Positions 1 through 64,000 of a stretch of DNA of 64,000 nucleotides are shown here, one piece after another. The notes under the pieces were generated by a model. That model was not told where the DNA came from, did not search any database, and worked only from the letters and a program-made list of their open reading frames with translations. Source of the stretch: Serendipita indica DSM 11827 (taxonomy: Eukaryota; Basidiomycota; Agaricomycetes; Sebacinales; Serendipitaceae); contig CAJVGD010000042.1 in assembly GCA_910890315.1 (NCBI GenBank), positions 2,334,955-2,398,954 of the forward strand, in the 5' to 3' direction. Each line of letters opens with the position of its first letter. Position 1 is the first letter of the stretch. Made by a program: the position numbers and the translations under genes.

Positions 1-89
1 GAAAAAAAGAAAAATCGTAAACAGTGCGTAAAGATTGAATTCCAAGAGACGGACATTTCCTTTGAGATTTGTTTCCGAGACAAAGACGA

Positions 90-1699
90 TTACTGGATAT
101 GCGCCGAGAATTCCGTCTCGGGCCAGATACCCTCGGAACGGGCCCAGTTGATAAACTGGCGGATAGTATCCTCGCAAAAGGAAGGATATGTCATCTTGTA
201 TCCAACAATCTACACCCAAACCATTAATAAACCCCATCCCGGCACATCCCAAAAATAGAAAGGCGTACCCGTTTCAACTTTTCGTTGTCCATCGCAATCC
301 CGTGCTCGTCGAGAATGTGCAAGTCGACATAGGGTGAGAGTGGCGTTCGCGGAACAGGCGGGTTCGCCATCTGGATAATCTTTCCCCATTCTTGCATATG
401 GGACTCGTTGACGTCCTCGGCAACATCCCGCATACGCATCCCACTAATCACATTCGTAATCGTTCCATGGAATCCGACCTTGATTCCAAACAACCTGCCG
501 ACGGCATTGTTCATCGTCTCTTGTGTCGTATCACCGTCGTCGGTAATGTTAAAGCACGGGACGAGGATGCCGCCTGCAGATTTTGGTACGGCATCGGGTA
601 CGTTCGGTACGTCCTTGTCGCCAGAGGGTGGGAGAATGTCGCCGGCGAGCGCGTTTGCCGTCGCACGGTCCTTGTCGGCAATCCATTGGGCACACGCCCA
701 GATGGCACCGGCAAGGTCGTAGATGTGAATCGTATTCTTGCGCATGCGTGGGTTCCACAAAAACTTCATCTCCTTGTCGATGCTCTTGTAGATGAGCCCA
801 CAAAGAATCGTAATGCAGGCTTGCGAAATGGCGTCAGTCCCTCTTGCTTGATAGATAGCAAGTATTGCTGACATTACCTTCTAGTCGAATAATCTCTGGT
901 CCGTATACCGTGGCGCATCGAATGACGACCAAGGGCAGGTTCGGAATCGAAGCCACCGCTCTCGCGGCCTCGAGCCACCACGTTCCTCTAGCTCCCCAAG
1001 GTCTCCAGCCCTTTTCTTCGCTCTCTTTCCACTTTTTCTTAAAGTCTGTGTGTTCAGAAAACGGACCAACCATACGGATGTAGGACTGAATGTGCGGACG
1101 CTTGGCAGCGGCCTTTGCCAGGGCGACGGCAACACGGAAGGTATGCTGGATGTGAACCTCTGGCGGGAGATTGTAGGCGAGATTACCAGCAATGTCAATC
1201 ACATAGGTGTACGGTCGTCCGTCGGGTGCAGGGTCGTCGTAGACCTTGTCGATGACGCCTGCTGGGGTCGATTAGCCAACGTATTCCCAACAAGACTGTG
1301 AGAAGCTGGGTGGGTGAGATGGAAGAGGAACACACCGGGATTCTGAAGGTTTCCCTGACGATATTCGATATAGTCTTTGCGCTCGCGGAGACGGTCCTGG
1401 AAGATTTTGCTGAGATAGGTGGTTGGTGGATTGACAGAATACTTGTCGACAAGACGGATATGGGACACGAGCGGTTCGGCGGGTGCAGCGGGAACGAGAT
1501 ACTGCACAATTCCAGGCGCGATCGAGTCGACGCCGCCTTTCAGAGGCAAACAGAATAGATCGACATTCATTGTATGCGTTGATAATTCGTGAAGAATAGA
1601 CAGAATAAACCATGTCAGCGACTGAATTTCGGGACCAATTAAACAGAGTCGACATCTAAAAAACTCACCAAAGATGATCACGTTGGGTTTGAGGGACAT
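90..1699 (-). CDS. PRISE/epimerase-like SDR oxidoreductase, copy 1 (5 exons)
   Basis: Predicted NAD(P)-dependent extended short-chain dehydrogenase of the PRISE (progesterone 5-beta-reductase/iridoid synthase-like) or NAD-dependent epimerase type; substrate unknown, probably cytosolic. I read exons 1699-1669, 1536-1336, 1261-878, 846-269 and 209-90 with GT-AG junctions; they sum to 1314 nt, 437 residues plus stop. The protein opens with a Rossmann strand (PNVIIFGG), continues with LVDKYSVNPPTTYL, has a GTWWLEAARA segment that probably carries the active-site region and VVIRCATVYGP at the nucleotide-domain end, and finishes INWARSEGIWPETEF. The start at 1699 is chosen because the ATG lies directly before the Rossmann strand, as in the neighbouring paralogue. 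A same-strand paralogue lies 1.8 kb to the right (3497-5037), indicating tandem duplication. The family assignment rests on remembered family patterns; the exon structure is seen directly. Confidence 0.85.
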
Positions 1700-2500
1700 G
1701 TCGATATAGAATTCTCTTTGCAGTCTGGGCCAATCCTTCAAATGGGCAGTCGACGCTGGGACCAAGTTGCTCTCGTGTGTTTTGTTGCGGGTGGGTCACT
1801 CTCGACTCGGGTCCGCTGGCGCCGGACGTTATCAAAGGGACAGAAAAGCGGGCTTGGCTTTTGATGTTTGGTTAGCGTCTGTCTGACGGACAAATCAAAG
1901 TCAAAACAACCGTAGCCGCAGACAGAAATGCCTAGCCTCCACCCGACAATTATCGGTGACTTTTATTCGACGGAGGGGACGTGGGTCGAGACCAAACCTG
2001 CTCTTTACTGGTATGGAGAGATTGATGGGCCATCAGTAGAAGCAACCAGAAGACAAGGCAGAATCCGTGGGAATGACAGGTCGAATCCTAAAGGTCGAGC
2101 TCGGGTCTCAGCTGCCCACCCACCCCCTCGATAATACGTACCGGAAATGAACAATGCTATCATTCCTCTCATCACCAAAGTGCACAGATATCATCAATCT
2201 CGGATCTTTCCTGACAGACCGTGGTCTGATGCCCAGCCAGCAAGTACCTGGGAACAGCGGACCCTCGACCTCGGGACACAGCTCACGTCACTTGGCACTG
2301 GGACAAGGATCAAGAATGAAATCATCGGATGCTGTATATCCAAGTTGAGGTGGTTCCGTTCCCATCTTCGGTCGCTGTAGCGGCGGAAGAAAGATGCGGT
2401 CGTAACAAGTAGTCACAGAGTTAGATTCCAGCGGATTATTCAACTTTTTTACGGATGTTTCGTGGGGTGGGGAACGTATTCGCCCATGCCACTCCGCATC
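1700..2500. other. Intergenic stretch between SDR copy 1 and the secreted-peptide gene
   Basis: This holds the promoter of the SDR gene (leftward) and the distal upstream region of the peptide gene (rightward). The open frames here are short, lack recognisable domains and do not join through plausible splice sites. I see no supported gene. Confidence 0.5.
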
Positions 2501-2770
2501 CTCTAACTGCACATGTCCCGCGGTAGTCTCAGTTTAAAACAAGACTCTACCAGAGTCTCACCCAGTCTATATCGCCACAGACTGCGTACATTCAACCCGA
2601 AGAATGGCCCCGCGACCGGCGCGCTCCGACTCTCGGCGGGGGTCCAACGGCAATCATATATCAGTTCGACGACTACGACTACAACGATTCGCATTATTAA
2701 ACCTCGTTCGCTTTTGAAAAGCAACGTACGTGTCCTAATTGTTGTCGTCTACCATACTTTGACGCTATGC

Positions 2771-2894
2771 AGGCTTTCTCTTCTTCTTTCTTTCTTCTTC
2801 TCTTTTCTTCTCTTTGCTCTTTCAGTCTCGTCCAAGGTGAGTAAATACGTCGTTCGTCCAGTGTTTTCCCTGATAATCACTCACAATCTCCTAG
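2771..2894 (+). promoter_or_regulatory. Pyrimidine-rich leader and 5'-UTR intron of the secreted-peptide gene
   Basis: Positions 2771-2830 are almost pure C/T, a pattern common just upstream of transcription starts of well-expressed fungal genes. It is followed by AAG|GTGAGT at 2837 and a CTAG acceptor at 2893-2894, giving a 58-nt intron that ends 7 nt before the ATG. The peptide gene at 25592-25765 shows a similar leader intron. Confidence 0.5.
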
Positions 2895-2901
2895 AGTCAT
2901 C

Positions 2902-3198
2902 ATGCAAATCACCAAGATTCTACTCACAGCAAGCGCATTCGCCATCGCATCCTCTTTGGCTATACCCGTCGCCCAGCCAAACGCTCTCAACAAAGGGGCA
3001 GCAGGCCACGAAGATGGAAAGCATCCTTCGACCGTGACCTGGGTGGCCGCTACGAATCCAAACGCACCGACATCTCACGAGCACAACTCGGTAGAAGGAA
3101 TGTCCATCGTCAAGAGAAATCCAAGTTTCTTTGGCAATCGCTTCCGAGCGGCTTTTCGTCGCCTGTTGTGTGGAAGTGGTGACTTTATGTGGTGTTAG
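2902..3198 (+). CDS. Small secreted peptide precursor with a Lys-Arg site and two C-terminal cysteines
   Basis: Predicted 98-residue secreted precursor, single coding exon. Residues 1-20 form a clear signal peptide (MQITKILLTASAFAIASSLA). A proline/histidine-rich pro-region follows, then a Kex2-type Lys-Arg at 71-72. The remaining 26 residues are cationic (RFRAAFRR) and hold the only two cysteines, at 90 and 98, the latter being the last residue; a second dibasic pair (86-87) could release an 11-residue Cys-closed form. The start is the first ATG after a 5'-UTR intron. It lies between two SDR genes and points away from neither. Role unknown; a processed signalling, antimicrobial or effector peptide is inference. 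I recognise no named family. Architecture resembles the gene at 25592-25765. Confidence 0.72.
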   Translation: MQITKILLTASAFAIASSLAIPVAQPNALNKGAAGHEDGKHPSTVTWVAATNPNAPTSHEHNSVEGMSIVKRNPSFFGNRFRAAFRRLLCGSGDFMWC

Positions 3199-3496
3199 AG
3201 CTCCTTGTTAAATTTATTCAATATGGCATAGATTCGGGTTGAATGACAAGGTCCCTTTGAGAGTTTCAGAGACTTTGTCGGGGCTCCGCTTTAGAAGTGC
3301 GATTACAATGTTCATTATTATCAACAACACGAGTATACAATATGAAAAGGCAAGAGCAGGAGATTCCAGCACTATTGAAACTTTGAGAAAAGTGTTCGCA
3401 AACAGATGTATCCCAAACGACGAGATTAGGTGGGAGAAAGGATTCCCAAAGTTGGACCGATGGACAAGAGGCAAGTTTGGAGATAAGAGAAATGGC

Positions 3497-5037
3497 CTAA
3501 GGCCATACTCCCTCTGCGCGACACCACTCGACGTACAAGCGCACCGCCTGTTCGTCAAACTTGCCGCGTGTAGGCTTGAATCCAAGGACCTATCGCATAT
3601 CAGCACAGTTCACCACCCGTACAAAGAGACTTACATCTCTAATCTTGCTACCATCCAACGAGCACCCATGTTCCTCGACTTGATGCGCTTCAGTGTAAGG
3701 ACTAATCGGCGTCTCCTTTATTCGGGGCGTCGCCTCGCGAACCATGGCATCCCACGCACCCACATGCACGTCATTCACGTCCTCGGTAAACTTTTGCAAC
3801 TTTGCACCGCTCAACTCTGTCAGCCGTTCGTCTAACCAGACGGCCTGGATGCCAAAATAGGCAGAGATGGCGTCCGAAATGGCGCCCTGTGTCGTATCGG
3901 ATCCGTCGACGACGTTGAATACGGGGACGGTGATCGACTCTGTGGGAGGGGGCAGCGGTGTGCTGAGAGTGCTCGTGTTAGCAGGAGTGACGAGAGGAGA
4001 CTGGGATGGTGGGATGGGGACGCCAATCAGAGCATCGGCATTGTTGCGCCCCGTGGATGCTATCCATCTAAAGTGCGGTTTAGAGCGTGCGCCACGTAAA
4101 AAGAGATAGGACTCACTCCGCAGCCATCCAATGAGCTCGCGCTAGATCCTCGATGTGGATTGTATTCTTTCTGAGATTCCGCGACCAGTACAGCTTCATC
4201 TCGGTCTTTAGCTCCTTGTAGACCGCGCCAAGCGCAATTGCCGACGTGCCTGTCTGACGTTAGTCGAGATATCACGCCATCAATGACGAATCACGTACAC
4301 TCCGAATAGACCAGTCCTTCGCCATAATAGTAACCGGCCCGGAGGACGACGAGCGGCAAATCCTTGATGTTCCCGATAGCGCGTACACTCTCGTGCCACC
4401 AAATGCCACGATTACCAAGCGGCTTCCACGCTCGGTCGTCGCCCTCCTTGTACTTTTCGGGTGGATCCTTGTGATTGTAAAAGGGAGGGAGGCCGCGCAC
4501 GTACGCCTTGACGGTACCTATCCCAGCCCAAGTTAGCGAGACTGAATGGGATCAAGTTACGACTGACTTGGATTAGCGGCGTTTGTTGCCGCGACGGCCT
4601 GCGCAATATTGAGCGAGGGCTTGAGGGATTGCTCGACATGAACCTCGGACGGAAGGTTGTAGTAAAAGTTGCCACTGTTGTCGAACACATAGGTGTACGG
4701 TCGCCCATCCGGCGCAGGATCTTCAACGCATTTCTGTACGACGGCTGGGACGGTTAGGTTGGCCTGTCGGTATTCGATGACACCTTTTTTCGATTCGAGC
4801 AGATTACGAAAGGACTTGATAAGGTATGTCGTGGGCGGGTGAATGGAATACTTGTCTACGATCCGAACGTGTGCTACGAGCGGCTCTTTGCCCTCTGGGA
4901 AAAGCGAGCAGACGAGCACGGGCGTAAAGGAGTGGAGCGCGCCTATTTGATACTCTATTGTTAGTACACGCTAGGCCTAGGGCCCAGATAGATAGCCGAG
5001 GCGTACCGAAAATGATGGCATTTGGTTTGGCGGACAT
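3497..5037 (-). CDS. PRISE/epimerase-like SDR oxidoreductase, copy 2 (6 exons)
   Basis: Paralogue of the gene at 90-1699. Exons 5037-5007, 4942-4568, 4517-4299, 4249-4117, 4067-3635 and 3589-3497 sum to 1284 nt, 427 residues. Shared landmarks: PNAIIFG at the N-terminus, LVAHVRIVDKYSIHPPTTYL, GRPYTYVFDNSGN, the GIWWHESVRA segment (probable active-site region), VVLRAGYYYGEG and a C-terminal VEWCRAEGVWP. The first intron falls at the same place as in copy 1 (right after the IIFG strand), supporting common descent, but copy 2 has one more intron in its second half and a proline/threonine-rich insertion around the fourth/fifth exon. NAD(P)-dependent reductase or epimerase activity is expected from the family; substrate cannot be inferred. 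All junctions are GT-AG and the frame is intact. Confidence 0.85.
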
Positions 5038-5480
5038 GAGAGCGCGTGTGCGGTATTACACGGGATCCTGAGACTATTCTTTTGGAAGATTACAGAGAAT
5101 GGGTGCTGAGAGTACGAAAAGTGGCCGATCAGACTTGATCCCACTCAATCAGACGAATAGACACGCCGTCACGTCGTCTTTATACAAATATTCAATCTCT
5201 TTGAGGAGATTATACGTGTCTGGTAGCGATTAGAGGTGCCTTCGGAGCGGACAGAGGTGCGGTCGGTGGGCGTCGAGACCAAGGATGGCGATGTGTGGGG
5301 CAACGGAGTCGGAACGGGGTTACGTAACAAAGGTAGATAGATGTACAGGAAATAAATACAAATAACAAGTGTGATTGAATGCCGACATGGACACTATGCG
5401 ACTATGCTCGATCAAGATGGTCTCCGAATAGACAACTACGTAAAATCCGACGGCGACACTGTAAAGGATAGATTGACCTT
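5038..5480. other. Intergenic stretch
   Basis: Upstream region of SDR copy 2 and downstream region of the secreted precursor gene at 5481-5948. No open frame with domain or splice support is seen. Confidence 0.5.
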
Positions 5481-5948
5481 TTAGACGACCGGAGGTAATG
5501 CAATCCGCGGTACCATCCCGGGGACAAGCTTTCGCATCTCATCACTGGGCATATGTGCAACAGCTGCCTCCATCTCTCGCTTTGCTTGCATGGTTCGTCG
5601 AATAAACCGATGCAGCGCTGCTCCCAATGAGAGTGTATCCCGCCGCGAAAGCGCCACGGCATCTAATTGAGCAAGCGCCGCGTCTCGTCGGCTAATGAAC
5701 GAGTCGGGGACACTTCGAGCTTGGAGGTCCGGGGACTCTACAAGAGCTCGACGAGCGAGTGCGGGGGATGGCGACTCGGAGGACAGTTCGTGGGCGACAA
5801 TATGCGCTTGTTTTTCTCCGGGTGTTCGGTGACCCACAATTGTGCGTGCGACGAGCTCATTCCCGCCAGGTCGACCATAGACCGGTGCTCCAATCACGCC
5901 TACAGTAAAGTAGGCAAGGACAAGGACAAACAGATGTTGAAAGTGCAT
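5481..5948 (-). CDS. Secreted precursor with regularly spaced dibasic sites (Kex2-type candidate)
   Basis: Single-exon 155-residue protein. The start at 5948 is chosen because this ATG begins a good signal peptide (MHFQHLFVLVLAYFTVGVIG), whereas the longer open frame upstream has no such start. Paired arginines sit at 66-67, 87-88, 102-103 and 117-118, with Lys-Arg at 123-124; the last three Arg-Arg pairs are exactly 15 residues apart, enclosing DAALAQLDAVALS and DTLSLGAALHRFI. No cysteine is present. This is the layout of a Kex2-processed precursor that may yield several short peptides, although the modules are not identical in sequence as in classic repeat precursors. A plain secreted protein with chance dibasic sites is the alternative. 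The 224-bp dispersed repeat at 6121-6344 lies in its upstream region. Confidence 0.62.
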   Translation of the reverse strand: MHFQHLFVLVLAYFTVGVIGAPVYGRPGGNELVARTIVGHRTPGEKQAHIVAHELSSESPSPALARRALVESPDLQARSVPDSFISRRDAALAQLDAVALSRRDTLSLGAALHRFIRRTMQAKREMEAAVAHMPSDEMRKLVPGMVPRIALPPVV

Positions 5949-6120
5949 CGTGGACCAGGTAATCAAAAAATGGAAAAAAAAGTTTAACAAACTTAAGGAT
6001 TCGTCAGTGACCAGTCGACCGGATTCACGAGTACGTACAAGGCACCTGGCCAATCGAACAACTGCAGAAAGAGAAAGAAAGTGGAGCAAAAGGCGCTACG
6101 GGTGCGCAATGCGGCGAACA

Positions 6121-6344
6121 CCGTCTTTTATCAGCCATGGGAGCAGAGGCAGTGGACCGTGGCATCGCGCACCGCTTCCATTGGCGCGCCGTGTATGATA
6201 GTTCACTGGGTGAAAATACTTATATGTCGTGTAGAACTCGTCCACACCGCATCCGCCGTGAGCGGTGACGCCTCCCTCCAGTCGCCCATCTTACATGATG
6301 AGACGCAGCCATCTTACCAGGCACCCAGCAAGCTCAGGACGTGA
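6121..6344. repeat. Dispersed 224-bp repeat, copy 1
   Basis: Matches 13234-13458 in the same orientation with scattered substitutions and small indels. Both copies start at cgtcttttatcagccatgg and end near gcgtga or acgtga. The flank beyond (to about 6440) also resembles the flank of copy 2, and both lie at the 3' side of a DUF6535 gene, so the repeat appears to be part of the duplicated DUF6535 unit. Confidence 0.8.
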
Positions 6345-6429
6345 AAAAATATGCCATAGGTATCACATACGCATATACAACTCGAGGTTGATACTCCAAA
6401 CAGACGTCGAGGCCGGCCCTAGCTACATA

Positions 6430-9094
6430 TTAGATATCATCATCGGAAGGCTGGAGATAATGAATGTAAGTGCTGTTAAGGGGATCGTTGGAAGACCGAA
6501 GGGGAACGTCAGGAGACGAATTTAAAGCCCTATAAACGCTGGAAAGTTGCGTCGTCATCGAGGCGTCGAGGGCAGTCGAGTAGTCTTTGGGAACTTTTCC
6601 TGGTTCCTCTTCTGAAGACGACGTAGAAAAGGGAGCAAGCGGTATCGAGTGCATTGTGGGCGCAATGACAACATCCCGCGTGGCTTTGTGACTCCAAGTA
6701 ACAGAGTCTTTTTCTGCTACCATTGCCGCAGTTGGTTGCTGGAAAGGATTGGCCGAGGCGTCTTGTATCACCCTGGCCCGATGTCCAGCAATAGCCCCCG
6801 TATTATAGGACGCGGCAGTTGTATAAGATGGCGGGCGGGGTTGTTGGGAAGACTTGGCCTCGATGGCCTCTGCCCTTGGAGAGGAGATGGTTGGTAGGGG
6901 TTCCGCATGGGCAGACACCTGATTGACAGACCGATAGCGGTCGCTAAGTTGGTTGTTTGTTGCTTGGGGTTGGGTAGTGGGTGGCGGTAGTTTGTGTTTA
7001 GTTGAGGTAGATAGCCGGCCAGAGTTATTTTCGTTCGGGCGAGTCACCGGAATAATAGCCTCCCGAGCGGTAGGAGCGGGAGTTTCGGGGGTCTCTGAGG
7101 AGTTAATTGAGCGAACAAAACCCAAGAGGGGTCTAAACCATATCTCTTTTGCCCCTTCACTGGCTCGAGTGCTCCGTGTCTCCAGAATTCTCAATAGTAT
7201 ATGTATCTCGTCTTGAGAAGGTCTGTAAAATGTACTATACAGCCACTGTTTGATGAGCAGCACTATTTCTTCAGATTCAATTTCGAATGCGCATCCGGTT
7301 AGTTCACGCATGCAATCACCGCGCATTGAGAGAAGCGCCACAATTGCCTGAAATAATGCAAGAGTATGTGGCTGTTTGGGTTCGCTTGTACAAGGGACTT
7401 CAGGAACCTTAGTTACTGCCCCTCTGAGATCTTCCAGTCTCCGCGAACAGGGCCCACAGTGAGTCGTGAAGCTTGTAGTGTCATCATTGTCGATTGGAAT
7501 GTGCTCGAGGAGACCAATGGCGCTATACGCAGTGCATACTGCTGTAATGAGACTTTCTTTGGTTGCGACATGCTCGGGAGTTGGTTTAAGGCTTGATAGA
7601 GCACTCAAGGCGTGCCGGCCATGTTCGCGAACCAGATTCATCCATGGCGTTATTAAAGCTGGATCCTGAGCCTTTGAACGGAACGCTCCGGAATCCAGCC
7701 AGAGGAACCATACAATAAACTGGGCCAGCGTCTGCGCACGCTCGAAACGTGTGGGCACCAGTGCATTGTCGCCTTTGTTCGGTGCAGCTTGCACACAGGT
7801 CTTGGTGAGGAAGACACTTGTGCCAAGAATAACAGGGTGCGAGAGAATCCCACTAGTCTTGACGTTCTCCGACACCCATGTAAGGGAGGGGATTTTCTTG
7901 AAGCAACGGTCGAGAAGCCAGCGCTCGGTTGTCTTATCGGCTTGAAGCATGTTATGAATAATGATCTCGAGGTCGAGTTCAGCACGTGACTTGACATATT
8001 CTTTGATAGCGTTGCCGCGCTCTCCCGAGTTGTCCGTATTTGGGGTGAGTAGCAGTGGTAAGAGGTTGTATTTCCTCTTTTGCCGCTTTACCGGCATATT
8101 GCGCAAGATTCCAAGTAGAGCTCCCAAAACTCGAGAGAGGGGAGACCGAAAAGGGGCGTCGGGGTGTTGAATAGCTTGCAAGGTACGCCATAGAACTATA
8201 CCTATGCCTAAGGTGAACGATATAACGGGAATATATCCAACATGAGGACAAGTAGAGAAGATGAGGTCGAAAATGCCAATCATAGCAAGAAAGACGGCAA
8301 GAAGCATGATGACAGAGAGCCAGTCGAGGAAGGCAATGAAATCGTATCGCTTCATACCCCGATGGAGAACAAAACGGGCACGAGCTTCATGATGAGGTGA
8401 TGAGTATTGAGTGGCGATCTCACGTTGATAGTTGCGTGCCCACTGATTTATAAAGATGCAGAGTACCGCGACAACCAGAGCGACGCTCAGAGCCCCGAAT
8501 AGAAAAGCGTTGACACGAATACCGTACACTGGCGGCTTTTGGATTGTAATGCTTGGCTGTCCACCTTGACTCAAAACTTGAAGGATAGCCACGAGGGTGT
8601 CGTTTGGGTCTGCCGACAATTTTGGGAAAGCAATAGCAATAAATGCCGCGACAGCGGCCGAGAATAGACCCGCCTGAATAAAGGTAGGTTACCTATATCC
8701 GGCGATGTGAGAACTTACAAATGTCAGGAGAATCCCCGCAGTCTCGTTTGCTTCCGTAAGGATGTCCGCGTCAGTTTTGGCTGCATGTTCATTGTAATAA
8801 TCCCAGACACTAATCGAATCTTGGTTATTACCATAATGGTCGTTTTGATCCTTGATACTCTCCAGCGGTTCCTCGCTAAAGCTCATCTCGTAGCGAGGAG
8901 CGCGGACGTATATGAGGGACCTTTCTTTTCGAGGAGGAGGAGGCCCCGAGCAGGCTGGGTAGGTGTCGTCGTACCAGGTTGGACCCAGGGGTTGGACCCA
9001 ACGCTCTACGCCTAGTCCTTTGAGAGGCCAACTCGTAGCTCACAAGAAAAAAGGGCATACCTCCAGGCGTATCAGTATCCACTACATAGGCCAT
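6430..9094 (-). CDS. DUF6535 multi-pass membrane protein, copy A (3 exons)
   Basis: Member of the DUF6535 family found in expanded numbers in Agaricomycetes; function unknown. Exons 9094-9061, 9011-8719 and 8673-6430 sum to 2571 nt, 856 residues. The conserved part starts with VWDYYNEHAAKTDAD, then a first hydrophobic segment (AGLFSAAVAAFIAIAF), then segments around FLFGALSVALVVAVLCIF, DWLSVIMLLAVFLAMIG and VISFTLGIGIVLW: four predicted transmembrane helices. A signature FRSPLSRVLGALL follows, then a helical region and a Ser/Thr/Pro-rich C-terminal 200 residues of low complexity. The tiny first exon (MAYVVDTDTPG) and the ERWV junction are shared with copies B and C, which supports the start. 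Orientation and spacing relative to the sub2 fragments show it is one unit of a tandem array. Confidence 0.85.
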
Positions 9095-9354
9095 GTCGGA
9101 CTACAAGGCAAAAGGCGTTTCGAAACACCGTCACGAGCTCCTTTTGATAAGACTCGAGTGCTGGCACACTGGGTATACCTCCGTTCTGTACAGCGAGCCA
9201 GCTATAAGGCTGTGTGCCGAGAGGATGTTTCGCCGGCTCCACACAAAAACCGGTTTTGACTCAATCGAGAGATTGGCTTCGATCAGTAGGTAAATACTCC
9301 CATTCGGTGAGAGGATGGGCACGGTCAGATATCCACGAACCGCGAAATTGACTG

Positions 9355-9672
9355 ATAAAGCCCACAATCAAGCGCTGCAATTCGAAGAAGTGGCGGTCAC
9401 TGGGAAAGAAAATGCAAAGAATGTTGCAAAAGGAGTACACACCTTGTTTAACTTGGCGGGCATATCCCTGATAGCAGCCTCGAATTTGATCTAGACTAGA
9501 TAACGACCAGTCAAGGGAAGGATCGATGCCACCGCGGTGAAGGTACAAGTTGATGTTAGCAAGGGTATGATATTCAATGACAATTTTGACACGTTTGACG
9601 TCGATACCGCATCCAAAGATGTCAGTCTCTACGAGGATGCACTTCTCAAAGGTTTTAAACTCTTTGCAACAC
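9355..9672 (-). pseudogene. sub2 (DEAD-box helicase) relic, most decayed copy
   Basis: Nucleotide similarity to the 3' half of the intact sub2 gene: around 9355-9480 it matches the region near the stop codon and last exon, and 9540-9672 matches the penultimate exon (the [14 protein letters not shown] region) with substitutions at many positions and most of the last exon missing. No usable frame. It sits directly upstream of DUF6535 copy A and downstream of copy B, the place occupied by better preserved sub2 copies next to B and C. Confidence 0.75.
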
Positions 9673-9757
9673 TAGATACAACAAAAAAGCCAAGTTGATT
9701 AAAAAGGAGATTAGGATTTTATCATTCGGAGATGATGAAGATGTGATTTGAGGCTAC

Positions 9758-11821
9758 TCATGACCCTATGGGAGAGGTGGTCATGATAGTCAACGATTGC
9801 ACAACGTTAACCAGCAGTGCAAACCACAATCTATGTTCCGTCTCACCAACCTTCATCTTGCGTTCTTTCAGAATCTTCAGCAAGATCCTCTTCTCTTCCT
9901 CAGAGACTGTGTAAAAGGCCTCTGAGGTGGTGATTGCCTCCGATGCAAACCTTTTCGTCACAAGAGACGCGATTTCACCGGGCTCGTTGTCCAGCCACGA
10001 TCCATACGGCCCTACTATGCAGTCGCAGCGCATAGTAAGGAACCCCAGGAGCGCTGCAAATAAGATCTGTTTATTTTTGGCCTCTTCTAAATCATTTAAA
10101 TCCTCTTTTTTCGAACTGTCAATGTCCCGTTGCACGGCCTGCCTTAGATTGGTCAATCCAGATTCGCAGACTGAGCAAGGGTTTAGCGAATGTGCATTAA
10201 ATTGAAACCGATGCGCAAGGAGACCAAGGGCAGTATAGGCCGTACATACTGCCTTGATGAGCCGCTCCACATCGACGGAGTTGTCAGAAGGGCGCCCTTT
10301 CATCCCTAGCGTGCTGAGTGCGTACCAGCTGTATGCGTGCAACATATCCATCCATGGCGTGACCAAATCCTCATCGCATAATTTCGTTCGCAGCTCAGCA
10401 GAGGCCAGCGGGAGAAGCCAAACGAGAAACTCGCTCAAGGTTTCCGCACGTTGAAAGCGACCAGGCACCAACGTCTTGGACTCTGATCCCGGCGATTCCG
10501 ATGTCTTTTTTATGCAGGTCTTTGCGAGGAAGATGCTCCTCTTGAGGATGGATGGGTACAAGAGCATCTCGTTTTGTTGAAAATTGCATGTGAGCCACTC
10601 GAGTGAAGGAAGCTTTTTGAAGCAAAGGTCGAGGAGCCAACGCTCAGTTGCAGTGTCAGCTTGATGCATGATTTGACTGATGATGTCCAGGTCGAGCTGA
10701 TCGTACGACTTGACATACTGCTTTATACTTGTGTGATCCTCATCAATTGCTTCATCGTATACTCCAGATGTCTGTAAGGCTCGTGAGTGTGTACTCGCTC
10801 TGTTTATTAGCGTAGAGTGACGTTTTTTGAGTACATGTCCTTTATTTCGTCGGTTTACTGGTATTGGGCTGATCGTCTTGAGTATCCGTGTTAGCACGTG
10901 AGATAAGGGAGACCGAAAGGGAGCATCAGGATGGAGATAGGCTTGAATAGTTTTCCACAAGACAAAGGCCATGCATAGGGCAAATGATATGACCGGAATG
11001 TACCCGATGCGAGGGCATGTGGAGAAGATGAGGTCAGAGATGCCAACCATGGCAAGGAGGACAGCCAGAAGCATCAAGAGAGAAAGCCAGTCTACGATGC
11101 CTATGAAGTCATACCACTCAATCCCACTATGCAGGAAATAGTGCGCGCGAGCTCGATGATGTGGGGAAGAGAAGGCAGATACGATCTCGCGTTGATAGTT
11201 GGATGCCCATTGGTTAACCAAGATGCAGAGTACGGCCACACCCAGGGCGATACTAATGGCGCCAAAGAGAAAAATGTTTACGCGGATACCAAATGCGGGT
11301 GGTGGTTGAATCCTTGAGCTTGGACTTTCACCATTATTCAAGGATTCGAAGATTCCGAGTAGAATTTCGTTCGGATCTGGCGATAGCTTGGAGAAGGTGA
11401 TGGGGATGAAGGCTGCGACGGCAGCTGAGAACAGACCAGCCTAATCGAATAAGCATAATATCACATTGTGGTTGAATGGCTTACAAAAGTGAGCAGAACC
11501 TGTGCAGTATCATTCGCATCCTTGATCGTGTCTGCGTCCATCCTTGCCGCGTTCGCGTTATAGTAGTCCCAGATGGTAATGATTTCTTCATCGTCTCCAA
11601 TCAAATCTTGATGCGTTTCTGGTGTGAAAAAATGTGGAAGTGGCGCCGCACGAGATGGAATTGACGGCAAAGCACGCACAACCAGAGGTGCACTCACTGG
11701 GGCCGGCGTTGGGCCCGGCCCTCGTTCCATGCGCACCCAACGCTCCACTGTTATTCTATTATCAGCCGAACGAAGCTGATAGGAGATGCATACCGCCGTG
11801 TCCCTCCGCTATAAAGGGCAT
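9758..11821 (-). CDS. DUF6535 multi-pass membrane protein, copy B (3 exons)
   Basis: Paralogue of copy A. Exons 11821-11794, 11747-11485 and 11440-9758 sum to 1974 nt, 657 residues. Starts MPFIAEGHG then ERWV across the first intron, followed by a proline-rich stretch, the conserved IWDYYNANAARMDAD, and four hydrophobic segments matching copy A (for example FLFGAISIALGVAVLCIL and DWLSLLMLLAVLLAMVG). The FRSPLSHVL motif is present. It lacks the long Ser/Thr/Pro-rich C-terminal tail of copy A and ends soon after the helical domain. A real ATG was found only by splicing to the short upstream exon. Intact frame; function unknown; likely a membrane protein. Confidence 0.83.
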
Positions 11822-12059
11822 CTGATCTCGACGAAATGTGGGGGCGTCCTATCTATCAATCAACAGTATTCGGAAGTCACTGTTCATTATCTAGGTAAAG
11901 AAGAGAGGTCTAGACGGAGATCTAGACGAGTCGTGGCAGCTCAGGATTTTGCATCTAATTGATAAGACATCTCAACCCGCCTCGACCAGACAACACATGA
12001 CCTCTCTTCAAAAGGTGGTTAAGACGACGAGATCGTGTCAAGAGAACGTTGCATTCTGA

Positions 12060-13226
12060 GATAAATCCAGGATCGAGCGCTACAAACTTAAGAAGAGCCA
12101 GAGAGAAGGGTTCAACATCTCGGTAACCGTCACAATGAGCTACACGTACTGTACGTAGTCTTGTCCAACTCTGCAGGCATCCCCGTGATAGCAATCTCGA
12201 ACCTGCTCTGAATTTGCTCCAACACGTCCAGATCGGCCTGTGACGAGACAAATGTGAGGGCTAGACCTTTGGTACCGAAGCGACCAGCTCGCCTATACGA
12301 TGGTCAGTCAAAAAAGTTGCGATGATCGAGCTACGCACCCGACACGGTGAAGGTACGAGTCGGCGTCTGCGGGAGTATCGTAGTTGATGACAATGTTGAC
12401 ACGTTCGACATCGATACCGCATCCAAAGATGTCAGTCGCGACGAGGATACGCTTTCAAAGTTCTTAAACTCTTTATAGCGTGAGATACTATGGCAATGGT
12501 CAAAGGTATTCGTAAAGGGTCGTGATGACTTACCGCTCCTCTTGAGAGAGACCAGAGTGCACGGTAGTACCCGGGAAGCCACATTCTCGGAGCAACTTGT
12601 CCAATTCGACCGCACGTCCGACGCTCTTGACAAAGATGACAACTTGGTTAAAGTCAAGGGTGTCGAGGAGGTCGTTGAGCTTGCGGTTCTTTTGCGTCTC
12701 CTCGAGGCGAAGGAAGTATTGCTGGAGATCGTGCAATGTGAGCTTTGACTCGCCATCGATGAAAATTTCCAGTGGCTATCGCAGCATTAGCAGGAGTCCA
12801 TATACGACGAGGATACGGACGTTATTCATAAACTTTTTGCACGTAACGCGAATCTCTTTCGAGAGCGTTGCGCTAAACATCATGACTTGCTTGCTGTGAG
12901 GGGTGATTCGGAAGATTTCCTGGACGTCGCGCCGCATATCTGGTTGAGCATGCCGGAAGGACCGCATGGTGGTGAAGAAAAGAGTAGGTAAGAACGTTGT
13001 CGAATGACGGAGAGCGCAAGCAAGAGAGAGTCCACCCAGTCTATTCCCCAGAAAACACCTCTGACAACTCCTCAACACGGGACTAGACATGGAGGTGTCC
13101 AGCGAAAGGGTGAGCCGGTCAAATGTCGCACGACTGGTGGTTCTGATGGTGGCGAAAAAAGAGGAGTCGAAGTGAGACTAACCGAGCTGCTCGAGCATTT
13201 TATCACACTCGTCGAGGACGAAATGC
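12060..13226 (-). pseudogene. sub2 3' fragment, second decayed copy
   Basis: Close nucleotide copy of the intact sub2 gene at 16618-18455, but containing only the last ~40 nt of exon 3 and exons 4-7 with their introns. It breaks off abruptly near 13226, where the dispersed repeat begins. A missing T near 12449 shifts the frame in the penultimate exon, and the motif corresponding to FGRGID reads FGCGID. Without exons 1-3 (Q motif, ATP-binding motif I) it cannot make a helicase. Recent by divergence: long runs are identical to the intact copy. Confidence 0.88.
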
Positions 13227-13233
13227 TAGACTC

Positions 13234-13458
13234 CCGTCTTTTATCAGCCATGGAAGCAGAGGCAGTGGACCGTGGCATCGCGCACCGCTTCCATTAGAGC
13301 TCCGTGTATGATAGTTCAGTGGGTGAAAATACTTATATGTCGTGTAGAACTCGTCCACATCGCATCCGCCGTGAGCGGTGACGCCTCCCTTGCAGTCGCC
13401 CATCTTACATGATGAAACGCAGCCATATTACCAGGCACCCTACGAGCTTAGGGCGTGA
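13234..13458. repeat. Dispersed 225-bp repeat, copy 2
   Basis: Same sequence family as 6121-6344. Here it starts 8 bp after the point where similarity to sub2 exon 3 stops, so it marks the recombination breakpoint of the duplication. It contains no convincing gene; a short open frame on the minus strand does not survive in copy 1. Confidence 0.8.
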
Positions 13459-13729
13459 GCGAGACTAGTATGGTGTGACTATCATTTATACTTGCACAAC
13501 TCGAGGTTTACATTGGAGAAACAGTCACTCGGGGCCGGCTTCAGGCCATCTCATGACATATCGAATTTGTCACCGACATAGAGTTGCGAACACAGAGGCT
13601 TTCACCAGCACACTACACGCGAATCTGTTGTTGAATTGTAGCATCCTGTGGTTGCGCTCATCAATAGGGCGAATCGTCAGAGCAAACTTGAATTGCGCAC
13701 CATTGTCCATGTCTTGGCTTAGATAAATT

Positions 13730-16297
13730 TCATCGTGATCTTGTCGAGATCGAGCACACGAGGTCTAAGATGGGTGTGAACCAGAGCTGTCTAGCCAAGT
13801 CGCTGGCGTCCGCGCTATGCGCTTTTAGGATTCGCAAGAGTATCTGAGCCTCGTCTGGAATGTATACATAGGAGCGTGATGGACTGCGGGAGGGCGAAAG
13901 AAACCATTGTCGTATGACGGACATAATGTCATCGCATTCCGACATGATTGAACCCGGTGGTGTCTGTATACAGTTGCTGCGCGTGCATAGAAATGCTAAG
14001 ATCGCCTTAAAGATTGCTGGTACATGATCTTCATTTTCAGGTTGCGTATTGGACACGTGAGAAGCCGCATTTGCGATCATCATGAGATTTTGAAGTCGCA
14101 AAGAACATGTCGTGCACTCGATAGGGAGAGGTCCCTGTAGGTGCTCGACTAGGCCGAGGGCATTATATGCGCTACATGATGCCTGAATAAGCCGTTCTCT
14201 ACTGATTGGGTATTCGCTAGGCGGTGTATCCTCTGATAGGCACCAAGCGCGTACGAGCCAAGTGAATGTAGCATTTTTCTCCAGTGTGTTATCGAGGTTG
14301 GGTTTTGTGGTTTCCAGCGGTATGCTTGAGAGTCCAACGAGAGAAACCATACGAGAAACTCGCTCAAAATCAGTGCGCGTTCGAAGCGAGTAGATACCAG
14401 TGATATCTCTCCGACACTTGACGCATCTTGTACGCAAGTCGTAGCAAGGAAAACGCTGGCATCGAGAGCAACTGGTTGCGAGAGAATCTCGCTAGCGGCT
14501 ACATTTTCCGCCACCAACGTGAGTGAAGGGATTTTCTTGAAACAGCTGTCCATAAGTCCGCGTTCCGTTGTCCTGTCAGCTTGGCGCAGGATTTGGATGA
14601 TGATCTCCAGATCGAGCTCAAAACACGATTTGACGTATTCCTTTACATTCCTGTGGATCTCATTCGAGTGATCCAAAGTCTCCAAGTTACTGCGCCTGAT
14701 CCGCCATATGCTGCCTGACATGCTGTCAATTATCCTGAGACTACCCCCTAAAACTTGGGATAAAGGAGACCGGAATGGAGCATCTAGATGCTGAATGGAC
14801 TGAAAGGTTTGCCACAGAATAAAGACCATGCTCAGGATGAAGGTCAGGACAGGAATCGTTCCAACCCCGGGTGAGATGGAGAATATGAGGTCGAACATAC
14901 CAACCATGGCGAGGAAAACCGCTAGGAGCATCAGGACGGAGAGCCAGTCCACAATGACTACGAAGTTGTATCGCTCTACGCCACGATGGAGGAAGTAGCG
15001 GACCCGAGCTTGATGATGTGGAGAGGAGAAGTGCGTTGCAATCTCTCTTGATAGCTACGAGCCCATTGATTAACGAAAATGCAGAGTACGGCAACAACCA
15101 TGGCGACGCTGATGGCACCAAAGAGAAATGCATTGACTCGGGCACCGTATGATGGCGATTTTTGGATATTTGGCATTGAAATGCTGTCGTTTTTCAAGGT
15201 TGTGAGGACGGCCAGGAGGGTTTCGTTAGGATCCGGGGATAGTTTTGCAAAAGCGATGGCGATGAAAGCCGCGAGAGCAGCTGAGAGGAGACCAGCCTAC
15301 TCGAGTAAATACATGGACTTGATCGTTGTGACGAGAGACTTACAAAGGTAAGGAGAAGCTGTGCTGTATCATTTGCGTCCTTGATGAGATCTGCATCTAC
15401 CTTCGTCGCCCTTACGTTGTAATGATCCCAAATGGTATAGGGCCTGTCATACGTCGTACTTGGATCGCATTGGTTCACTGCGATTGGTGGAGCACCTTGG
15501 TCGCCCTTAACGTAGTTCGGTATGCGAGGGCTACGCAAGGCAAAATGGGTCCCCATGGGACTGATCAGATAACTGGTGCTTAAAGCTGTCGTCTCCTTAA
15601 GAGGTGGCACGCTTCTCGTGTCACTTGGGAGTGTGGTGCTTGCTTCATTGATGGAGGGGTCGATATTCTGCTGGTTTTCTATGCGATCCGACACTCCATG
15701 AGCCTGGTTGAGGTCCACCTCATTGGTAGATGGTTGAGTATATGCATTGTTGCCTGCTTGTTGGGTGCCCGACTGATCACTCGGGCAAGGAAGCGGGGCA
15801 TCTGTGTTACTGACGAAAGACTGGACAATCGGATGTCCCTGTGCTGTGTCATCTGAGGCAATATGATCATCCCTGGCGGGCGCTTCGTCGGGAGGCGGTT
15901 GATTGATTGCTTTGTCGCTTGGGAGAGGGGAGTTGGGCCCGTTGCCGGATATTAATTCACGCGCGGATGGAAGGGTGGTTGCATCACCGGAAAGTAATGT
16001 ATGGACCTCCCGGGGGGTCGCAGAACTACCAGAGGATCGGTTGATCAGGTCGTTACCAGACGGGTGCTTACTTGTATTCGGGCCATACATTGGAGGGGGT
16101 GGGGGTACTTATCCAGGGGGTAGTTCGTTGTGGTCCCGTAACTGTAACTGTCCGGCCCCGAGGGAGAGCCCCTTGGCGTTCTGCCCGAGAGACCTACCCA
16201 ACGCTCCATAGCTAGTCTTATTAGAATTTGATTATTAGGGAACTAAGATGAGCACACCTCCAGGCGTAGCCTTATCCACTGTAAAACGTCCGGCCAT
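13730..16297 (-). pseudogene. DUF6535 membrane protein, copy C, frameshifted
   Basis: Exon layout like copies A and B: a short first exon 16297-16258 (MAGRFTVDKATPG), the MERWV exon 16211-15344, and a last exon from 15296. Three breaks are seen. Near 16095-16130 the frame of MERWV changes in a run of Gs before the long polar region starting MYGPNTSKHPSG (an unrecognised intron could also explain this). Near 15056, after NQWARSYQ, one base is missing relative to copies A and B, so the frame is lost before SSPHHQAR. Near 14240 a second shift occurs before the CSAYNALGL motif. All transmembrane segments are still recognisable in pieces. The middle exon carries a ~200-residue Ser/Thr/Asn/Pro-rich insertion absent from A and B. 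Confidence 0.78.
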
Positions 16298-16617
16298 GTT
16301 GGATGAAACACAAGTGAGAATGGCGGGTGCAACGAGAGCCCCCTCCTTTTATCCAGTCACACATGACGGTTTAAATCGTGCTGGCAATTTACTGGTAGAC
16401 GCCGCTGACATCTCCGACTTGCAACAGAATGGCGTCGAACCAACCAGCTTCGCGTGCTGAAGGAAATTACCTTACTCGGAAATAGGCTCGACGTTGATAA
16501 AACCATACAAGGTGTTGACAGATCTCGTTATATTGGAAGATAAAGTCCACAATCAAGTGCTACAACTTTAAGAAGAGCCGGTCACTGGAAAAGAACCGGG
16601 TCAATGTCACGGTAACG

Positions 16618-18455
16618 TCACAATGAGCTACACGTACTGTACGTCGTCTTGTCCAACTCGGCGGGCATCTCCGTGATAGCAACCTCGAATCTGCTCTGAA
16701 TCTTCTCCAACACGTCCAGATCGGCCTGGGACGAGACAAACGTAAGGGCTAGACCTTTGGTACCGAAGCGACCAGCTCGCCTATACGATGGTCAGTCAAA
16801 AAGTTGCGATCATCGAGCTACGCACCCGACACGGTGAAGGTACGAGTCGGCGTCTGCGGGAGTGTCGTAGTTGATGACAATGTTGACACGTTCGACATCG
16901 ATACCGCGTCCAAAGATGTCAGTCGCCACGAGGATACGCTTTTCAAAGTTCTTAAACTCTTTATAGCGTGAGATACTATGGCAATGGTCAAAGGTATTCG
17001 TAAAGGGTCGTGATGACTTACCGCTCCTCTTGAGAGAGACCAGAGTGCACGGTAATGCACGGGAAGCCACATTCTCGGAGCAACTTGTCCAATTCGACCG
17101 CACGTCCGACGCTCTTGACAAAGATGACAACCTGGTTAAAGTCGAGGGTGTCGAGGAGGTCGTTGAGCTTGCGGTTCTTTTGGGTCTCCTCGAGGCGAAG
17201 GAAGTGTTGTTGGAGACCGTGTAATGTGAGCTTTGACTCGTCGTCGATGAAAATTTCGAGCGGCTGTCGCAACGTTAGTAGAAGTCTATATAAGACGAGG
17301 ATACGCACGTTGTTCATAAACTTTTTGCACGTAACGCGAATCTCTTTCGAGAGCGTTGCGCTGAACATCATGACTTGCTTGCTGTGAGGGGTGATTCGGA
17401 AGATTTCTTGAACGTCGCGCCGCATATCTGGTTGAGCATGCCGGAAGGACCGCATGGTGGTGAAGAAAAGAGTAGGTAAGAACGTTGTCGAATGACGGAG
17501 AGCGCAAGCAAGAGAGAGTCCACCCAGTCTATTCCCCAGAAAACACCTCTGACAACTCCTCAACACGGGACTGGACATGGAGGTGTCCAGCGAAAGGGTG
17601 AGCCGGTCAAATGTCGCACGACTGGTGGTTCTGATGGTGGCGAAAAAAGAGGAGTCGAAGTGAGACTAACCGAGCTGCTCGAGCATTTTATCACACTCGT
17701 CGAGGACGAAATGTTTGACTCCACTTGCGTTGAGACTCTTGTCGCGTGCGAGCGCGTTGAGTCGACCAGGGGTAGCGACGATGATATGCGGGACCTCTGC
17801 ACTCTTGAGGAGCTCCTGATCCTTTTGGACAGGCGTTCCACCGTAAAAGACGGCGGTGCGGACGTCGGGCATGTATCGCGCAAAACGGCTGTATTCGTTT
17901 TTGATCTGGAATGCCAGTTCGCGCGTGTGGCAGAGGACAATGACGGAGACTTTGTTTTCCGACGTGTCGAGCTGCTGCAGCGTCGCGAGGACGAAGACGG
18001 CCGTCTTGCCATGTCCAGACTTTGCCTGACAGAGCACGTCCATGCCAAGAATTGCTTGTGGAATGCATTCTTGTTGAACTAGACGAGCAAAACGCGTCAG
18101 CACCGGTCAAGGAGACGGAGAAAAAGTTTGCAAAGGACAAGAAGAGACGCGCGGCGTACCTTCTGACGGATGCTCGAATCCAAGGTCAGAAATGGCTCTC
18201 AGGAGCTCTTGTTTGAGCAAAAAGTCTCTGTTGACCAAGACCAAATGGGATATGCGTCAGCAGCAGTCTCCAGCGAGGCGACTATGCCCGTAAAGAAGCG
18301 AGCTGAGAGAGTACTGACCTGAATCCAGAGGAGTGGATACCTGCATAGTTCTTCTTGTCTCCTTCTTCAGTCCCTGCGACGGCACCAGCGCCCGCTCCAG
18401 CAACGGTCGGGTATTCTGGCTCATCTTCGTAATCGGCGAGCTCGTGATCAGCCAT
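16618..18455 (-). CDS. sub2: ATP-dependent RNA helicase Sub2/UAP56 (7 exons)
   Basis: DEAD-box (DECD) helicase of the TREX complex, acting in the nucleus in spliceosome assembly and mRNA export. Exons 18455-18319, 18227-18160, 18078-17671, 17427-17309, 17263-17022, 16975-16826 and 16780-16618 sum to 1287 nt, 428 residues, close to the ~430-446 typical of the family. Motifs in order: [12 protein letters not shown] and [15 protein letters not shown] (Q motif), AKSGHGKT (motif I), HTRELA (Ia), TPGRL (Ib), DECD (II, diagnostic for Sub2/UAP56), SATLS (III), VIFVKS (IV), [10 protein letters not shown] (V) and HRVGRAGR (VI), ending after [13 protein letters not shown]. Every junction is GT-AG. It is the only full copy here; two 3' fragments lie downstream. 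Its upstream region carries tRNA-Glu within 150 bp. Confidence 0.97.
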
Positions 18456-18601
18456 TTTACAGAGTTGATACTAGAACTGTCGAGGTTTCTGAAGCAAAGA
18501 GAAGAAAACACGGTCGTGGCACGGTCCAAAACAAAGATCCACGCTGCCACCAGGAGTCGCAAAAGTATACGCCAAAAAAATTAGACAAACCACTAAAAGA
18601 A

Positions 18602-18673
18602 CTCCGAATCGGGGAATCGAACCCCGACCGCCCCGGTGAAAGCGGGGTATCCTAACCATTGGACCAATTCGGA
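18602..18673 (-). tRNA. tRNA-Glu (anticodon TTC)
   Basis: Folds as a standard 72-nt cloverleaf with a 7-bp acceptor stem (TCCGAAT/ATTCGGA), TTCGATT T-loop, anticodon loop CTTTCAC with TTC at the anticodon, and G as the discriminator base. No intron. It sits 147 bp upstream of the sub2 start codon on the same strand. Confidence 0.96.
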
Positions 18674-18806
18674 TGGATATAGCTTAGTTGACTATTAACT
18701 TATACAACATACTTAACAGCTAACGGCGCGGTCCAACAAAATTCGCATTCTATCTTCGAGACTAGGTATACAGAAAAGGATACAAAAGTGTCCAATTTGA
18801 ACGAAA

Positions 18807-19346
18807 TTACTGCAGAGACGAGGATATTGTCCGTCGGCGAGGCAAGAGGTGGCCAGGAGTAAGCTTGATGGAGTGCATATTCCCCATAAACCGAGCTCGT
18901 GGCAACAGTATAGTCATTCCATCCTCCTCATCTTCTTCAATCGGGCTCATTCTCGCCTTGGCTAACACCTGCGAGATGGCAGACCGCGGGGGGTCCAGGA
19001 TATCTTTTGTGGGAACGGTGTCGGGTAACGGTGATGGATCTCCTTCGTTATCGCTGCGTAGATAACTTGAAAGGAGAGGGGTGTGGGAATCGAAACTGGG
19101 GGAAGTGGTAAAGAGAAGTGGGGAGAGCTCGTCGATAGTGCCCGTCCCGTAGAGTGAGTAGAGCGACAGAGTCCCAATAGACTCTATCGTACTAGGTGTA
19201 TCCGGTTCAACAGTCGGATAGGTATAAGCTGAAGGAGCTTCCTCGACGATGACGAGTTTCCAACTCGTCCAGTCGTCTTTTAGGTCTAGACTGTGCTTCT
19301 CCTTTTCCTCATATGCGGGTTTAGGGAGCTCAGACTTTGAAAACAC
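18807..19346 (-). CDS. Hypothetical protein, 5' end unresolved
   Basis: Uninterrupted frame of about 180 codons ending at 18807. The frame continues upstream to about 19400 without an ATG, so a first exon further right must be missed. Content: a charged start (SELPKPAYEEKEK), DLKDDWTSWKLVIVEE, then a Ser/Pro/Thr-rich acidic region, a short acidic run (IEEDEEDGMTILL) and a basic tail. No family recognised. It neighbours three CRIB genes on the same strand, and the upstream ISRVFSKS...LDLKDDW pattern loosely recalls a worn CRIB motif; this is weak inference. Confidence 0.4.
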   Translation of the reverse strand: MFSKSELPKPAYEEKEKHSLDLKDDWTSWKLVIVEEAPSAYTYPTVEPDTPSTIESIGTLSLYSLYGTGTIDELSPLLFTTSPSFDSHTPLLSSYLRSDNEGDPSPLPDTVPTKDILDPPRSAISQVLAKARMSPIEEDEEDGMTILLPRARFMGNMHSIKLTPGHLLPRRRTISSSLQ

Positions 19347-19870
19347 GCGACTGATGGCCGCGAGCCGTCGCCTCCCCTTTCGTCGTAGCCACGCTATTCG
19401 GCGCCCTACAAGTATCCGTCAGATTCATAAATCGCATCAAACATGCGCTACGCACATAATGAAATGACGTTGATCCGTCGACACATTGGGAACAGCGTCG
19501 CGGCAATGGAACAAAAAGCTGAGGACGGACAACGGGGGGCGTATGGTAGCTTGTCCGTGTTGCTCATGGTATTTTAATAAAGCACCGTGTGCCCCAGGTT
19601 GCCCGCGGAGAATGAGAGTAACCAAGGCACTCGTGGTAACCGAGCGAGGTCGCACCGACGAATCATCATGGGAACTCGTCCTCGGTAAACTTTCATCCTA
19701 AGGATCCATTGATTCCAGTAGCAAATGAGAGGGCTAGACTACAACCACTTCGAAACGAGAGGGGGAGCTACGAAAGGACCGGCCTTGAAACGACTGCGTA
19801 CATACTTAATCGTCGGTAGGAAGAGGGGGCAGCGGCTTGTTCAACCGCTGCAGCATCGTACCAGATACGG

Positions 19871-21476
19871 TTACACTTCGAGTACGCGTTCGGACGGCGG
19901 GAGGAGACGGAGTGGGTTGATAAGATGGTTACGCTTATGGCGCGACGAGGTGGCATTACTTGGTTTCCTTTCAGAAGGTGAGAGCATGGGAGCGGGCTTT
20001 CTATGGCTAGTAGTATGCGTCGTTGACGGCTCCTTTGTCGAGGGGCCAGGAGTGGGAGGGACAGCCTCGTGGGACTCTGTGGGCTCGGAGATGGGGACAT
20101 AGGACACCCTTTCCTCGGGTGGCGAGTGAATAGCATCCGGGATCGGCGCTGGCTTGAGATAGCGGCTCAGGCTCGAGGCGGAGATGACTTCGGAAATGAT
20201 GACCGACTGGTGATGACGACGACGGCCGTTTGCCTTTTCTTGGCCATTGCTCCACTCTGAGGGCATCCCTACCAGGCGTCCGGTTAGGGGATCGCTCTTG
20301 ACGCTGACAGGGTGTCCAACATTGAACGGTGTGCTGATTGGATGGGGCTCGCTCGACGGAAAGACCACGTCTTCCGGGGTCGACACCTCGACTATACCAA
20401 TGTGAGTAGATGCCATGGGAAAAGTAGCGACGTACCTGTGAAAGATGCCGGCACTCTTGCCCCAGCGCTACCAATAAGCTCGGCCAGCTTTTGTCCAATC
20501 CTTCGAAGAATTGCACTTTTCTCAGAGGCCTGCTTTTGCGACTCTTCTCCAGCAAACGGATGTTCCGAGATTTGATGATTCTGGAATGGATCCGATGAAC
20601 TAGTCGGGAAGAAATTTCGCCAGTTCTCGAGCCCGGTCACTCGGCGGGTCGCAGGGTCATAGGAGAAGCGTAGAATATTTGAATCTATTGGCGTGTTTTC
20701 CTGTATCGGCGCCGTCATAGGGACGGTTTCGGGCTGCTTCTCGCGGTCACCCCTGACAAAGTTGGTCACTAGCGACAGTTCAGCAATATGAAAAGCCAAA
20801 AGTGCAGCACTCTACCTCGACGGAATGAGGGACTCTTTGGGGAGAGCATTGCCGGGATTCCCTTGAGCCCCTTGACGAATCGCTTCATCCCGTTTGACGT
20901 CTCGGCTGTCGGAGAGGGGAGATCCATGATATTTGGGGAGATCATCGGAGGCTCTGCGCGCTCATCCTCGCTACCGTAGATTGTGGCGGCGTATTCCGAC
21001 TCGCCAGAGGGCCTGGGCGTAACTCCAGCTGTCCTCCCTTCAATTTCAGTGGCCGTGTTGGGCGATCGTACATCCTGCTTGCTCTTGAAAGGCCGATAGA
21101 TAAACTGTGTCGGCCCATTCGCAGACGGCGTCGCTAGCGGGATGCGCAACTTTGAAAACGAGGCCAATCGTTGGCGAAACGGGATTGACGTCGTCGGCGC
21201 CGGCGTCGGATTACCTCCGCTGGCTGGATAGATGGAAAGCTTTGCTTGTTTGGCACTCGTAGATGTCGAAGTCGATGGTCGGTGGTTTGGTGTTGCCAAA
21301 AGGTCGTCCTTTGTTGGTGGAGGTAGTGGCTTTGGGTGTTGTTGAGACGGAGACCAGCCGGAAAAGGATCGTGAGCGTCGTCTAGACACGTTTCCTGGTC
21401 GCAGACGCAGAGGAAACTTGGACGAAGTCGCAGATAAAGGCAGCGGCCCAGCGCGGTCATTTGTCGTAAAAGACAT
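19871..21476 (-). CDS. CRIB-motif protein 1 (3 exons)
   Basis: Exons 21476-20816, 20768-20436 and 20391-19871 sum to 1515 nt, 504 residues. The last exon contains ISTPFNVGHPVSVKSD followed by TGRLVGMPSEW, which fits the CRIB/PBD consensus (I-S-x-P, H-x-x-x-V, D-x-x-T-G, G-x-P-x-x-W) used by PAK kinases and WASP to bind GTP-loaded Cdc42/Rac. The rest is Ser/Pro/Arg-rich and probably disordered. There is no kinase domain. The second exon has a weaker CRIB-like echo (FSYDPATRRVTGLENW). Function as a Rho-GTPase effector or scaffold is inferred from the motif only. The second canonical His of the motif (H-x-x-H) is replaced by Val, so binding may be altered. Two similar genes follow to the right on the same strand. 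Confidence 0.75.
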
Positions 21477-21768
21477 TTGGTGGATGGGACCAAATGCTCG
21501 TCGTAGTCGTCAAATTTGGGTTTCGTCAAGGAAATATAAATGAGAAAATGTTACAGAGAAACGAAAGATGGGAGATGGATCCAAGTTTGTGGCAGACGCT
21601 CGCCACCTATGCCCGCCTTGGTTCGCCTCGTGGCCAGGAAAAGCTGCCACATACCATTTGTATAGCGCTAGATAACGTAATATATTATCAAGCAATACAA
21701 TAAACCTATCCAACCATCCGTATATTGGAAAAGAACCCACGAGGAGGACACATCAAGGAGTAGAACTG

Positions 21769-22931
21769 TCAGGGAAGGGGCATATGCGGTAATGGTCGAG
21801 GAGTTCTCGCAGGTGGTGTGCTGGTAATCTCCGAGTTCCCACTGGTTCTTGGAAGACTAGGACCAGACAAGACCTCACCATCTCCAGATGTCTCCTCTGT
21901 ATCATCAAGTGGCAGGGATTCGACGGTAGACGTGAAAGACTCGGGACGCTCTGCAGGCCGTTGATATCTCGATTCTTCCGTCAGCAACGAGTCAGCCACA
22001 GAAGTCATTGTCATTCGATAAGGATTCTGCAATTCTCTGACGTCGTCAAAGCTGGCAGTCCTGTATAGAGTTGGGCTATGAGGGGAAGGGTTGGCGAGCA
22101 AGGTCCCCCAACGGTCCTCACTCGTCTCCCGGAGAATGTCTTCCCACTCCTTTGGAAGATTCAGAAACCGACCAGTATCTCCGTCATATGTGACGTGGTG
22201 AATATGCCGCGCATTGAAAGCGCGACTAATTGACACCTTTTGCTTCCGAGAACCACTAAATACTGTATAGAGTGAGTGAAATGGCGGAAATAGACGCAAA
22301 TCACCCACATCGAATCAAGGTACTTTGTTTAATCTTTCCTGGCAAAGTTTCGACAAGAGTTTTGCCCGAATCCTGGCGGTGCGGCTCCAAACCAGGGCGA
22401 ATGGGTAGCTCTTGGTCCCATTCGGAGGAAGAGTGACTTCTCTTCCGGTAGTAGTTTCTCAAATCCGAGTCGAACGAATACCGCTGAGGGGAAACGTCAC
22501 CTTTAGACTTGTCGGGAACCAGCTCGGGGAATGGTTCTGCAAGCTATCCGAATCGATTTTAATGACTCCGGACAGCATAGTACTTGTAGGCACGTACCGT
22601 TAGCAGAGTTGTCTCTCTCGACGCAGAAAGGTGCCGTTGATGTGACGGGTCTAGCTGCGTGGGCTTGGATTGCAGCGACATCTACTGTCGGATTAGAAAA
22701 TATGTCACTGTTTCTGCATATTAAACGTACTACTTGGGGCGTCAAGCCAGCCATGGCGACATGCGACACCGCATCTGGGGCGCTTGACTTTCGAGGGCGC
22801 GAAGGGAAACCGTCGCGCGCGTTCTCATTCCCTCCTGGCTCTTCCACTCGTTTAAGTCCAACATAGGGCCCAACTACAACCAGCCCCGCGCGCTGTTCAG
22901 GATGCGACCGGGGATGCTGAGCGAAATCCAT
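21769..22931 (-). CDS. CRIB-motif protein 2 (3 exons)
   Basis: Exons 22931-22598, 22536-22309 and 22262-21769 sum to 1056 nt, 351 residues. The CRIB motif is well kept: ISRAFNARHIHHVTYD then TGRFLNLPKEW. Upstream are the block SFDSDLRNYYRKRSHSSS and a basic N-terminal exon. The C-terminal third repeats RPAERP-type and proline-rich segments and ends RTPRPLPHMPLP, a possible SH3-binding tail. The CRIB motif predicts binding to active Cdc42/Rac; no catalytic domain is visible. It is clearly paralogous to the gene at 23167-24321, with the same intron positions. The N-terminal exon of that paralogue has a hydrophobic segment that here is only partly retained. Confidence 0.75.
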
Positions 22932-23166
22932 TTTCGGTTCACGTGGCAGTCCGATTTAGAGGTACCGGATGACTATCGACTAGAAATAGTACAATGGTTG
23001 TGCCCACAGGTGTCCAGGATGGACGCGAGAAAGAGAGCCGTGACAGGGACTAGGTTCAAGATTGTTTGGCAACAGCGTACCGAAGCAACCTTGAATCCTC
23101 GAGTACAAAAACATCATAAGCATAGAATACAACAGGTCTGGATAGCATTCGATTGGCCGGAACATA

Positions 23167-24321
23167 TCAAGGAAGGGGGATCGGTGGCAATGGTCGAGGA
23201 GTTCGAATCTGTGGTGTGCTCGTAACCTCCGAGTCTCCGTTTACCTTTGATAGACTAGAGTCTAATGAGATTCGCTCGTCGCCAAAGGGTCGCCTCGAGT
23301 CGGGGAGAGGTAAGACTTCGACAGAGGACGCGAACGAGGTGGGGCGTTCCGCCGGTCTTTCATATCTTGAATCCTCAGTTGTTAATGAGTCGGTTATAGA
23401 GTTAAATCGCTGGGGATATTGCAGCTCTCTGATATCGTTGAGGCTTGCGGTGCGATCCAAAGTCGGACTTCGAGGGCAAGTGCCAGGAGACGACTACCTC
23501 TTATTTCTGGGAGGTGGCCTTCCCACTCTTTTGGCACGTCGAGAAAACGGTGTTCATGGTGGTCATACGTGACATGATGAATATGTTGTGCATTAAAGGC
23601 TCGGGTGATTCTCAGTCTTTGCTTCCGAGAACTGCTGAGCACTGAGAAGAATAAGTGATGCAATAGGCGCGAAATGTGGAACTCACATCGAGTCAGGGTG
23701 CTTTGCTTTTCGCTCGTAGGCAGGATATCGACGAGAGTCTCGCTTGAATCGTGGCGGCGCAGGTCAGGACGGGGGAGTACCTCCCATTCCTCGTCTGACG
23801 ATGGATGTTTCTTGTGACGATAATAGTTTCTCAAATCCGAGTCAAAGGACTCGTGCCGATCGAAAGGCTTATCTTGGGTAGAGAGTGGATTCGGGGATTC
23901 TTCAGCGAGCTGTTCAAGGTTCGGTGAGGTTGATGGATACAGTTATATCCATGAATACATACCGTGATCTGGGTCGCACGTCTAGATGGGGAATGGTGCC
24001 GTTGACTAGACGGGACTGGTTGTGCCTCCTTAGACGACTGGAGCGGGATCTACGCGTGAGGTCAGAATGCGTCCCTCGGTACGCTATCAGACCCACCACT
24101 TGTAGCATCATACCGGCTATGACAAAATACGCACCCGTCTTCCGGGTGTCAGATCTCAGAGAACGTATTGGCGAAGCATCGCGCGCAGCGGCGTTCGCTC
24201 TCGTTCTCCCTTCTCTCTGGGCATCTACGAAAGACCTAGCTCCGGCTTGATTTGCATGTCGCTCAAAGTACGACCGGGGAGGGAGAGGGAATTCGAGATT
24301 CGATTTACGGGGGAGCCCCAT
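23167..24321 (-). pseudogene. CRIB-motif protein 3, frameshifted
   Basis: Paralogue of the gene at 21769-22931. Exon 1 begins at 24321 and carries a hydrophobic stretch (GAYFVIAGMMLQVVGLIAY) that could span a membrane; exon 2 is about 23909-23687 (SFDSDLRNYYRHKKHPSS); exon 3 starts at 23641 and holds ITRAFNAQHIHHVTYD and FLDVPKEW. About 40 bases after KEW (near 23490) the frame breaks: the remainder, from SPTLDRTASLNDIRELQ to the proline-rich end RTPRPLPPIPLP, continues in another frame behind a TAG. The downstream part is still well conserved with copy 2, so the break is recent or an assembly error. The exon 1/exon 2 donor is uncertain (23959 or a few codons earlier). The TG before F in the CRIB motif is also lost (HHEHRF). 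Confidence 0.65.
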
Positions 24322-24904
24322 TTGAGGTATTACGGAGTTACCAAAGTAGACCTGTAGTGACTATGTGTATCTGAAGGTGCAAAAGACTGATTCAGCGGCG
24401 AGGCTTGAAGGGAGCGGGTCTTAAAGGGCGCAAGGGGCTGTGGGCGGGAATGTTGGTGCGCTGAGGCAGGTCATTAACCGGGTAGAACCAAAGGATTGAT
24501 CACCTGATTACAGCGCTCAGATGCTTGAGGCGCTCAGAGGCGGCCTATAGTGATCAATCAGCCAGGAAAAGGCTATGCAAAGTTAAACGGCCAGATGCTG
24601 GGTGATGACTACCTCGCGGGGTAGGATTCTATTCATATACTACTGAAATGACGTCTTCAAGGAGATCATACCTCAAGTGCGCTGCTGATTGACTCAATAC
24701 AAGCTAATCAAGAGAGGAGGTTACGAGTCCCCCGGGATAGGTATGGCCACTACGTCCTCACCCTTGTCTAATGCCTTGTTTATTGTGCTAAGCAATGGCA
24801 ACCGTACGCCTTTGGCCAGGCCCGTACATACCGCGATAAAGTCTACCAGCAAAGTGCATACTCGTGACAGTGGTCAAGTCAGAATACTTTGCGTTTTACT
24901 CTAG
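24322..24904. other. Intergenic stretch
   Basis: Upstream of CRIB gene 3. No open frame with domain or splice support. Confidence 0.5.
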
Positions 24905-25375
24905 GTCATATTATAGAAATGAAAACCTCCACTCTAGCGCTTTTCTCAGATGACTATACCGACGAGGCGCTCATCCCAGCCCTGGATGACTTGCCCATTA
25001 CCGAGAGTAAAATCTATTGGGCCCCATCGATAGAAGAGTGGAACTTTTTGCCATTACTAAACAACCAGCCAGTCTATGTAACCAGCGAGTGGCGTTGCGA
25101 GTGACATCCATTTGATTTGATTGGATCAGAATGCGAACTGTATCCTTGGAGAGCCCAGCCATCGTCGTCAAATTCGGTGATAAGCACCCGGCGAGTATCA
25201 TCGTATGCAGGGTAGTCAATTGTGGGTGGGCGGAGTTTTACAAATGCTGAAAAAATTAGCTTAATGAGTAGAACGGAGCCTGTTGGTGACGACGTACGTA
25301 CTGAACTTTGACCTTTGCCGACAGCAGAGGTGACGGGTCAGGATGCGCTCTCTCGCAGCTTCGAGATTTGACAGA
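24905..25375 (-). pseudogene. FKBP-type peptidyl-prolyl isomerase relic
   Basis: On the minus strand, pieces of an FKBP are legible: TSAVGKGQ (matching TSAAGDKIQ of the intact gene at 26563-27243), an intron-like stretch with sequence similarity to that gene's first intron, then LFSNGKKFHSSIDGAQ and GQVIQGWDE. In-frame stops follow (the equivalent of IGEKRKL reads I, stop, EKR, stop) and the C-terminal exon is missing. A decayed third member of the local FKBP cluster. Confidence 0.8.
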
Positions 25376-25591
25376 TGGAACGGATCCTGCAAAGAGAAAT
25401 AAAACTCTTAGCTATGAGCGGTTGTAACCTGTTGGTGTAATGACCAGGCAGATACACTCTCTAATTGATCAAGTTGACAGAAAGGAAGTAAAGATTGACG
25501 GTAGTAAGACTTGGGTACTACTAGTTAAAGAGCTAAGATGGAGTGTGAAACAGTTCGAGGTTTGCAGATCAAGCTTCGCTCATGATCTCCC

Positions 25592-25765
25592 CTAGCATGT
25601 CTTCAAAACCTTGCAAATTCCCTGGCTGACGTTCCACTCAGGGGTATCACGCTTTTGAATTGGAGCAGAGTTTCCGGAGAGGGGATCGGCACTGGGTACT
25701 GGATTGGCGACGACAGAGCCTGCGACGACAATGAGTGCGCCGACGAGGAACTTGACGAGTTGCAT
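25592..25765 (-). CDS. 57-residue secreted peptide precursor with a Lys-Arg site and C-terminal Cys pair
   Basis: A very short gene, easily missed by length cut-offs. Residues 1-20 form a signal peptide (MQLVKFLVGALIVVAGSVVA), then a short proline/serine pro-region, a Kex2-type Lys-Arg at 38-39, and an 18-residue C-terminal peptide DTPEWNVSQGICKVLKTC. Cysteines occur only at 51 and 57, and the second is the final residue. The start is the ATG a few bases after a likely 5'-UTR intron (about 25830-25773, ending CTAG), the same layout as the peptide gene at 2902-3198. It lies between an FKBP relic and an intact FKBP gene. No named family recognised; a secreted, Kex2-matured, disulphide-closed peptide is inference from the architecture. 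Confidence 0.68.
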   Translation of the reverse strand: MQLVKFLVGALIVVAGSVVANPVPSADPLSGNSAPIQKRDTPEWNVSQGICKVLKTC

Positions 25766-25829
25766 TGTTTCTAGATACTACTTGAGCGAACCATTTTTTT
25801 GAGAAATGTGAAAGCGTACGTTACTTGTA

Positions 25830-26562
25830 GAGGTGCAAAGAGTGGGGATAAGAGTGCGAGTTGGAGGTACGAGTCCTTGATTGTCCGGCTTCCCGTCCTC
25901 TGAGGTTTTATAGAGCGCGGTGGCCTGGTTGTCCGCTGGTCCCGGCCATAGATGACCATGTTCTCCATTCGACTGTGAGACGGAGTACTGCCTGGTTCAA
26001 CCCAATGGTTCAATCCGAGCATTCTTCTTTCAGGCTCAATGGACTAAGCGACTGCGAGAACGGGCCAAAGGCACGCGCCAGTTCATTTAGACGGGCAAAC
26101 GATGCCGATCAACTGATTTTCTGAAGCCCAGGGTCACCTCCTCTATGAATTACCTAGGGAGATAGCTGTGAATAGCATAGCCCGACGCTCAAAGGAACAT
26201 GGGAATAAGCAGGACACCTAGGAAAAAATGTTCCGAAACGTCGGGCCCTCTACCTGTGCAAAATTTGCTCTTTCCAGGAAATGGGTCGAGATTCTCATAC
26301 CAGGCTGCGGGCTTGGGCTCATCCCGACAACGAACCAAGACGTTTGGGAATTGGCTGTTCTCAGCTTACTTCAAGCCCTCAGAACTACAAAGGGAGGGGA
26401 TAAGACTCGCATTCATCTCTCTCAGGAATAGACGATCAAAAGAGTCTTTTATACCTTGGGGATGCTACTTTGGACAGCAAATCTACCAAAAGTACAAACC
26501 TGCGGAAACAAGTGAGACTAGTTTGAATTCTATGATCACACGTACCGTGGAAAAGAGCACAT
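25830..26562. other. Intergenic stretch
   Basis: Upstream of the small peptide gene and downstream of the FKBP gene. The longest plus-strand frame (from 26199) has no domain, biased composition or splice support; I see no gene. Confidence 0.5.
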
Positions 26563-27243
26563 CTAGGCCTTTTGAATGTCGACCATCTCGACGTCAAAGA
26601 CGAGGCACGAGTTTGGGGGGATGAGGTTGGTGAAGCCACGATCTCCTATTGAACATCAGTAACAGTTCAAAGAGAAGATATAGGACGCACCGTAGGCTTT
26701 ATGGGCAGGAATAGTCAGCTTGCGCTTTTCTCCAATGACCATCCCAACGAGACCCTCATCCCAACCCTTGATGACTTGTCCGACACCGAGCGTAATTGCC
26801 AATGGCTTTCCTCGATCAACAGACGAGTCGAATTTGCTTCCGTTACTGAACAATTTGCCGGTCTGTATATATATATGATTATATAATCAGGAGTCGAGTG
26901 GCGTCCCGAGTGGCATCCAGCACATCGATTATGATTCGATTGGATTAGAGTACGAGTCGGATCCGCGGAGATCCCAATTATCGTCGTCGGATTCCGCGAT
27001 AGACACCCGGCGAGTGGGCAGGGTCGTCGATTGTGGCGCGAGTGGGGGTTATACGAATCATGATAACAAGGCCATACGATGGATAGGTTAGCATATGCGT
27101 CGAGGAGTACACCAATGGGGCTTGTTTGGATGGCGACGACGTACATAGTGAACCTGGATCTTGTCGCCAGCAGCCGAGGTGACGCCCGACGACGCTGGTT
27201 TGGAGACGACTTCGATAACAAGATCGGCTGGAGGTGAGCTCAT
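26563..27243 (-). CDS. FKBP-type peptidyl-prolyl cis-trans isomerase without signal peptide (3 exons)
   Basis: Catalyses cis-trans isomerisation of X-Pro bonds. Exons 27243-27145, 26862-26691 and 26645-26563 sum to 354 nt, 117 residues, the size of a single FKBP domain. Conserved residues seen: [43 protein letters not shown], and IPP...[11 protein letters not shown]. The pattern GEKRKL and IKGWDEGL is closer to FKBP2/FKBP13 than to FKBP12, yet there is no signal peptide, so it is probably cytosolic. The first intron is unusually long for this window (about 280 nt). A signal-bearing paralogue lies 160 bp upstream on the same strand. Confidence 0.88.
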
Positions 27244-27405
27244 GATTAAAGTGTGTGGTGGTCGGGTCCAGATGCAATCTGGTTTTATAGCCACAAGCGC
27301 ATATCCAAATAAAAATCTTGTTATGTATTTCGTTAATCGATACGGCGATTATCCTATCGAGGAGATTCCATCCTCTGTCCATCAGCATCCAGTCGCGATC
27401 CCATC

Positions 27406-28141
27406 TCAGAGATCAGGATGCGCGGGCTGAATCTCCATCATTTCGACCGTAAAGACCAACGTGGCGCCCGCAGGGATGACGGGTGGGAACCCGCGATCAC
27501 CTATCGTTGGATGATGAGCGCGTGCTGTTTAATATAGATTTAGATCAACGTACCGTATCCGAGATGGGGAGGGATGATGAGCTTGCGCTTTTCTCCGACG
27601 ACCATGCCCTTGACACCCAAATCCCAACCCTTGATGACCTGGTGGCGGCTGAGAGAAAAGCCGAATGGTTGTGCGCGCTCGACGGACGAATCGAATTGGG
27701 TTCCGTCCCAGAGAGTTCCGACCTGTTTTGAGACGGGGAAAAGAGTTGTCAGTGGCTGACCAAGTAGGATAGCTGACACGTACATAGTGGACATAGACCC
27801 TGTCATAATCTTCCGCGGCTCTTCCGGCGTTGTCAGGTTTGAACAGCGTTTCGACGACGAGCTCAGAGGGAGGATAGACCTTTTTGGTAGGCGAAGGAGT
27901 TGCAGCGGTCGTTGGTGGGAGTTCTACGGGCGTCTGTGCTGCTTGTTCACCAGCTGTTGGACGGTCAGGTTTACCTAGTCTGAATGCTACGTGGCAAGCG
28001 TTACTCACCAACACTAACGGCTGTCTGATGCTCTGCTTCATTGTCATGATGTGCAACCGCTGATGGTGCAAAGGACAGAGTAAAGACGAGGAATGCTGCG
28101 AGGACGAGCAGCGTCTTGTAGAAACTTGGGCTGCGTGACAT
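27406..28141 (-). CDS. FKBP-type peptidyl-prolyl isomerase with signal peptide (4 exons)
   Basis: Exons 28141-28009, 27974-27784, 27722-27554 and 27500-27406 sum to 588 nt, 195 residues. An N-terminal signal peptide (hydrophobic core [14 protein letters not shown]) is followed by a ~55-residue Thr/Pro-rich linker and one FKBP domain: [64 protein letters not shown]. This is the FKBP2/FKBP13 type of secretory-pathway prolyl isomerase. The protein ends PAHPDL; the last four residues HPDL are only loosely like the ER-retrieval tetrapeptide HDEL, so residence in the ER versus secretion is open. Introns 2 and 3 share positions with the neighbouring FKBP gene. Confidence 0.9.
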
Positions 28142-28775
28142 TGTCAAAGTAGACAATAGACAAATTAGAGACTAGAAGATGGAATTTGAGGTGGAATCGA
28201 CGACGAGAGACGAGTGGCCAACGTGTCGCGTGGCAGTCGAAATTGTCAAAGGGACCAAGCTGTGAGCGGGCTTTGCTTTGTCTCCATCCACGACCAAACC
28301 TTAACGGCCGTCGCTGCAAAACCTCGTCAAAAAATGGTCAGTATTATTCTATTATTCGTATAATAGAATAATAGTACTCATATTCATCTCTTTTGCGCTC
28401 TCCGCCACGCCCTCATCCAGCCGTCTCAAAAGTCTTTTCGCACCAAACGCATCCTGGCAAAGGCTGGAAAGCAGAATCGGTGTGTTTATCTACATTACCA
28501 ATTAGAAGGTGGCCTGATCACGTTGCAGTCCCGTACCCCAGTGGTTCCGACTAAAGACGGGCACAAAGATCCAGTACAACGCAAAGAGGAGGCATTGGAG
28601 ACGCACCAAGCTCAACATCTAGACACGACGCGTGTTGGAATTGCTCTTCTTGCGATATATTCTCTGTAGCCACTACAACGGGCCATCGTATGCGCATGCG
28701 TAGCTCAGATATGAATATGTTACTCGCCATCTAAGAACTTGTATTGAGCTCGTTTACAAAACAAAACAAAACTTC
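28142..28775. other. Intergenic stretch with an A/T-rich block
   Basis: Promoter side of the signal-bearing FKBP gene, with a short palindromic A/T run (tattattctattattcgtataatagaataatag) around 28341-28375 that could form a hairpin. No gene seen. Confidence 0.5.
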
Positions 28776-28847
28776 CGAGAGTGATGGGACTCGAACCCAC
28801 AACCCCCCGCTCCGGAAACGGATGCCCTGCCATTGGGCCACACTCTC
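28776..28847 (-). tRNA. tRNA-Arg (anticodon CCG)
   Basis: 72-nt cloverleaf: acceptor stem GAGAGTG/CACTCTC, D-arm GCCC...GGGC, anticodon loop TTCCGGA giving CCG, T-arm GTGGG-TTCGAGT-CCCAT, discriminator G. The anticodon stem contains two G-U wobble pairs. No intron. Confidence 0.93.
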
Positions 28848-29223
28848 GTCAACTCGTTCAATAACCGGATTACTTATACATCATATGTACACTAGACTTT
28901 GACATTAATAGCACAACGCCAGTGGTAACAGCTTGGCCCCGACCGTGTCAACGAGTGGTACAGAAACTCACTAGAAATCTACTTCTACATCGTCTATACT
29001 TGAAAAGGACCATTCCTGCTGGCCGATCAACGCAAAGCAGACTCTTGCCCTCTCGCAAATCAACCCGTAGATCAACATAACGCGACGTATACGTCTTCTT
29101 TGGGTGTTCAGTGTCAATCTGGCGTCATACAAACTCTAATAATCTCGCTACACGCGGTGTGATCAGGCAAGTCTAGGTAGTTTCGACAGTACTCGGGCTC
29201 ATCTCCTCCTTTTCTCAAACTAG
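28848..29223. other. Intergenic stretch
   Basis: Upstream region of the recyclin gene. No open frame of note. Confidence 0.5.
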
Positions 29224-32200
29224 ATGGACAAATGGACTACACTTGAACCCGTAAAACTTCACTCACGCACTGGGTCCGTCGCGAGCAAAACCACCACATC
29301 CAAACCCGTCCTCTCCGGCGCATCTCATGCCTATCAGAATCGTGCTCAGTACATTGGACGTCTACCGTCTGAACTTCACCTAGCTGTCCTTCACTTTGTC
29401 GCCATTCCCGACTTTCCCTCGTATGCGCGATGTAGCCGTTCGCTCGCGGCCCTTGCGTGCGACGAACGCGTTTGGAGACGTCGTTGGGCAATATTAGCAG
29501 GGACAGGTCCAGATAACGAGTCGAAAAGCAAAGCAGAGGCGAAAATCGATACGGTTCTCGACGAACTTCGTAAACGCGGTACTCCTAGCGCGTCTAGAGG
29601 ACCGAGGGATCGAACGTCGACAGGGAGCATGGATCTCGGAGCACTCAACTCGCCAAATTCAGCTGGCCGCGGCCCCAATGGCGTCCCAGTTTACCATACA
29701 CCCAACGCCCCCGCGATACAAGAAGACGACTTTGGAGACTTTGCGACTGCAAATATTGGAGACGACGAATTTGACGACTTTGTCGGTGCCGCACCACCCC
29801 CGATGAAACCCAAAGGCCCCGGCCAGTTGTTCTCCCCAACGTTTCCGTCTTACTCTTTTACACAGGCGACAACACGGACCTTTGTATTCGGTCCCAACTC
29901 TGCTTCGCGTTCCCAGTTTGCCAAGGCGTACTCGCTCCTCCGTCCACTGTTACGCCACGTCCATCCTTCTACGCCTCCACACACCCTTCTCTCTTTCCTC
30001 CTCCCGACACCACCCCTGCCGCCACAAGCGACTCCAGGCACGGAAAAGATCAAAGAGCCGACTCTCCAACTCCAGGCCCAGCTACTCTCCATCCTGACGC
30101 GCCTTTTGTCCCCAACCTTTCGTCCAACAAGCGACTGGCAAGTTCGAGCGCATGCATTGCGGAGCTGTATCGATGTCTTTGAAGCCAGTCTTCTCAAGCT
30201 TTTCGAAGATGCGGATACAAAAAGGGACCAGCGCGCGATGCGCGAAGCCGCTTGGGCTGCTTGGGAGATTCACACTGCGTGGGGAGTCCCGCCTCGAAAG
30301 GAGATTGTAGGGCATGCTCTCGATGTCGGTAGTGGATTATCCGGGAAAAGTCGATTGGGCGTTGGTCAGCGGTCGTCCAAAGAGTGGGAAGTGGGCAAAG
30401 TCTGGATAGAGCGTCGGGAGGAATTCTACGCGCAGGAGAGCTGGGACCCGGCGGAAAACTTTACGTACGTCTGTCTCGGATCGCGCTGGCTGTCTGACCG
30501 GTAATCAGGCACTCGCTGTCGCTGTCCTTTGATGCGATGGATACGTTTATCAACTACATCCTCGGTTCAATCAAGAACGCGGCTTCGACGTCGAATGCAG
30601 TCTTTCCTCCTCCGACATGCGTCCTACTCCTTTTCTCTGAGCGATTGGGTAGCGAAATCATCGCAGAGTATATCAACGGATTGCTCTCAAGGGCGCAAGA
30701 GGTCGATGCCGAAAAACTCAACAAGAAGCAGATCCGTCGCGAGTCTGAAGATTCCTCGACCAAGCCAGAGGAACCCGAGGAAAAGGAAGTCGAGCGCTTT
30801 TTACAAGCCACCGCGGCAAGCTTTGTTGTTTGTTGGAAGATTGTAGATGTTCTCGTCGAAGAAAGCATGGAGACTGTGCTGCGCACAGAAGCGGAATCGA
30901 TCATGTAAGTTTTTCATACTTTCCCCTTCAATGAATTTCCAACGCTTTTTTTTTTTTTAGTTTCCGCATCTTTGATCCACACATGGACGAGTACCTAGAC
31001 GAAGAAGTAGAATCAGTCAAGCGCTCTTTCGATTCGATTTGTCGAGAATGGGATCGCAAGGTAAACAACTGCATGACCAGTGTAATGACCGATGGCTGAC
31101 TCGCACTAGATGAGTGACATTAGTGGTCACTTTGTGGGATCTCCCACCAGAACCCGGTTCTTGACGTCTCAGAACCCTCAACTCGTCAAGAGAAATGTCG
31201 TCGCCGGATTCACAGACGTCCTTATGCTACCCGTGACGATCATTCCTCGCGCAGTGGGCGCCGTCGGAACGGTGGCGATTGGTGCTGGAAGCTTGGCCGT
31301 TGGTGCAGCAAAGACGACTGGTCGACTCGCGCTTGGAGCCGCTGCTACGACGGGCACGTTGGCTGCAGGGGCTGCGAGGACTGGTCTCTCTGGCATTTCA
31401 ATGCTAAACCCATCAAAGTGGGGCGCCGAATCCAACAACGCCGCCGTTGTCGAGGGGTATGTAACCCCACTCAACGGCGATAGTGAAAGTAGCTATATGA
31501 ACGCAAAGGGAGGTTATCAGACAACCGCCTGGATAGAGGAGCAAGATAATGACTGGGCGGACGAAGGCAAGCGTAGCGCGGCGCCAGCCGAGACCGATTT
31601 TCGGTTATCTATCGACTCAAAGGCATCTTCAGCGTCCAAGGACAACCAGCCGACTTCTACAGCAGCAGCGCTACCACCGCTCGACCTGTTCCTCTCCCTT
31701 GACGTTGCTCTCGAGTTGATTCATGCAGCGCGCGACTCGATGAAGCGACTAGAGAGCTTCTTCCCTCCACCAGCAAATCCGCGTGGACATGCCCCTCCAC
31801 CTACCACTGACGAAACGAACCACGTCTCTCGGAGCGTGACAGGATTCCCCGGCCCATCTGGCAGAAAACTGCGTGAAACATTAGAGGAAATCTTTATACT
31901 ACTTCTCATCACTCTGCGAGAGCGCCATCTCGACCCTGGGTTTGAACGAGCAATTGTTCAGATGCAGCACTACAAACCTTCGGCACCTGGCTCTACCGAC
32001 CCCGAGACGGGGCTACGCACGACCTCGGCTGTTGCACCCTTACTGGGGTTCTTCGAACTCGTCCATATCGGGGACACTATCGGTAGCATGATACAAGTCT
32101 ATTTCGATCGCGAAATGGCCAGCTACATTGACACTACCGACTTTCTCAGCGGCATCATGAGAGAAAAGAAGCGGTTCGAAAACGCGCTCGACGAAGAGGT

Positions 32201-32875
32201 TGCAAAGGGTCTCAACACTGGAACAGAAGTACTCATGAACCAGGTCGAGCACATTCTCATTACGCGCACTACCGGCCGAGAGTATTGCCCTCCAGACGGT
32301 ACCGTCCTGGCCGAACTTGGGCCGACATGGGCGTGCAAGGAAGTCATAGAATGTCTAGAGATGCATTGCCGTGTTATGCGTGGAAGCACAAGTCGCGAAG
32401 TGCTCGAGGTGTTTTACACTGAAGTCGGGATGCGGCTCAACGCGTGAGTGTAATCTCATACTGTATACAGTTCTCACCGCCTTTCATAGTTTGGTACAAA
32501 AGCACATCAAACGTCAAATTATCTCCCTCGACGGTGGAGTTCAGGTCATCGCAGACTTGAACGCGTATTATAGTTTTGTCGCGTCTCTCAAGATTCCAGA
32601 CATCCTTACAGAGTTCGCGAGCCTCAAAATGTTGGGGCACGTGTATGTCGTCGCAGACGCGAAGGATCTTGCAACGATTGTCCGCGACGTTGCGCGCTAT
32701 GGAGGCGCGTTTCGTCCAGAGGTGAGCACTTTCCACCGTCGAACCCTCGGAGATCTGACAATGGTAGGATGTCTACGAGTTCGTTCAACGTCGCCGTGAC
32801 TGGAAGAGTATCGAAAAGGAGGTCGACCGGACCATGTATAACCTCAGTTTCAAGGAGGACTGTATAATCGCTTGA
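29224..32875 (+). CDS. Recyclin-1/Pof6-type F-box protein with Sec10-like C-terminus (6 exons)
   Basis: Homologue of yeast Rcy1 and fission yeast Pof6, F-box proteins that act with Skp1 in endosome-to-Golgi membrane recycling and exocytosis. Exons 29224-30464, 30509-30904, 30961-31060, 31110-32443, 32490-32721 and 32768-32875 sum to 3411 nt, 1136 residues. F-box near residues 40-90 (IGRLPSELHLAVLHFVAIPD ... WRRRWAIL), two acidic DDFGDF/DDEFDDF motifs near residues 180-200, then the long helical exocyst Sec10-like region (FRIFDPHMDEYLDEEVESVK; LVHIGDTIGSMIQVYFDRE; LNAYYSFVASLKI) to the end. It is longer than the yeast protein because of an Ala/Gly-rich insertion (about residues 625-670) and polar linkers. 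All splice sites are GT-AG, including a poly-T tract before the third exon. It is convergent with the large oxidoreductase gene that follows, 87 bp apart. Confidence 0.92.
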
Positions 32876-32962
32876 TTATTAACTAACTATTCATCATCTC
32901 GTGACTGCTCTGAGGACAAAGTACCACAAGTCCGCCAAATTGCGTCTATCCCAAAGTACTTT

Positions 32963-35900
32963 CTACCAATGACTAGGCTTTGGTGAGTCCCGAGAACGAC
33001 CAGAGGATCCGGCAGTCGATTGCAAAACCGAGAGCTTTCTGGTAAACGTAGCCGCTTGAAGGTCACTGCGACTCATCAGGGTCCTCGCGCTCCTCTCAGT
33101 GCGGCCAGATTCGGATCCACCCGAGGATCCTTGTACCCGAAATCTTGAAGCTACTCCATCACCACTGCCTTGACTCCCTACAAGCTGTTCTACTGCGGTA
33201 TGACGAGTCCCTGAGCGTTGATGGTCGCGAATCGGCCTTGGAGTCTCGAGCAAAGAGCTGGCCGACGAGCCACTTTCCGAAGAGTAGTCCTCTTCGTTTT
33301 GCAGGGGCGAACCATACCGAGCCATGGCGTGTTCAAGTGAGAGGTTATCAAATTTCTTCGATAATCTTCGGAGATCCTTTATCTTCCCTGTCATAAAGCG
33401 TGACATCCGGTTGGCCGCCTTGACGATGCTCTCGTCCTCAAAGCTGGTCGAGTTGCTGGAGGCAACCGCACGCGCAGTGTGAGTGTCGGCGAGGCGAAGA
33501 GGTCGACTCGGCACCGGTGGAGTACCACCAGCTGAGATGCCTTGTGCATAGGATTGGTTTGGATGAGGTTCGGGACGAGATTTGGATTCATTACGGCGAG
33601 CATTTCGTGTTCCAGGCGTCGCCTTCGACATGCTCGAGACTGCTTGAGATAGGATATGGTCAAAGCTGACGGTCTGCCGCTTGCTTCTCTTGCTTTCGTA
33701 GGCAGTTGCATGTGCCGTGGGGTTGTCAAGATTAAAGGGCGACATTTCGCGGGACAGGATAAAGAAGGACCCATCCTTGATGCGGCGCTGAATGAACTTC
33801 CAACGAGCCCGCGCCGGGTTGACTTCCGAGGCCGGCTGATACAGCGAGAGTGCCGCCATCTCCGTGTAGAAGCTCTCGACTCGCTCGGCAATCCTTGCGA
33901 GAAAGCCGATCAATGTAACAGAAAGCTTGTAAAGAGCCTATTTGGGACCTAGTTAGTACGCTTCAAACCAGGATACGAACTACTCTACCTGCTTCTCTTT
34001 GCTTGGGTAGGCCTGGACGACCTCGGCGACCCGTAAGAAAACATCATAGCCTTGACATAACTCTTCACGAATCTGCTCTATAAAGCGGACGTCCAACTCG
34101 CAGATATTGCGGGTGTACGCAATGATCCCATGCTGAAATGCGGGCGCACTGGTAGCAGAGTTGCTCACAAACTCTCCCAGTTCTGCAACCTCTTTGCGAG
34201 CCGCTACAGCCGCTGGACTGGAGCCGGCCTGGGTAATCGTCCCAACGATATCAGGCAGAAGTGACTCTTGGTCGTGATCGGCGACATAAAAGGAGAGTGT
34301 TAGAGTGAGCTCCTGCAATTTGGTGCCAAATAGTACGGGAAAGCCAGTGAGTGTAAGAAACCTAAAGGGAGCAAGCGATTAGTTGACGGAGACGAAATGC
34401 CATGAATAGCTTTACCTCGACTGAAGCTGATAGAGTTTTCGGATCGCATGAGTTGAAAGAAGGCCGTCGGAAAACCAAAGCTTCGAGTCTTTTTTGAGCG
34501 TATCAACTTCGAAAGAGAGCGTCGTCAAGCTCTCCACTGTCGTACGCAAATAATCCACCCAGCCATCGTAGAGGTCGTTGAGTTCTCTGGTCCGGAAGGC
34601 AGGCTTTGGTGTTAAGTAGCCGATGAAATATTTGCCAAGCAAGCTCATGACTTCTGGGTTGGTTGTGTGCGCAACCTCATCGAAAGTTACGCTTGCGTCG
34701 ATGCCAGCCGAGCCAGCAACGATTAGAGTTCCACCTGGATGAATAGGAAGAAACTCTGTTACATCATAAACAGAGCCGTGGACTCCAATCCACATCCTAG
34801 ACCCCTGTCTATGGCCCGTGTGTCTCGAAAGCTCGGATAACGGGATAAATGGCTCCTTCTCGCTCATGACTCTTGGCGTCATGAAAACGTCTAGCATGCA
34901 ACGACGCTCGGCAAATGCTTGAGCGAGAAGTTCATCCGCGCCTTCTGTAGTAACCGCTCGGAACTGATAGAGGGCTTTGCGGAATCCACGCATCACCGTC
35001 TCGTAGAGAGACACGCTCCCGCAAATATATAGATAACCGCCTAGGCCCCCGAGTTTGGTTGAGATGATCAGGTCGCACACCGTCGGTCCTTGATCAATGA
35101 TCGTGGCATCGATATATCGGGGTTCCATTGTCTTCTCCACAAGATCACGAGAGACGGGATCATATACGAGACCAGCGGTGTCCCGAGAGAAGGCAACGTG
35201 GAGCTCGAGCTTCCCCGATTGAACGTGGTCGCGAAGCTCGTGCTTATACAGAAACTTTTTTCTCGACTGCACGCCCAGGAATAAGATATTCCGACCAATG
35301 ACCCCGCTGTTGAGCCGTGCTTGCCAGAATCCACGGAAAGGCGCAATTCCCGAACCAGCAGCAAACATGGCTACAGGAGCGGCGGGAGAAACCGGAAGTT
35401 GGAAGTTGAGCGGTCGAGAGATTCCAATGAGGACCTATGTTCGATCAGCCGAAAGGTCGAGATGGCCCGAGATGACCAAAAGCGTTAACTCACCGTCTCG
35501 GTTGACTCCTTACCAGCAGTCAGAGGATGCCGTGGAGACCCGTCGACAGTAGGGTCTGGGTTGAGGAACCCCGAGCAGACGCCTGGACGCGAATTTGGTT
35601 GACCGTCGAAAAGTAGGAAGGGAGAGACTGGGTGTTCCGCTCGTGTAACGGTAAGATCAACTGACTTTGGGAGGAGGTCGAATGGAAAGCATGATATCGA
35701 ATATGTACGTGGCACTTCGGGTGGAATAAGTGCTGGAAGCCATGATAGATTGTCGAGAGGGAATGCTTGATCCCAAACATTTGCAGGTACATCGCCCAAG
35801 GCAGCCATAAGGAGATCACCCAGCGAACCGACGACCGGCCAAGTCTCTGAGCCGAGGACTTGCAAAGTTGCGGATGAAACTTGCACCATAGAGTGTATCT

Positions 35901-38391
35901 ATCATGAATGAGCCCAACGCGACCGTATCCCAGAGAGCTCACTGACCATGACTACAGTCTCCTTTGTCAACGGGGCGAGCTTGCCTTTACGAAGAATATC
36001 CCGAACAGTGAGAGAGCGCTCAAATCTCGAGTCGAGCTTTTTGACATCGGCTTCATGTCGTGCGTATCGCTTCCACTTGGACGCAGTGGGGGCATCCAGT
36101 GGGACGGTTACGTCCAGGAAATCGATCAGACCAAGTGCACCGACCACTTTCTGATGAACATGTCGGATATCAAACTCAAATCAAAGAGACTGACTCACCT
36201 CGACATCTGACCAAGAGTTTAAGGGCATCACTGCAAGTCGGTCGCCAGGGATAAACGTCAAGCCAACATTTTCGAGATCAAAAGTGACTTGGCCTGTCGA
36301 GCGATGCGGGTCGTCGTCGATGGACGTGCGTTTGACAATCTTGGCAAGGAAGCGACATTCGTCATAGGTACCTCTCATTTCTTGCGGCTGAACGTCAAGG
36401 GATTCCGCACCACGGTATGGTTCGAGCCGCTCCTTCATCGAATCGGCGAGCGTCTTATGAACGGTTTGCCAAGGACGGCCGACAGTATCAGACGATCCTG
36501 CACCTCCACTGTCACATGTGAGTAAATGCGCAGTCAACGAGAAATGTACAAACTTTGTCTCGACTCTGCCTGTTTTCGCGACGATCTCCAAAAAGCCATA
36601 GACTTTGTCTGGTCTGTCGTTAGCTTTTGCCTCTTGTCGGTCTTATACAATTCACGAACATCGATGGGTACCCCTAATGAAATCAATCAGCGGCCGAAAG
36701 GAGACGGGTAATAATACGCACATGAATCCCTTCTCTCCCGCGTAACTCTCTACTATAGCATCCAGGACGCCAATTAATCGTGGATCCCCACTTTTCTGAA
36801 TATAAGGTACGACTGGATAGTGATTCTCAATCGCAGCAAGAAAAGCGCGAATGTTGAGTGGCATCCATGCTCTTAGGTGAATCGACTCGATTCCGAGGAA
36901 CGACTTGAAATTCGTCCGCTGCCGACTATATGAGCGGAGGACAAGTAACTGAAATCGTCTTACCATAAGGAATGCATCCATGCATTGGAAAACGGGCAAG
37001 AATAGCCCAGAAAGCGCAGGAACGCGCTTAGATAAAGGTGCTGAGAATTTTGCGTATCCTAATCACAGCTAAGCTTTTCTGTGAGATTCACGCATCATAC
37101 TTACCTTGACCCCATGAAGCCGGTGGTGCAAAGTTTTCTGCTCTTGTTAGCGAGATGAGACGTCGGGTTCGTAAACGTACCACCAGAGTGAGGATTGACG
37201 GAAATCTTGTGAAATACGTATGAGAGCTGGTCGATGATCTCCTTTAGTTTGATCAACTCGACCAAGAGGCCGTCATTGTCCTTCTCCATCACCCGTTCTT
37301 GACACCGAGCAATTAGGTCCGGTCCAGGAATGAATAGGCCGTGAACTTCAGCCTAAATCGGTTATAAAAATGTAACGGCAGCAGCATGTGTGACGAACCA
37401 TGCAAAGCAAGAACATGGCTTCACCGCGATCCTTGAATATGGGCCAGCGCAAGTCCATGTTCTCTGCACGAGGAAGATATGGATATATCGAAGTTGGGTC
37501 TCGAATCTATGAGGTGTAAGATACTCGGATCGCGCTTGAATGAGCCCTCTGACCTTGTAGTTGTGAAGCGAGACGTCGGATTGGGAGAGGTACGGGAGAG
37601 GACGACCCAGTCTCGTGCATACTTGCCGAAATGGGATGACAATGTTACGAGGTATACCAATTGTTTCTGGTTCCTCGTCTGGTTCTCCATGGGAGTTTGT
37701 CAACTGCTCCTTGCGGACACCTTTGACGATTCCTTCGTGGCCATCGTTGCGCTCCTCATAGCGCCAGATAGAGGCGAGGATTCCCAAGCAGACGACTGCG
37801 GCCCATAGTGCTGCGTCTGGAATAGTGGCTTCGGACCCGTCGATGAGAGGTAGCTCGAGAATAGCCTCACGAATGCGGCCTCGTGCTGCTCAGGAAAGAA
37901 AATTAGCAACCTGGTTCAACGAATGATGACGAATTCCCACCGATTAGACCTGGCATTCGAGAACAAATGTCACTCCATACCCTTCCAGGTGAGAGTGCGA
38001 GCGCAGCGGGTGCCGCATTTGGATCTGGGGGACAAAATCCATGCTTTGTCGATAGCCATCCGTCGCGCCACCCAGTCACAGGTCCCAATGCATCAGCTCT
38101 CTCTAGAACGCGCCGAGCGGGTGCTCCAAGAGCGACTGCGAGGATATCGGCTTCAGAGGGATTCAGTGAGTCCGCGTTCGCCATATTCTTTGTGATCTCT
38201 TTAGGAGGAGCAGTAGGTAAGAGAACCTGGCAGATAGTCTTTCGCTCCTTTTCCAGCGCCACTTCAGCACCACGAGTACCTGGGGACGATCCATATAGGG
38301 TTTGCGATCCAGATGCTTCCAAGGAGCCCAAGAAGGCACATCCTCGTGGGCCATACCCAGCAAAGGTTTGGCCAGTTGCAGGACAGCTCAT
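32963..38391 (-). CDS. IDO-like dioxygenase / FAD-NADPH reductase / cytochrome b5 fusion (about 15 exons)
   Basis: Very large multidomain redox protein, roughly 1600 residues. N-terminal: MSCPATGQTFAGYGPRG, then an indoleamine 2,3-dioxygenase-like heme domain (RPLPYLSQSDVSLHNYK, NMDLRWPIFKDRGEAMF, YVFHKISVNPHSG, YAKFSAPLSKRVPALSG, LRAWMPLNIRAFLAAI, SGDPRLIGVLDAIV, then GTHRYKVYGFLEIV, whose His fits the proximal heme ligand). Middle: sulfite-reductase/P450-reductase-like FAD and NADPH domain (FIPGDRLAVMPLN, RTYSISCFPFDLL, AAGSGIAPFRGFWQ, GYLYICGS), without an FMN domain. Then cytochrome b5 (YDVTEFLPIHPGGT, with VAHTTN for the second heme His). The C-terminal ~520 residues are helical then Ser-rich. 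The start at 38391 is the first ATG of the N-terminal frame. I joined the exons of the N-terminal half and the last three junctions by GT-AG sites in frame; those in the middle of the reductase are approximate. No break seen. Role inferred: a heme oxygenase that carries its own electron-transfer chain. Confidence 0.82.
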
Positions 38392-39427
38392 GTCGAAGAG
38401 CTCTCAACGGTGTAATAAAGGGATAGTTGTGTAGTGGTTCCGCTCTGCGGATAAGATTGTGGGGAAAGAAGGGGTTTAGGCAAAGGCGATGAAGACGGAG
38501 CAAAGTTTTAAGAGTGGTTGTTGAATAAGCGGATTGAGACGGCCCAAACTGTAGCCTTGCCAAGAACCTCTGAATGTATTGCTGCTGCGGATGAACGCCG
38601 ACTGCCGGGAAGCAGGAAGGGGCAACCGTGACAGAAGATTCAGTGATGGTTGCCGAACCTTGTGCTTCTGTGATATAGACCAGCGGATTTGGACCTTGCG
38701 AATGCTGTTCTCAGTGAAAACTTGGAAAGCGGAAAAGAGATGATACGTACCAACGACGGGTCAACGACTGATATCTGTAGTTAGTATCGTGTCGAATAAA
38801 CTATACTAATGATTTGCTGGTCAGTAGGAGGGCACGGATGATCAAACGGGCTACACGTCGCCTAGACGATCAGCTACAGCGGCTTCAGCCACACTTAAGC
38901 GAGTGTCTTGGCAAGTCAGGAACCGAGATTCATTCAAACAGCACGTCGTCGTTACACCTTTGCCTTGTTCCATCGAATTTGGGATGCGGGTCACGGTTTG
39001 TTCGACCAAATGAAAACGAACGGCATGTTTCCATGGAATCATCATGGTATTACCTGTCCTAGAGCACATTTGACGACCTCGATGGCGACATCCAAGGCCC
39101 AGAGCCTGCTGAGGCACGGTCCAGGTTGGAGAGTTGGCCTCGAACAGACCTGAGGGCCTTTCTCGCTCTATGAATTAGGTTTATAAACACATATTGCATC
39201 GTTGTGCTCAGCTGAGACCCAAAGACAAAGGTTTCGGAATTCTGCTGAATTGACCTGCTACTTACTGTTCGGGCGTCAAAGATGGCTATGACTCGACAAA
39301 CTCAAGAGCGCTAGTTCTGAGACAAATTCATCTCCTCACTCTCTACTTGACATGAAAGCATGATTAGGGGAGACACTGTGAGTACCATTCTGTTGAGTTC
39401 GTTAGTAAATGGGAAACGGATAGTGAC
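38392..39427. other. Intergenic stretch
   Basis: Promoter side of the fusion oxidoreductase gene and 3' side of the lyase gene. Open frames are short and unsupported; I see no gene. Confidence 0.5.
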
Positions 39428-41859
39428 TCAAGCCGAACCATTGCTATATGTGCATGTCCCACTTGCACAAGTCATTGGGCCAGTCCTGTATCATGTCAAC
39501 GTCCGAACACGGACACAGCGAATGTACGTACCAGTTGGCCCCACCGCACTGCCCGTAAACTAGATAAAGATCAGTTAGCGAGATCGTTGGGTAACTTGCT
39601 GTCACTTACGAGGGGCGCCTCCACTTGCAGTTGTCGAAGTCGGTCTCGTGGAGGAAGAGGAACTCGCTCTGGTTGTACTCGTACTAGAGGTACCAGACGA
39701 GGATCCACTTGTGATAAGTTGGACAGAGTCGTAGACCTCGACGCGCGTGAGCATGGATCGTACGGCGGAATGCAACGACTTACAAAACTGGGTGAGAGGA
39801 ATCCAGTAGACGTGCTTCCAGAGATGACGTTGATGAGAATTGTGTTCTCACCGGCCTTGAGCGTTCCGGCGGGTATATTGACTGTATACATGATATTGAA
39901 GCCGCGATACGTTCCACGAGTGAACCCTCGAGAGTTCAACTGTTCAAGATTAGAGGATCTGGATGGAAATAAGAGGCATTACTTTACATCTGTAGGTGCA
40001 CCAGGAACTGGGCCAACCCAGCCGTTGACTATCAAGTCATCAATGAGCTGTTGGCGTGAAGAAACGTGGGCGGACCTGTAGCTTGGGGACGACCACCGGC
40101 GTATGAGAGCGATGTCGCGATCCGGAGAGTTGCTGCTCCAGTCTGCGCTGATGTGAGGGTAAACTTGATTGTCGTAGGATTGTTATAGTCCTTGATTTGC
40201 GCCATAGGGAACCCGGAGAGGGCAGTGCTTCCCACAATGTATGTTTTTGCGTTCCAGGTTGACATTCGAACGTCAGAGGGGTGCATGTGCTGCTGCAAAT
40301 CGGCATTTTGGAATCCTACACCAAATAAGTTTACAAAAGCCACCATACAGAGATGACGACCCACCATCGGGCTGTCCATCCAGCTCTCCAATAGACCAAA
40401 GAGGACTGATCGCAGCCTCTTGTGACGCAATGTTCGATGTAACACTTGCACCGGCACCGACCGACACGGTCTGACTTGCTACCTCGAACTCGTCCCGGTA
40501 AAGTTTCTAGCGAGGATTAGACTAGTAATCCATAGACATTAATATTTACCATCGTATAGGTGCCAGCCTTCATAGGAGGAGAGGTAAACGAACCGCTCGA
40601 CGAAGCGTACGCCCAATATTGGGCGTTATTGTTGTACCTAGATGCCAACGATTCAGTTTGCCATATGGTGTATAACAGAGAGTGTACCAGTGTACCACGC
40701 GCTGGTAGCTGCTGGAAACGCCAGACACCGAGCCACTAACGGTTCCGCGCCCGCTAGCGCCCACCCAACCTTGGATACCGAGGCTCCCAAAGAAGGATAC
40801 GTCCAAGGACTTTGATGGCAGGCCAGAACGGCTAAAGACCATAGCGTACGGTCCGTGAAGTCCCATTCGATAGCTTTCGGTTTGCGCATGTCCAGAGTTC
40901 TGTCAATGTCAATGAACAGCCTCCGACTGTTGATCAACGCACCATGTAGAAATACAGGGCATGATAGGCGGCTGCTGAGCCGTTAAAGACGGTTTCTACA
41001 ATCTCGAATACGCACCTCCGCGGTCAGACTGCAACAAAGTGAGGATAGTAATGTGGAAATGTATTATGGACGTACGTTAATGTCCCGATGGAATGGTCCT
41101 CCAGACGATGATTCATAGCTCGTAGGGTTCGGAATTACCATTGAAATGACAACGTCGTTGCCGCTCACCGCTACCAGTGTTTTGAGCAACCAGGGTCAAA
41201 AAATCGTCTGGTTTTATCAAACTTACAGTGAACTTGGTCGTCGATATGGCGAACACTCGAATAAAACTTGGAATATGTTTTGCCATCAGATGCCCTGAAC
41301 ACATCCGAACCCTCGACCGTGGAGCTTGTGAGGTCGGTGTAGGATCCTTGAATACCATTCGGTAGTAGAGACCTATTGAGACGCGCAATGTAACGGAGTT
41401 CCCCTATAGAAGGCTCTGCGCTGCAGACAATGAGTGAGAGTGCCGGGGAGCTGTGGAAGTTCTTACGTGATGTAAGTTGCCATATAGATCGTCGAGTCAC
41501 CGCTCTAGCAATAGTATTAGCGTTAGAAAGAACATTATTGTTTTTGATCGTACCTTGACAACATAATAGTGGGTCAGCGTCGACGTAACGCAAGTAACCT
41601 TGATATAAGAGCCACTCTGCGTGGCCGATACAGAGGCTGAGCCGAGTCCAGAGCCAATATGTGAGTAGGTGGACTGGTACTGGTATTCTGCTCCACGATA
41701 GACGAGCGAAGTGATGTCGCAGGTGTTGCTATTGACCTTGAAGACGAGGGAGTTGGAGCTGCCTGCGTCGACGGTGATTGTACTCCCACTAGAAGAATAT
41801 CCAAATGCCGCATATGCGGTGCGAACGGTGCAAACGGATAGCAGCAAGGCGAGCCTCAT
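39428..41859 (-). CDS. Rhamnogalacturonan lyase (PL4) with C-terminal CBM1
   Basis: Secreted enzyme cleaving the rhamnogalacturonan I backbone of pectin by beta-elimination. Multi-exon; start at 41859 gives a signal peptide ([17 protein letters not shown]). Family landmarks in order: [90 protein letters not shown] near 40560 then [46 protein letters not shown]. After a ~30-residue Ser/Thr linker comes a family-1 carbohydrate-binding module ([10 protein letters not shown], intron, [18 protein letters not shown]) that stops before the usual final aromatic and Cys. Exon edges were read individually but not summed. A GH43 gene is transcribed divergently 1.6 kb away, making a small wall-degrading pair. 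Confidence 0.9.
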
Positions 41860-43424
41860 TTCCAAGGTAGGGATATAGGGCGGCGTAAGGGAGAGCACCT
41901 GGTACGCCGAAAGGGTGCATATAAAGGGTCTAATTGCAGTTTCAATCTACTGATGTCGGTGTCTTGTCGGCCTCGTTGAGTGCAATTACTGCCGCGCGGT
42001 GAGGCCGTCCCGATGCCAAGAGGACGTCCAAGAAGGATTCATAGCTATCACAACGATTTCATTAGACGGCGCGGGGTGCTTCAGGAAGAAATCTTGATCC
42101 AGAGTGCCGACGAGATTCAGCCACGGCCCGTTGCTCATGTCGTCTCCCGTTGATCCGGGTGCTAATGAATCCTTAGATCAGTACATAGACACGTTTGAGG
42201 ATCCAAAGGCAGGTAGACGATTGATTCTAATGACCAAATGAACGTCGGCTTCCTCGGTATGCGAGGAAATTGATTCCGACGAGTCGACTGCCGAGATTTA
42301 TCAAACGGACCGAGTCGTGGCAGGCGACAAGGTTACACAGTCGCAAACTTGGACCCTTCCACACCTTTTCGTACGTCAAGCAGAGCACAAAACAGTGACA
42401 ATCACGCCGACTCGGGCTCATTAACTCTCCTGGATGTAGAGTTGGGCGTTGTTTACTACAAAACTGCAGCAACGTCGTAACTGTCGGGGAGGAATGGGAG
42501 CTAACGATCCATTCGGATGATCTAAACGCTTTTATTATAGCTCTAGAATATGAATATACGATATTTATACTACAACGGGCCGCTCAACGGTGCCATGACG
42601 AGTCTGCCCTTGCTCTCTGCGACCGACAACGGCGCCTAGTTTGCGTTCTCTCTTTCCACTCGCAATACACTTCACCCACGTATTGAAACAGAGACGAAGA
42701 TCGGTGCCTATGAGCACAACGCACGGACGCCTCAATGTCGCACCTGGGAAAACCGGTGCGAAGACGAGTATGTACCCGTATTCACTTATACTGAAAGGAG
42801 AATAAACGAACCAAGAGCGAGTTCCACTTGGCGAGCCTGTTCACTGACCCCAACTCCTCCAGAATGTCGCAATTTGAGATCTTTCTAACCATTTCCTTAA
42901 TCTAGCTACACAGGATCCCAATTTTGTTCTTCTTGTGTGGCATCTCACCGCGTCAGGAGAGCCAAGAACCGAGAACGATCCCTCGAAAGCGACGTTCATC
43001 AATCAATCGCATGATTTTCACACGGATTTGCGAATACCGTTACACAAAAATAGGTTGCGCCATGACATTCCGGCTACATCGCGGGGCGTCCTCAGCCTGT
43101 TCGGTCCACCGACGTACACAGTTCTCACAAGGTGAAACACAAAGTACGATATGATTCGGTATTTTTGCAAATTCGCCTGTTACCCCTCACCTTACCGTGT
43201 TCACTTTCGGATGATTATTTTGTCCTCTAGGTCAATTCCGAATCATTTACTACGTTAAATATTGCTTCTTCTATATAGTCGAAACTCAGAAGCGACCATT
43301 CGACGAACTTGGCCCTATTGAGAGTACCGGTACCACTCCGGATTATCCGACGCTACAAACCCAAGAGATGTTCGCGACATAAAAGGACAACGTGTTTACA
43401 AATCTCTTCTCTAGTCGACCCACG
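41860..43424. other. Divergent intergenic region between PL4 and GH43 genes
   Basis: About 1.56 kb shared upstream sequence of two outward-facing cell-wall-enzyme genes. No convincing open frame: candidates at 42227-42472 and 42924-43154 lack domains, signal peptides and splice partners. Regulatory sites are expected here but I cannot name any from sequence alone. Confidence 0.5.
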
Positions 43425-45432
43425 ATGTTTGCTCCATTTGTTCTCGTTGCGTTGGGTGGGTCTTCTTCTCACTCACTCATGGACCCGACTCACGAACCTC
43501 TAGCGGCGACCATTGTCTCCGGATTCAAGAATCCGATCATTTCTGGTGTCAATCCAGATCCTAGTATTGCCAGAAAAGGCAAGGATTACTTCCTGGCGAC
43601 ATCATCATTCGAATACTTGTGGGTAATCTCTTCGACATCGTATGAAATCTAACTCGAGTCTAGCCCCGGCGTCCCGATATATCACTCCACGGACCTGTAC
43701 GTAGAGATACGGCTTCATAGCCCGCGTGCTCACGTTATCTAGGATCAAATGGGAGGTAATCGGGCATGCGCTCAACCGTCCATCGCAGCTCGACCTGCGC
43801 GGGACTGCACCAAGTGGAGGTGTATTCGCACCCACATTACGGTACAATCAAAAGACGGACACGTTTTACATGGTCACGACGCCTTTTCATGTCATCAGCC
43901 CTCCTGATAACACAACTCTCTTGCCTCGCTCGTTCTACGTGTCGACAAAGAATATTTTCGACGAAACCGCTTGGTCCGATCCTATCTGGGTGGATCAATG
44001 GGGAATCGATCCTGATCTCTTCTTCGATGATGACGGCAAGGTATACTTTACATCGACATTTGGTTCAACCGATCTCGGCTATCCCGACTCGGGATACTTT
44101 GCAATCTGGACGACAGAAATCGATATCAAAACGGGCAATTCGCTCACAGAGGCACGCTTCCAAGTCCAAAGCCAGTACACGAACCCTCGATTGACAGAAG
44201 CTCCTCACCTCTTCAAGCTGAACGGCAAATATCATCTCATCACAGCCGACAGTGAGTTTATTCTCGCCCGACGGGGTGGTATATTGACCACCTTAGGCGG
44301 CACCGATATTGATCACAAGACGGTGCATTATATGGGCGACACGCCCTATGGCCCTTGGAAAGCCGATCCGAATAATCCACTGCTGTTCAATGGTGCGCTA
44401 TGTTACTCTATGGCAACTCTACTTCGCTCACATTCCCAAAGGCCGCGATCGCTCTCAGCCTATTCTCGCGACTGGACATGCGGACCTTGTTCAAACTCCC
44501 GGCGGTGATTGGTATGCAGTATTCCTGGCCACTCGACCGCAGAACCCGACCAACAGCACGGGTCATCCTCAGCTCGGTCGCGAGACATTTATGGCACCAG
44601 CAAAGTGGACATCAGACGGATGGCTCAAAATTAACGACGGGAAGGATATTACATTCGACATGCCCGGTCTCTACAACCTTCAACCACCAAAAATCTGGAG
44701 AGACGACTTTCGTGGAAAGTTTGTTGACAAGGCGTGGTATACTCAGAGGACGCCGTAAGTATACACAATCTTTATGGCCATCTACTGAGTCTACTAGGTA
44801 TAAAAAGTTCCACTCGTTTGTTCCAGGGGGTCTTCGGCTCCATCCCAATGTCTATACGCTCAGCGACCGAGAAACGCCTGCCGCGTTCTTCCGCAAACAA
44901 AAGGACCTCAACGTCGTCTTCAGTGCTGAACTCGACTTTAAACCCACTTCGACTCGTCACGAGGCAGGAATTACCGTATTCCTCTCCATCTGGTATCATA
45001 ACGAGGTCGGCATCACTCTTCATCCAGATACAAAGGAGCGGACGCTGTTCGTCAAGACCCGCACAGGTCCAAATGCAGATCTGACGACCAAATACGTACC
45101 ACTCACCCGTCCGGGACCCGTCAAGCTCTTCATCAAGGCCGAGCCAAATCAGTACTCCCTCGGATATGCTGTCGGACCTGGCCCAGCCAAGTATCTCGCT
45201 CAAGTCGACAACCAGTGGCTACAATCATACGTTCAAGGGTCCGTATTTCCTCAGTGTCACAACTTTGGCTGACATAACGAAAGGTGGCAAAACTTTGTAG
45301 GGGCTCACTTTGGTGTCTACGCATCCGCGAACAAACTGCCCGCGCTTGTATCAGCGGTATGCCTCTGTATTCTCAAACGCTTCAACTCATGCCTTTTAGG
45401 ATTTCAAGTACGTTCAAACCGAGTTGCAATAG
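43425..45432 (+). CDS. Secreted glycoside hydrolase family 43 (beta-xylosidase/arabinosidase type)
   Basis: Five-bladed propeller hydrolase of xylan or arabinan side chains. Exon starts/ends read: 43425-43618, 43664-43696, from 43743 onward with further introns at about 44250-44300, 44391-44440, 44755-44800, 45240-45285 and a last exon ending 45432. N-terminal hydrophobic signal (MFAPFVLVALGGSSS). Catalytic residues of the family are visible: the Asp base in NPDPSI, the pKa-modulating Asp in GIDPDLFFDDDG and the acid Glu in EAPHLFK. FPGVPIYHSTDLIKWEVIG and LDLRGTAPSGGVFAPTL resemble the beta-xylosidase branch. The C-terminal half is the beta-sandwich domain seen in GH43 xylosidases (FHSFVPGGLRLHPN, AGITVFLSIWYHNE). 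Substrate not certain. Confidence 0.9.
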
Positions 45433-46525
45433 ACTGGCTGGACTTCTTCATCGCGACTCTGCCAATCCTCTGAGTCGTTAAATGTATTTCCAATATACCT
45501 TCTTTTGGTCGCCGAGTTTCCCCGTAGGCATTGACGTGTGCGAGGGCAGAGCTAATCTAAGTCGTCCCGGACTTGTCTAGATGCATATCGTGCTCTAGGT
45601 GACGATTTATAGTCTCCGAGTAGCCGGATACATCGTAAGAGCGCATCAAATCTTCGAGGAAGATGCCCAGACGTGCATCCCTCTATAAAAGTCGTAGCAA
45701 GAGCGGCGTCCGACCTTCTACATAGTCCAGCTATCAGGATCAATCTCAAGTGAGAAATTGGAGAACAAGCAATCTAGAGAGTATTTTCTTGGCTATGCAG
45801 CTGTACCATGGCCAATATCCGTGGTCTCGACGTGTTCGATATACCTCCCTCCCAGAATGAAAACTTACATCCGAGAATCCAGAAATTAAATGACAGAAGT
45901 AAGGGGAAATATCCGAGTCCTCAGACCCCTATCCGTCGTGGGGAACACTGTCGAGGGCTTTTCCCTTTGACTCTTGGCGCTTACAAATAGACTTATCCAA
46001 TAATATCATTTCCCTCTGTAACTAAATGTATTTAGGGACGCGTGACGCAATGACTGGACCTTACTGGTCTTGTTGTTGGACTGAGATGAGGAGAGCCATT
46101 ATGAGGAATTTCGATCATAGCTGCCGTCTAATTCGGATTTTATTACATCAGGCACGAGTTCCGTGGAGAACACCCGAGACCGTCGGGGTGCCAAGCCATA
46201 ACAGGGCACGCAAGGAGGATGGTCCAGATGACGGACGTATTGTGTATTCTGATCGGAAGGTGTGTTGGGTCTGGACTTGTTCCAGTTAAGGAATTCACAG
46301 TGCTCGATCATCTGTCCTTCGTGGTACGACTGAGCATTGGGGACATATCCAAGAGATAGCAGTCTTCGCCATACAAGTTTCAGCCTGACACGGTCGTGGC
46401 CGGAATCAGACAAGAGCATCTCTGTTTGGATGAGGCAGGACAACTCACAGTTCAAAATGCGTCATCTTCTATTATGAATATTTGATATACGTCTACTCTA
46501 GTAATACAGGGATACGAACGAAGAT
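45433..46525. other. Intergenic stretch
   Basis: Downstream of the GH43 gene and downstream of the DUF6533 gene. Nothing recognisable; short frames only. Confidence 0.5.
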
Positions 46526-47991
46526 CTAGGGATGCGTAGAGTTGACGTTGGTTTCCTCCGAAGGGTTTCCAGCAGTCATCTGGGTCGAAAGAGAAAAGGG
46601 GCTGCGACGTGGTCTCTCTGATAGAGCAATGGTGTCTGTGTTGGTTGTAGGGAATGATTCAGCATTGGTCTGCGAGATGGACTCCCGAAGCCCCAAGAAG
46701 AATCTGCAAGCGAAGATGCTTGTGAGGGCGTAAACGCCATAGTCGGGAGAGAGCTTGAGATTGGCAGGCGCTTCAAGCCACTTGGTGAGTGAGTAGTTGG
46801 TAAAGGGCTCCAGTATCCTGAACGTACAACAATTGCGCCGCATAATCTCAGGGCAAGTGCAAGCTGGTGAGGCGTTTAGACCTTTGATCAGAATAAAGAC
46901 GCGAGTCACTCACTCCAAAGTACAAGATTCCATCCCGATAGAGCCGTGTAAGGATCGGTAGACTGGCGGACGCTCCTTCCAATAACTTAAGCTTCTTCGC
47001 CCAAATAGAATGGGCAATCGTTGCGGCCAGGATAACCGTCTCGCATGGTACCTAGCGCGTGTGAGCCCGAGAGAATTAAGCTATGGCCCGTACCATTGAC
47101 AAATATGCACCGGCAATCATCCTGGCGGCACTCGGAGGCGGTGTTCCAGTCAGTCCACAGTAACCGTCGATGGATCCTGTAAAGCCTAACGATACTGTGA
47201 ATGGAACAGTAGTGGTTTCCTCGATACGTACGCAGGAGCAGTGTCATCGCCGTAGTGCCCACGATTATCTGTGCTACGGCACTGAGAAAGAAGAAAACGG
47301 TGATGAATACGATAATCCAACGCGTCTTTTGGTACAGTGTACACATTCTTAGGTAGAATATAGCTGGCCGGCAATAGAGAATCGTAAATGGTAAATGTGT
47401 GTTAAGCTTACGAACCTGTCGACGAGAGAGGAAGACTGTGAATTCTAGAACAATTCCTGTGGCCGTTAGGGTCCTACATCTTGGGATTGGTGAGAAACTG
47501 CAGCTGGAGTGTTCCTCGTACTTGCCCCTGTCAAAAAGTCAGGCCGTTAGTCCTATCCTTGTTAAATTTCGCACAGTGCTGGTGTGTATGGAGGCAAATA
47601 AGCTGGCTATTAGAAGAGATAAACCTATCATGGGCGAATATCGTGTCTGTTCGCATCAGATGAGAGCGCGCGCTTCCTCGTACGATTGTACGCACGTAGA
47701 AGAAGACAAACTTCCCGAGCCATCCACCCCACGACGTCCACATAAGGCTAATCTAATCATGACAAGTCAGGCGCAAGCAGCAGTATCGTTAGTAGATTGA
47801 CCAACCTCGAGCGAAAGTGTCAGGATGTAGTCGTATATGAACACCGTAATTGCAGAGACGGCGGCGTAGTGCACGATCTGTTTGAACCACCACACAAATT
47901 GCACCACTGACGCCATGAGCACCGCTGAGTTACTGAGGTGGAGAGGGCCAACTACCGAGTCGTATGTAAGTTGGCCTTCGCCCACACACAA
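46526..47991 (-). CDS. DUF6533 multi-pass membrane protein
   Basis: Agaricomycetes membrane family of unknown function. The N-terminal exon contains AAVSAITVFIYDYILTLSLE, spliced (GTTGGT...ATTAG) to ISLMWTSWGGWLGKFVFFYV, the DUF6533 signature (hydrophobic YDY-LLT-x-E-V followed by W...GK-FF-RY). Further hydrophobic exons follow: TRWIIVFITVFFFLSAVAQI, FTVSLGFTGSIDGYCGL, then a C-terminal part with LEAPANLKLSPDYGVYALTS and CRFFLGLRESIS and a polar Thr/Ser tail. The start is either 47991 or the internal ATG at 47916; I cannot decide. About six or seven membrane spans are likely. Exon joins in the middle were not all verified, so the frame may hide a break. Confidence 0.65.
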
Positions 47992-48642
47992 CCTCGGTCA
48001 GAGCCGAGCACCGCTTAAAATCCAAACTGCCTTGCACAAGGCGACTGTCAACCGTCCGTCTGAACCGCAATAGAACCCATCCACGTAATATGACTCTATT
48101 TGAAAGCCGGCATCGGCCGTGCCCGCCTCAAGTCTCGATCCGGTCTAGTGAAATGTCAGCGCGTCTTTGTTTGTTGATTGCTTTGTCATTTGGCTCGAAA
48201 TGAATCATATTTCAAGCACCCGCGCGTATCAGGCTTCAGTCTGTCGATTCTGTTGACCACGTTGGAGTGGTCAGGGTTCAAGTTTGTACTCAACAATAAT
48301 GAGAAACCCTCCCACTACGGTCTCCGTCGGATTTCCAATCTAAACATCTAAACAATATATCCTAGATGATAATCCACTTAGTTAGCGATATTCCTAGTCG
48401 CTTCAGTCCCCTACTAGGAGATATCCATCTAGATACCCGTATCTCAGACTATGAAAGTTAGTAGCACGCATGTTTGCGGATGTAGTTATAAACGAGGACA
48501 AGATAGATACAGACACAGGAACATTCTCGAGATGCGTTGAACTCACATTTCTACGACCGATTCGTCCCTATGGCCTCCATTTGCATTCCGTATCGAGGCA
48601 GTACGTATATCAAGGGATAGTCCCTCCGCGAGCACAGAGTCG
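47992..48642. other. Intergenic stretch
   Basis: Between the intact DUF6533 gene and its truncated copy. No supported gene. Confidence 0.5.
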
Positions 48643-49225
48643 TCAATTATCGCCACTGTAAAGGGAACAGAGAACGATTCTGCTCCTCGAAATGGACTTG
48701 CGAAGCTCCAGGAAGAATCTATACGAGACAATGCTTGTGAAGGCATAGGCGGGATAGTCAGAGGTGAACTTGAGATGATCGGGTGCGACAAGCCACTGGG
48801 ATCATGGTCACCAGTGAATCAGGGAGTGCTCTGGGAGTCAGAACTGACCATGAGTGCGCTACATAGGCACAGAGCGCAGGCAAGCTAGCGACAATTAACG
48901 CAGCAACATACAGCGAGGATGAAACGCTTACTAGAAAGTATGCTATTCCATCAAGACAGACTTGTGTAAAGATAGGTAACGACGTGGACCCTCCATTTAG
49001 CAAATAGAGGGATTTGGTCCGAGCCGAATGGGCTACGGTTGCCACCAGAATAGCTACCTTGCATGGTAAGTAATGTAGTTGAGCTCGATAAACGGGATAG
49101 GATAAGCTCACCATTGCTAAGTATGTGCCCGCGGTGATTCTATGCAAATCTTTTGGTATTGCCTCCGCAAGGTAGGTGCAGTATTCACCAGCCGCCCCAG
49201 TGAGAGCTACGATAGTATCATTCGC
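48643..49225 (-). pseudogene. 5'-truncated DUF6533 membrane protein copy
   Basis: Matches only the C-terminal half of the neighbouring DUF6533 gene: VALTGAAGEYCTYL, HRITAGTYLAM, SLPIFTQVCLDGIAYF, then LVAPDHLKFTSDYPAYAFTS and YRFFLELRKSISRS before a stop at 48643. The N-terminal exons with the DUF6533 signature are absent. The homology starts about 50 bp from the end of the copia element (49275), behind a plausible intron acceptor, so the element may have inserted into the intron and been associated with loss of the 5' part. Confidence 0.7.
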
Positions 49226-49274
49226 TACAATTAGAATACTGTAGTACGTACAGGTAATAATTATCAGCGCTCTT

Positions 49275-49428
49275 TGTTGATACTAGGACGCGTGAGGTGA
49301 GAGGCAAGACCAGTAAGGTCTGGCTGTGTCATCCCGCATCCTTAAATACATTGAGTTACGACGTGAGCTATTACTATTGGCTAAGTCTATTTAGTGAGCG
49401 CTAAGAGTCAAAGGGTGAACCTTCAACA
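49275..49428 (-). repeat. copia 3' LTR (154 bp)
   Basis: Begins TG and ends CA. Nearly identical to the right LTR except for a ~50-bp segment present only there. Just outside the LTR on the inner side is a C-rich run (polypurine on the coding strand), fitting the second-strand primer site. Confidence 0.88.
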
Positions 49429-51174
49429 CGACCCCCTGACCCTGTGACTTAGCGCATGGACTGAGTACGAGCATGTGGATGAGGAATCAGACCAAGCATT
49501 TTGACAAACTGTTCGAACTTGATGCGGCCTAGTGGTTTGGTGAAGATGTCGGCAACATTGACAGCTCCAGGGACATGAGCAACGCGGATTTCATTATTGG
49601 CAACCCTCTCGCGAATCCAGTTGAAGCTACGGTGAACATGCTTCATGGTGGACTGACGTTCTGGGTTCTTGGCAACTTGGATGGCAGAGGCATTGTCAAC
49701 AAATAGGGTGGATGGATAGGACGCAATGTCGTAGCCAATTTCATCGAGGAATGACCACATCCAGATCCTTTCGCACCCAGTGGCAGAGGCTGTTGTATAC
49801 TCTTACTCCGTTGATGATAGTGATGTGTGGCGCTGGAGTCGGCTACTCCACATTACAGCGCCACCACCAATTGACATGACAAAACCGGCTGTTGAGCGGG
49901 TATTATTGGCGTTTCCACCCAGATCGGCATCGCTTTGCGTCGTGAACAGTTCGTCAGAGTCAGGTTTGAGGCCGTAGGTGAGCTTGTAGTTTGTTGTTTT
50001 GCGGAGATACCGCAGTATCCGTTTGAGAGCTAGCCAGTGTGCTTGTCAGGATTCTCGCTGAACCGACAGAGCACCCACAGCATATGAGATGTCTGGTCGA
50101 GTGGCAGTGGCGAGGTAAATGAGCTTTCCAAGGGCCTCTCGATAGGGTAAATTCTGCATTTCCAACTTCTGCTCAGTTTGTGGTGAATCCTTGGTTGAGG
50201 AAGGTGGCTTTCAGCCATAGGCGTGTCAGCGCCATTACAGTCCTGCATTTTGTAGGTTTCAAGAATCTGTTCAATGTACGCAGGTTGAGAGAGGAGATGG
50301 TATGGGATTGGCGATCGCTCAAGCTTGACACCAAGTAGGAATGAGGTAGGGCCTTGGTCATGGATCTTGAAGCGTGCTTTGAGCTCATCCTTCCATTTGA
50401 ATGGCTTCGGATGACTTTGATGCAAGCAGTAAGTCATCGACATGGACTGGTACAATGATCTTCACACTGTCGCGTTCATAGATGAAGACACTGTGATCGC
50501 TTTCGAGACGTTTGAATCCAATTTCTGATAGGACAGTTGTAGCTTCACAGACCAGATGCGAGCCTTGTTTGATTCCATAGAGGCCCTTGAAGTTGAAGCA
50601 CCCAGCTCGTGCCTTCATAGCCCTCAAACTCGACACCTTCTAGCTTTTGCATGTAGACCTTTGCATCAATCTCACCATTGAGGAAGGCGGTTGATATGTC
50701 TACTGACTCTAGTTCCCAGTCTTCGAGCGCTGCGAGTGCTGTGATGGTGCGAAGGGCACCAAAGCGAGCTGTTTGTGCAAAGGTCTCTGTGTAGTCGATT
50801 CCCTCTCGTTGCGCATATCCCTTTGCCACAATTCGTCCCTTGTATTTGCTAATAGACCCGTCGGCATCACGCTTGATTTTGAATACCCAACGTGAGCCGA
50901 TAGCCTTTTTGCCTTGTGGGAGTCGCACAAGCTTCCACGTGCCGTTTTCCAGATGAGCTCTGACCTCTTCTATAGCCGCTTGGACATAATTGTCGCCGTC
51001 AGGGCGTTTCAGGGACTCTCCCAGTGTTGTTGGCTCGCGGCTTGTAGATGTGTTTAAGCAGCTTCGACACCATCAACAATGGGAATCAGGATATGATCGG
51101 GCGCTGAAGTTCGGCTTGGGTCTCAGCGTCGAGCTTTAGTTGGCACATAAGATGGAATTCGAGGGTAGGGATGC

Positions 51175-51591
51175 TGTAGGCTAATGCATCTTCTCTGAGA
51201 GCTCTATTTCGAGCCGGAATCAAGGATTAGTCTTCATCGCTTTAGTCCTTGTCTAGTTGCCTTCTCCATTCGCTAGATTGTTCCCGTTCTGTCCTCGTAT
51301 GGTCACTCGGCCGTCGTCACTCTTTAGCCTGTACCTGGAGTCAGTGCCTTGTGGCCGTCGAGGCCCCATGCTCAGTTCCTGCATTTCTTGGGGTCTATTT
51401 GGAGACTCTATAGACTGAAGTATTGAGGTTCTCTGGTATCAGAAGAGTGAATTGTATTCCTTGTAACTGGCCTGGATGATACACGCGTTCACAGGTTCTT
51501 TTCGTCTAAAGTCGACTTTATTCATCGTTCCTCGAATACAAAGTCTCGACTCGACGTTCACAACGTCTTCACTCTCACCAAAAACCTTACA
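51175..51591 (-). mobile_element. Solo LTR nested in the copia element, copy 1 (417 bp)
   Basis: Ends TGTAGGCT ... CCTTACA, flanked on both sides by the perfect 5-bp duplication gatgc (51170-51174 and 51592-51596). It interrupts the copia coding frame between the AAED and ALAYSIP segments. It is an inverted relative of the element at 52218-52645 (its reverse complement aligns along nearly all its length). No internal coding, so it is a solo LTR or a very short non-autonomous element. Confidence 0.92.
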
Positions 51592-52217
51592 GATGCGTCT
51601 TCAGCAGCTAATTGGGCATTATCTTCGTCGGAGCTCTCATTTAGTTCGAGATCCGAGTCGGATTCAGTCAAAGTGCCTGGCTGACGCGCAATTGTGTGTC
51701 GTCGTGCCGGGAGGTTCCTAGGAACCTTCTCAAAATTGGTCTGGTCAGTGAGTGCTCGAAGTTCACGACTCAGACGCTGGGGAGCTGTGGGTTTAGGCTG
51801 CGCAGGCGCTGGTGCTGGTGGAGGGACAGGCTCGTGGGGAATAGGTGCTGGTACAGGTCGCCCTGCAACGTGGACAGGAGGATGAGTGCCTGGAGGTGGA
51901 ATGTATGATGAAGAGGTGTTGATTTCCTCGAGATCTGGCAGCTGGATGTAGTCAGAGAGGTTCGGGGTCGGTTCCTTTGCAAACGAAGTGCCCGGAAAGA
52001 TTCTCTCATCGAATACAGCGCTGCCGCTGTGTATATTCTTGCGTGTCTGCAGGTTCCAGAACACCAAGCCAGGGCGGTCGGATGGGTACCCGACAAAGAT
52101 GCACTTCTCAGTGTGCGAATCGAGAGCATTCCGCTGTGATTTAGGGACAAAGACATAGGCAAGGCATCCAAATACTCGAAGGTGATTAACACTGGGAGCT
52201 TTACCATGCCAGTGTTC

Positions 52218-52645
52218 TGTAAGGTTTTTGGTGAGAGTGAAGACGTTGTGAACGTCGAGTCGAGACTTTGTATTCGAGGAACGATGAATAAAGTCGACTT
52301 TAGACGAAAAGAACCTGTGTAACGCGTGTATATTGAGGACGGTTACAAGGGAGTACAAGTCTACTCTTCTGATACGAGAACGGTCAAGTACTACAGGCTA
52401 TATAGAGAGTGTGGAAATAGATCGGAATGAATGGAGGAACTGAGGATGTAAATCGGGACGAGCAGAAGGCATCTGACTCAGGTATAGGGGTAAAAGAGTG
52501 ACAATGGTCAGAGGACCATAAGGAACAGAACGGGAACAATGTAGCGAATGGAGATGGTAACTAGGACAAGGACTAATGCGATGAAGAATAATCCTTGATT
52601 CGCACGAGGTAGCAGCGTCGTGCAGAGCAGACGCGCGAGCCTACA
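52218..52645 (+). mobile_element. Solo LTR nested in the copia element, copy 2 (428 bp)
   Basis: Starts TGTAAGG and ends GCCTACA, flanked by the perfect 5-bp duplication tgttc (52213-52217 and 52646-52650). Removing it and one duplication copy restores the integrase reading KTPYE-HWHGKAP. Opposite orientation to copy 1; the two differ by scattered substitutions, so they are separate insertions rather than one inverted duplication. Confidence 0.93.
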
Positions 52646-53408
52646 TGTTCATATGGTGTCTTTCCATTGTGAACTTGGGCACGATTGAACTCATGGACAG
52701 TGGCAAGTGCAGCAAAACCCCAAAACGATGGCGGAAGATTCGCTTCTGTAAGTTTAGCGATTGTCCCTTCAGCTATCCATCGGTTCGCTTGCTCGACCCA
52801 TCCATTCTGCTCTGGTGTGGCAACTATGGTGCATTCCCTTGTAATCCCAGCAGAGATGCAGTATTGGTCAAACTCTTTTCCACTGAACTCGCCGCCTTTA
52901 TCGTCTCGCAAGTGTACCAAGCGCTGGCCTGTCTGGTCCTCAGCAAGCTTATGGAACTCGCGAAAAGCCTTGGGCGCTCCATCTTTCGAGTGGAGAAGTG
53001 AGAGTGTGACAAGATTAGACGCATCGTCCACCATAGCCATCTAGTACTTGGCGCAGTGTGGAATGGACTCAACATTGATTGGGCCTTTAAGATCGATAAA
53101 GACGCGATCTAGTGGAGTTGTAGCATGGGTTGCTGGCGTAGTATGAGGTGCTCGAGTCTGTTTCCCTGCAATACATGGTGCGCATATAGGGTCGGGCTTT
53201 GCATTTGAGGTCTTTGCCAAGTACGAGTTCATAGAGGTCGTGCAGAAAAAAGTATGCTTTCATCTTTCGAGACGATGCTGGGTAATTGTCCTTTGAGAGG
53301 ACAGGAATGCTGGTCGGTTCCTTTGAGTTGGACATTCTTTGTGAATTATGCGCAGAGGGCGATTGACTGATCTGTATAGTTTCTTATAGCAACAAGTGGC
53401 TCATAACC

Positions 53409-53612
53409 TGTTGATACTAGGATGCGTGAGGTGAGAGGCAAGACCAGTATATATGGTGTAACAAACCTAGGACGTGTGAGGTGAGAGGCAAGACCAGTAA
53501 GGTCTGGCTGTGTCATCCCGCGTCCTTAAATACATTGAGTTACGAAGTGAGCTATTACTATTGGCTAAGTCTATTTAGTGAGCGCTAAGAGTCAAAGGGT
53601 GAACCTTCAACA
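53409..53612 (-). repeat. copia 5' LTR (204 bp) with internal duplication
   Basis: Matches the 154-bp left LTR but carries an extra ~50 bp: the segment containing gcgtgaggtgagaggcaaga occurs twice in tandem-like fashion, separated by tatatatggtgtaacaaacc. The adjacent inner sequence reads GGTTATGAGCC on the coding strand at the expected primer-binding-site position. Confidence 0.88.
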
Positions 53613-54164
53613 GGAAACAACATTGTCAAGGGCACCGCTGAGCACTGCTGTATTTCAGACTGATTATGAGATGTATGTCTCCTATGTAATTGGCTAACTG
53701 GTTGTGATGGAATGAGGGAATGACGCCGTCTACCCATTCTAATGGTGCCCAGATAGTCATGTCGGCTACAAGGTGTGCCAAGTCAGGGCAAAGAGCCTTT
53801 CCAAAGTGACTTTTGTCCCCAACAAGCTCTTTGAGCAAAGTCAAGGTCTCTTCAACGTATCATCCCCTCGTTAGAGTGCCAAACCAAGCCGCATTGTATC
53901 TGAGATACAGTGGGCTCCAAGACTGTTCCAATATTAGTCACAAGTGGCTTGTTGGCCTGATTACTCAACAAGGGCCTATACTAAACTCATGAAACCTTTA
54001 TGATAGATAGATTAGCTTCTTATCCCATCTCTCCCATGATCTCTGCATCATATTCTCAGGCACTCTGCAGGAATATCAAGGCAGATCAAAATTTATTGTC
54101 CCCACTTGGCAATAGCACCATTTATATCCTAGGCTGATACATTCACTCATAACTATGAGCTTGT
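53613..54164. other. Unassigned stretch between copia element and NLR gene
   Basis: A minus-strand frame (53626-53844) contains WAPLEWVDGVIPSFHHNQ, which looks like worn coding sequence but belongs to no family I recognise. Otherwise nothing. Confidence 0.35.
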
Positions 54165-57100
54165 TCAAACTTTGGTCCACAATGTCCCACACTGGAAATT
54201 AGTGAAATCAAGCTTGGTTGCTCTAAGGTGACTTGAAGTGGGTATAGTCAGAACAAGACGTGGGTGCTTCAGTCCATGACGGTTATTAGGTGGTACCCAG
54301 AAGAGGTATTGACCAGAAGACTGCACCCATCCATCAGGCAGCAAAGAACAATCACCAAATCTAGGCATAAAGAGAACTGGACCAGTGGAAAGAAATTTGA
54401 TATGGCTAGAGAAACGTGTTCTATTTGATAGATTACCTGCATTTAGCATATGGTCAGTTGCCATAACAAACTGACACTACAAACCAAAGAGATATTCAGA
54501 ATCGACTCACCATTGTCCGAACTCGAGATTTGAATTGTCCTACAATGGAGCCAGAGACAACTGTGTGCCATCTGGTGAGATGCGACAGCGTTCACCGAGT
54601 ATTCATGACCTTGGAGTGGCTCTCCCAATGGCTGGCCAGTCTCTGCATCCCACTGTCGAATTGTGCTGTCTCTTGAGCCAGAGACGATTCGTGTGCCATC
54701 TGGTGAGAATGCGACAGCGTTCACTGAGTATTTATGACCTTGGAGTGGCTCTCCCAATGGCTGGCCAGTCTCTGCATCCCACTGTCGAATTGTCCTGTCG
54801 CTTGAGCCAGAGACGATTCGTGTGCCATCTGGTGAGAATGCGACAGCCATGACCTCGTCTTCATGACCTTGGAGTGGCTCTCCCAATGGCTGGCCAGTCT
54901 CTGCATCCCACTGTCGAATTGTGCTGTCGCTTGAGCCAGAGACGATTCGTGTGCCATCTGGTGAGAATGCGACAGCCATGACCTCGTCTTCATGACCTTG
55001 GAGTGGCTCTCCCAATGGCTGGCCAGTCTCTGCATCCCACTGTCGAATTGTGCTGTCCCTTGAGCCAGAGACGATTCGTGTGCCATCTGGTGAGAATGCG
55101 ACAGCCATGACCTCGTCTTCATGACCTTGGAGTGGCTCTCCCAATGGCTGGCCAGTCTCTGCATCCCACTGTCGAATTGTGCTGTCCCTTGAGCCAGAGA
55201 CGATTCGTGTGCCATCTGGTGAGAATGCGACAGCGTTCACCGAGTATTCATGACCTTGGAGTGGCTCTCCCAATGGCTGGCCAGTCTCTGCATCCCACTG
55301 TCGAATTGTCCTGTCCCAAGAGCCAGAGACGATTCGTGTGCCATCTGGTGAGAATGCGACAGCGTTCACCGAGGATTCATGACCTTGGAGTGGCTCTCCC
55401 AATGGCTGGCCAGTCTCTGCATCCCACTGTCGAATTGTGCTGTCCCTTGAGCCAGAGACGATTCGTGTGCCATCGGGTGAGAATGCGACAGCCATGACCG
55501 AGCCTTCATGACCTTGGAGTGGCTCTCCCAATGCCTGGCCAGTCTCTGCATCCCACTGTCGAATTGTGCTGTCGCCTGAGCCAGAGACGATTCGTGTGCC
55601 ATCTGGTGAGAATGCGACAGTGTTGACGAAGGATTCATGACCTTGGAGTGGCTCTCCCAATGGCTGGCCAGTCTCTGCATCCCACTGTCGAATTGTCCTG
55701 TCCCTTGAGCCAGAGACGATTCGTGTGCCATCTGGTGAGAATGCGACAGCGTACACCAAGGATTCATGACCTTGGAGTGGCTCTCCCAATGGCTGGCCAG
55801 TCTCTGCATCCCACTGTCGAATTGTGCTGTCCCTTGAGCCAGAGACGATTCGTGTGCCATCTGGTGAGAATGCGACAGCGTTCACCCAGGATTCATGACC
55901 TTGGAGTGGCTCTCCCAATGGCTGGCCAGTCTCTGCATCCCACTGTCGAATTGTGCTGTCCTTGAGCCAGAGACGATTCGTGTGCCATCTGGTGAGAATG
56001 CGACAGCCATGACCGAGTCTTCATGACCTTGGAGTGGCTCTCCCAATGGCTGGCCAGTCTCTGCATCCCACTGTCGAATTGTCCTGTCCCAAGAGCCAGA
56101 GACGATTCGTGTGCCATCTGGTGAGAATGCGACAGCCATGACCTCGTCTTCATGACCTTGGAGTGGCTCTCCCAATGGCTGGCCAGTCTCTGCATCCCAC
56201 TGTCGAATTGTGCTGTCGCTTGAGCCAGAGACGATTCGTGTGCCATCTGGTGAGAATGCGACAGCGTTCACCCAGTATTCATGACCTTGGAGTGGCTCTC
56301 CCAATGGCTGGCCAGTCTCTGCATCCCACTGTCGAATTGTCCTGTCCCTTGAGCCAGAGACGATTCGTGTGCCATCTGGTGAGAATGAAACCGCTGTGAC
56401 ACTACCCTGGTGACCTAGCAGCGTTCTGGGAAGCTCACGAAATGTTTCTTCAAGCCCTCTGGTCACAATTAACGAATTCATATACTCCTTTAAACCCTCC
56501 GTATGAAGTACCGACTTCCGTGGACTGAATGGGAGAGATGAGATGTAGATGTGTGGTGCGCTGTCTTGGATTGGTACAGAGAATGCCATCAAAAACCTTC
56601 TGATGTCATTCATCCGACCTCGGATCTCTTGCTCAAGCTATCTGTTGCTTTAGTAATCGGAAGGTCTCAAATAATCCACGCACACTCTTATGTTGCGTCG
56701 CAGCTCGCATTCCAGATACTGCCCGCATGACTCCTCCAGTCACGCTGAGGATCTCCATCCAATAGAGTGCGAATGGACTTTTGACTATACGTGCCAGCTC
56801 ATTCCTTAGCCTGCGGCCCCAGTCACTGTCCATTGCGGCAACATGGAACGACCAGTGCAAACTAGCATAGCGAAGCCTCCGCGAAATGAATTTCGCAACC
56901 CGGGCGTCAAGGTCTGTAATCTGCCTATTCAGATAGAAGGATGACTCGATTTGGCAAATATTAAACTTGAGCCCCTCCTTGCGCGATTTGAGAGTGTGAA
57001 GACACCATGACGCGGCTTGGCCATGTGCACGCGCGATGTTGATAAGATTCCTGTCGCAATCGCCGATAATTTCGGTGCTACAGCGTCGTCGAAGATATTC

Positions 57101-59660
57101 GAAAAAGGTGGGGTGACGAAACTGTATCGAGTGCGTGATCGGATCCTCCTTAAGTACACTTCCCAGAATCCGTACCAGCGCTTCGGCACTCCCTTGTCCT
57201 TTGGTATGCTGAACAAGGTCTTCCAAGTCATTGGTGGTGAGTGGCTCGAACGCAGCAAGCAGCATACCGAGCATCTCGATGATAGCTGGTTTGGATGCTC
57301 GGTCAATGCGCTCGAAGACGAGGTCGTATACCTCGTCGATGGCTCCAGGCTGATCAATAGACGTCAGGCGATCATATATGGCCGCTGTATTGACCGCAGA
57401 TGATTCATCATCGAGCATCCGACACGCAGTGCTCGCCCAAATGAACAGCCCCTTGGCCTTATCAACCAGTCGCTGGATCTTATCTGGCGTCAGGCGCCGG
57501 CCGAGCAATCGATGGACGTATATCGCAATGTCATCGATGTTATCGCGGTGGCTAGCATCGTGGAGCCGATCTGTCAACTTGGCCTTGATCGAAAGAGGTT
57601 CTAAAACCCTTTCGACCACAGGGTCTGGTCGACTTGTGATGAATATCCGAAGATTCTTGCTCTCCTGAGCAGAAGCGAGAGTCTCAACCAGTTCTTTTCT
57701 CTGTGCTCAGACTTGCATTCGTCGAGTGCATCTAAGACGAGGACTACTTGCGTCTGTCGATGCTGGAGTGGGTCGGTGATGAGCATTCGAAACTGTTGAT
57801 CAAAAGAGGCTCGCAGGAGAGCAGGATTCCGCTTTACTATCTCCGCAATCGGTGTCCCAAGCTCGGGAATATGTTGAGCGAGTTCCTCGCCATGGTCGAG
57901 CAAAACTTTTCGATGTCTGAGCTTTCGCTGCTTGCCATGGAAAGAAGAATCCGCCGCCTAAGATTCCTTGCTTCTTCCACTTCTCCATTGCAGTCATCGC
58001 GACGGTCGATTTTCCAGAGCCAGCTATATCACATAGCCAGAAGATCGGTTTTTCTGATGAATCGCCATCGGCCCATTGCGAGATTGTCTCGAGGACAGCC
58101 TGGCGAGTTCCTTTGAACAGGTGGTATGGACAGAGGATGGGGCGAATGCGACTACCGGCAGTTGAGATACGAAAAGCGCGTCGTCTTGAGAATATTAGTA
58201 AACCTTCGTGTACACGAGATAGTTCATACCTGGTTGAGGGATGGTTCCTCCCTTCACGACGGCTACTCGTGGGTCAGGAAAGAATCAGCGATGTATACGA
58301 ACTGCGCAAGTTATTCTCCATAAACCATTTTTGTGCACGGCATCGGGGCGTTCTCAGCGCACTCCGTGAGATAGTAAGCAACTGCTTGGTAATCTTCACT
58401 CTCTTCCGTCTGGAATCTGACAAGGTTCTGGTGATCGCTATGGAGTGACCGCAATAGCGTTTTGATCGCCAGCGATCACCGCCGAGTGATACGGAACATT
58501 CTATAAGCCAGTTAGCACCCACCCATAAGACGATTTAGCGCACCTACCAAACGTATCTGCTGTTCTTCGGCTCCGGTGCTGTATTCCTCGCAGAAGAAGA
58601 CGCTGTTTATCTTTTTACTCGCGGTGAGATACAAGCTCTGGATGTTTTCGAGTTCATCCGAGTGAGCGTGAAGGTTCTTGACAATGACTTCTGTCGATTC
58701 CATACATGGCGCTGCCAGGCGAACGATCTTCTTAAGGAGCGTGTCTTCTACGCCGGAATGCGGGGTTCCAAAGAAGAGGATGGAATGGGTGGATACCAGG
58801 ATATTTCGCATGCTGCCTTTTGATTCCAGGTCCTCATTGTTGCATATGACGAGCGCCTATGAGACCGTCAGGGTCAAAATGTAGTGGACATCCTCGGACG
58901 AACCCATTTGAGAATGATGCCTCCCAAATCGTGAGCAACAAAGATGATGGGGCGCTAGGGTGATTAGGGAAGAAGGCACCGGTTTACGGATGCCACTCAC
59001 TCGAGGAGCATCTTTACGCTTCCGTAAAATAGCTTGAGCCAGACCGACGGCGTGGCGGCGCATAGTCTGGGTCGATACGCACTCCGTACTGTGAGTGTCG
59101 GCGTCGTAGCCATAGGTCAGGATACGGGCACGAGGCAATGAGGACGGCAAGAATTGGCGTAGCCAAAGAACGCCATCGTCTGTCATCCAAGTCTTTTCTC
59201 TGTGACCATTTAAGCCGTGGATTGCTATGATACTGGAGCGGGGAGGTCAGCACGAAGCGACTACAGTGCCCCAGAATGTGCTTACTCGACGGTGGGATCC
59301 TCTGGGCATACTAATTCCACCAACCCAAGATCCTCTTTCTTCGATGTTGGCTCGGGAAGTTCGAATATGTTGGGGTATGCAGTTGCAGCAACCAGGTCGT
59401 TGGCTTGTTCCCAAATCTGGGTACAGTAACTCAGAACTCGTTGAAATGACCATGCGTTGTCTTCCTCTTGCAGCATTGCGGACTCGTGAGTTATTCAAAC
59501 TGTCGATATTGTCGTCTGAAGGGGGTTCAAGACACACTGTAGGGGTGTTACAGTCCCAGCGTTGGCGCTGTACGTGGGTGCCGGGAGCAAGCCTCGTGGT
59601 TTGTGGGCTAACCAGCCAGATTACCGGTCCAAAGCGCTGATGTACATTGTCCAATCGCAT
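54165..59660 (-). pseudogene. NLR-type gene: alpha/beta-hydrolase (SesB-like) + NACHT + WD40, with one-base frameshifts
   Basis: Fungal NOD-like receptor layout; family members act in non-self recognition and programmed cell death. N-terminal: EDPTVE, IIAIHGLNGHREKTW, RARILTYGYDAD, FVAHDLGGIILKW, FFGTPHSGVED: a SesB/PGAP1-like hydrolase fold with Asp in place of the nucleophile Ser of GHSLGG. NACHT: FWLCDIAGSGKSTV (Walker A), VVLVLDALDEC (Walker B), IFITSRPDP, FRHPTFFEYLRRR. A 50-nt intron (GTGCGT...ATAG) near 56687-56637 leads into the repeat part. About 14 WD40 units follow, then a conserved tail (SLLPDGWVQSSGQYLFWVPP, RATKLDFTNFQCG). Frame breaks by one missing base each are seen near 57960, 57890, 57693, 55957 and 54570. 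Whether these are real or sequencing errors in homopolymers is open. The exact start (59660 or 59476) is uncertain. Confidence 0.8.
54560..56420 (-). repeat. Tandem 129-bp WD40 repeats, about 14 near-identical units
   Basis: Each unit encodes 43 residues on the pattern GH[41 protein letters not shown]. Nucleotide identity between units is near complete except for codons at fixed places: the residues after GH (ESW, ESL, ESF, EGS, ESS, EYS, EDE, KYS, EYW, EDS), the N/M/Y-A/T pair after V, and the residue before D in SGS-x-D (R, S, G, W). Spacing is 129 bp throughout except one 128-bp unit at 55909-56037 caused by a lost C. Confidence 0.95.
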
Positions 59661-61942
59661 GTCTTGTTTCGATAGACGCCAGACTCTGATTGGCGTTTAA
59701 AATTGTATTCCGCTGGTTAATGCCACTGATTGCATTAGGATAAGATGGTATCTCAGAACAGCCTCAGCGTGCCATTGTAGCGTTACTAAACATGTCAGTT
59801 AGCATTTGAGTAGTCGTCGAAGCCAGCGAGGTATGGTCCGAAACGAGTTATCTTTTGTTTGACCAAGTGTTCGTGCCGACCGCGACGCTGTAGTCTGCGG
59901 CTCTCGGTCCATTGCACTGCGAGTTGTACCAATGTGTACAAGAAACTCTAGTATAATACAGGTTGATTCCTTTTCTACCGCAACTGTGCCCTCGGAAGCG
60001 TCCTTCGTGACTCTTCTACGGCTAGCTGCTCACGATGCGACTCTTTCGCCTTGAAAGTATCAACATTCGAGTCCTCAGCTCACCTAAAATTGACTCCCAC
60101 TTCTTTGGCGTCGATCCGCTCCAGTGTTGGAGATTTGAGCTCGTCATCTAGCAGCCGCAGTCTGGCCCTATTCGACTCGGAGTGGCCTTGGTATCGCTCG
60201 TTCAATCATCATGAGTGCGTAATCTCATTCTACTCGACGCTCGATGTCTCCACGCGATTTCTGGACTTGCTTAGCTAACATGTTCGAGGTCGAATACATC
60301 TTTCGAGCCAGACATGAACTGCATTTAGTACCAAACGTGTTTTCTAGTCGAGGAGTACCTTGCGGGGGTCAGTCGTTATGCTTGCGAGCGTCCTGGACAA
60401 GAGACATGGTCACGATGGGTGGGAAAAGGACGTCATTTGAACGCTCCAGTAGACATGCGCCTGCAGAGATATGTTTCGCGATAGCCATTGGACCCAGTGC
60501 GAACGTCGACGCGCTACTGCGCGCAGCGTCAAGATTCGCAGTGCGGCAGATGCACATTTCCTCTTGTATGCAGTGGCACGTTTCTATTCCACTCGTCCAA
60601 CACAAATGCATACGCCATCCCATCCATAATCTCCTATGCGGTGTCAACGAGGATACATCCCAGGTAGATTGGCGGGAGATCTACAGAGCACTCGTTGTGC
60701 ATTGGCCAGAGTCTCTTTTCCCTCGTCTCTATTCAACCGCCCATCATCACCTTGCTGGCACACAGTCTCGGCCCTCGCCCTGCGCTATCGTCTCCTCCAT
60801 GGTTATACCCATTACACCCAGTCACCACCAGCACGCATACTCCATGTCAGTCGGCTGCAGCATCGATACGCTTCCTCACTATGCAGCCGCATCCACCAGC
60901 CCACCCTCCTAGGTCGAACTCGATGGGCAGGGCGGGTCAATACCAGGCGCCATGCCATACATGCGACTATTCTCCTCGATCACCGCTGTCTCATTGTCAA
61001 ACTACTATCCACCGCCCGGAGAACCGCACCCATCTCTTTAACTGCCGCTCGCTCTCAATCGTACAATGGCTCCCCCCAAACGCCTATCAATGCCATCCTC
61101 CACCTGTGCATCCTCCTATTACCGTGAACCGGCATGTTAGTTCGACAGTCCTGAAATGCACGCTGCAGTGCGCGGTCATCATGCCCACTCGCTCGCACCG
61201 CAGACACGACCATCCATTTGCATACCAGCTACCGACTCTCCTCCAGCGCCCGCCAGTGCAGCGCCAACTCAACAGTCAAAGGCGGTGTATAGTAGTCGTA
61301 TGGGGTAATTTTCATATCTTTCCATGTCTGATATTTTGCATTTCTACCACATGTACATAGTGCTGTGTGACTAATTGGTCGCCAGCCATGGAATCTAACC
61401 TTTTCCCCGTAGAAGCAACGTCAGTGGCTGACCCCTTGCCTCAGTTTTGTAAAATGTAGCGCTCGCCTTCGCAGCTGTCCAGCTTGACTCTTTGGCATCA
61501 GTATTGAAGTCAAGAAACTGGGGAATAAGCCAAGAAGTTGCGGTCAGCCTGTTACAGGCTGACCAGCTCCTGGATATGCATTGGGAGCGCAAGGTCAGAG
61601 GAGAGGCTAGTGAGGCTTGAACTAAGGAAACAAAGGCTTAGAACAAAGGCTCAAGTGGGACTTTTCTAGGAGCAAAATACTCGTTGAAAATTGTGCAGAC
61701 ATTTCAATTACTGTGCCTGGTGAAGAGGAAGCATAAGACCCTTCCCTCTACTTCGTTACTGTCAGGGGATCTAAATTTGGGCAAATCGCCACGCGCAAGC
61801 TGGAAAACAACGTTGGATTCATTCAGGTTACTGTGTGTACACGCATTTTGACTGTAGTTAGAGTTATTCTGAAAATAAATTAATTAAAAAAATAAAAATA
61901 AAAAATAAAAATCGAGCGGTTCCCCCGTCTATTGACCAGATT
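59661..61942. other. Unresolved stretch, partly C-rich low complexity
   Basis: Between the NLR gene and the right-end region. 60700-61280 is unusually C-rich on the plus strand, which produces long open frames in all phases; none has a domain or splice support. 61860-61915 is an A-rich low-complexity run (repeated aaaataaaaa). I see no gene I can defend. Confidence 0.45.
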
Positions 61943-63460
61943 TCAAAGTTTACTTTTCCCCCCAGGGACTCGTGGCAAGACTAGAAAGGTGTCTATGGGA
62001 TCACTATCGGCTGTAATCATTGTTGCAAATTGGGGTATGTCGAGTAAACAGCCGCGTAGCCACTTGTATGCCGACGTAGTTGGTCCGTGTTGATCCTGGC
62101 GGTGCGGGAGCCGCCGGTAGTCGAGGATTGTCGAGATCGGTCGTAGAGCGCAGATGAGCGGTCGTCGTGCGTCACCATCGTAGGTATGAGCGAGCCGCGG
62201 GGGGATACAAGCGTCGTCTACAGGTCGAATCAATAACGCCGACCGTCGAAAAAGGGGTGCTTACGGTTTCGACGGTCCGGGATCGTGTTGCGTCGGCCAG
62301 CATGTACTACCTCCAGAGGCGATCGAGAAGAGCCGTTCGAGGTTGCTTTGACGCAGCTGCGGGGCCTAAATAAGCGTCTGTTGGACGTCACCACTGTACG
62401 CTACAAAGACGGTCAGCAGCCCGTCTAAAATCAACAATGAGACGTACTATTCATTGTATGTGATCTTCCATGCGCTCTAGGTGCTAGCAGCTCTCGCGTC
62501 GTCCGTCCAAAACGACAACATTCGGTAGGGATGCGTAGATGCGGCGGGTGCCGTCGTGTATGATTGAATTGAGTAAAGAGAGTCCGTTTCCTTGAATTCG
62601 TGTTGCCGGAAAGGCGTGGTTTGGCGAGCACCTTGACGATCCTCTGAAGGCCGGCGGGTGAGGGAGCAGTCAACCACAATGACCCTGGATATGATTCCTA
62701 ACAGGCCAGTTAGTACGATGAAACATCTGTGTGGTCTTTTGGGCATACCATGTACTAAACGCGTTGGTGCTGGGTAACGGGATGTGGGATAAACGAGGGT
62801 GATGATAGAGCTGGGAGGAATCGACAAGACGGGTGTTGTTGATAAGAGACTGGCGTCCCTTGAGCGTGTCCTTGCATGATGGCATCATGCTCCTCGCGTC
62901 AGGCGGGACCAGACCACCTCCGAGGAAAACGTCTCCCGCTTTTGCTCAAAGATCTGCCCTGGTTTTGTATCGTCGTCGTTTCTGCCACTAGATGAGTTAA
63001 AAAAAACCACATATTAGCTCTATTTGTCCGCATGAACGCTCTCCAAAGTACGTACCTCACTGTGGCTTCCTCATGCGCTCTGGATGACTTTGGATCGATG
63101 ACTAGACGGGCCAAAATTTGAACGCTATCCGACTTCTGGTTGATCCCTTGGCTCTCGAGGCTGCAGACTGTCATCGATGGTTCATATCACACCGAAGGCG
63201 CCTATCCGCAGCCCCTGCTTCCGTGGGGGCCACAGGATTGGTCGGAAAATAGTACGAGTGTCGTTGCTGTTCCAGTGGCTTGCGTGTGTGCTCGCGCTTT
63301 ATACATTGGGCGTCGATAATTGCGTCAATGCGTGCAATCTACTGCGATTCGAATGAGCCTAGATTAAGAAGAAAAGAATTGTTAGCGAGCTGAAGCCGTC
63401 CAAACGCTCACAACACGCACTCGGCTTGTGCGCCCTCTCCTCAAAACCAAAGGCTGTGCG
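61943..63460. other. Possible multi-exon gene, unresolved
   Basis: On the minus strand, an exon ending GTCGAAACC|GTAAGC near 62265 and an acceptor CTGTAG near 62219 could join in frame (MLADATRSRTVET to TTLVSPRG...), and another acceptor TTTAG lies near 62370. The region 62430-63180 has further open frames with intron-like joins. No domain is recognisable in any combination, so I list it only as a candidate. Confidence 0.25.
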
Positions 63461-63990
63461 TCACGTCAAGGAAGAGTAGTCGAAGCGCGTCTGGGATGCA
63501 TTCTTTGTGGTTGTGGTGATGCTCGGTGGCAAAAAATATGCAGCGTGGTCGTGGGCGGGGCCAGGTGTTGCAGTTCTACTGGCGTTTGGTTTATCGTCCG
63601 TTATGACGGTAAGATCTTTGGTGTGGGTTACAAGTAGTGCTTGCGGAAATGCCTTGAACTTTGCCTCAAGGAGTGTTAAAAGGACCTTTCGGACATGGTC
63701 GAATAGCGCGTCGATAGCCTCGGTCACCTGGAAAGTCGCCTTGGATATTCGAGCTCTGTCTTGATGCTATTGAATCGTGGATGGCGTGATAAGATTGCCA
63801 AATCCAATCCAAGGTCAGCGCGCTGGACATGGTCGAGCCCAAAGTTTGCGAGGTGCCGCTTGGACTCGACGCCCACGTTGACGAGCGCGTAATGCCAGCC
63901 ATGGGCTCGCCAAAGAAGACTATAGACCACCTACGTCTTTCTCCTGTGGAACCCCTGTCGACAGATTCGCTTCCAGATGTATCCATCAAA
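63461..63990 (-). CDS. Unknown protein at the right edge, partial, probable frameshift
   Basis: Two adjoining frames read like one coding sequence: ALVNVGVESKRHLANFGLDH ... RFNSIKTELEYPRRLS and then QVTEAIDALFDHVRKVLLTL ... FDYSSLT with a stop at 63461. They meet near 63743 at TTTCCAG, where adding one C would join them as RLSQVTEAIDA. Upstream, a possible start MDTSGSESVDRGSTGE lies at the window edge in yet another frame, so an intron or missing 5' exons are likely. No family recognised; the amphipathic helical character is all that can be said. Confidence 0.4.
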
Positions 63991-64000
63991 ATCTATTCTT

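What the first reader, a model, noticed from the sequence alone, without database searches (positions are those of the whole stretch)
32963..38391. Self-contained heme-dioxygenase electron-transfer fusion
One gene appears to encode an IDO-superfamily heme domain, an FAD/NADPH reductase lacking the FMN module, a cytochrome b5 domain and a ~500-residue helical/polar tail of unknown nature. Human IDO needs external reduction (cytochrome b5 and reductase have been implicated); here both partners seem built in. The distal His of the MPPAHR-type motif is replaced (MPLNIR), and the FAD domain would feed b5 directly. This points to chemistry other than plain tryptophan cleavage. I believe related fungal fusions exist in databases as unnamed oxidoreductases; I know of no biochemical description.
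Basis: partly seen in the sequence, partly recalled or inferred. Interest (0 to 1): 0.75.

Follow-up and report, generated by a model that had tools for sequence, protein, structure and literature searches.

The report
Self-powered IDO-like fungal heme enzyme
One fungal gene encodes a tryptophan-dioxygenase-like heme enzyme joined to its own NADPH-driven electron supply and to a helical tail; many other fungi have the same fusion, and I found no description of what it does.

Summary

Most likely it is a self-sufficient IDO-superfamily oxygenase: NADPH to FAD to b5 to IDO heme. The substrate is unknown and probably not plain tryptophan; three ordinary IDO genes are present. 'NO synthase' and 'sulfite reductase' labels reflect only the reductase module. 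Ten searches of an open-licence library found no description. Activity, electron flow and substrate are inferred. New variant of a known kind.

The parts
32963..38391 (-). whole gene, 15 exons, 1,580 aa (exons 38391-37941, 37885-37554, 37506-37399, 37352-37181, 37137-37105, 37058-36964, 36918-36722, 36673-36660, 36608-36554, 36508-36199, 36150-35947, 35898-35494, 35434-34416, 34361-33989, 33937-32963)
   Evidence: spliced, corrected against P0001; all introns GT-AG, 43-59 bp
38287..38391 (-). N-terminal leader (aa 1-35), MSCP...GPRGCAF; Cys-Pro/GPRGC motif
   Evidence: GPRGC-type motif in the first 75 aa of 86 of 120 relatives (34 lack it, several of them visibly truncated models), 80 of these 86 with one or two CP before it; beyond residue 75, 199 of 6,417 28-aa windows hold a CP
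36412..38136 (-). IDO-fold heme domain (aa 86-518, with introns)
36660..36673 (-). 14-nt microexon carrying GTHR; codon of His466 (36666-36664), the likeliest proximal heme ligand
   Evidence: H in 119 of 120 rows; the exception, P0030, has R. H411 and H503 are invariant too
36847..36864 (-). MPLNIR, counterpart of IDO1 MPPAHR
   Evidence: aligned
35500..36372 (-). CPR-type FAD-binding part (aa 532-790), with RTYS and GVCS motifs
   Evidence: Pfam FAD_binding_1; R, T, Y and S in all 118 rows with a residue; Foldseek to SiR-FP60, BM3 FAD domain, CPR
34871..35499 (-). NADPH-binding part (aa 791-980)
   Evidence: Pfam NAD_binding_1; S875 and R876 119/119 non-gap rows, C930 120/120, D974 120/120
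34613..34837 (-). cytochrome b5 domain (aa 992-1066), axial ligands H1024 and H1048
   Evidence: Pfam Cyt-b5 2e-13; H1024 117/117 and H1048 119/119 non-gap rows; PDB b5 hits
33740..34558 (-). helical-bundle tail domain (aa 1085-1322)
32966..33739 (-). polar, probably disordered C-terminal end (aa 1323-1580) with one better-conserved stretch (around aa 1401-1450)
   Evidence: conservation profile

Best explanation
A catalytically self-sufficient heme oxygenase of the IDO superfamily. NADPH reduces FAD in a CPR-type module that has no FMN domain. FAD passes single electrons to the b5 heme in the same chain, and b5 reduces the His-ligated heme of the IDO-fold domain. That heme then binds O2 and oxygenates an aromatic, probably indole-like, substrate that is not simply L-tryptophan. 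Because electrons are on hand throughout turnover, one-oxygen (monooxygenase) outcomes are as likely as ring cleavage. The helical tail probably scaffolds or dimerises. Shown: one gene, domain order, folds (by prediction), conserved cofactor and hydride-transfer residues, deep conservation in Fungi. Inferred: heme binding by H466, direction of electron flow, oxygenase activity, substrate class, role of the tail.
For: One gene with the same four domains in 110 of 120 listed relatives, from two Dikarya phyla and a chytrid. IDO fold over the whole heme domain. H466 119/120; counted back from the matched C-terminal end (P0051 474, IDO1 400) its counterpart P0051 H422 sits 52 residues in, close to IDO1 H346 (54; number recalled). 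FAD RTYS 118/118, NADPH S/R 119/119, C930 and D974 120/120, b5 axial His 117/117 and 119/119 of non-gap rows, so no module looks dead. IDO1 is reported to be reduced by CPR with or without b5 (passages). IDO1 is reported to have concurrent monooxygenase activity (abstract), and MarE of the wider superfamily is a 2-oxindole-forming monooxygenase assayed with ascorbate (passages). Three ordinary IDO genes in the same genome can cover Trp cleavage.
Against: No biochemical, spectral or genetic data. H466 is not the only conserved His: H411 and H503 are H in 120/120 and H345 in 114/120. The PDB sequence alignment stops just before H466, so its match to the IDO1 ligand rests on conservation and position, not on an inspected superposition. 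Profile-profile comparison with this genome's own IDOs was not significant (hhalign probability 1.8), the Pfam IDO match covers only profile positions 8-211 of 412, and the exon-wise Pfam IDO search of the genome did not list the window's gene. One listed model, P0138 (Didymella, 700 aa), has the IDO part, b5 and tail but no reductase; gene-model fault or real loss, not resolved. FAD-to-b5-to-heme geometry was not checked. Purified IDO1 accepts several activating systems in vitro, so fusion to a reductase does not by itself prove oxygenase turnover.
Confidence: 0.6

Rival explanations
1. Self-reducing tryptophan dioxygenase: the reductase and b5 merely keep the heme ferrous and the reaction is ordinary Trp to N-formylkynurenine cleavage.
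For: IDO fold; IDO1 can be kept active by CPR with or without b5 (passages); S382, aligned with IDO1 S263 (number recalled), is invariant in 120 rows.
Against: The IDO1 segment holding the recalled carboxylate-binding Arg231 has no counterpart in the profile alignment. The nearest candidate, R366, is R in 108 of 120 rows but G in the window protein and 8 close relatives. No GTGG motif in the protein. Three ordinary IDO genes are present.
Confidence: 0.15
2. Not an oxygenase of an organic substrate: the IDO-fold heme handles a small ligand (NO, nitrite, O2 or peroxide), as flavohemoglobin does, e.g. NO dioxygenation or nitrite reduction.
For: Reductase-heme fusion is the known layout of NO dioxygenases (passages in PMC3820574).
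Against: Relatives keep many invariant residues throughout the IDO domain, not only at the likely ligand. The same review contrasts haemoglobin NO dioxygenation with an IDO-like oxy-globin that cannot do it (passage).
Confidence: 0.12
3. The IDO domain is a heme, redox or gas sensor that gates electron transfer from FAD/b5 to an external partner docked by the helical tail.
For: N-terminal CP motifs in most relatives resemble, from memory, heme-regulatory motifs; the tail is a conserved helical bundle of unknown role. P0138 has IDO, b5 and tail without the reductase.
Against: No partner was identified. The IDO-only and tail-only searches listed members of this family or pieces of them (120 of 127 and 28 of 28 hits seen).
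Confidence: 0.1
4. Mis-named NO synthase or sulfite-reductase flavoprotein, as databases label it.
For: Deposited names; sequence and fold hits of the reductase part to NOS, SiR and CPR.
Against: No NOS oxygenase, flavodoxin or molybdopterin domain listed at E up to 10; SiR models match far under their cut-offs.
Confidence: 0.03

Closest known systems
Indoleamine 2,3-dioxygenase (IDO1/IDO2, PF01231)
   Different: about 20% identity; the segment with IDO1 Arg231 unmatched; no GTGG motif; fused to reductase, b5 and tail
Fungal stand-alone IDOs (IDO alpha/beta/gamma; Basidiomycota IDOa/b/c)
   Same: same superfamily and same kingdom; three such genes in this genome
   Different: the six-member family profile gives IDO1 49-55 bits but this genome's L003 only 20 bits and L001 and L002 no listed score (L001 and L002 were fragments)
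Diflavin reductases (CPR, SiR-FP, NOS reductase, BM3 reductase)
   Same: FAD/NADPH module with RxYS, SR, C, D residues
   Different: FMN domain absent; b5 follows instead
Self-sufficient P450s (CYP102/BM3), flavohemoglobin, nitrate reductase
   Same: heme or metal catalytic domain and its reductase in one chain; nitrate reductase also joins b5 and FAD (recalled)
   Different: the catalytic domain is an IDO fold, not P450, globin or Moco
MarE and other heme-dependent aromatic oxygenases
   Same: superfamily with His-ligated heme; monooxygenation reported (abstract or passages)
   Different: MarE assays used ascorbate as reductant; no built-in electron chain was mentioned in the passages seen

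Membership tests
IDO (PF01231) / IDO-TDO superfamily | IDO fold of the heme domain | tested here: met
IDO (PF01231) / IDO-TDO superfamily | proximal His heme ligand (IDO1 H346, recalled) | tested here: inconclusive
   H466 kept in 119/120 rows, at about the right distance from the end of the fold match, but H411 and H503 are invariant too and the residue-level alignment ends before H466
IDO (PF01231) / IDO-TDO superfamily | substrate-carboxylate Arg (IDO1 R231, recalled) | tested here: inconclusive
   IDO1 segment unmatched; candidate R366 is G in the window protein
IDO (PF01231) / IDO-TDO superfamily | GTGG motif of the JK loop (motif recalled; seen in the L001 and L002 IDOs) | tested here: not met
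   string absent from the protein; KTGR.ETNG follows the conserved His instead. By recall a feature of the Trp-cleaving enzymes, so this bears on substrate, not on the fold
IDO (PF01231) / IDO-TDO superfamily | Trp to N-formylkynurenine activity | not testable with these tools
   needs enzyme assay
Diflavin reductase (CPR/SiR-FP) | FAD/NADPH module with conserved catalytic residues | tested here: met
Diflavin reductase (CPR/SiR-FP) | FMN (flavodoxin) domain | tested here: not met
   not listed at E up to 10; about 14 residues between IDO fold and FAD module
Nitric oxide synthase | NOS oxygenase domain | tested here: not met
   not listed at E up to 10
Cytochrome b5 | b5 domain with two axial His | tested here: met
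   Pfam 2e-13; both His in all non-gap rows
Self-sufficient P450 (CYP102) | P450 heme domain | tested here: not met
   no P450 match listed; works like it by layout only

The most novel reading that the evidence does not exclude
The first self-sufficient member of the IDO/TDO superfamily: an NADPH-driven, His-ligated heme monooxygenase, in layout the P450 BM3 of the IDO world. It is old (Dikarya ancestor or earlier), distinct from the fungal Trp-cleaving IDOs, routes electrons FAD to b5 to heme without FMN, and carries a Cys-Pro leader that may sense or load heme.
Probability: 0.4. Interest if true: 0.85.

Novelty: new variant of a known kind. Interest (0 to 1): 0.62.

Why it matters
Whether the reduction systems that activate IDO1 in vitro operate in vivo is still called unclear (passage, PMC13142367). 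Here b5 and a CPR-type module are built into an IDO-fold protein and kept together across Fungi, so the electron route can be tested on one purified protein. If continuous electron supply turns the IDO fold into a monooxygenase, this adds a class of self-sufficient heme oxygenases with His-ligated heme. It also bears on the search for fungal NO synthases: at least two of these proteins (P0001, P0052) are labelled as such although only their reductase module resembles NOS.

Tried and rejected
NO synthase, sulfite reductase and nitrate reductase labels: rejected, because the domains that define them were not listed. Papers on fungal NOS-like genes (passages in PMC4948021, PMC10889981, PMC4929157): I could not tell whether any gene tested there belongs to this family. 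A paper on rice-blast NO that I looked for by DOI was not held.

Two-gene explanation: rejected (exon structure and relatives). Against it stands one pair of neighbouring models in Chaetomium olivicolor (P0230, P0251) that splits the protein in two; I read that as a gene-model fault.

Biosynthetic cluster: 20 of the 27 frames of 200 aa or more were scanned (two of the other seven are the gene's own exons). Matches: F-box/Sec10 (recyclin-like), GH43, WD40 repeats, DUF6535, a retroelement piece. None looks like a cluster enzyme, but genes made of short exons were not examined.

Stand-alone relatives: an IDO-only search (120 of 127 hits seen) and a tail-only search (28 hits) listed members or pieces of this family, many from metagenome contigs, as unspliced calls would give. 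A few named models hold only part: P0138 (IDO, b5, tail, no reductase), P0194 and P0217 (first half of the IDO part), P0230/P0251; ten of the hits of these two searches were compared with the window protein. Both searches scored only the ~8,000 candidates sharing most words, so distant stand-alone forms are not excluded. One scan of prokaryote genomes with two short patterns found no relative; a weak test. In one search only 120 of 309 hits were shown, so the taxonomic range is a lower bound.

Comparison with this genome's own IDOs: hhalign not significant; HMM 20 bits for L003, L001/L002 not listed (an earlier run with a larger family profile gave L001 -1.1 bits). L001 and L002 were fragments and all were spliced or cut by hand, so this is indicative only. 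A reverse search showed no scored rows in the part of the output that I printed and was not used.

Literature: ten answered searches (of these 15, 49, 84 and 102 were on NOS-like genes, IDO reductants, heme motifs and S. indica) showed no description of this fusion in their listings. The library holds open-licence PMC papers only, so absence from print is not shown.
Full report
The gene. On the minus strand an ATG at 38391 and a stop ending at 32963 bound a gene that I spliced by hand. Comparison with the nearest deposited protein, P0001 of Serendipita indica DSM 11827, exposed one more small intron. The corrected model has 15 exons, 14 GT-AG introns of 43-59 bp, and 1,580 aa; it differs from P0001 at one residue. 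A 14-nt microexon carries the GTHR of the motif GTHRYKVYGFLE. The window lies in a 24.7-Mb genome, and the near-identical protein points to S. indica (Basidiomycota, Sebacinales).

Architecture. Pfam gives IDO, FAD_binding_1, NAD_binding_1 and Cyt-b5, in that order, and lists nothing else at E up to 10: no flavodoxin, NOS oxygenase, P450 or molybdopterin domain. Two exons argue that it is one gene: 36508-36199 joins the end of the IDO fold to the FAD module, and 35434-34416 holds most of the NADPH lobe, all of b5 and the start of the tail. Of the 120 listed relatives (of 309 hits), 110 carry all four Pfam domains (my count from the table). Named ones include Agaricomycetes, several Ascomycota classes (classes recalled) and the chytrid Gaertneriomyces. 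Partial models exist: P0138 lacks the reductase, and a Chaetomium pair (P0230, P0251) is split in two.

A quick, unrooted tree of 42 rows (41 relatives chosen by me, plus the window) puts the Basidiomycota rows together, with the chytrid next to them on a long branch. Fifteen Ascomycota rows form one well-separated clade. The other Ascomycota rows do not form a clade: Pezizomycetes and Geoglossum fall nearer the Basidiomycota. Leptodontidium and Amniculicola have a copy on each side of the split. This suggests an old family with an early duplication; it does not exclude transfers.

The fused domain is not an obvious offshoot of this genome's ordinary IDOs. The same six-member profile gives 20 bits to L003 and lists neither L001 nor L002, and hhalign of small alignments is not significant (probability 1.8). 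L001 and L002 were fragments, so this is a hint only. The exon-wise Pfam IDO search of the genome listed the three ordinary genes but not the window's gene.

Electron chain. FAD motif RTYS: 118 of 118 non-gap rows. NADPH 2'-phosphate pair S875-R876: 119 of 119. C930 and D974, counterparts (by recall) of the CPR hydride-transfer residues: 120 of 120. b5 axial His: 117 of 117 and 119 of 119 (all). The module's structural neighbours are SiR-FP60, the BM3 FAD domain, CPR and NOS. With no FMN domain and b5 next in the chain, the simplest route is NADPH to FAD to b5 to the IDO heme. This fits reports that CPR, with or without b5, supports IDO1 in vitro and that b5 was proposed as its physiological reductant (passages in PMC13142367 and PMC4191572).

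Chemistry. A built-in electron supply makes P450-like monooxygenation possible. IDO1 itself is reported to have concurrent monooxygenase activity (abstract of PMC12921851), and MarE, of the same superfamily, makes 2-oxindoles in assays with ascorbate, with reduction of compound II by reductants suggested (passages in PMC11904535). Three ordinary IDO genes in the genome make plain Trp cleavage redundant. I therefore commit to an NADPH-driven oxygenase of an aromatic, probably indole-like, substrate at 0.6, with plain Trp dioxygenase, small-ligand chemistry and a sensor role as rivals. None of this is shown by experiment here.

Leader and tail. 86 of 120 relatives have a GPRGC-type motif within the first 75 aa, and 80 of those 86 have one or two Cys-Pro dipeptides before it; 34 lack the motif, some of them visibly truncated. 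Beyond residue 75 only 199 of 6,417 28-aa windows hold a CP. CP motifs recall heme-regulatory motifs (recalled, untested). The tail's ~240-aa helical bundle is well predicted (model of P0241) without a PDB match of note. The rest is polar and mostly unconserved.

Known or new. Relatives sit in databases as 'NADPH--hemoprotein reductase', 'sulfite reductase flavoprotein alpha-component', 'Nitrate reductase' or 'related to nitric-oxide synthase'. Ten searches of the open-licence library showed no description of the fusion in their listings. The parts are known and the combination is visible in public domain annotation; the biochemistry appears undescribed in what I could search. I rate it a new variant of a known kind.

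Noticed in passing
L002 (G000:C19:121356-122504, minus strand): An ordinary IDO gene of the same genome has a long insertion before its MPG.H motif with two words also common in the fusion family's leader (ACPAG, RCPVSG) and two more CP sites (QCPVM, and MCPAM near the C-terminus).
   Followed up: partly
G000: C44:949073-950445, C19:121356-123080, C40:723962-725371: Three ordinary IDO genes in this genome, seven exon-level matches, fitting in number the three Basidiomycota types IDOa/b/c mentioned in PMC4191572 (passage); not assigned to types.
   Followed up: partly
P0138 (Didymella keratinophila, 700 aa): A deposited relative with the IDO part, b5 and tail but no FAD/NADPH module; lineage loss or gene-model fault.
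   Followed up: partly
29224 to about 32875, plus strand: F-box plus Sec10-like (recyclin-like) gene, convergent with the fusion gene; it appears to end about 90 bp from the fusion's stop codon (reading frame at its end not verified).
   Followed up: no
54446-57706, minus strand: Run of at least ten WD40 repeats with a long upstream frame, NLR-like in arrangement; no NACHT among the families shown (25 of 55 for the first frame, none for the second).
   Followed up: no
51561-52397, minus strand: Piece of a retroelement polymerase (SH3_retrovirus match).
   Followed up: no
6433-15054, minus strand: Three frames with DUF6535 in a row, a family of unknown function.
   Followed up: no
43705-45269, plus strand: Glycosyl hydrolase family 43 with its C-terminal beta-xylosidase domain.
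   Followed up: no
P0107 (Paramyrothecium foliicola), P0115: Relatives of the fusion whose deposited models begin with unrelated-looking sequence (P0107 also lists a transcription-factor domain), probably gene-model chimeras.
   Followed up: no
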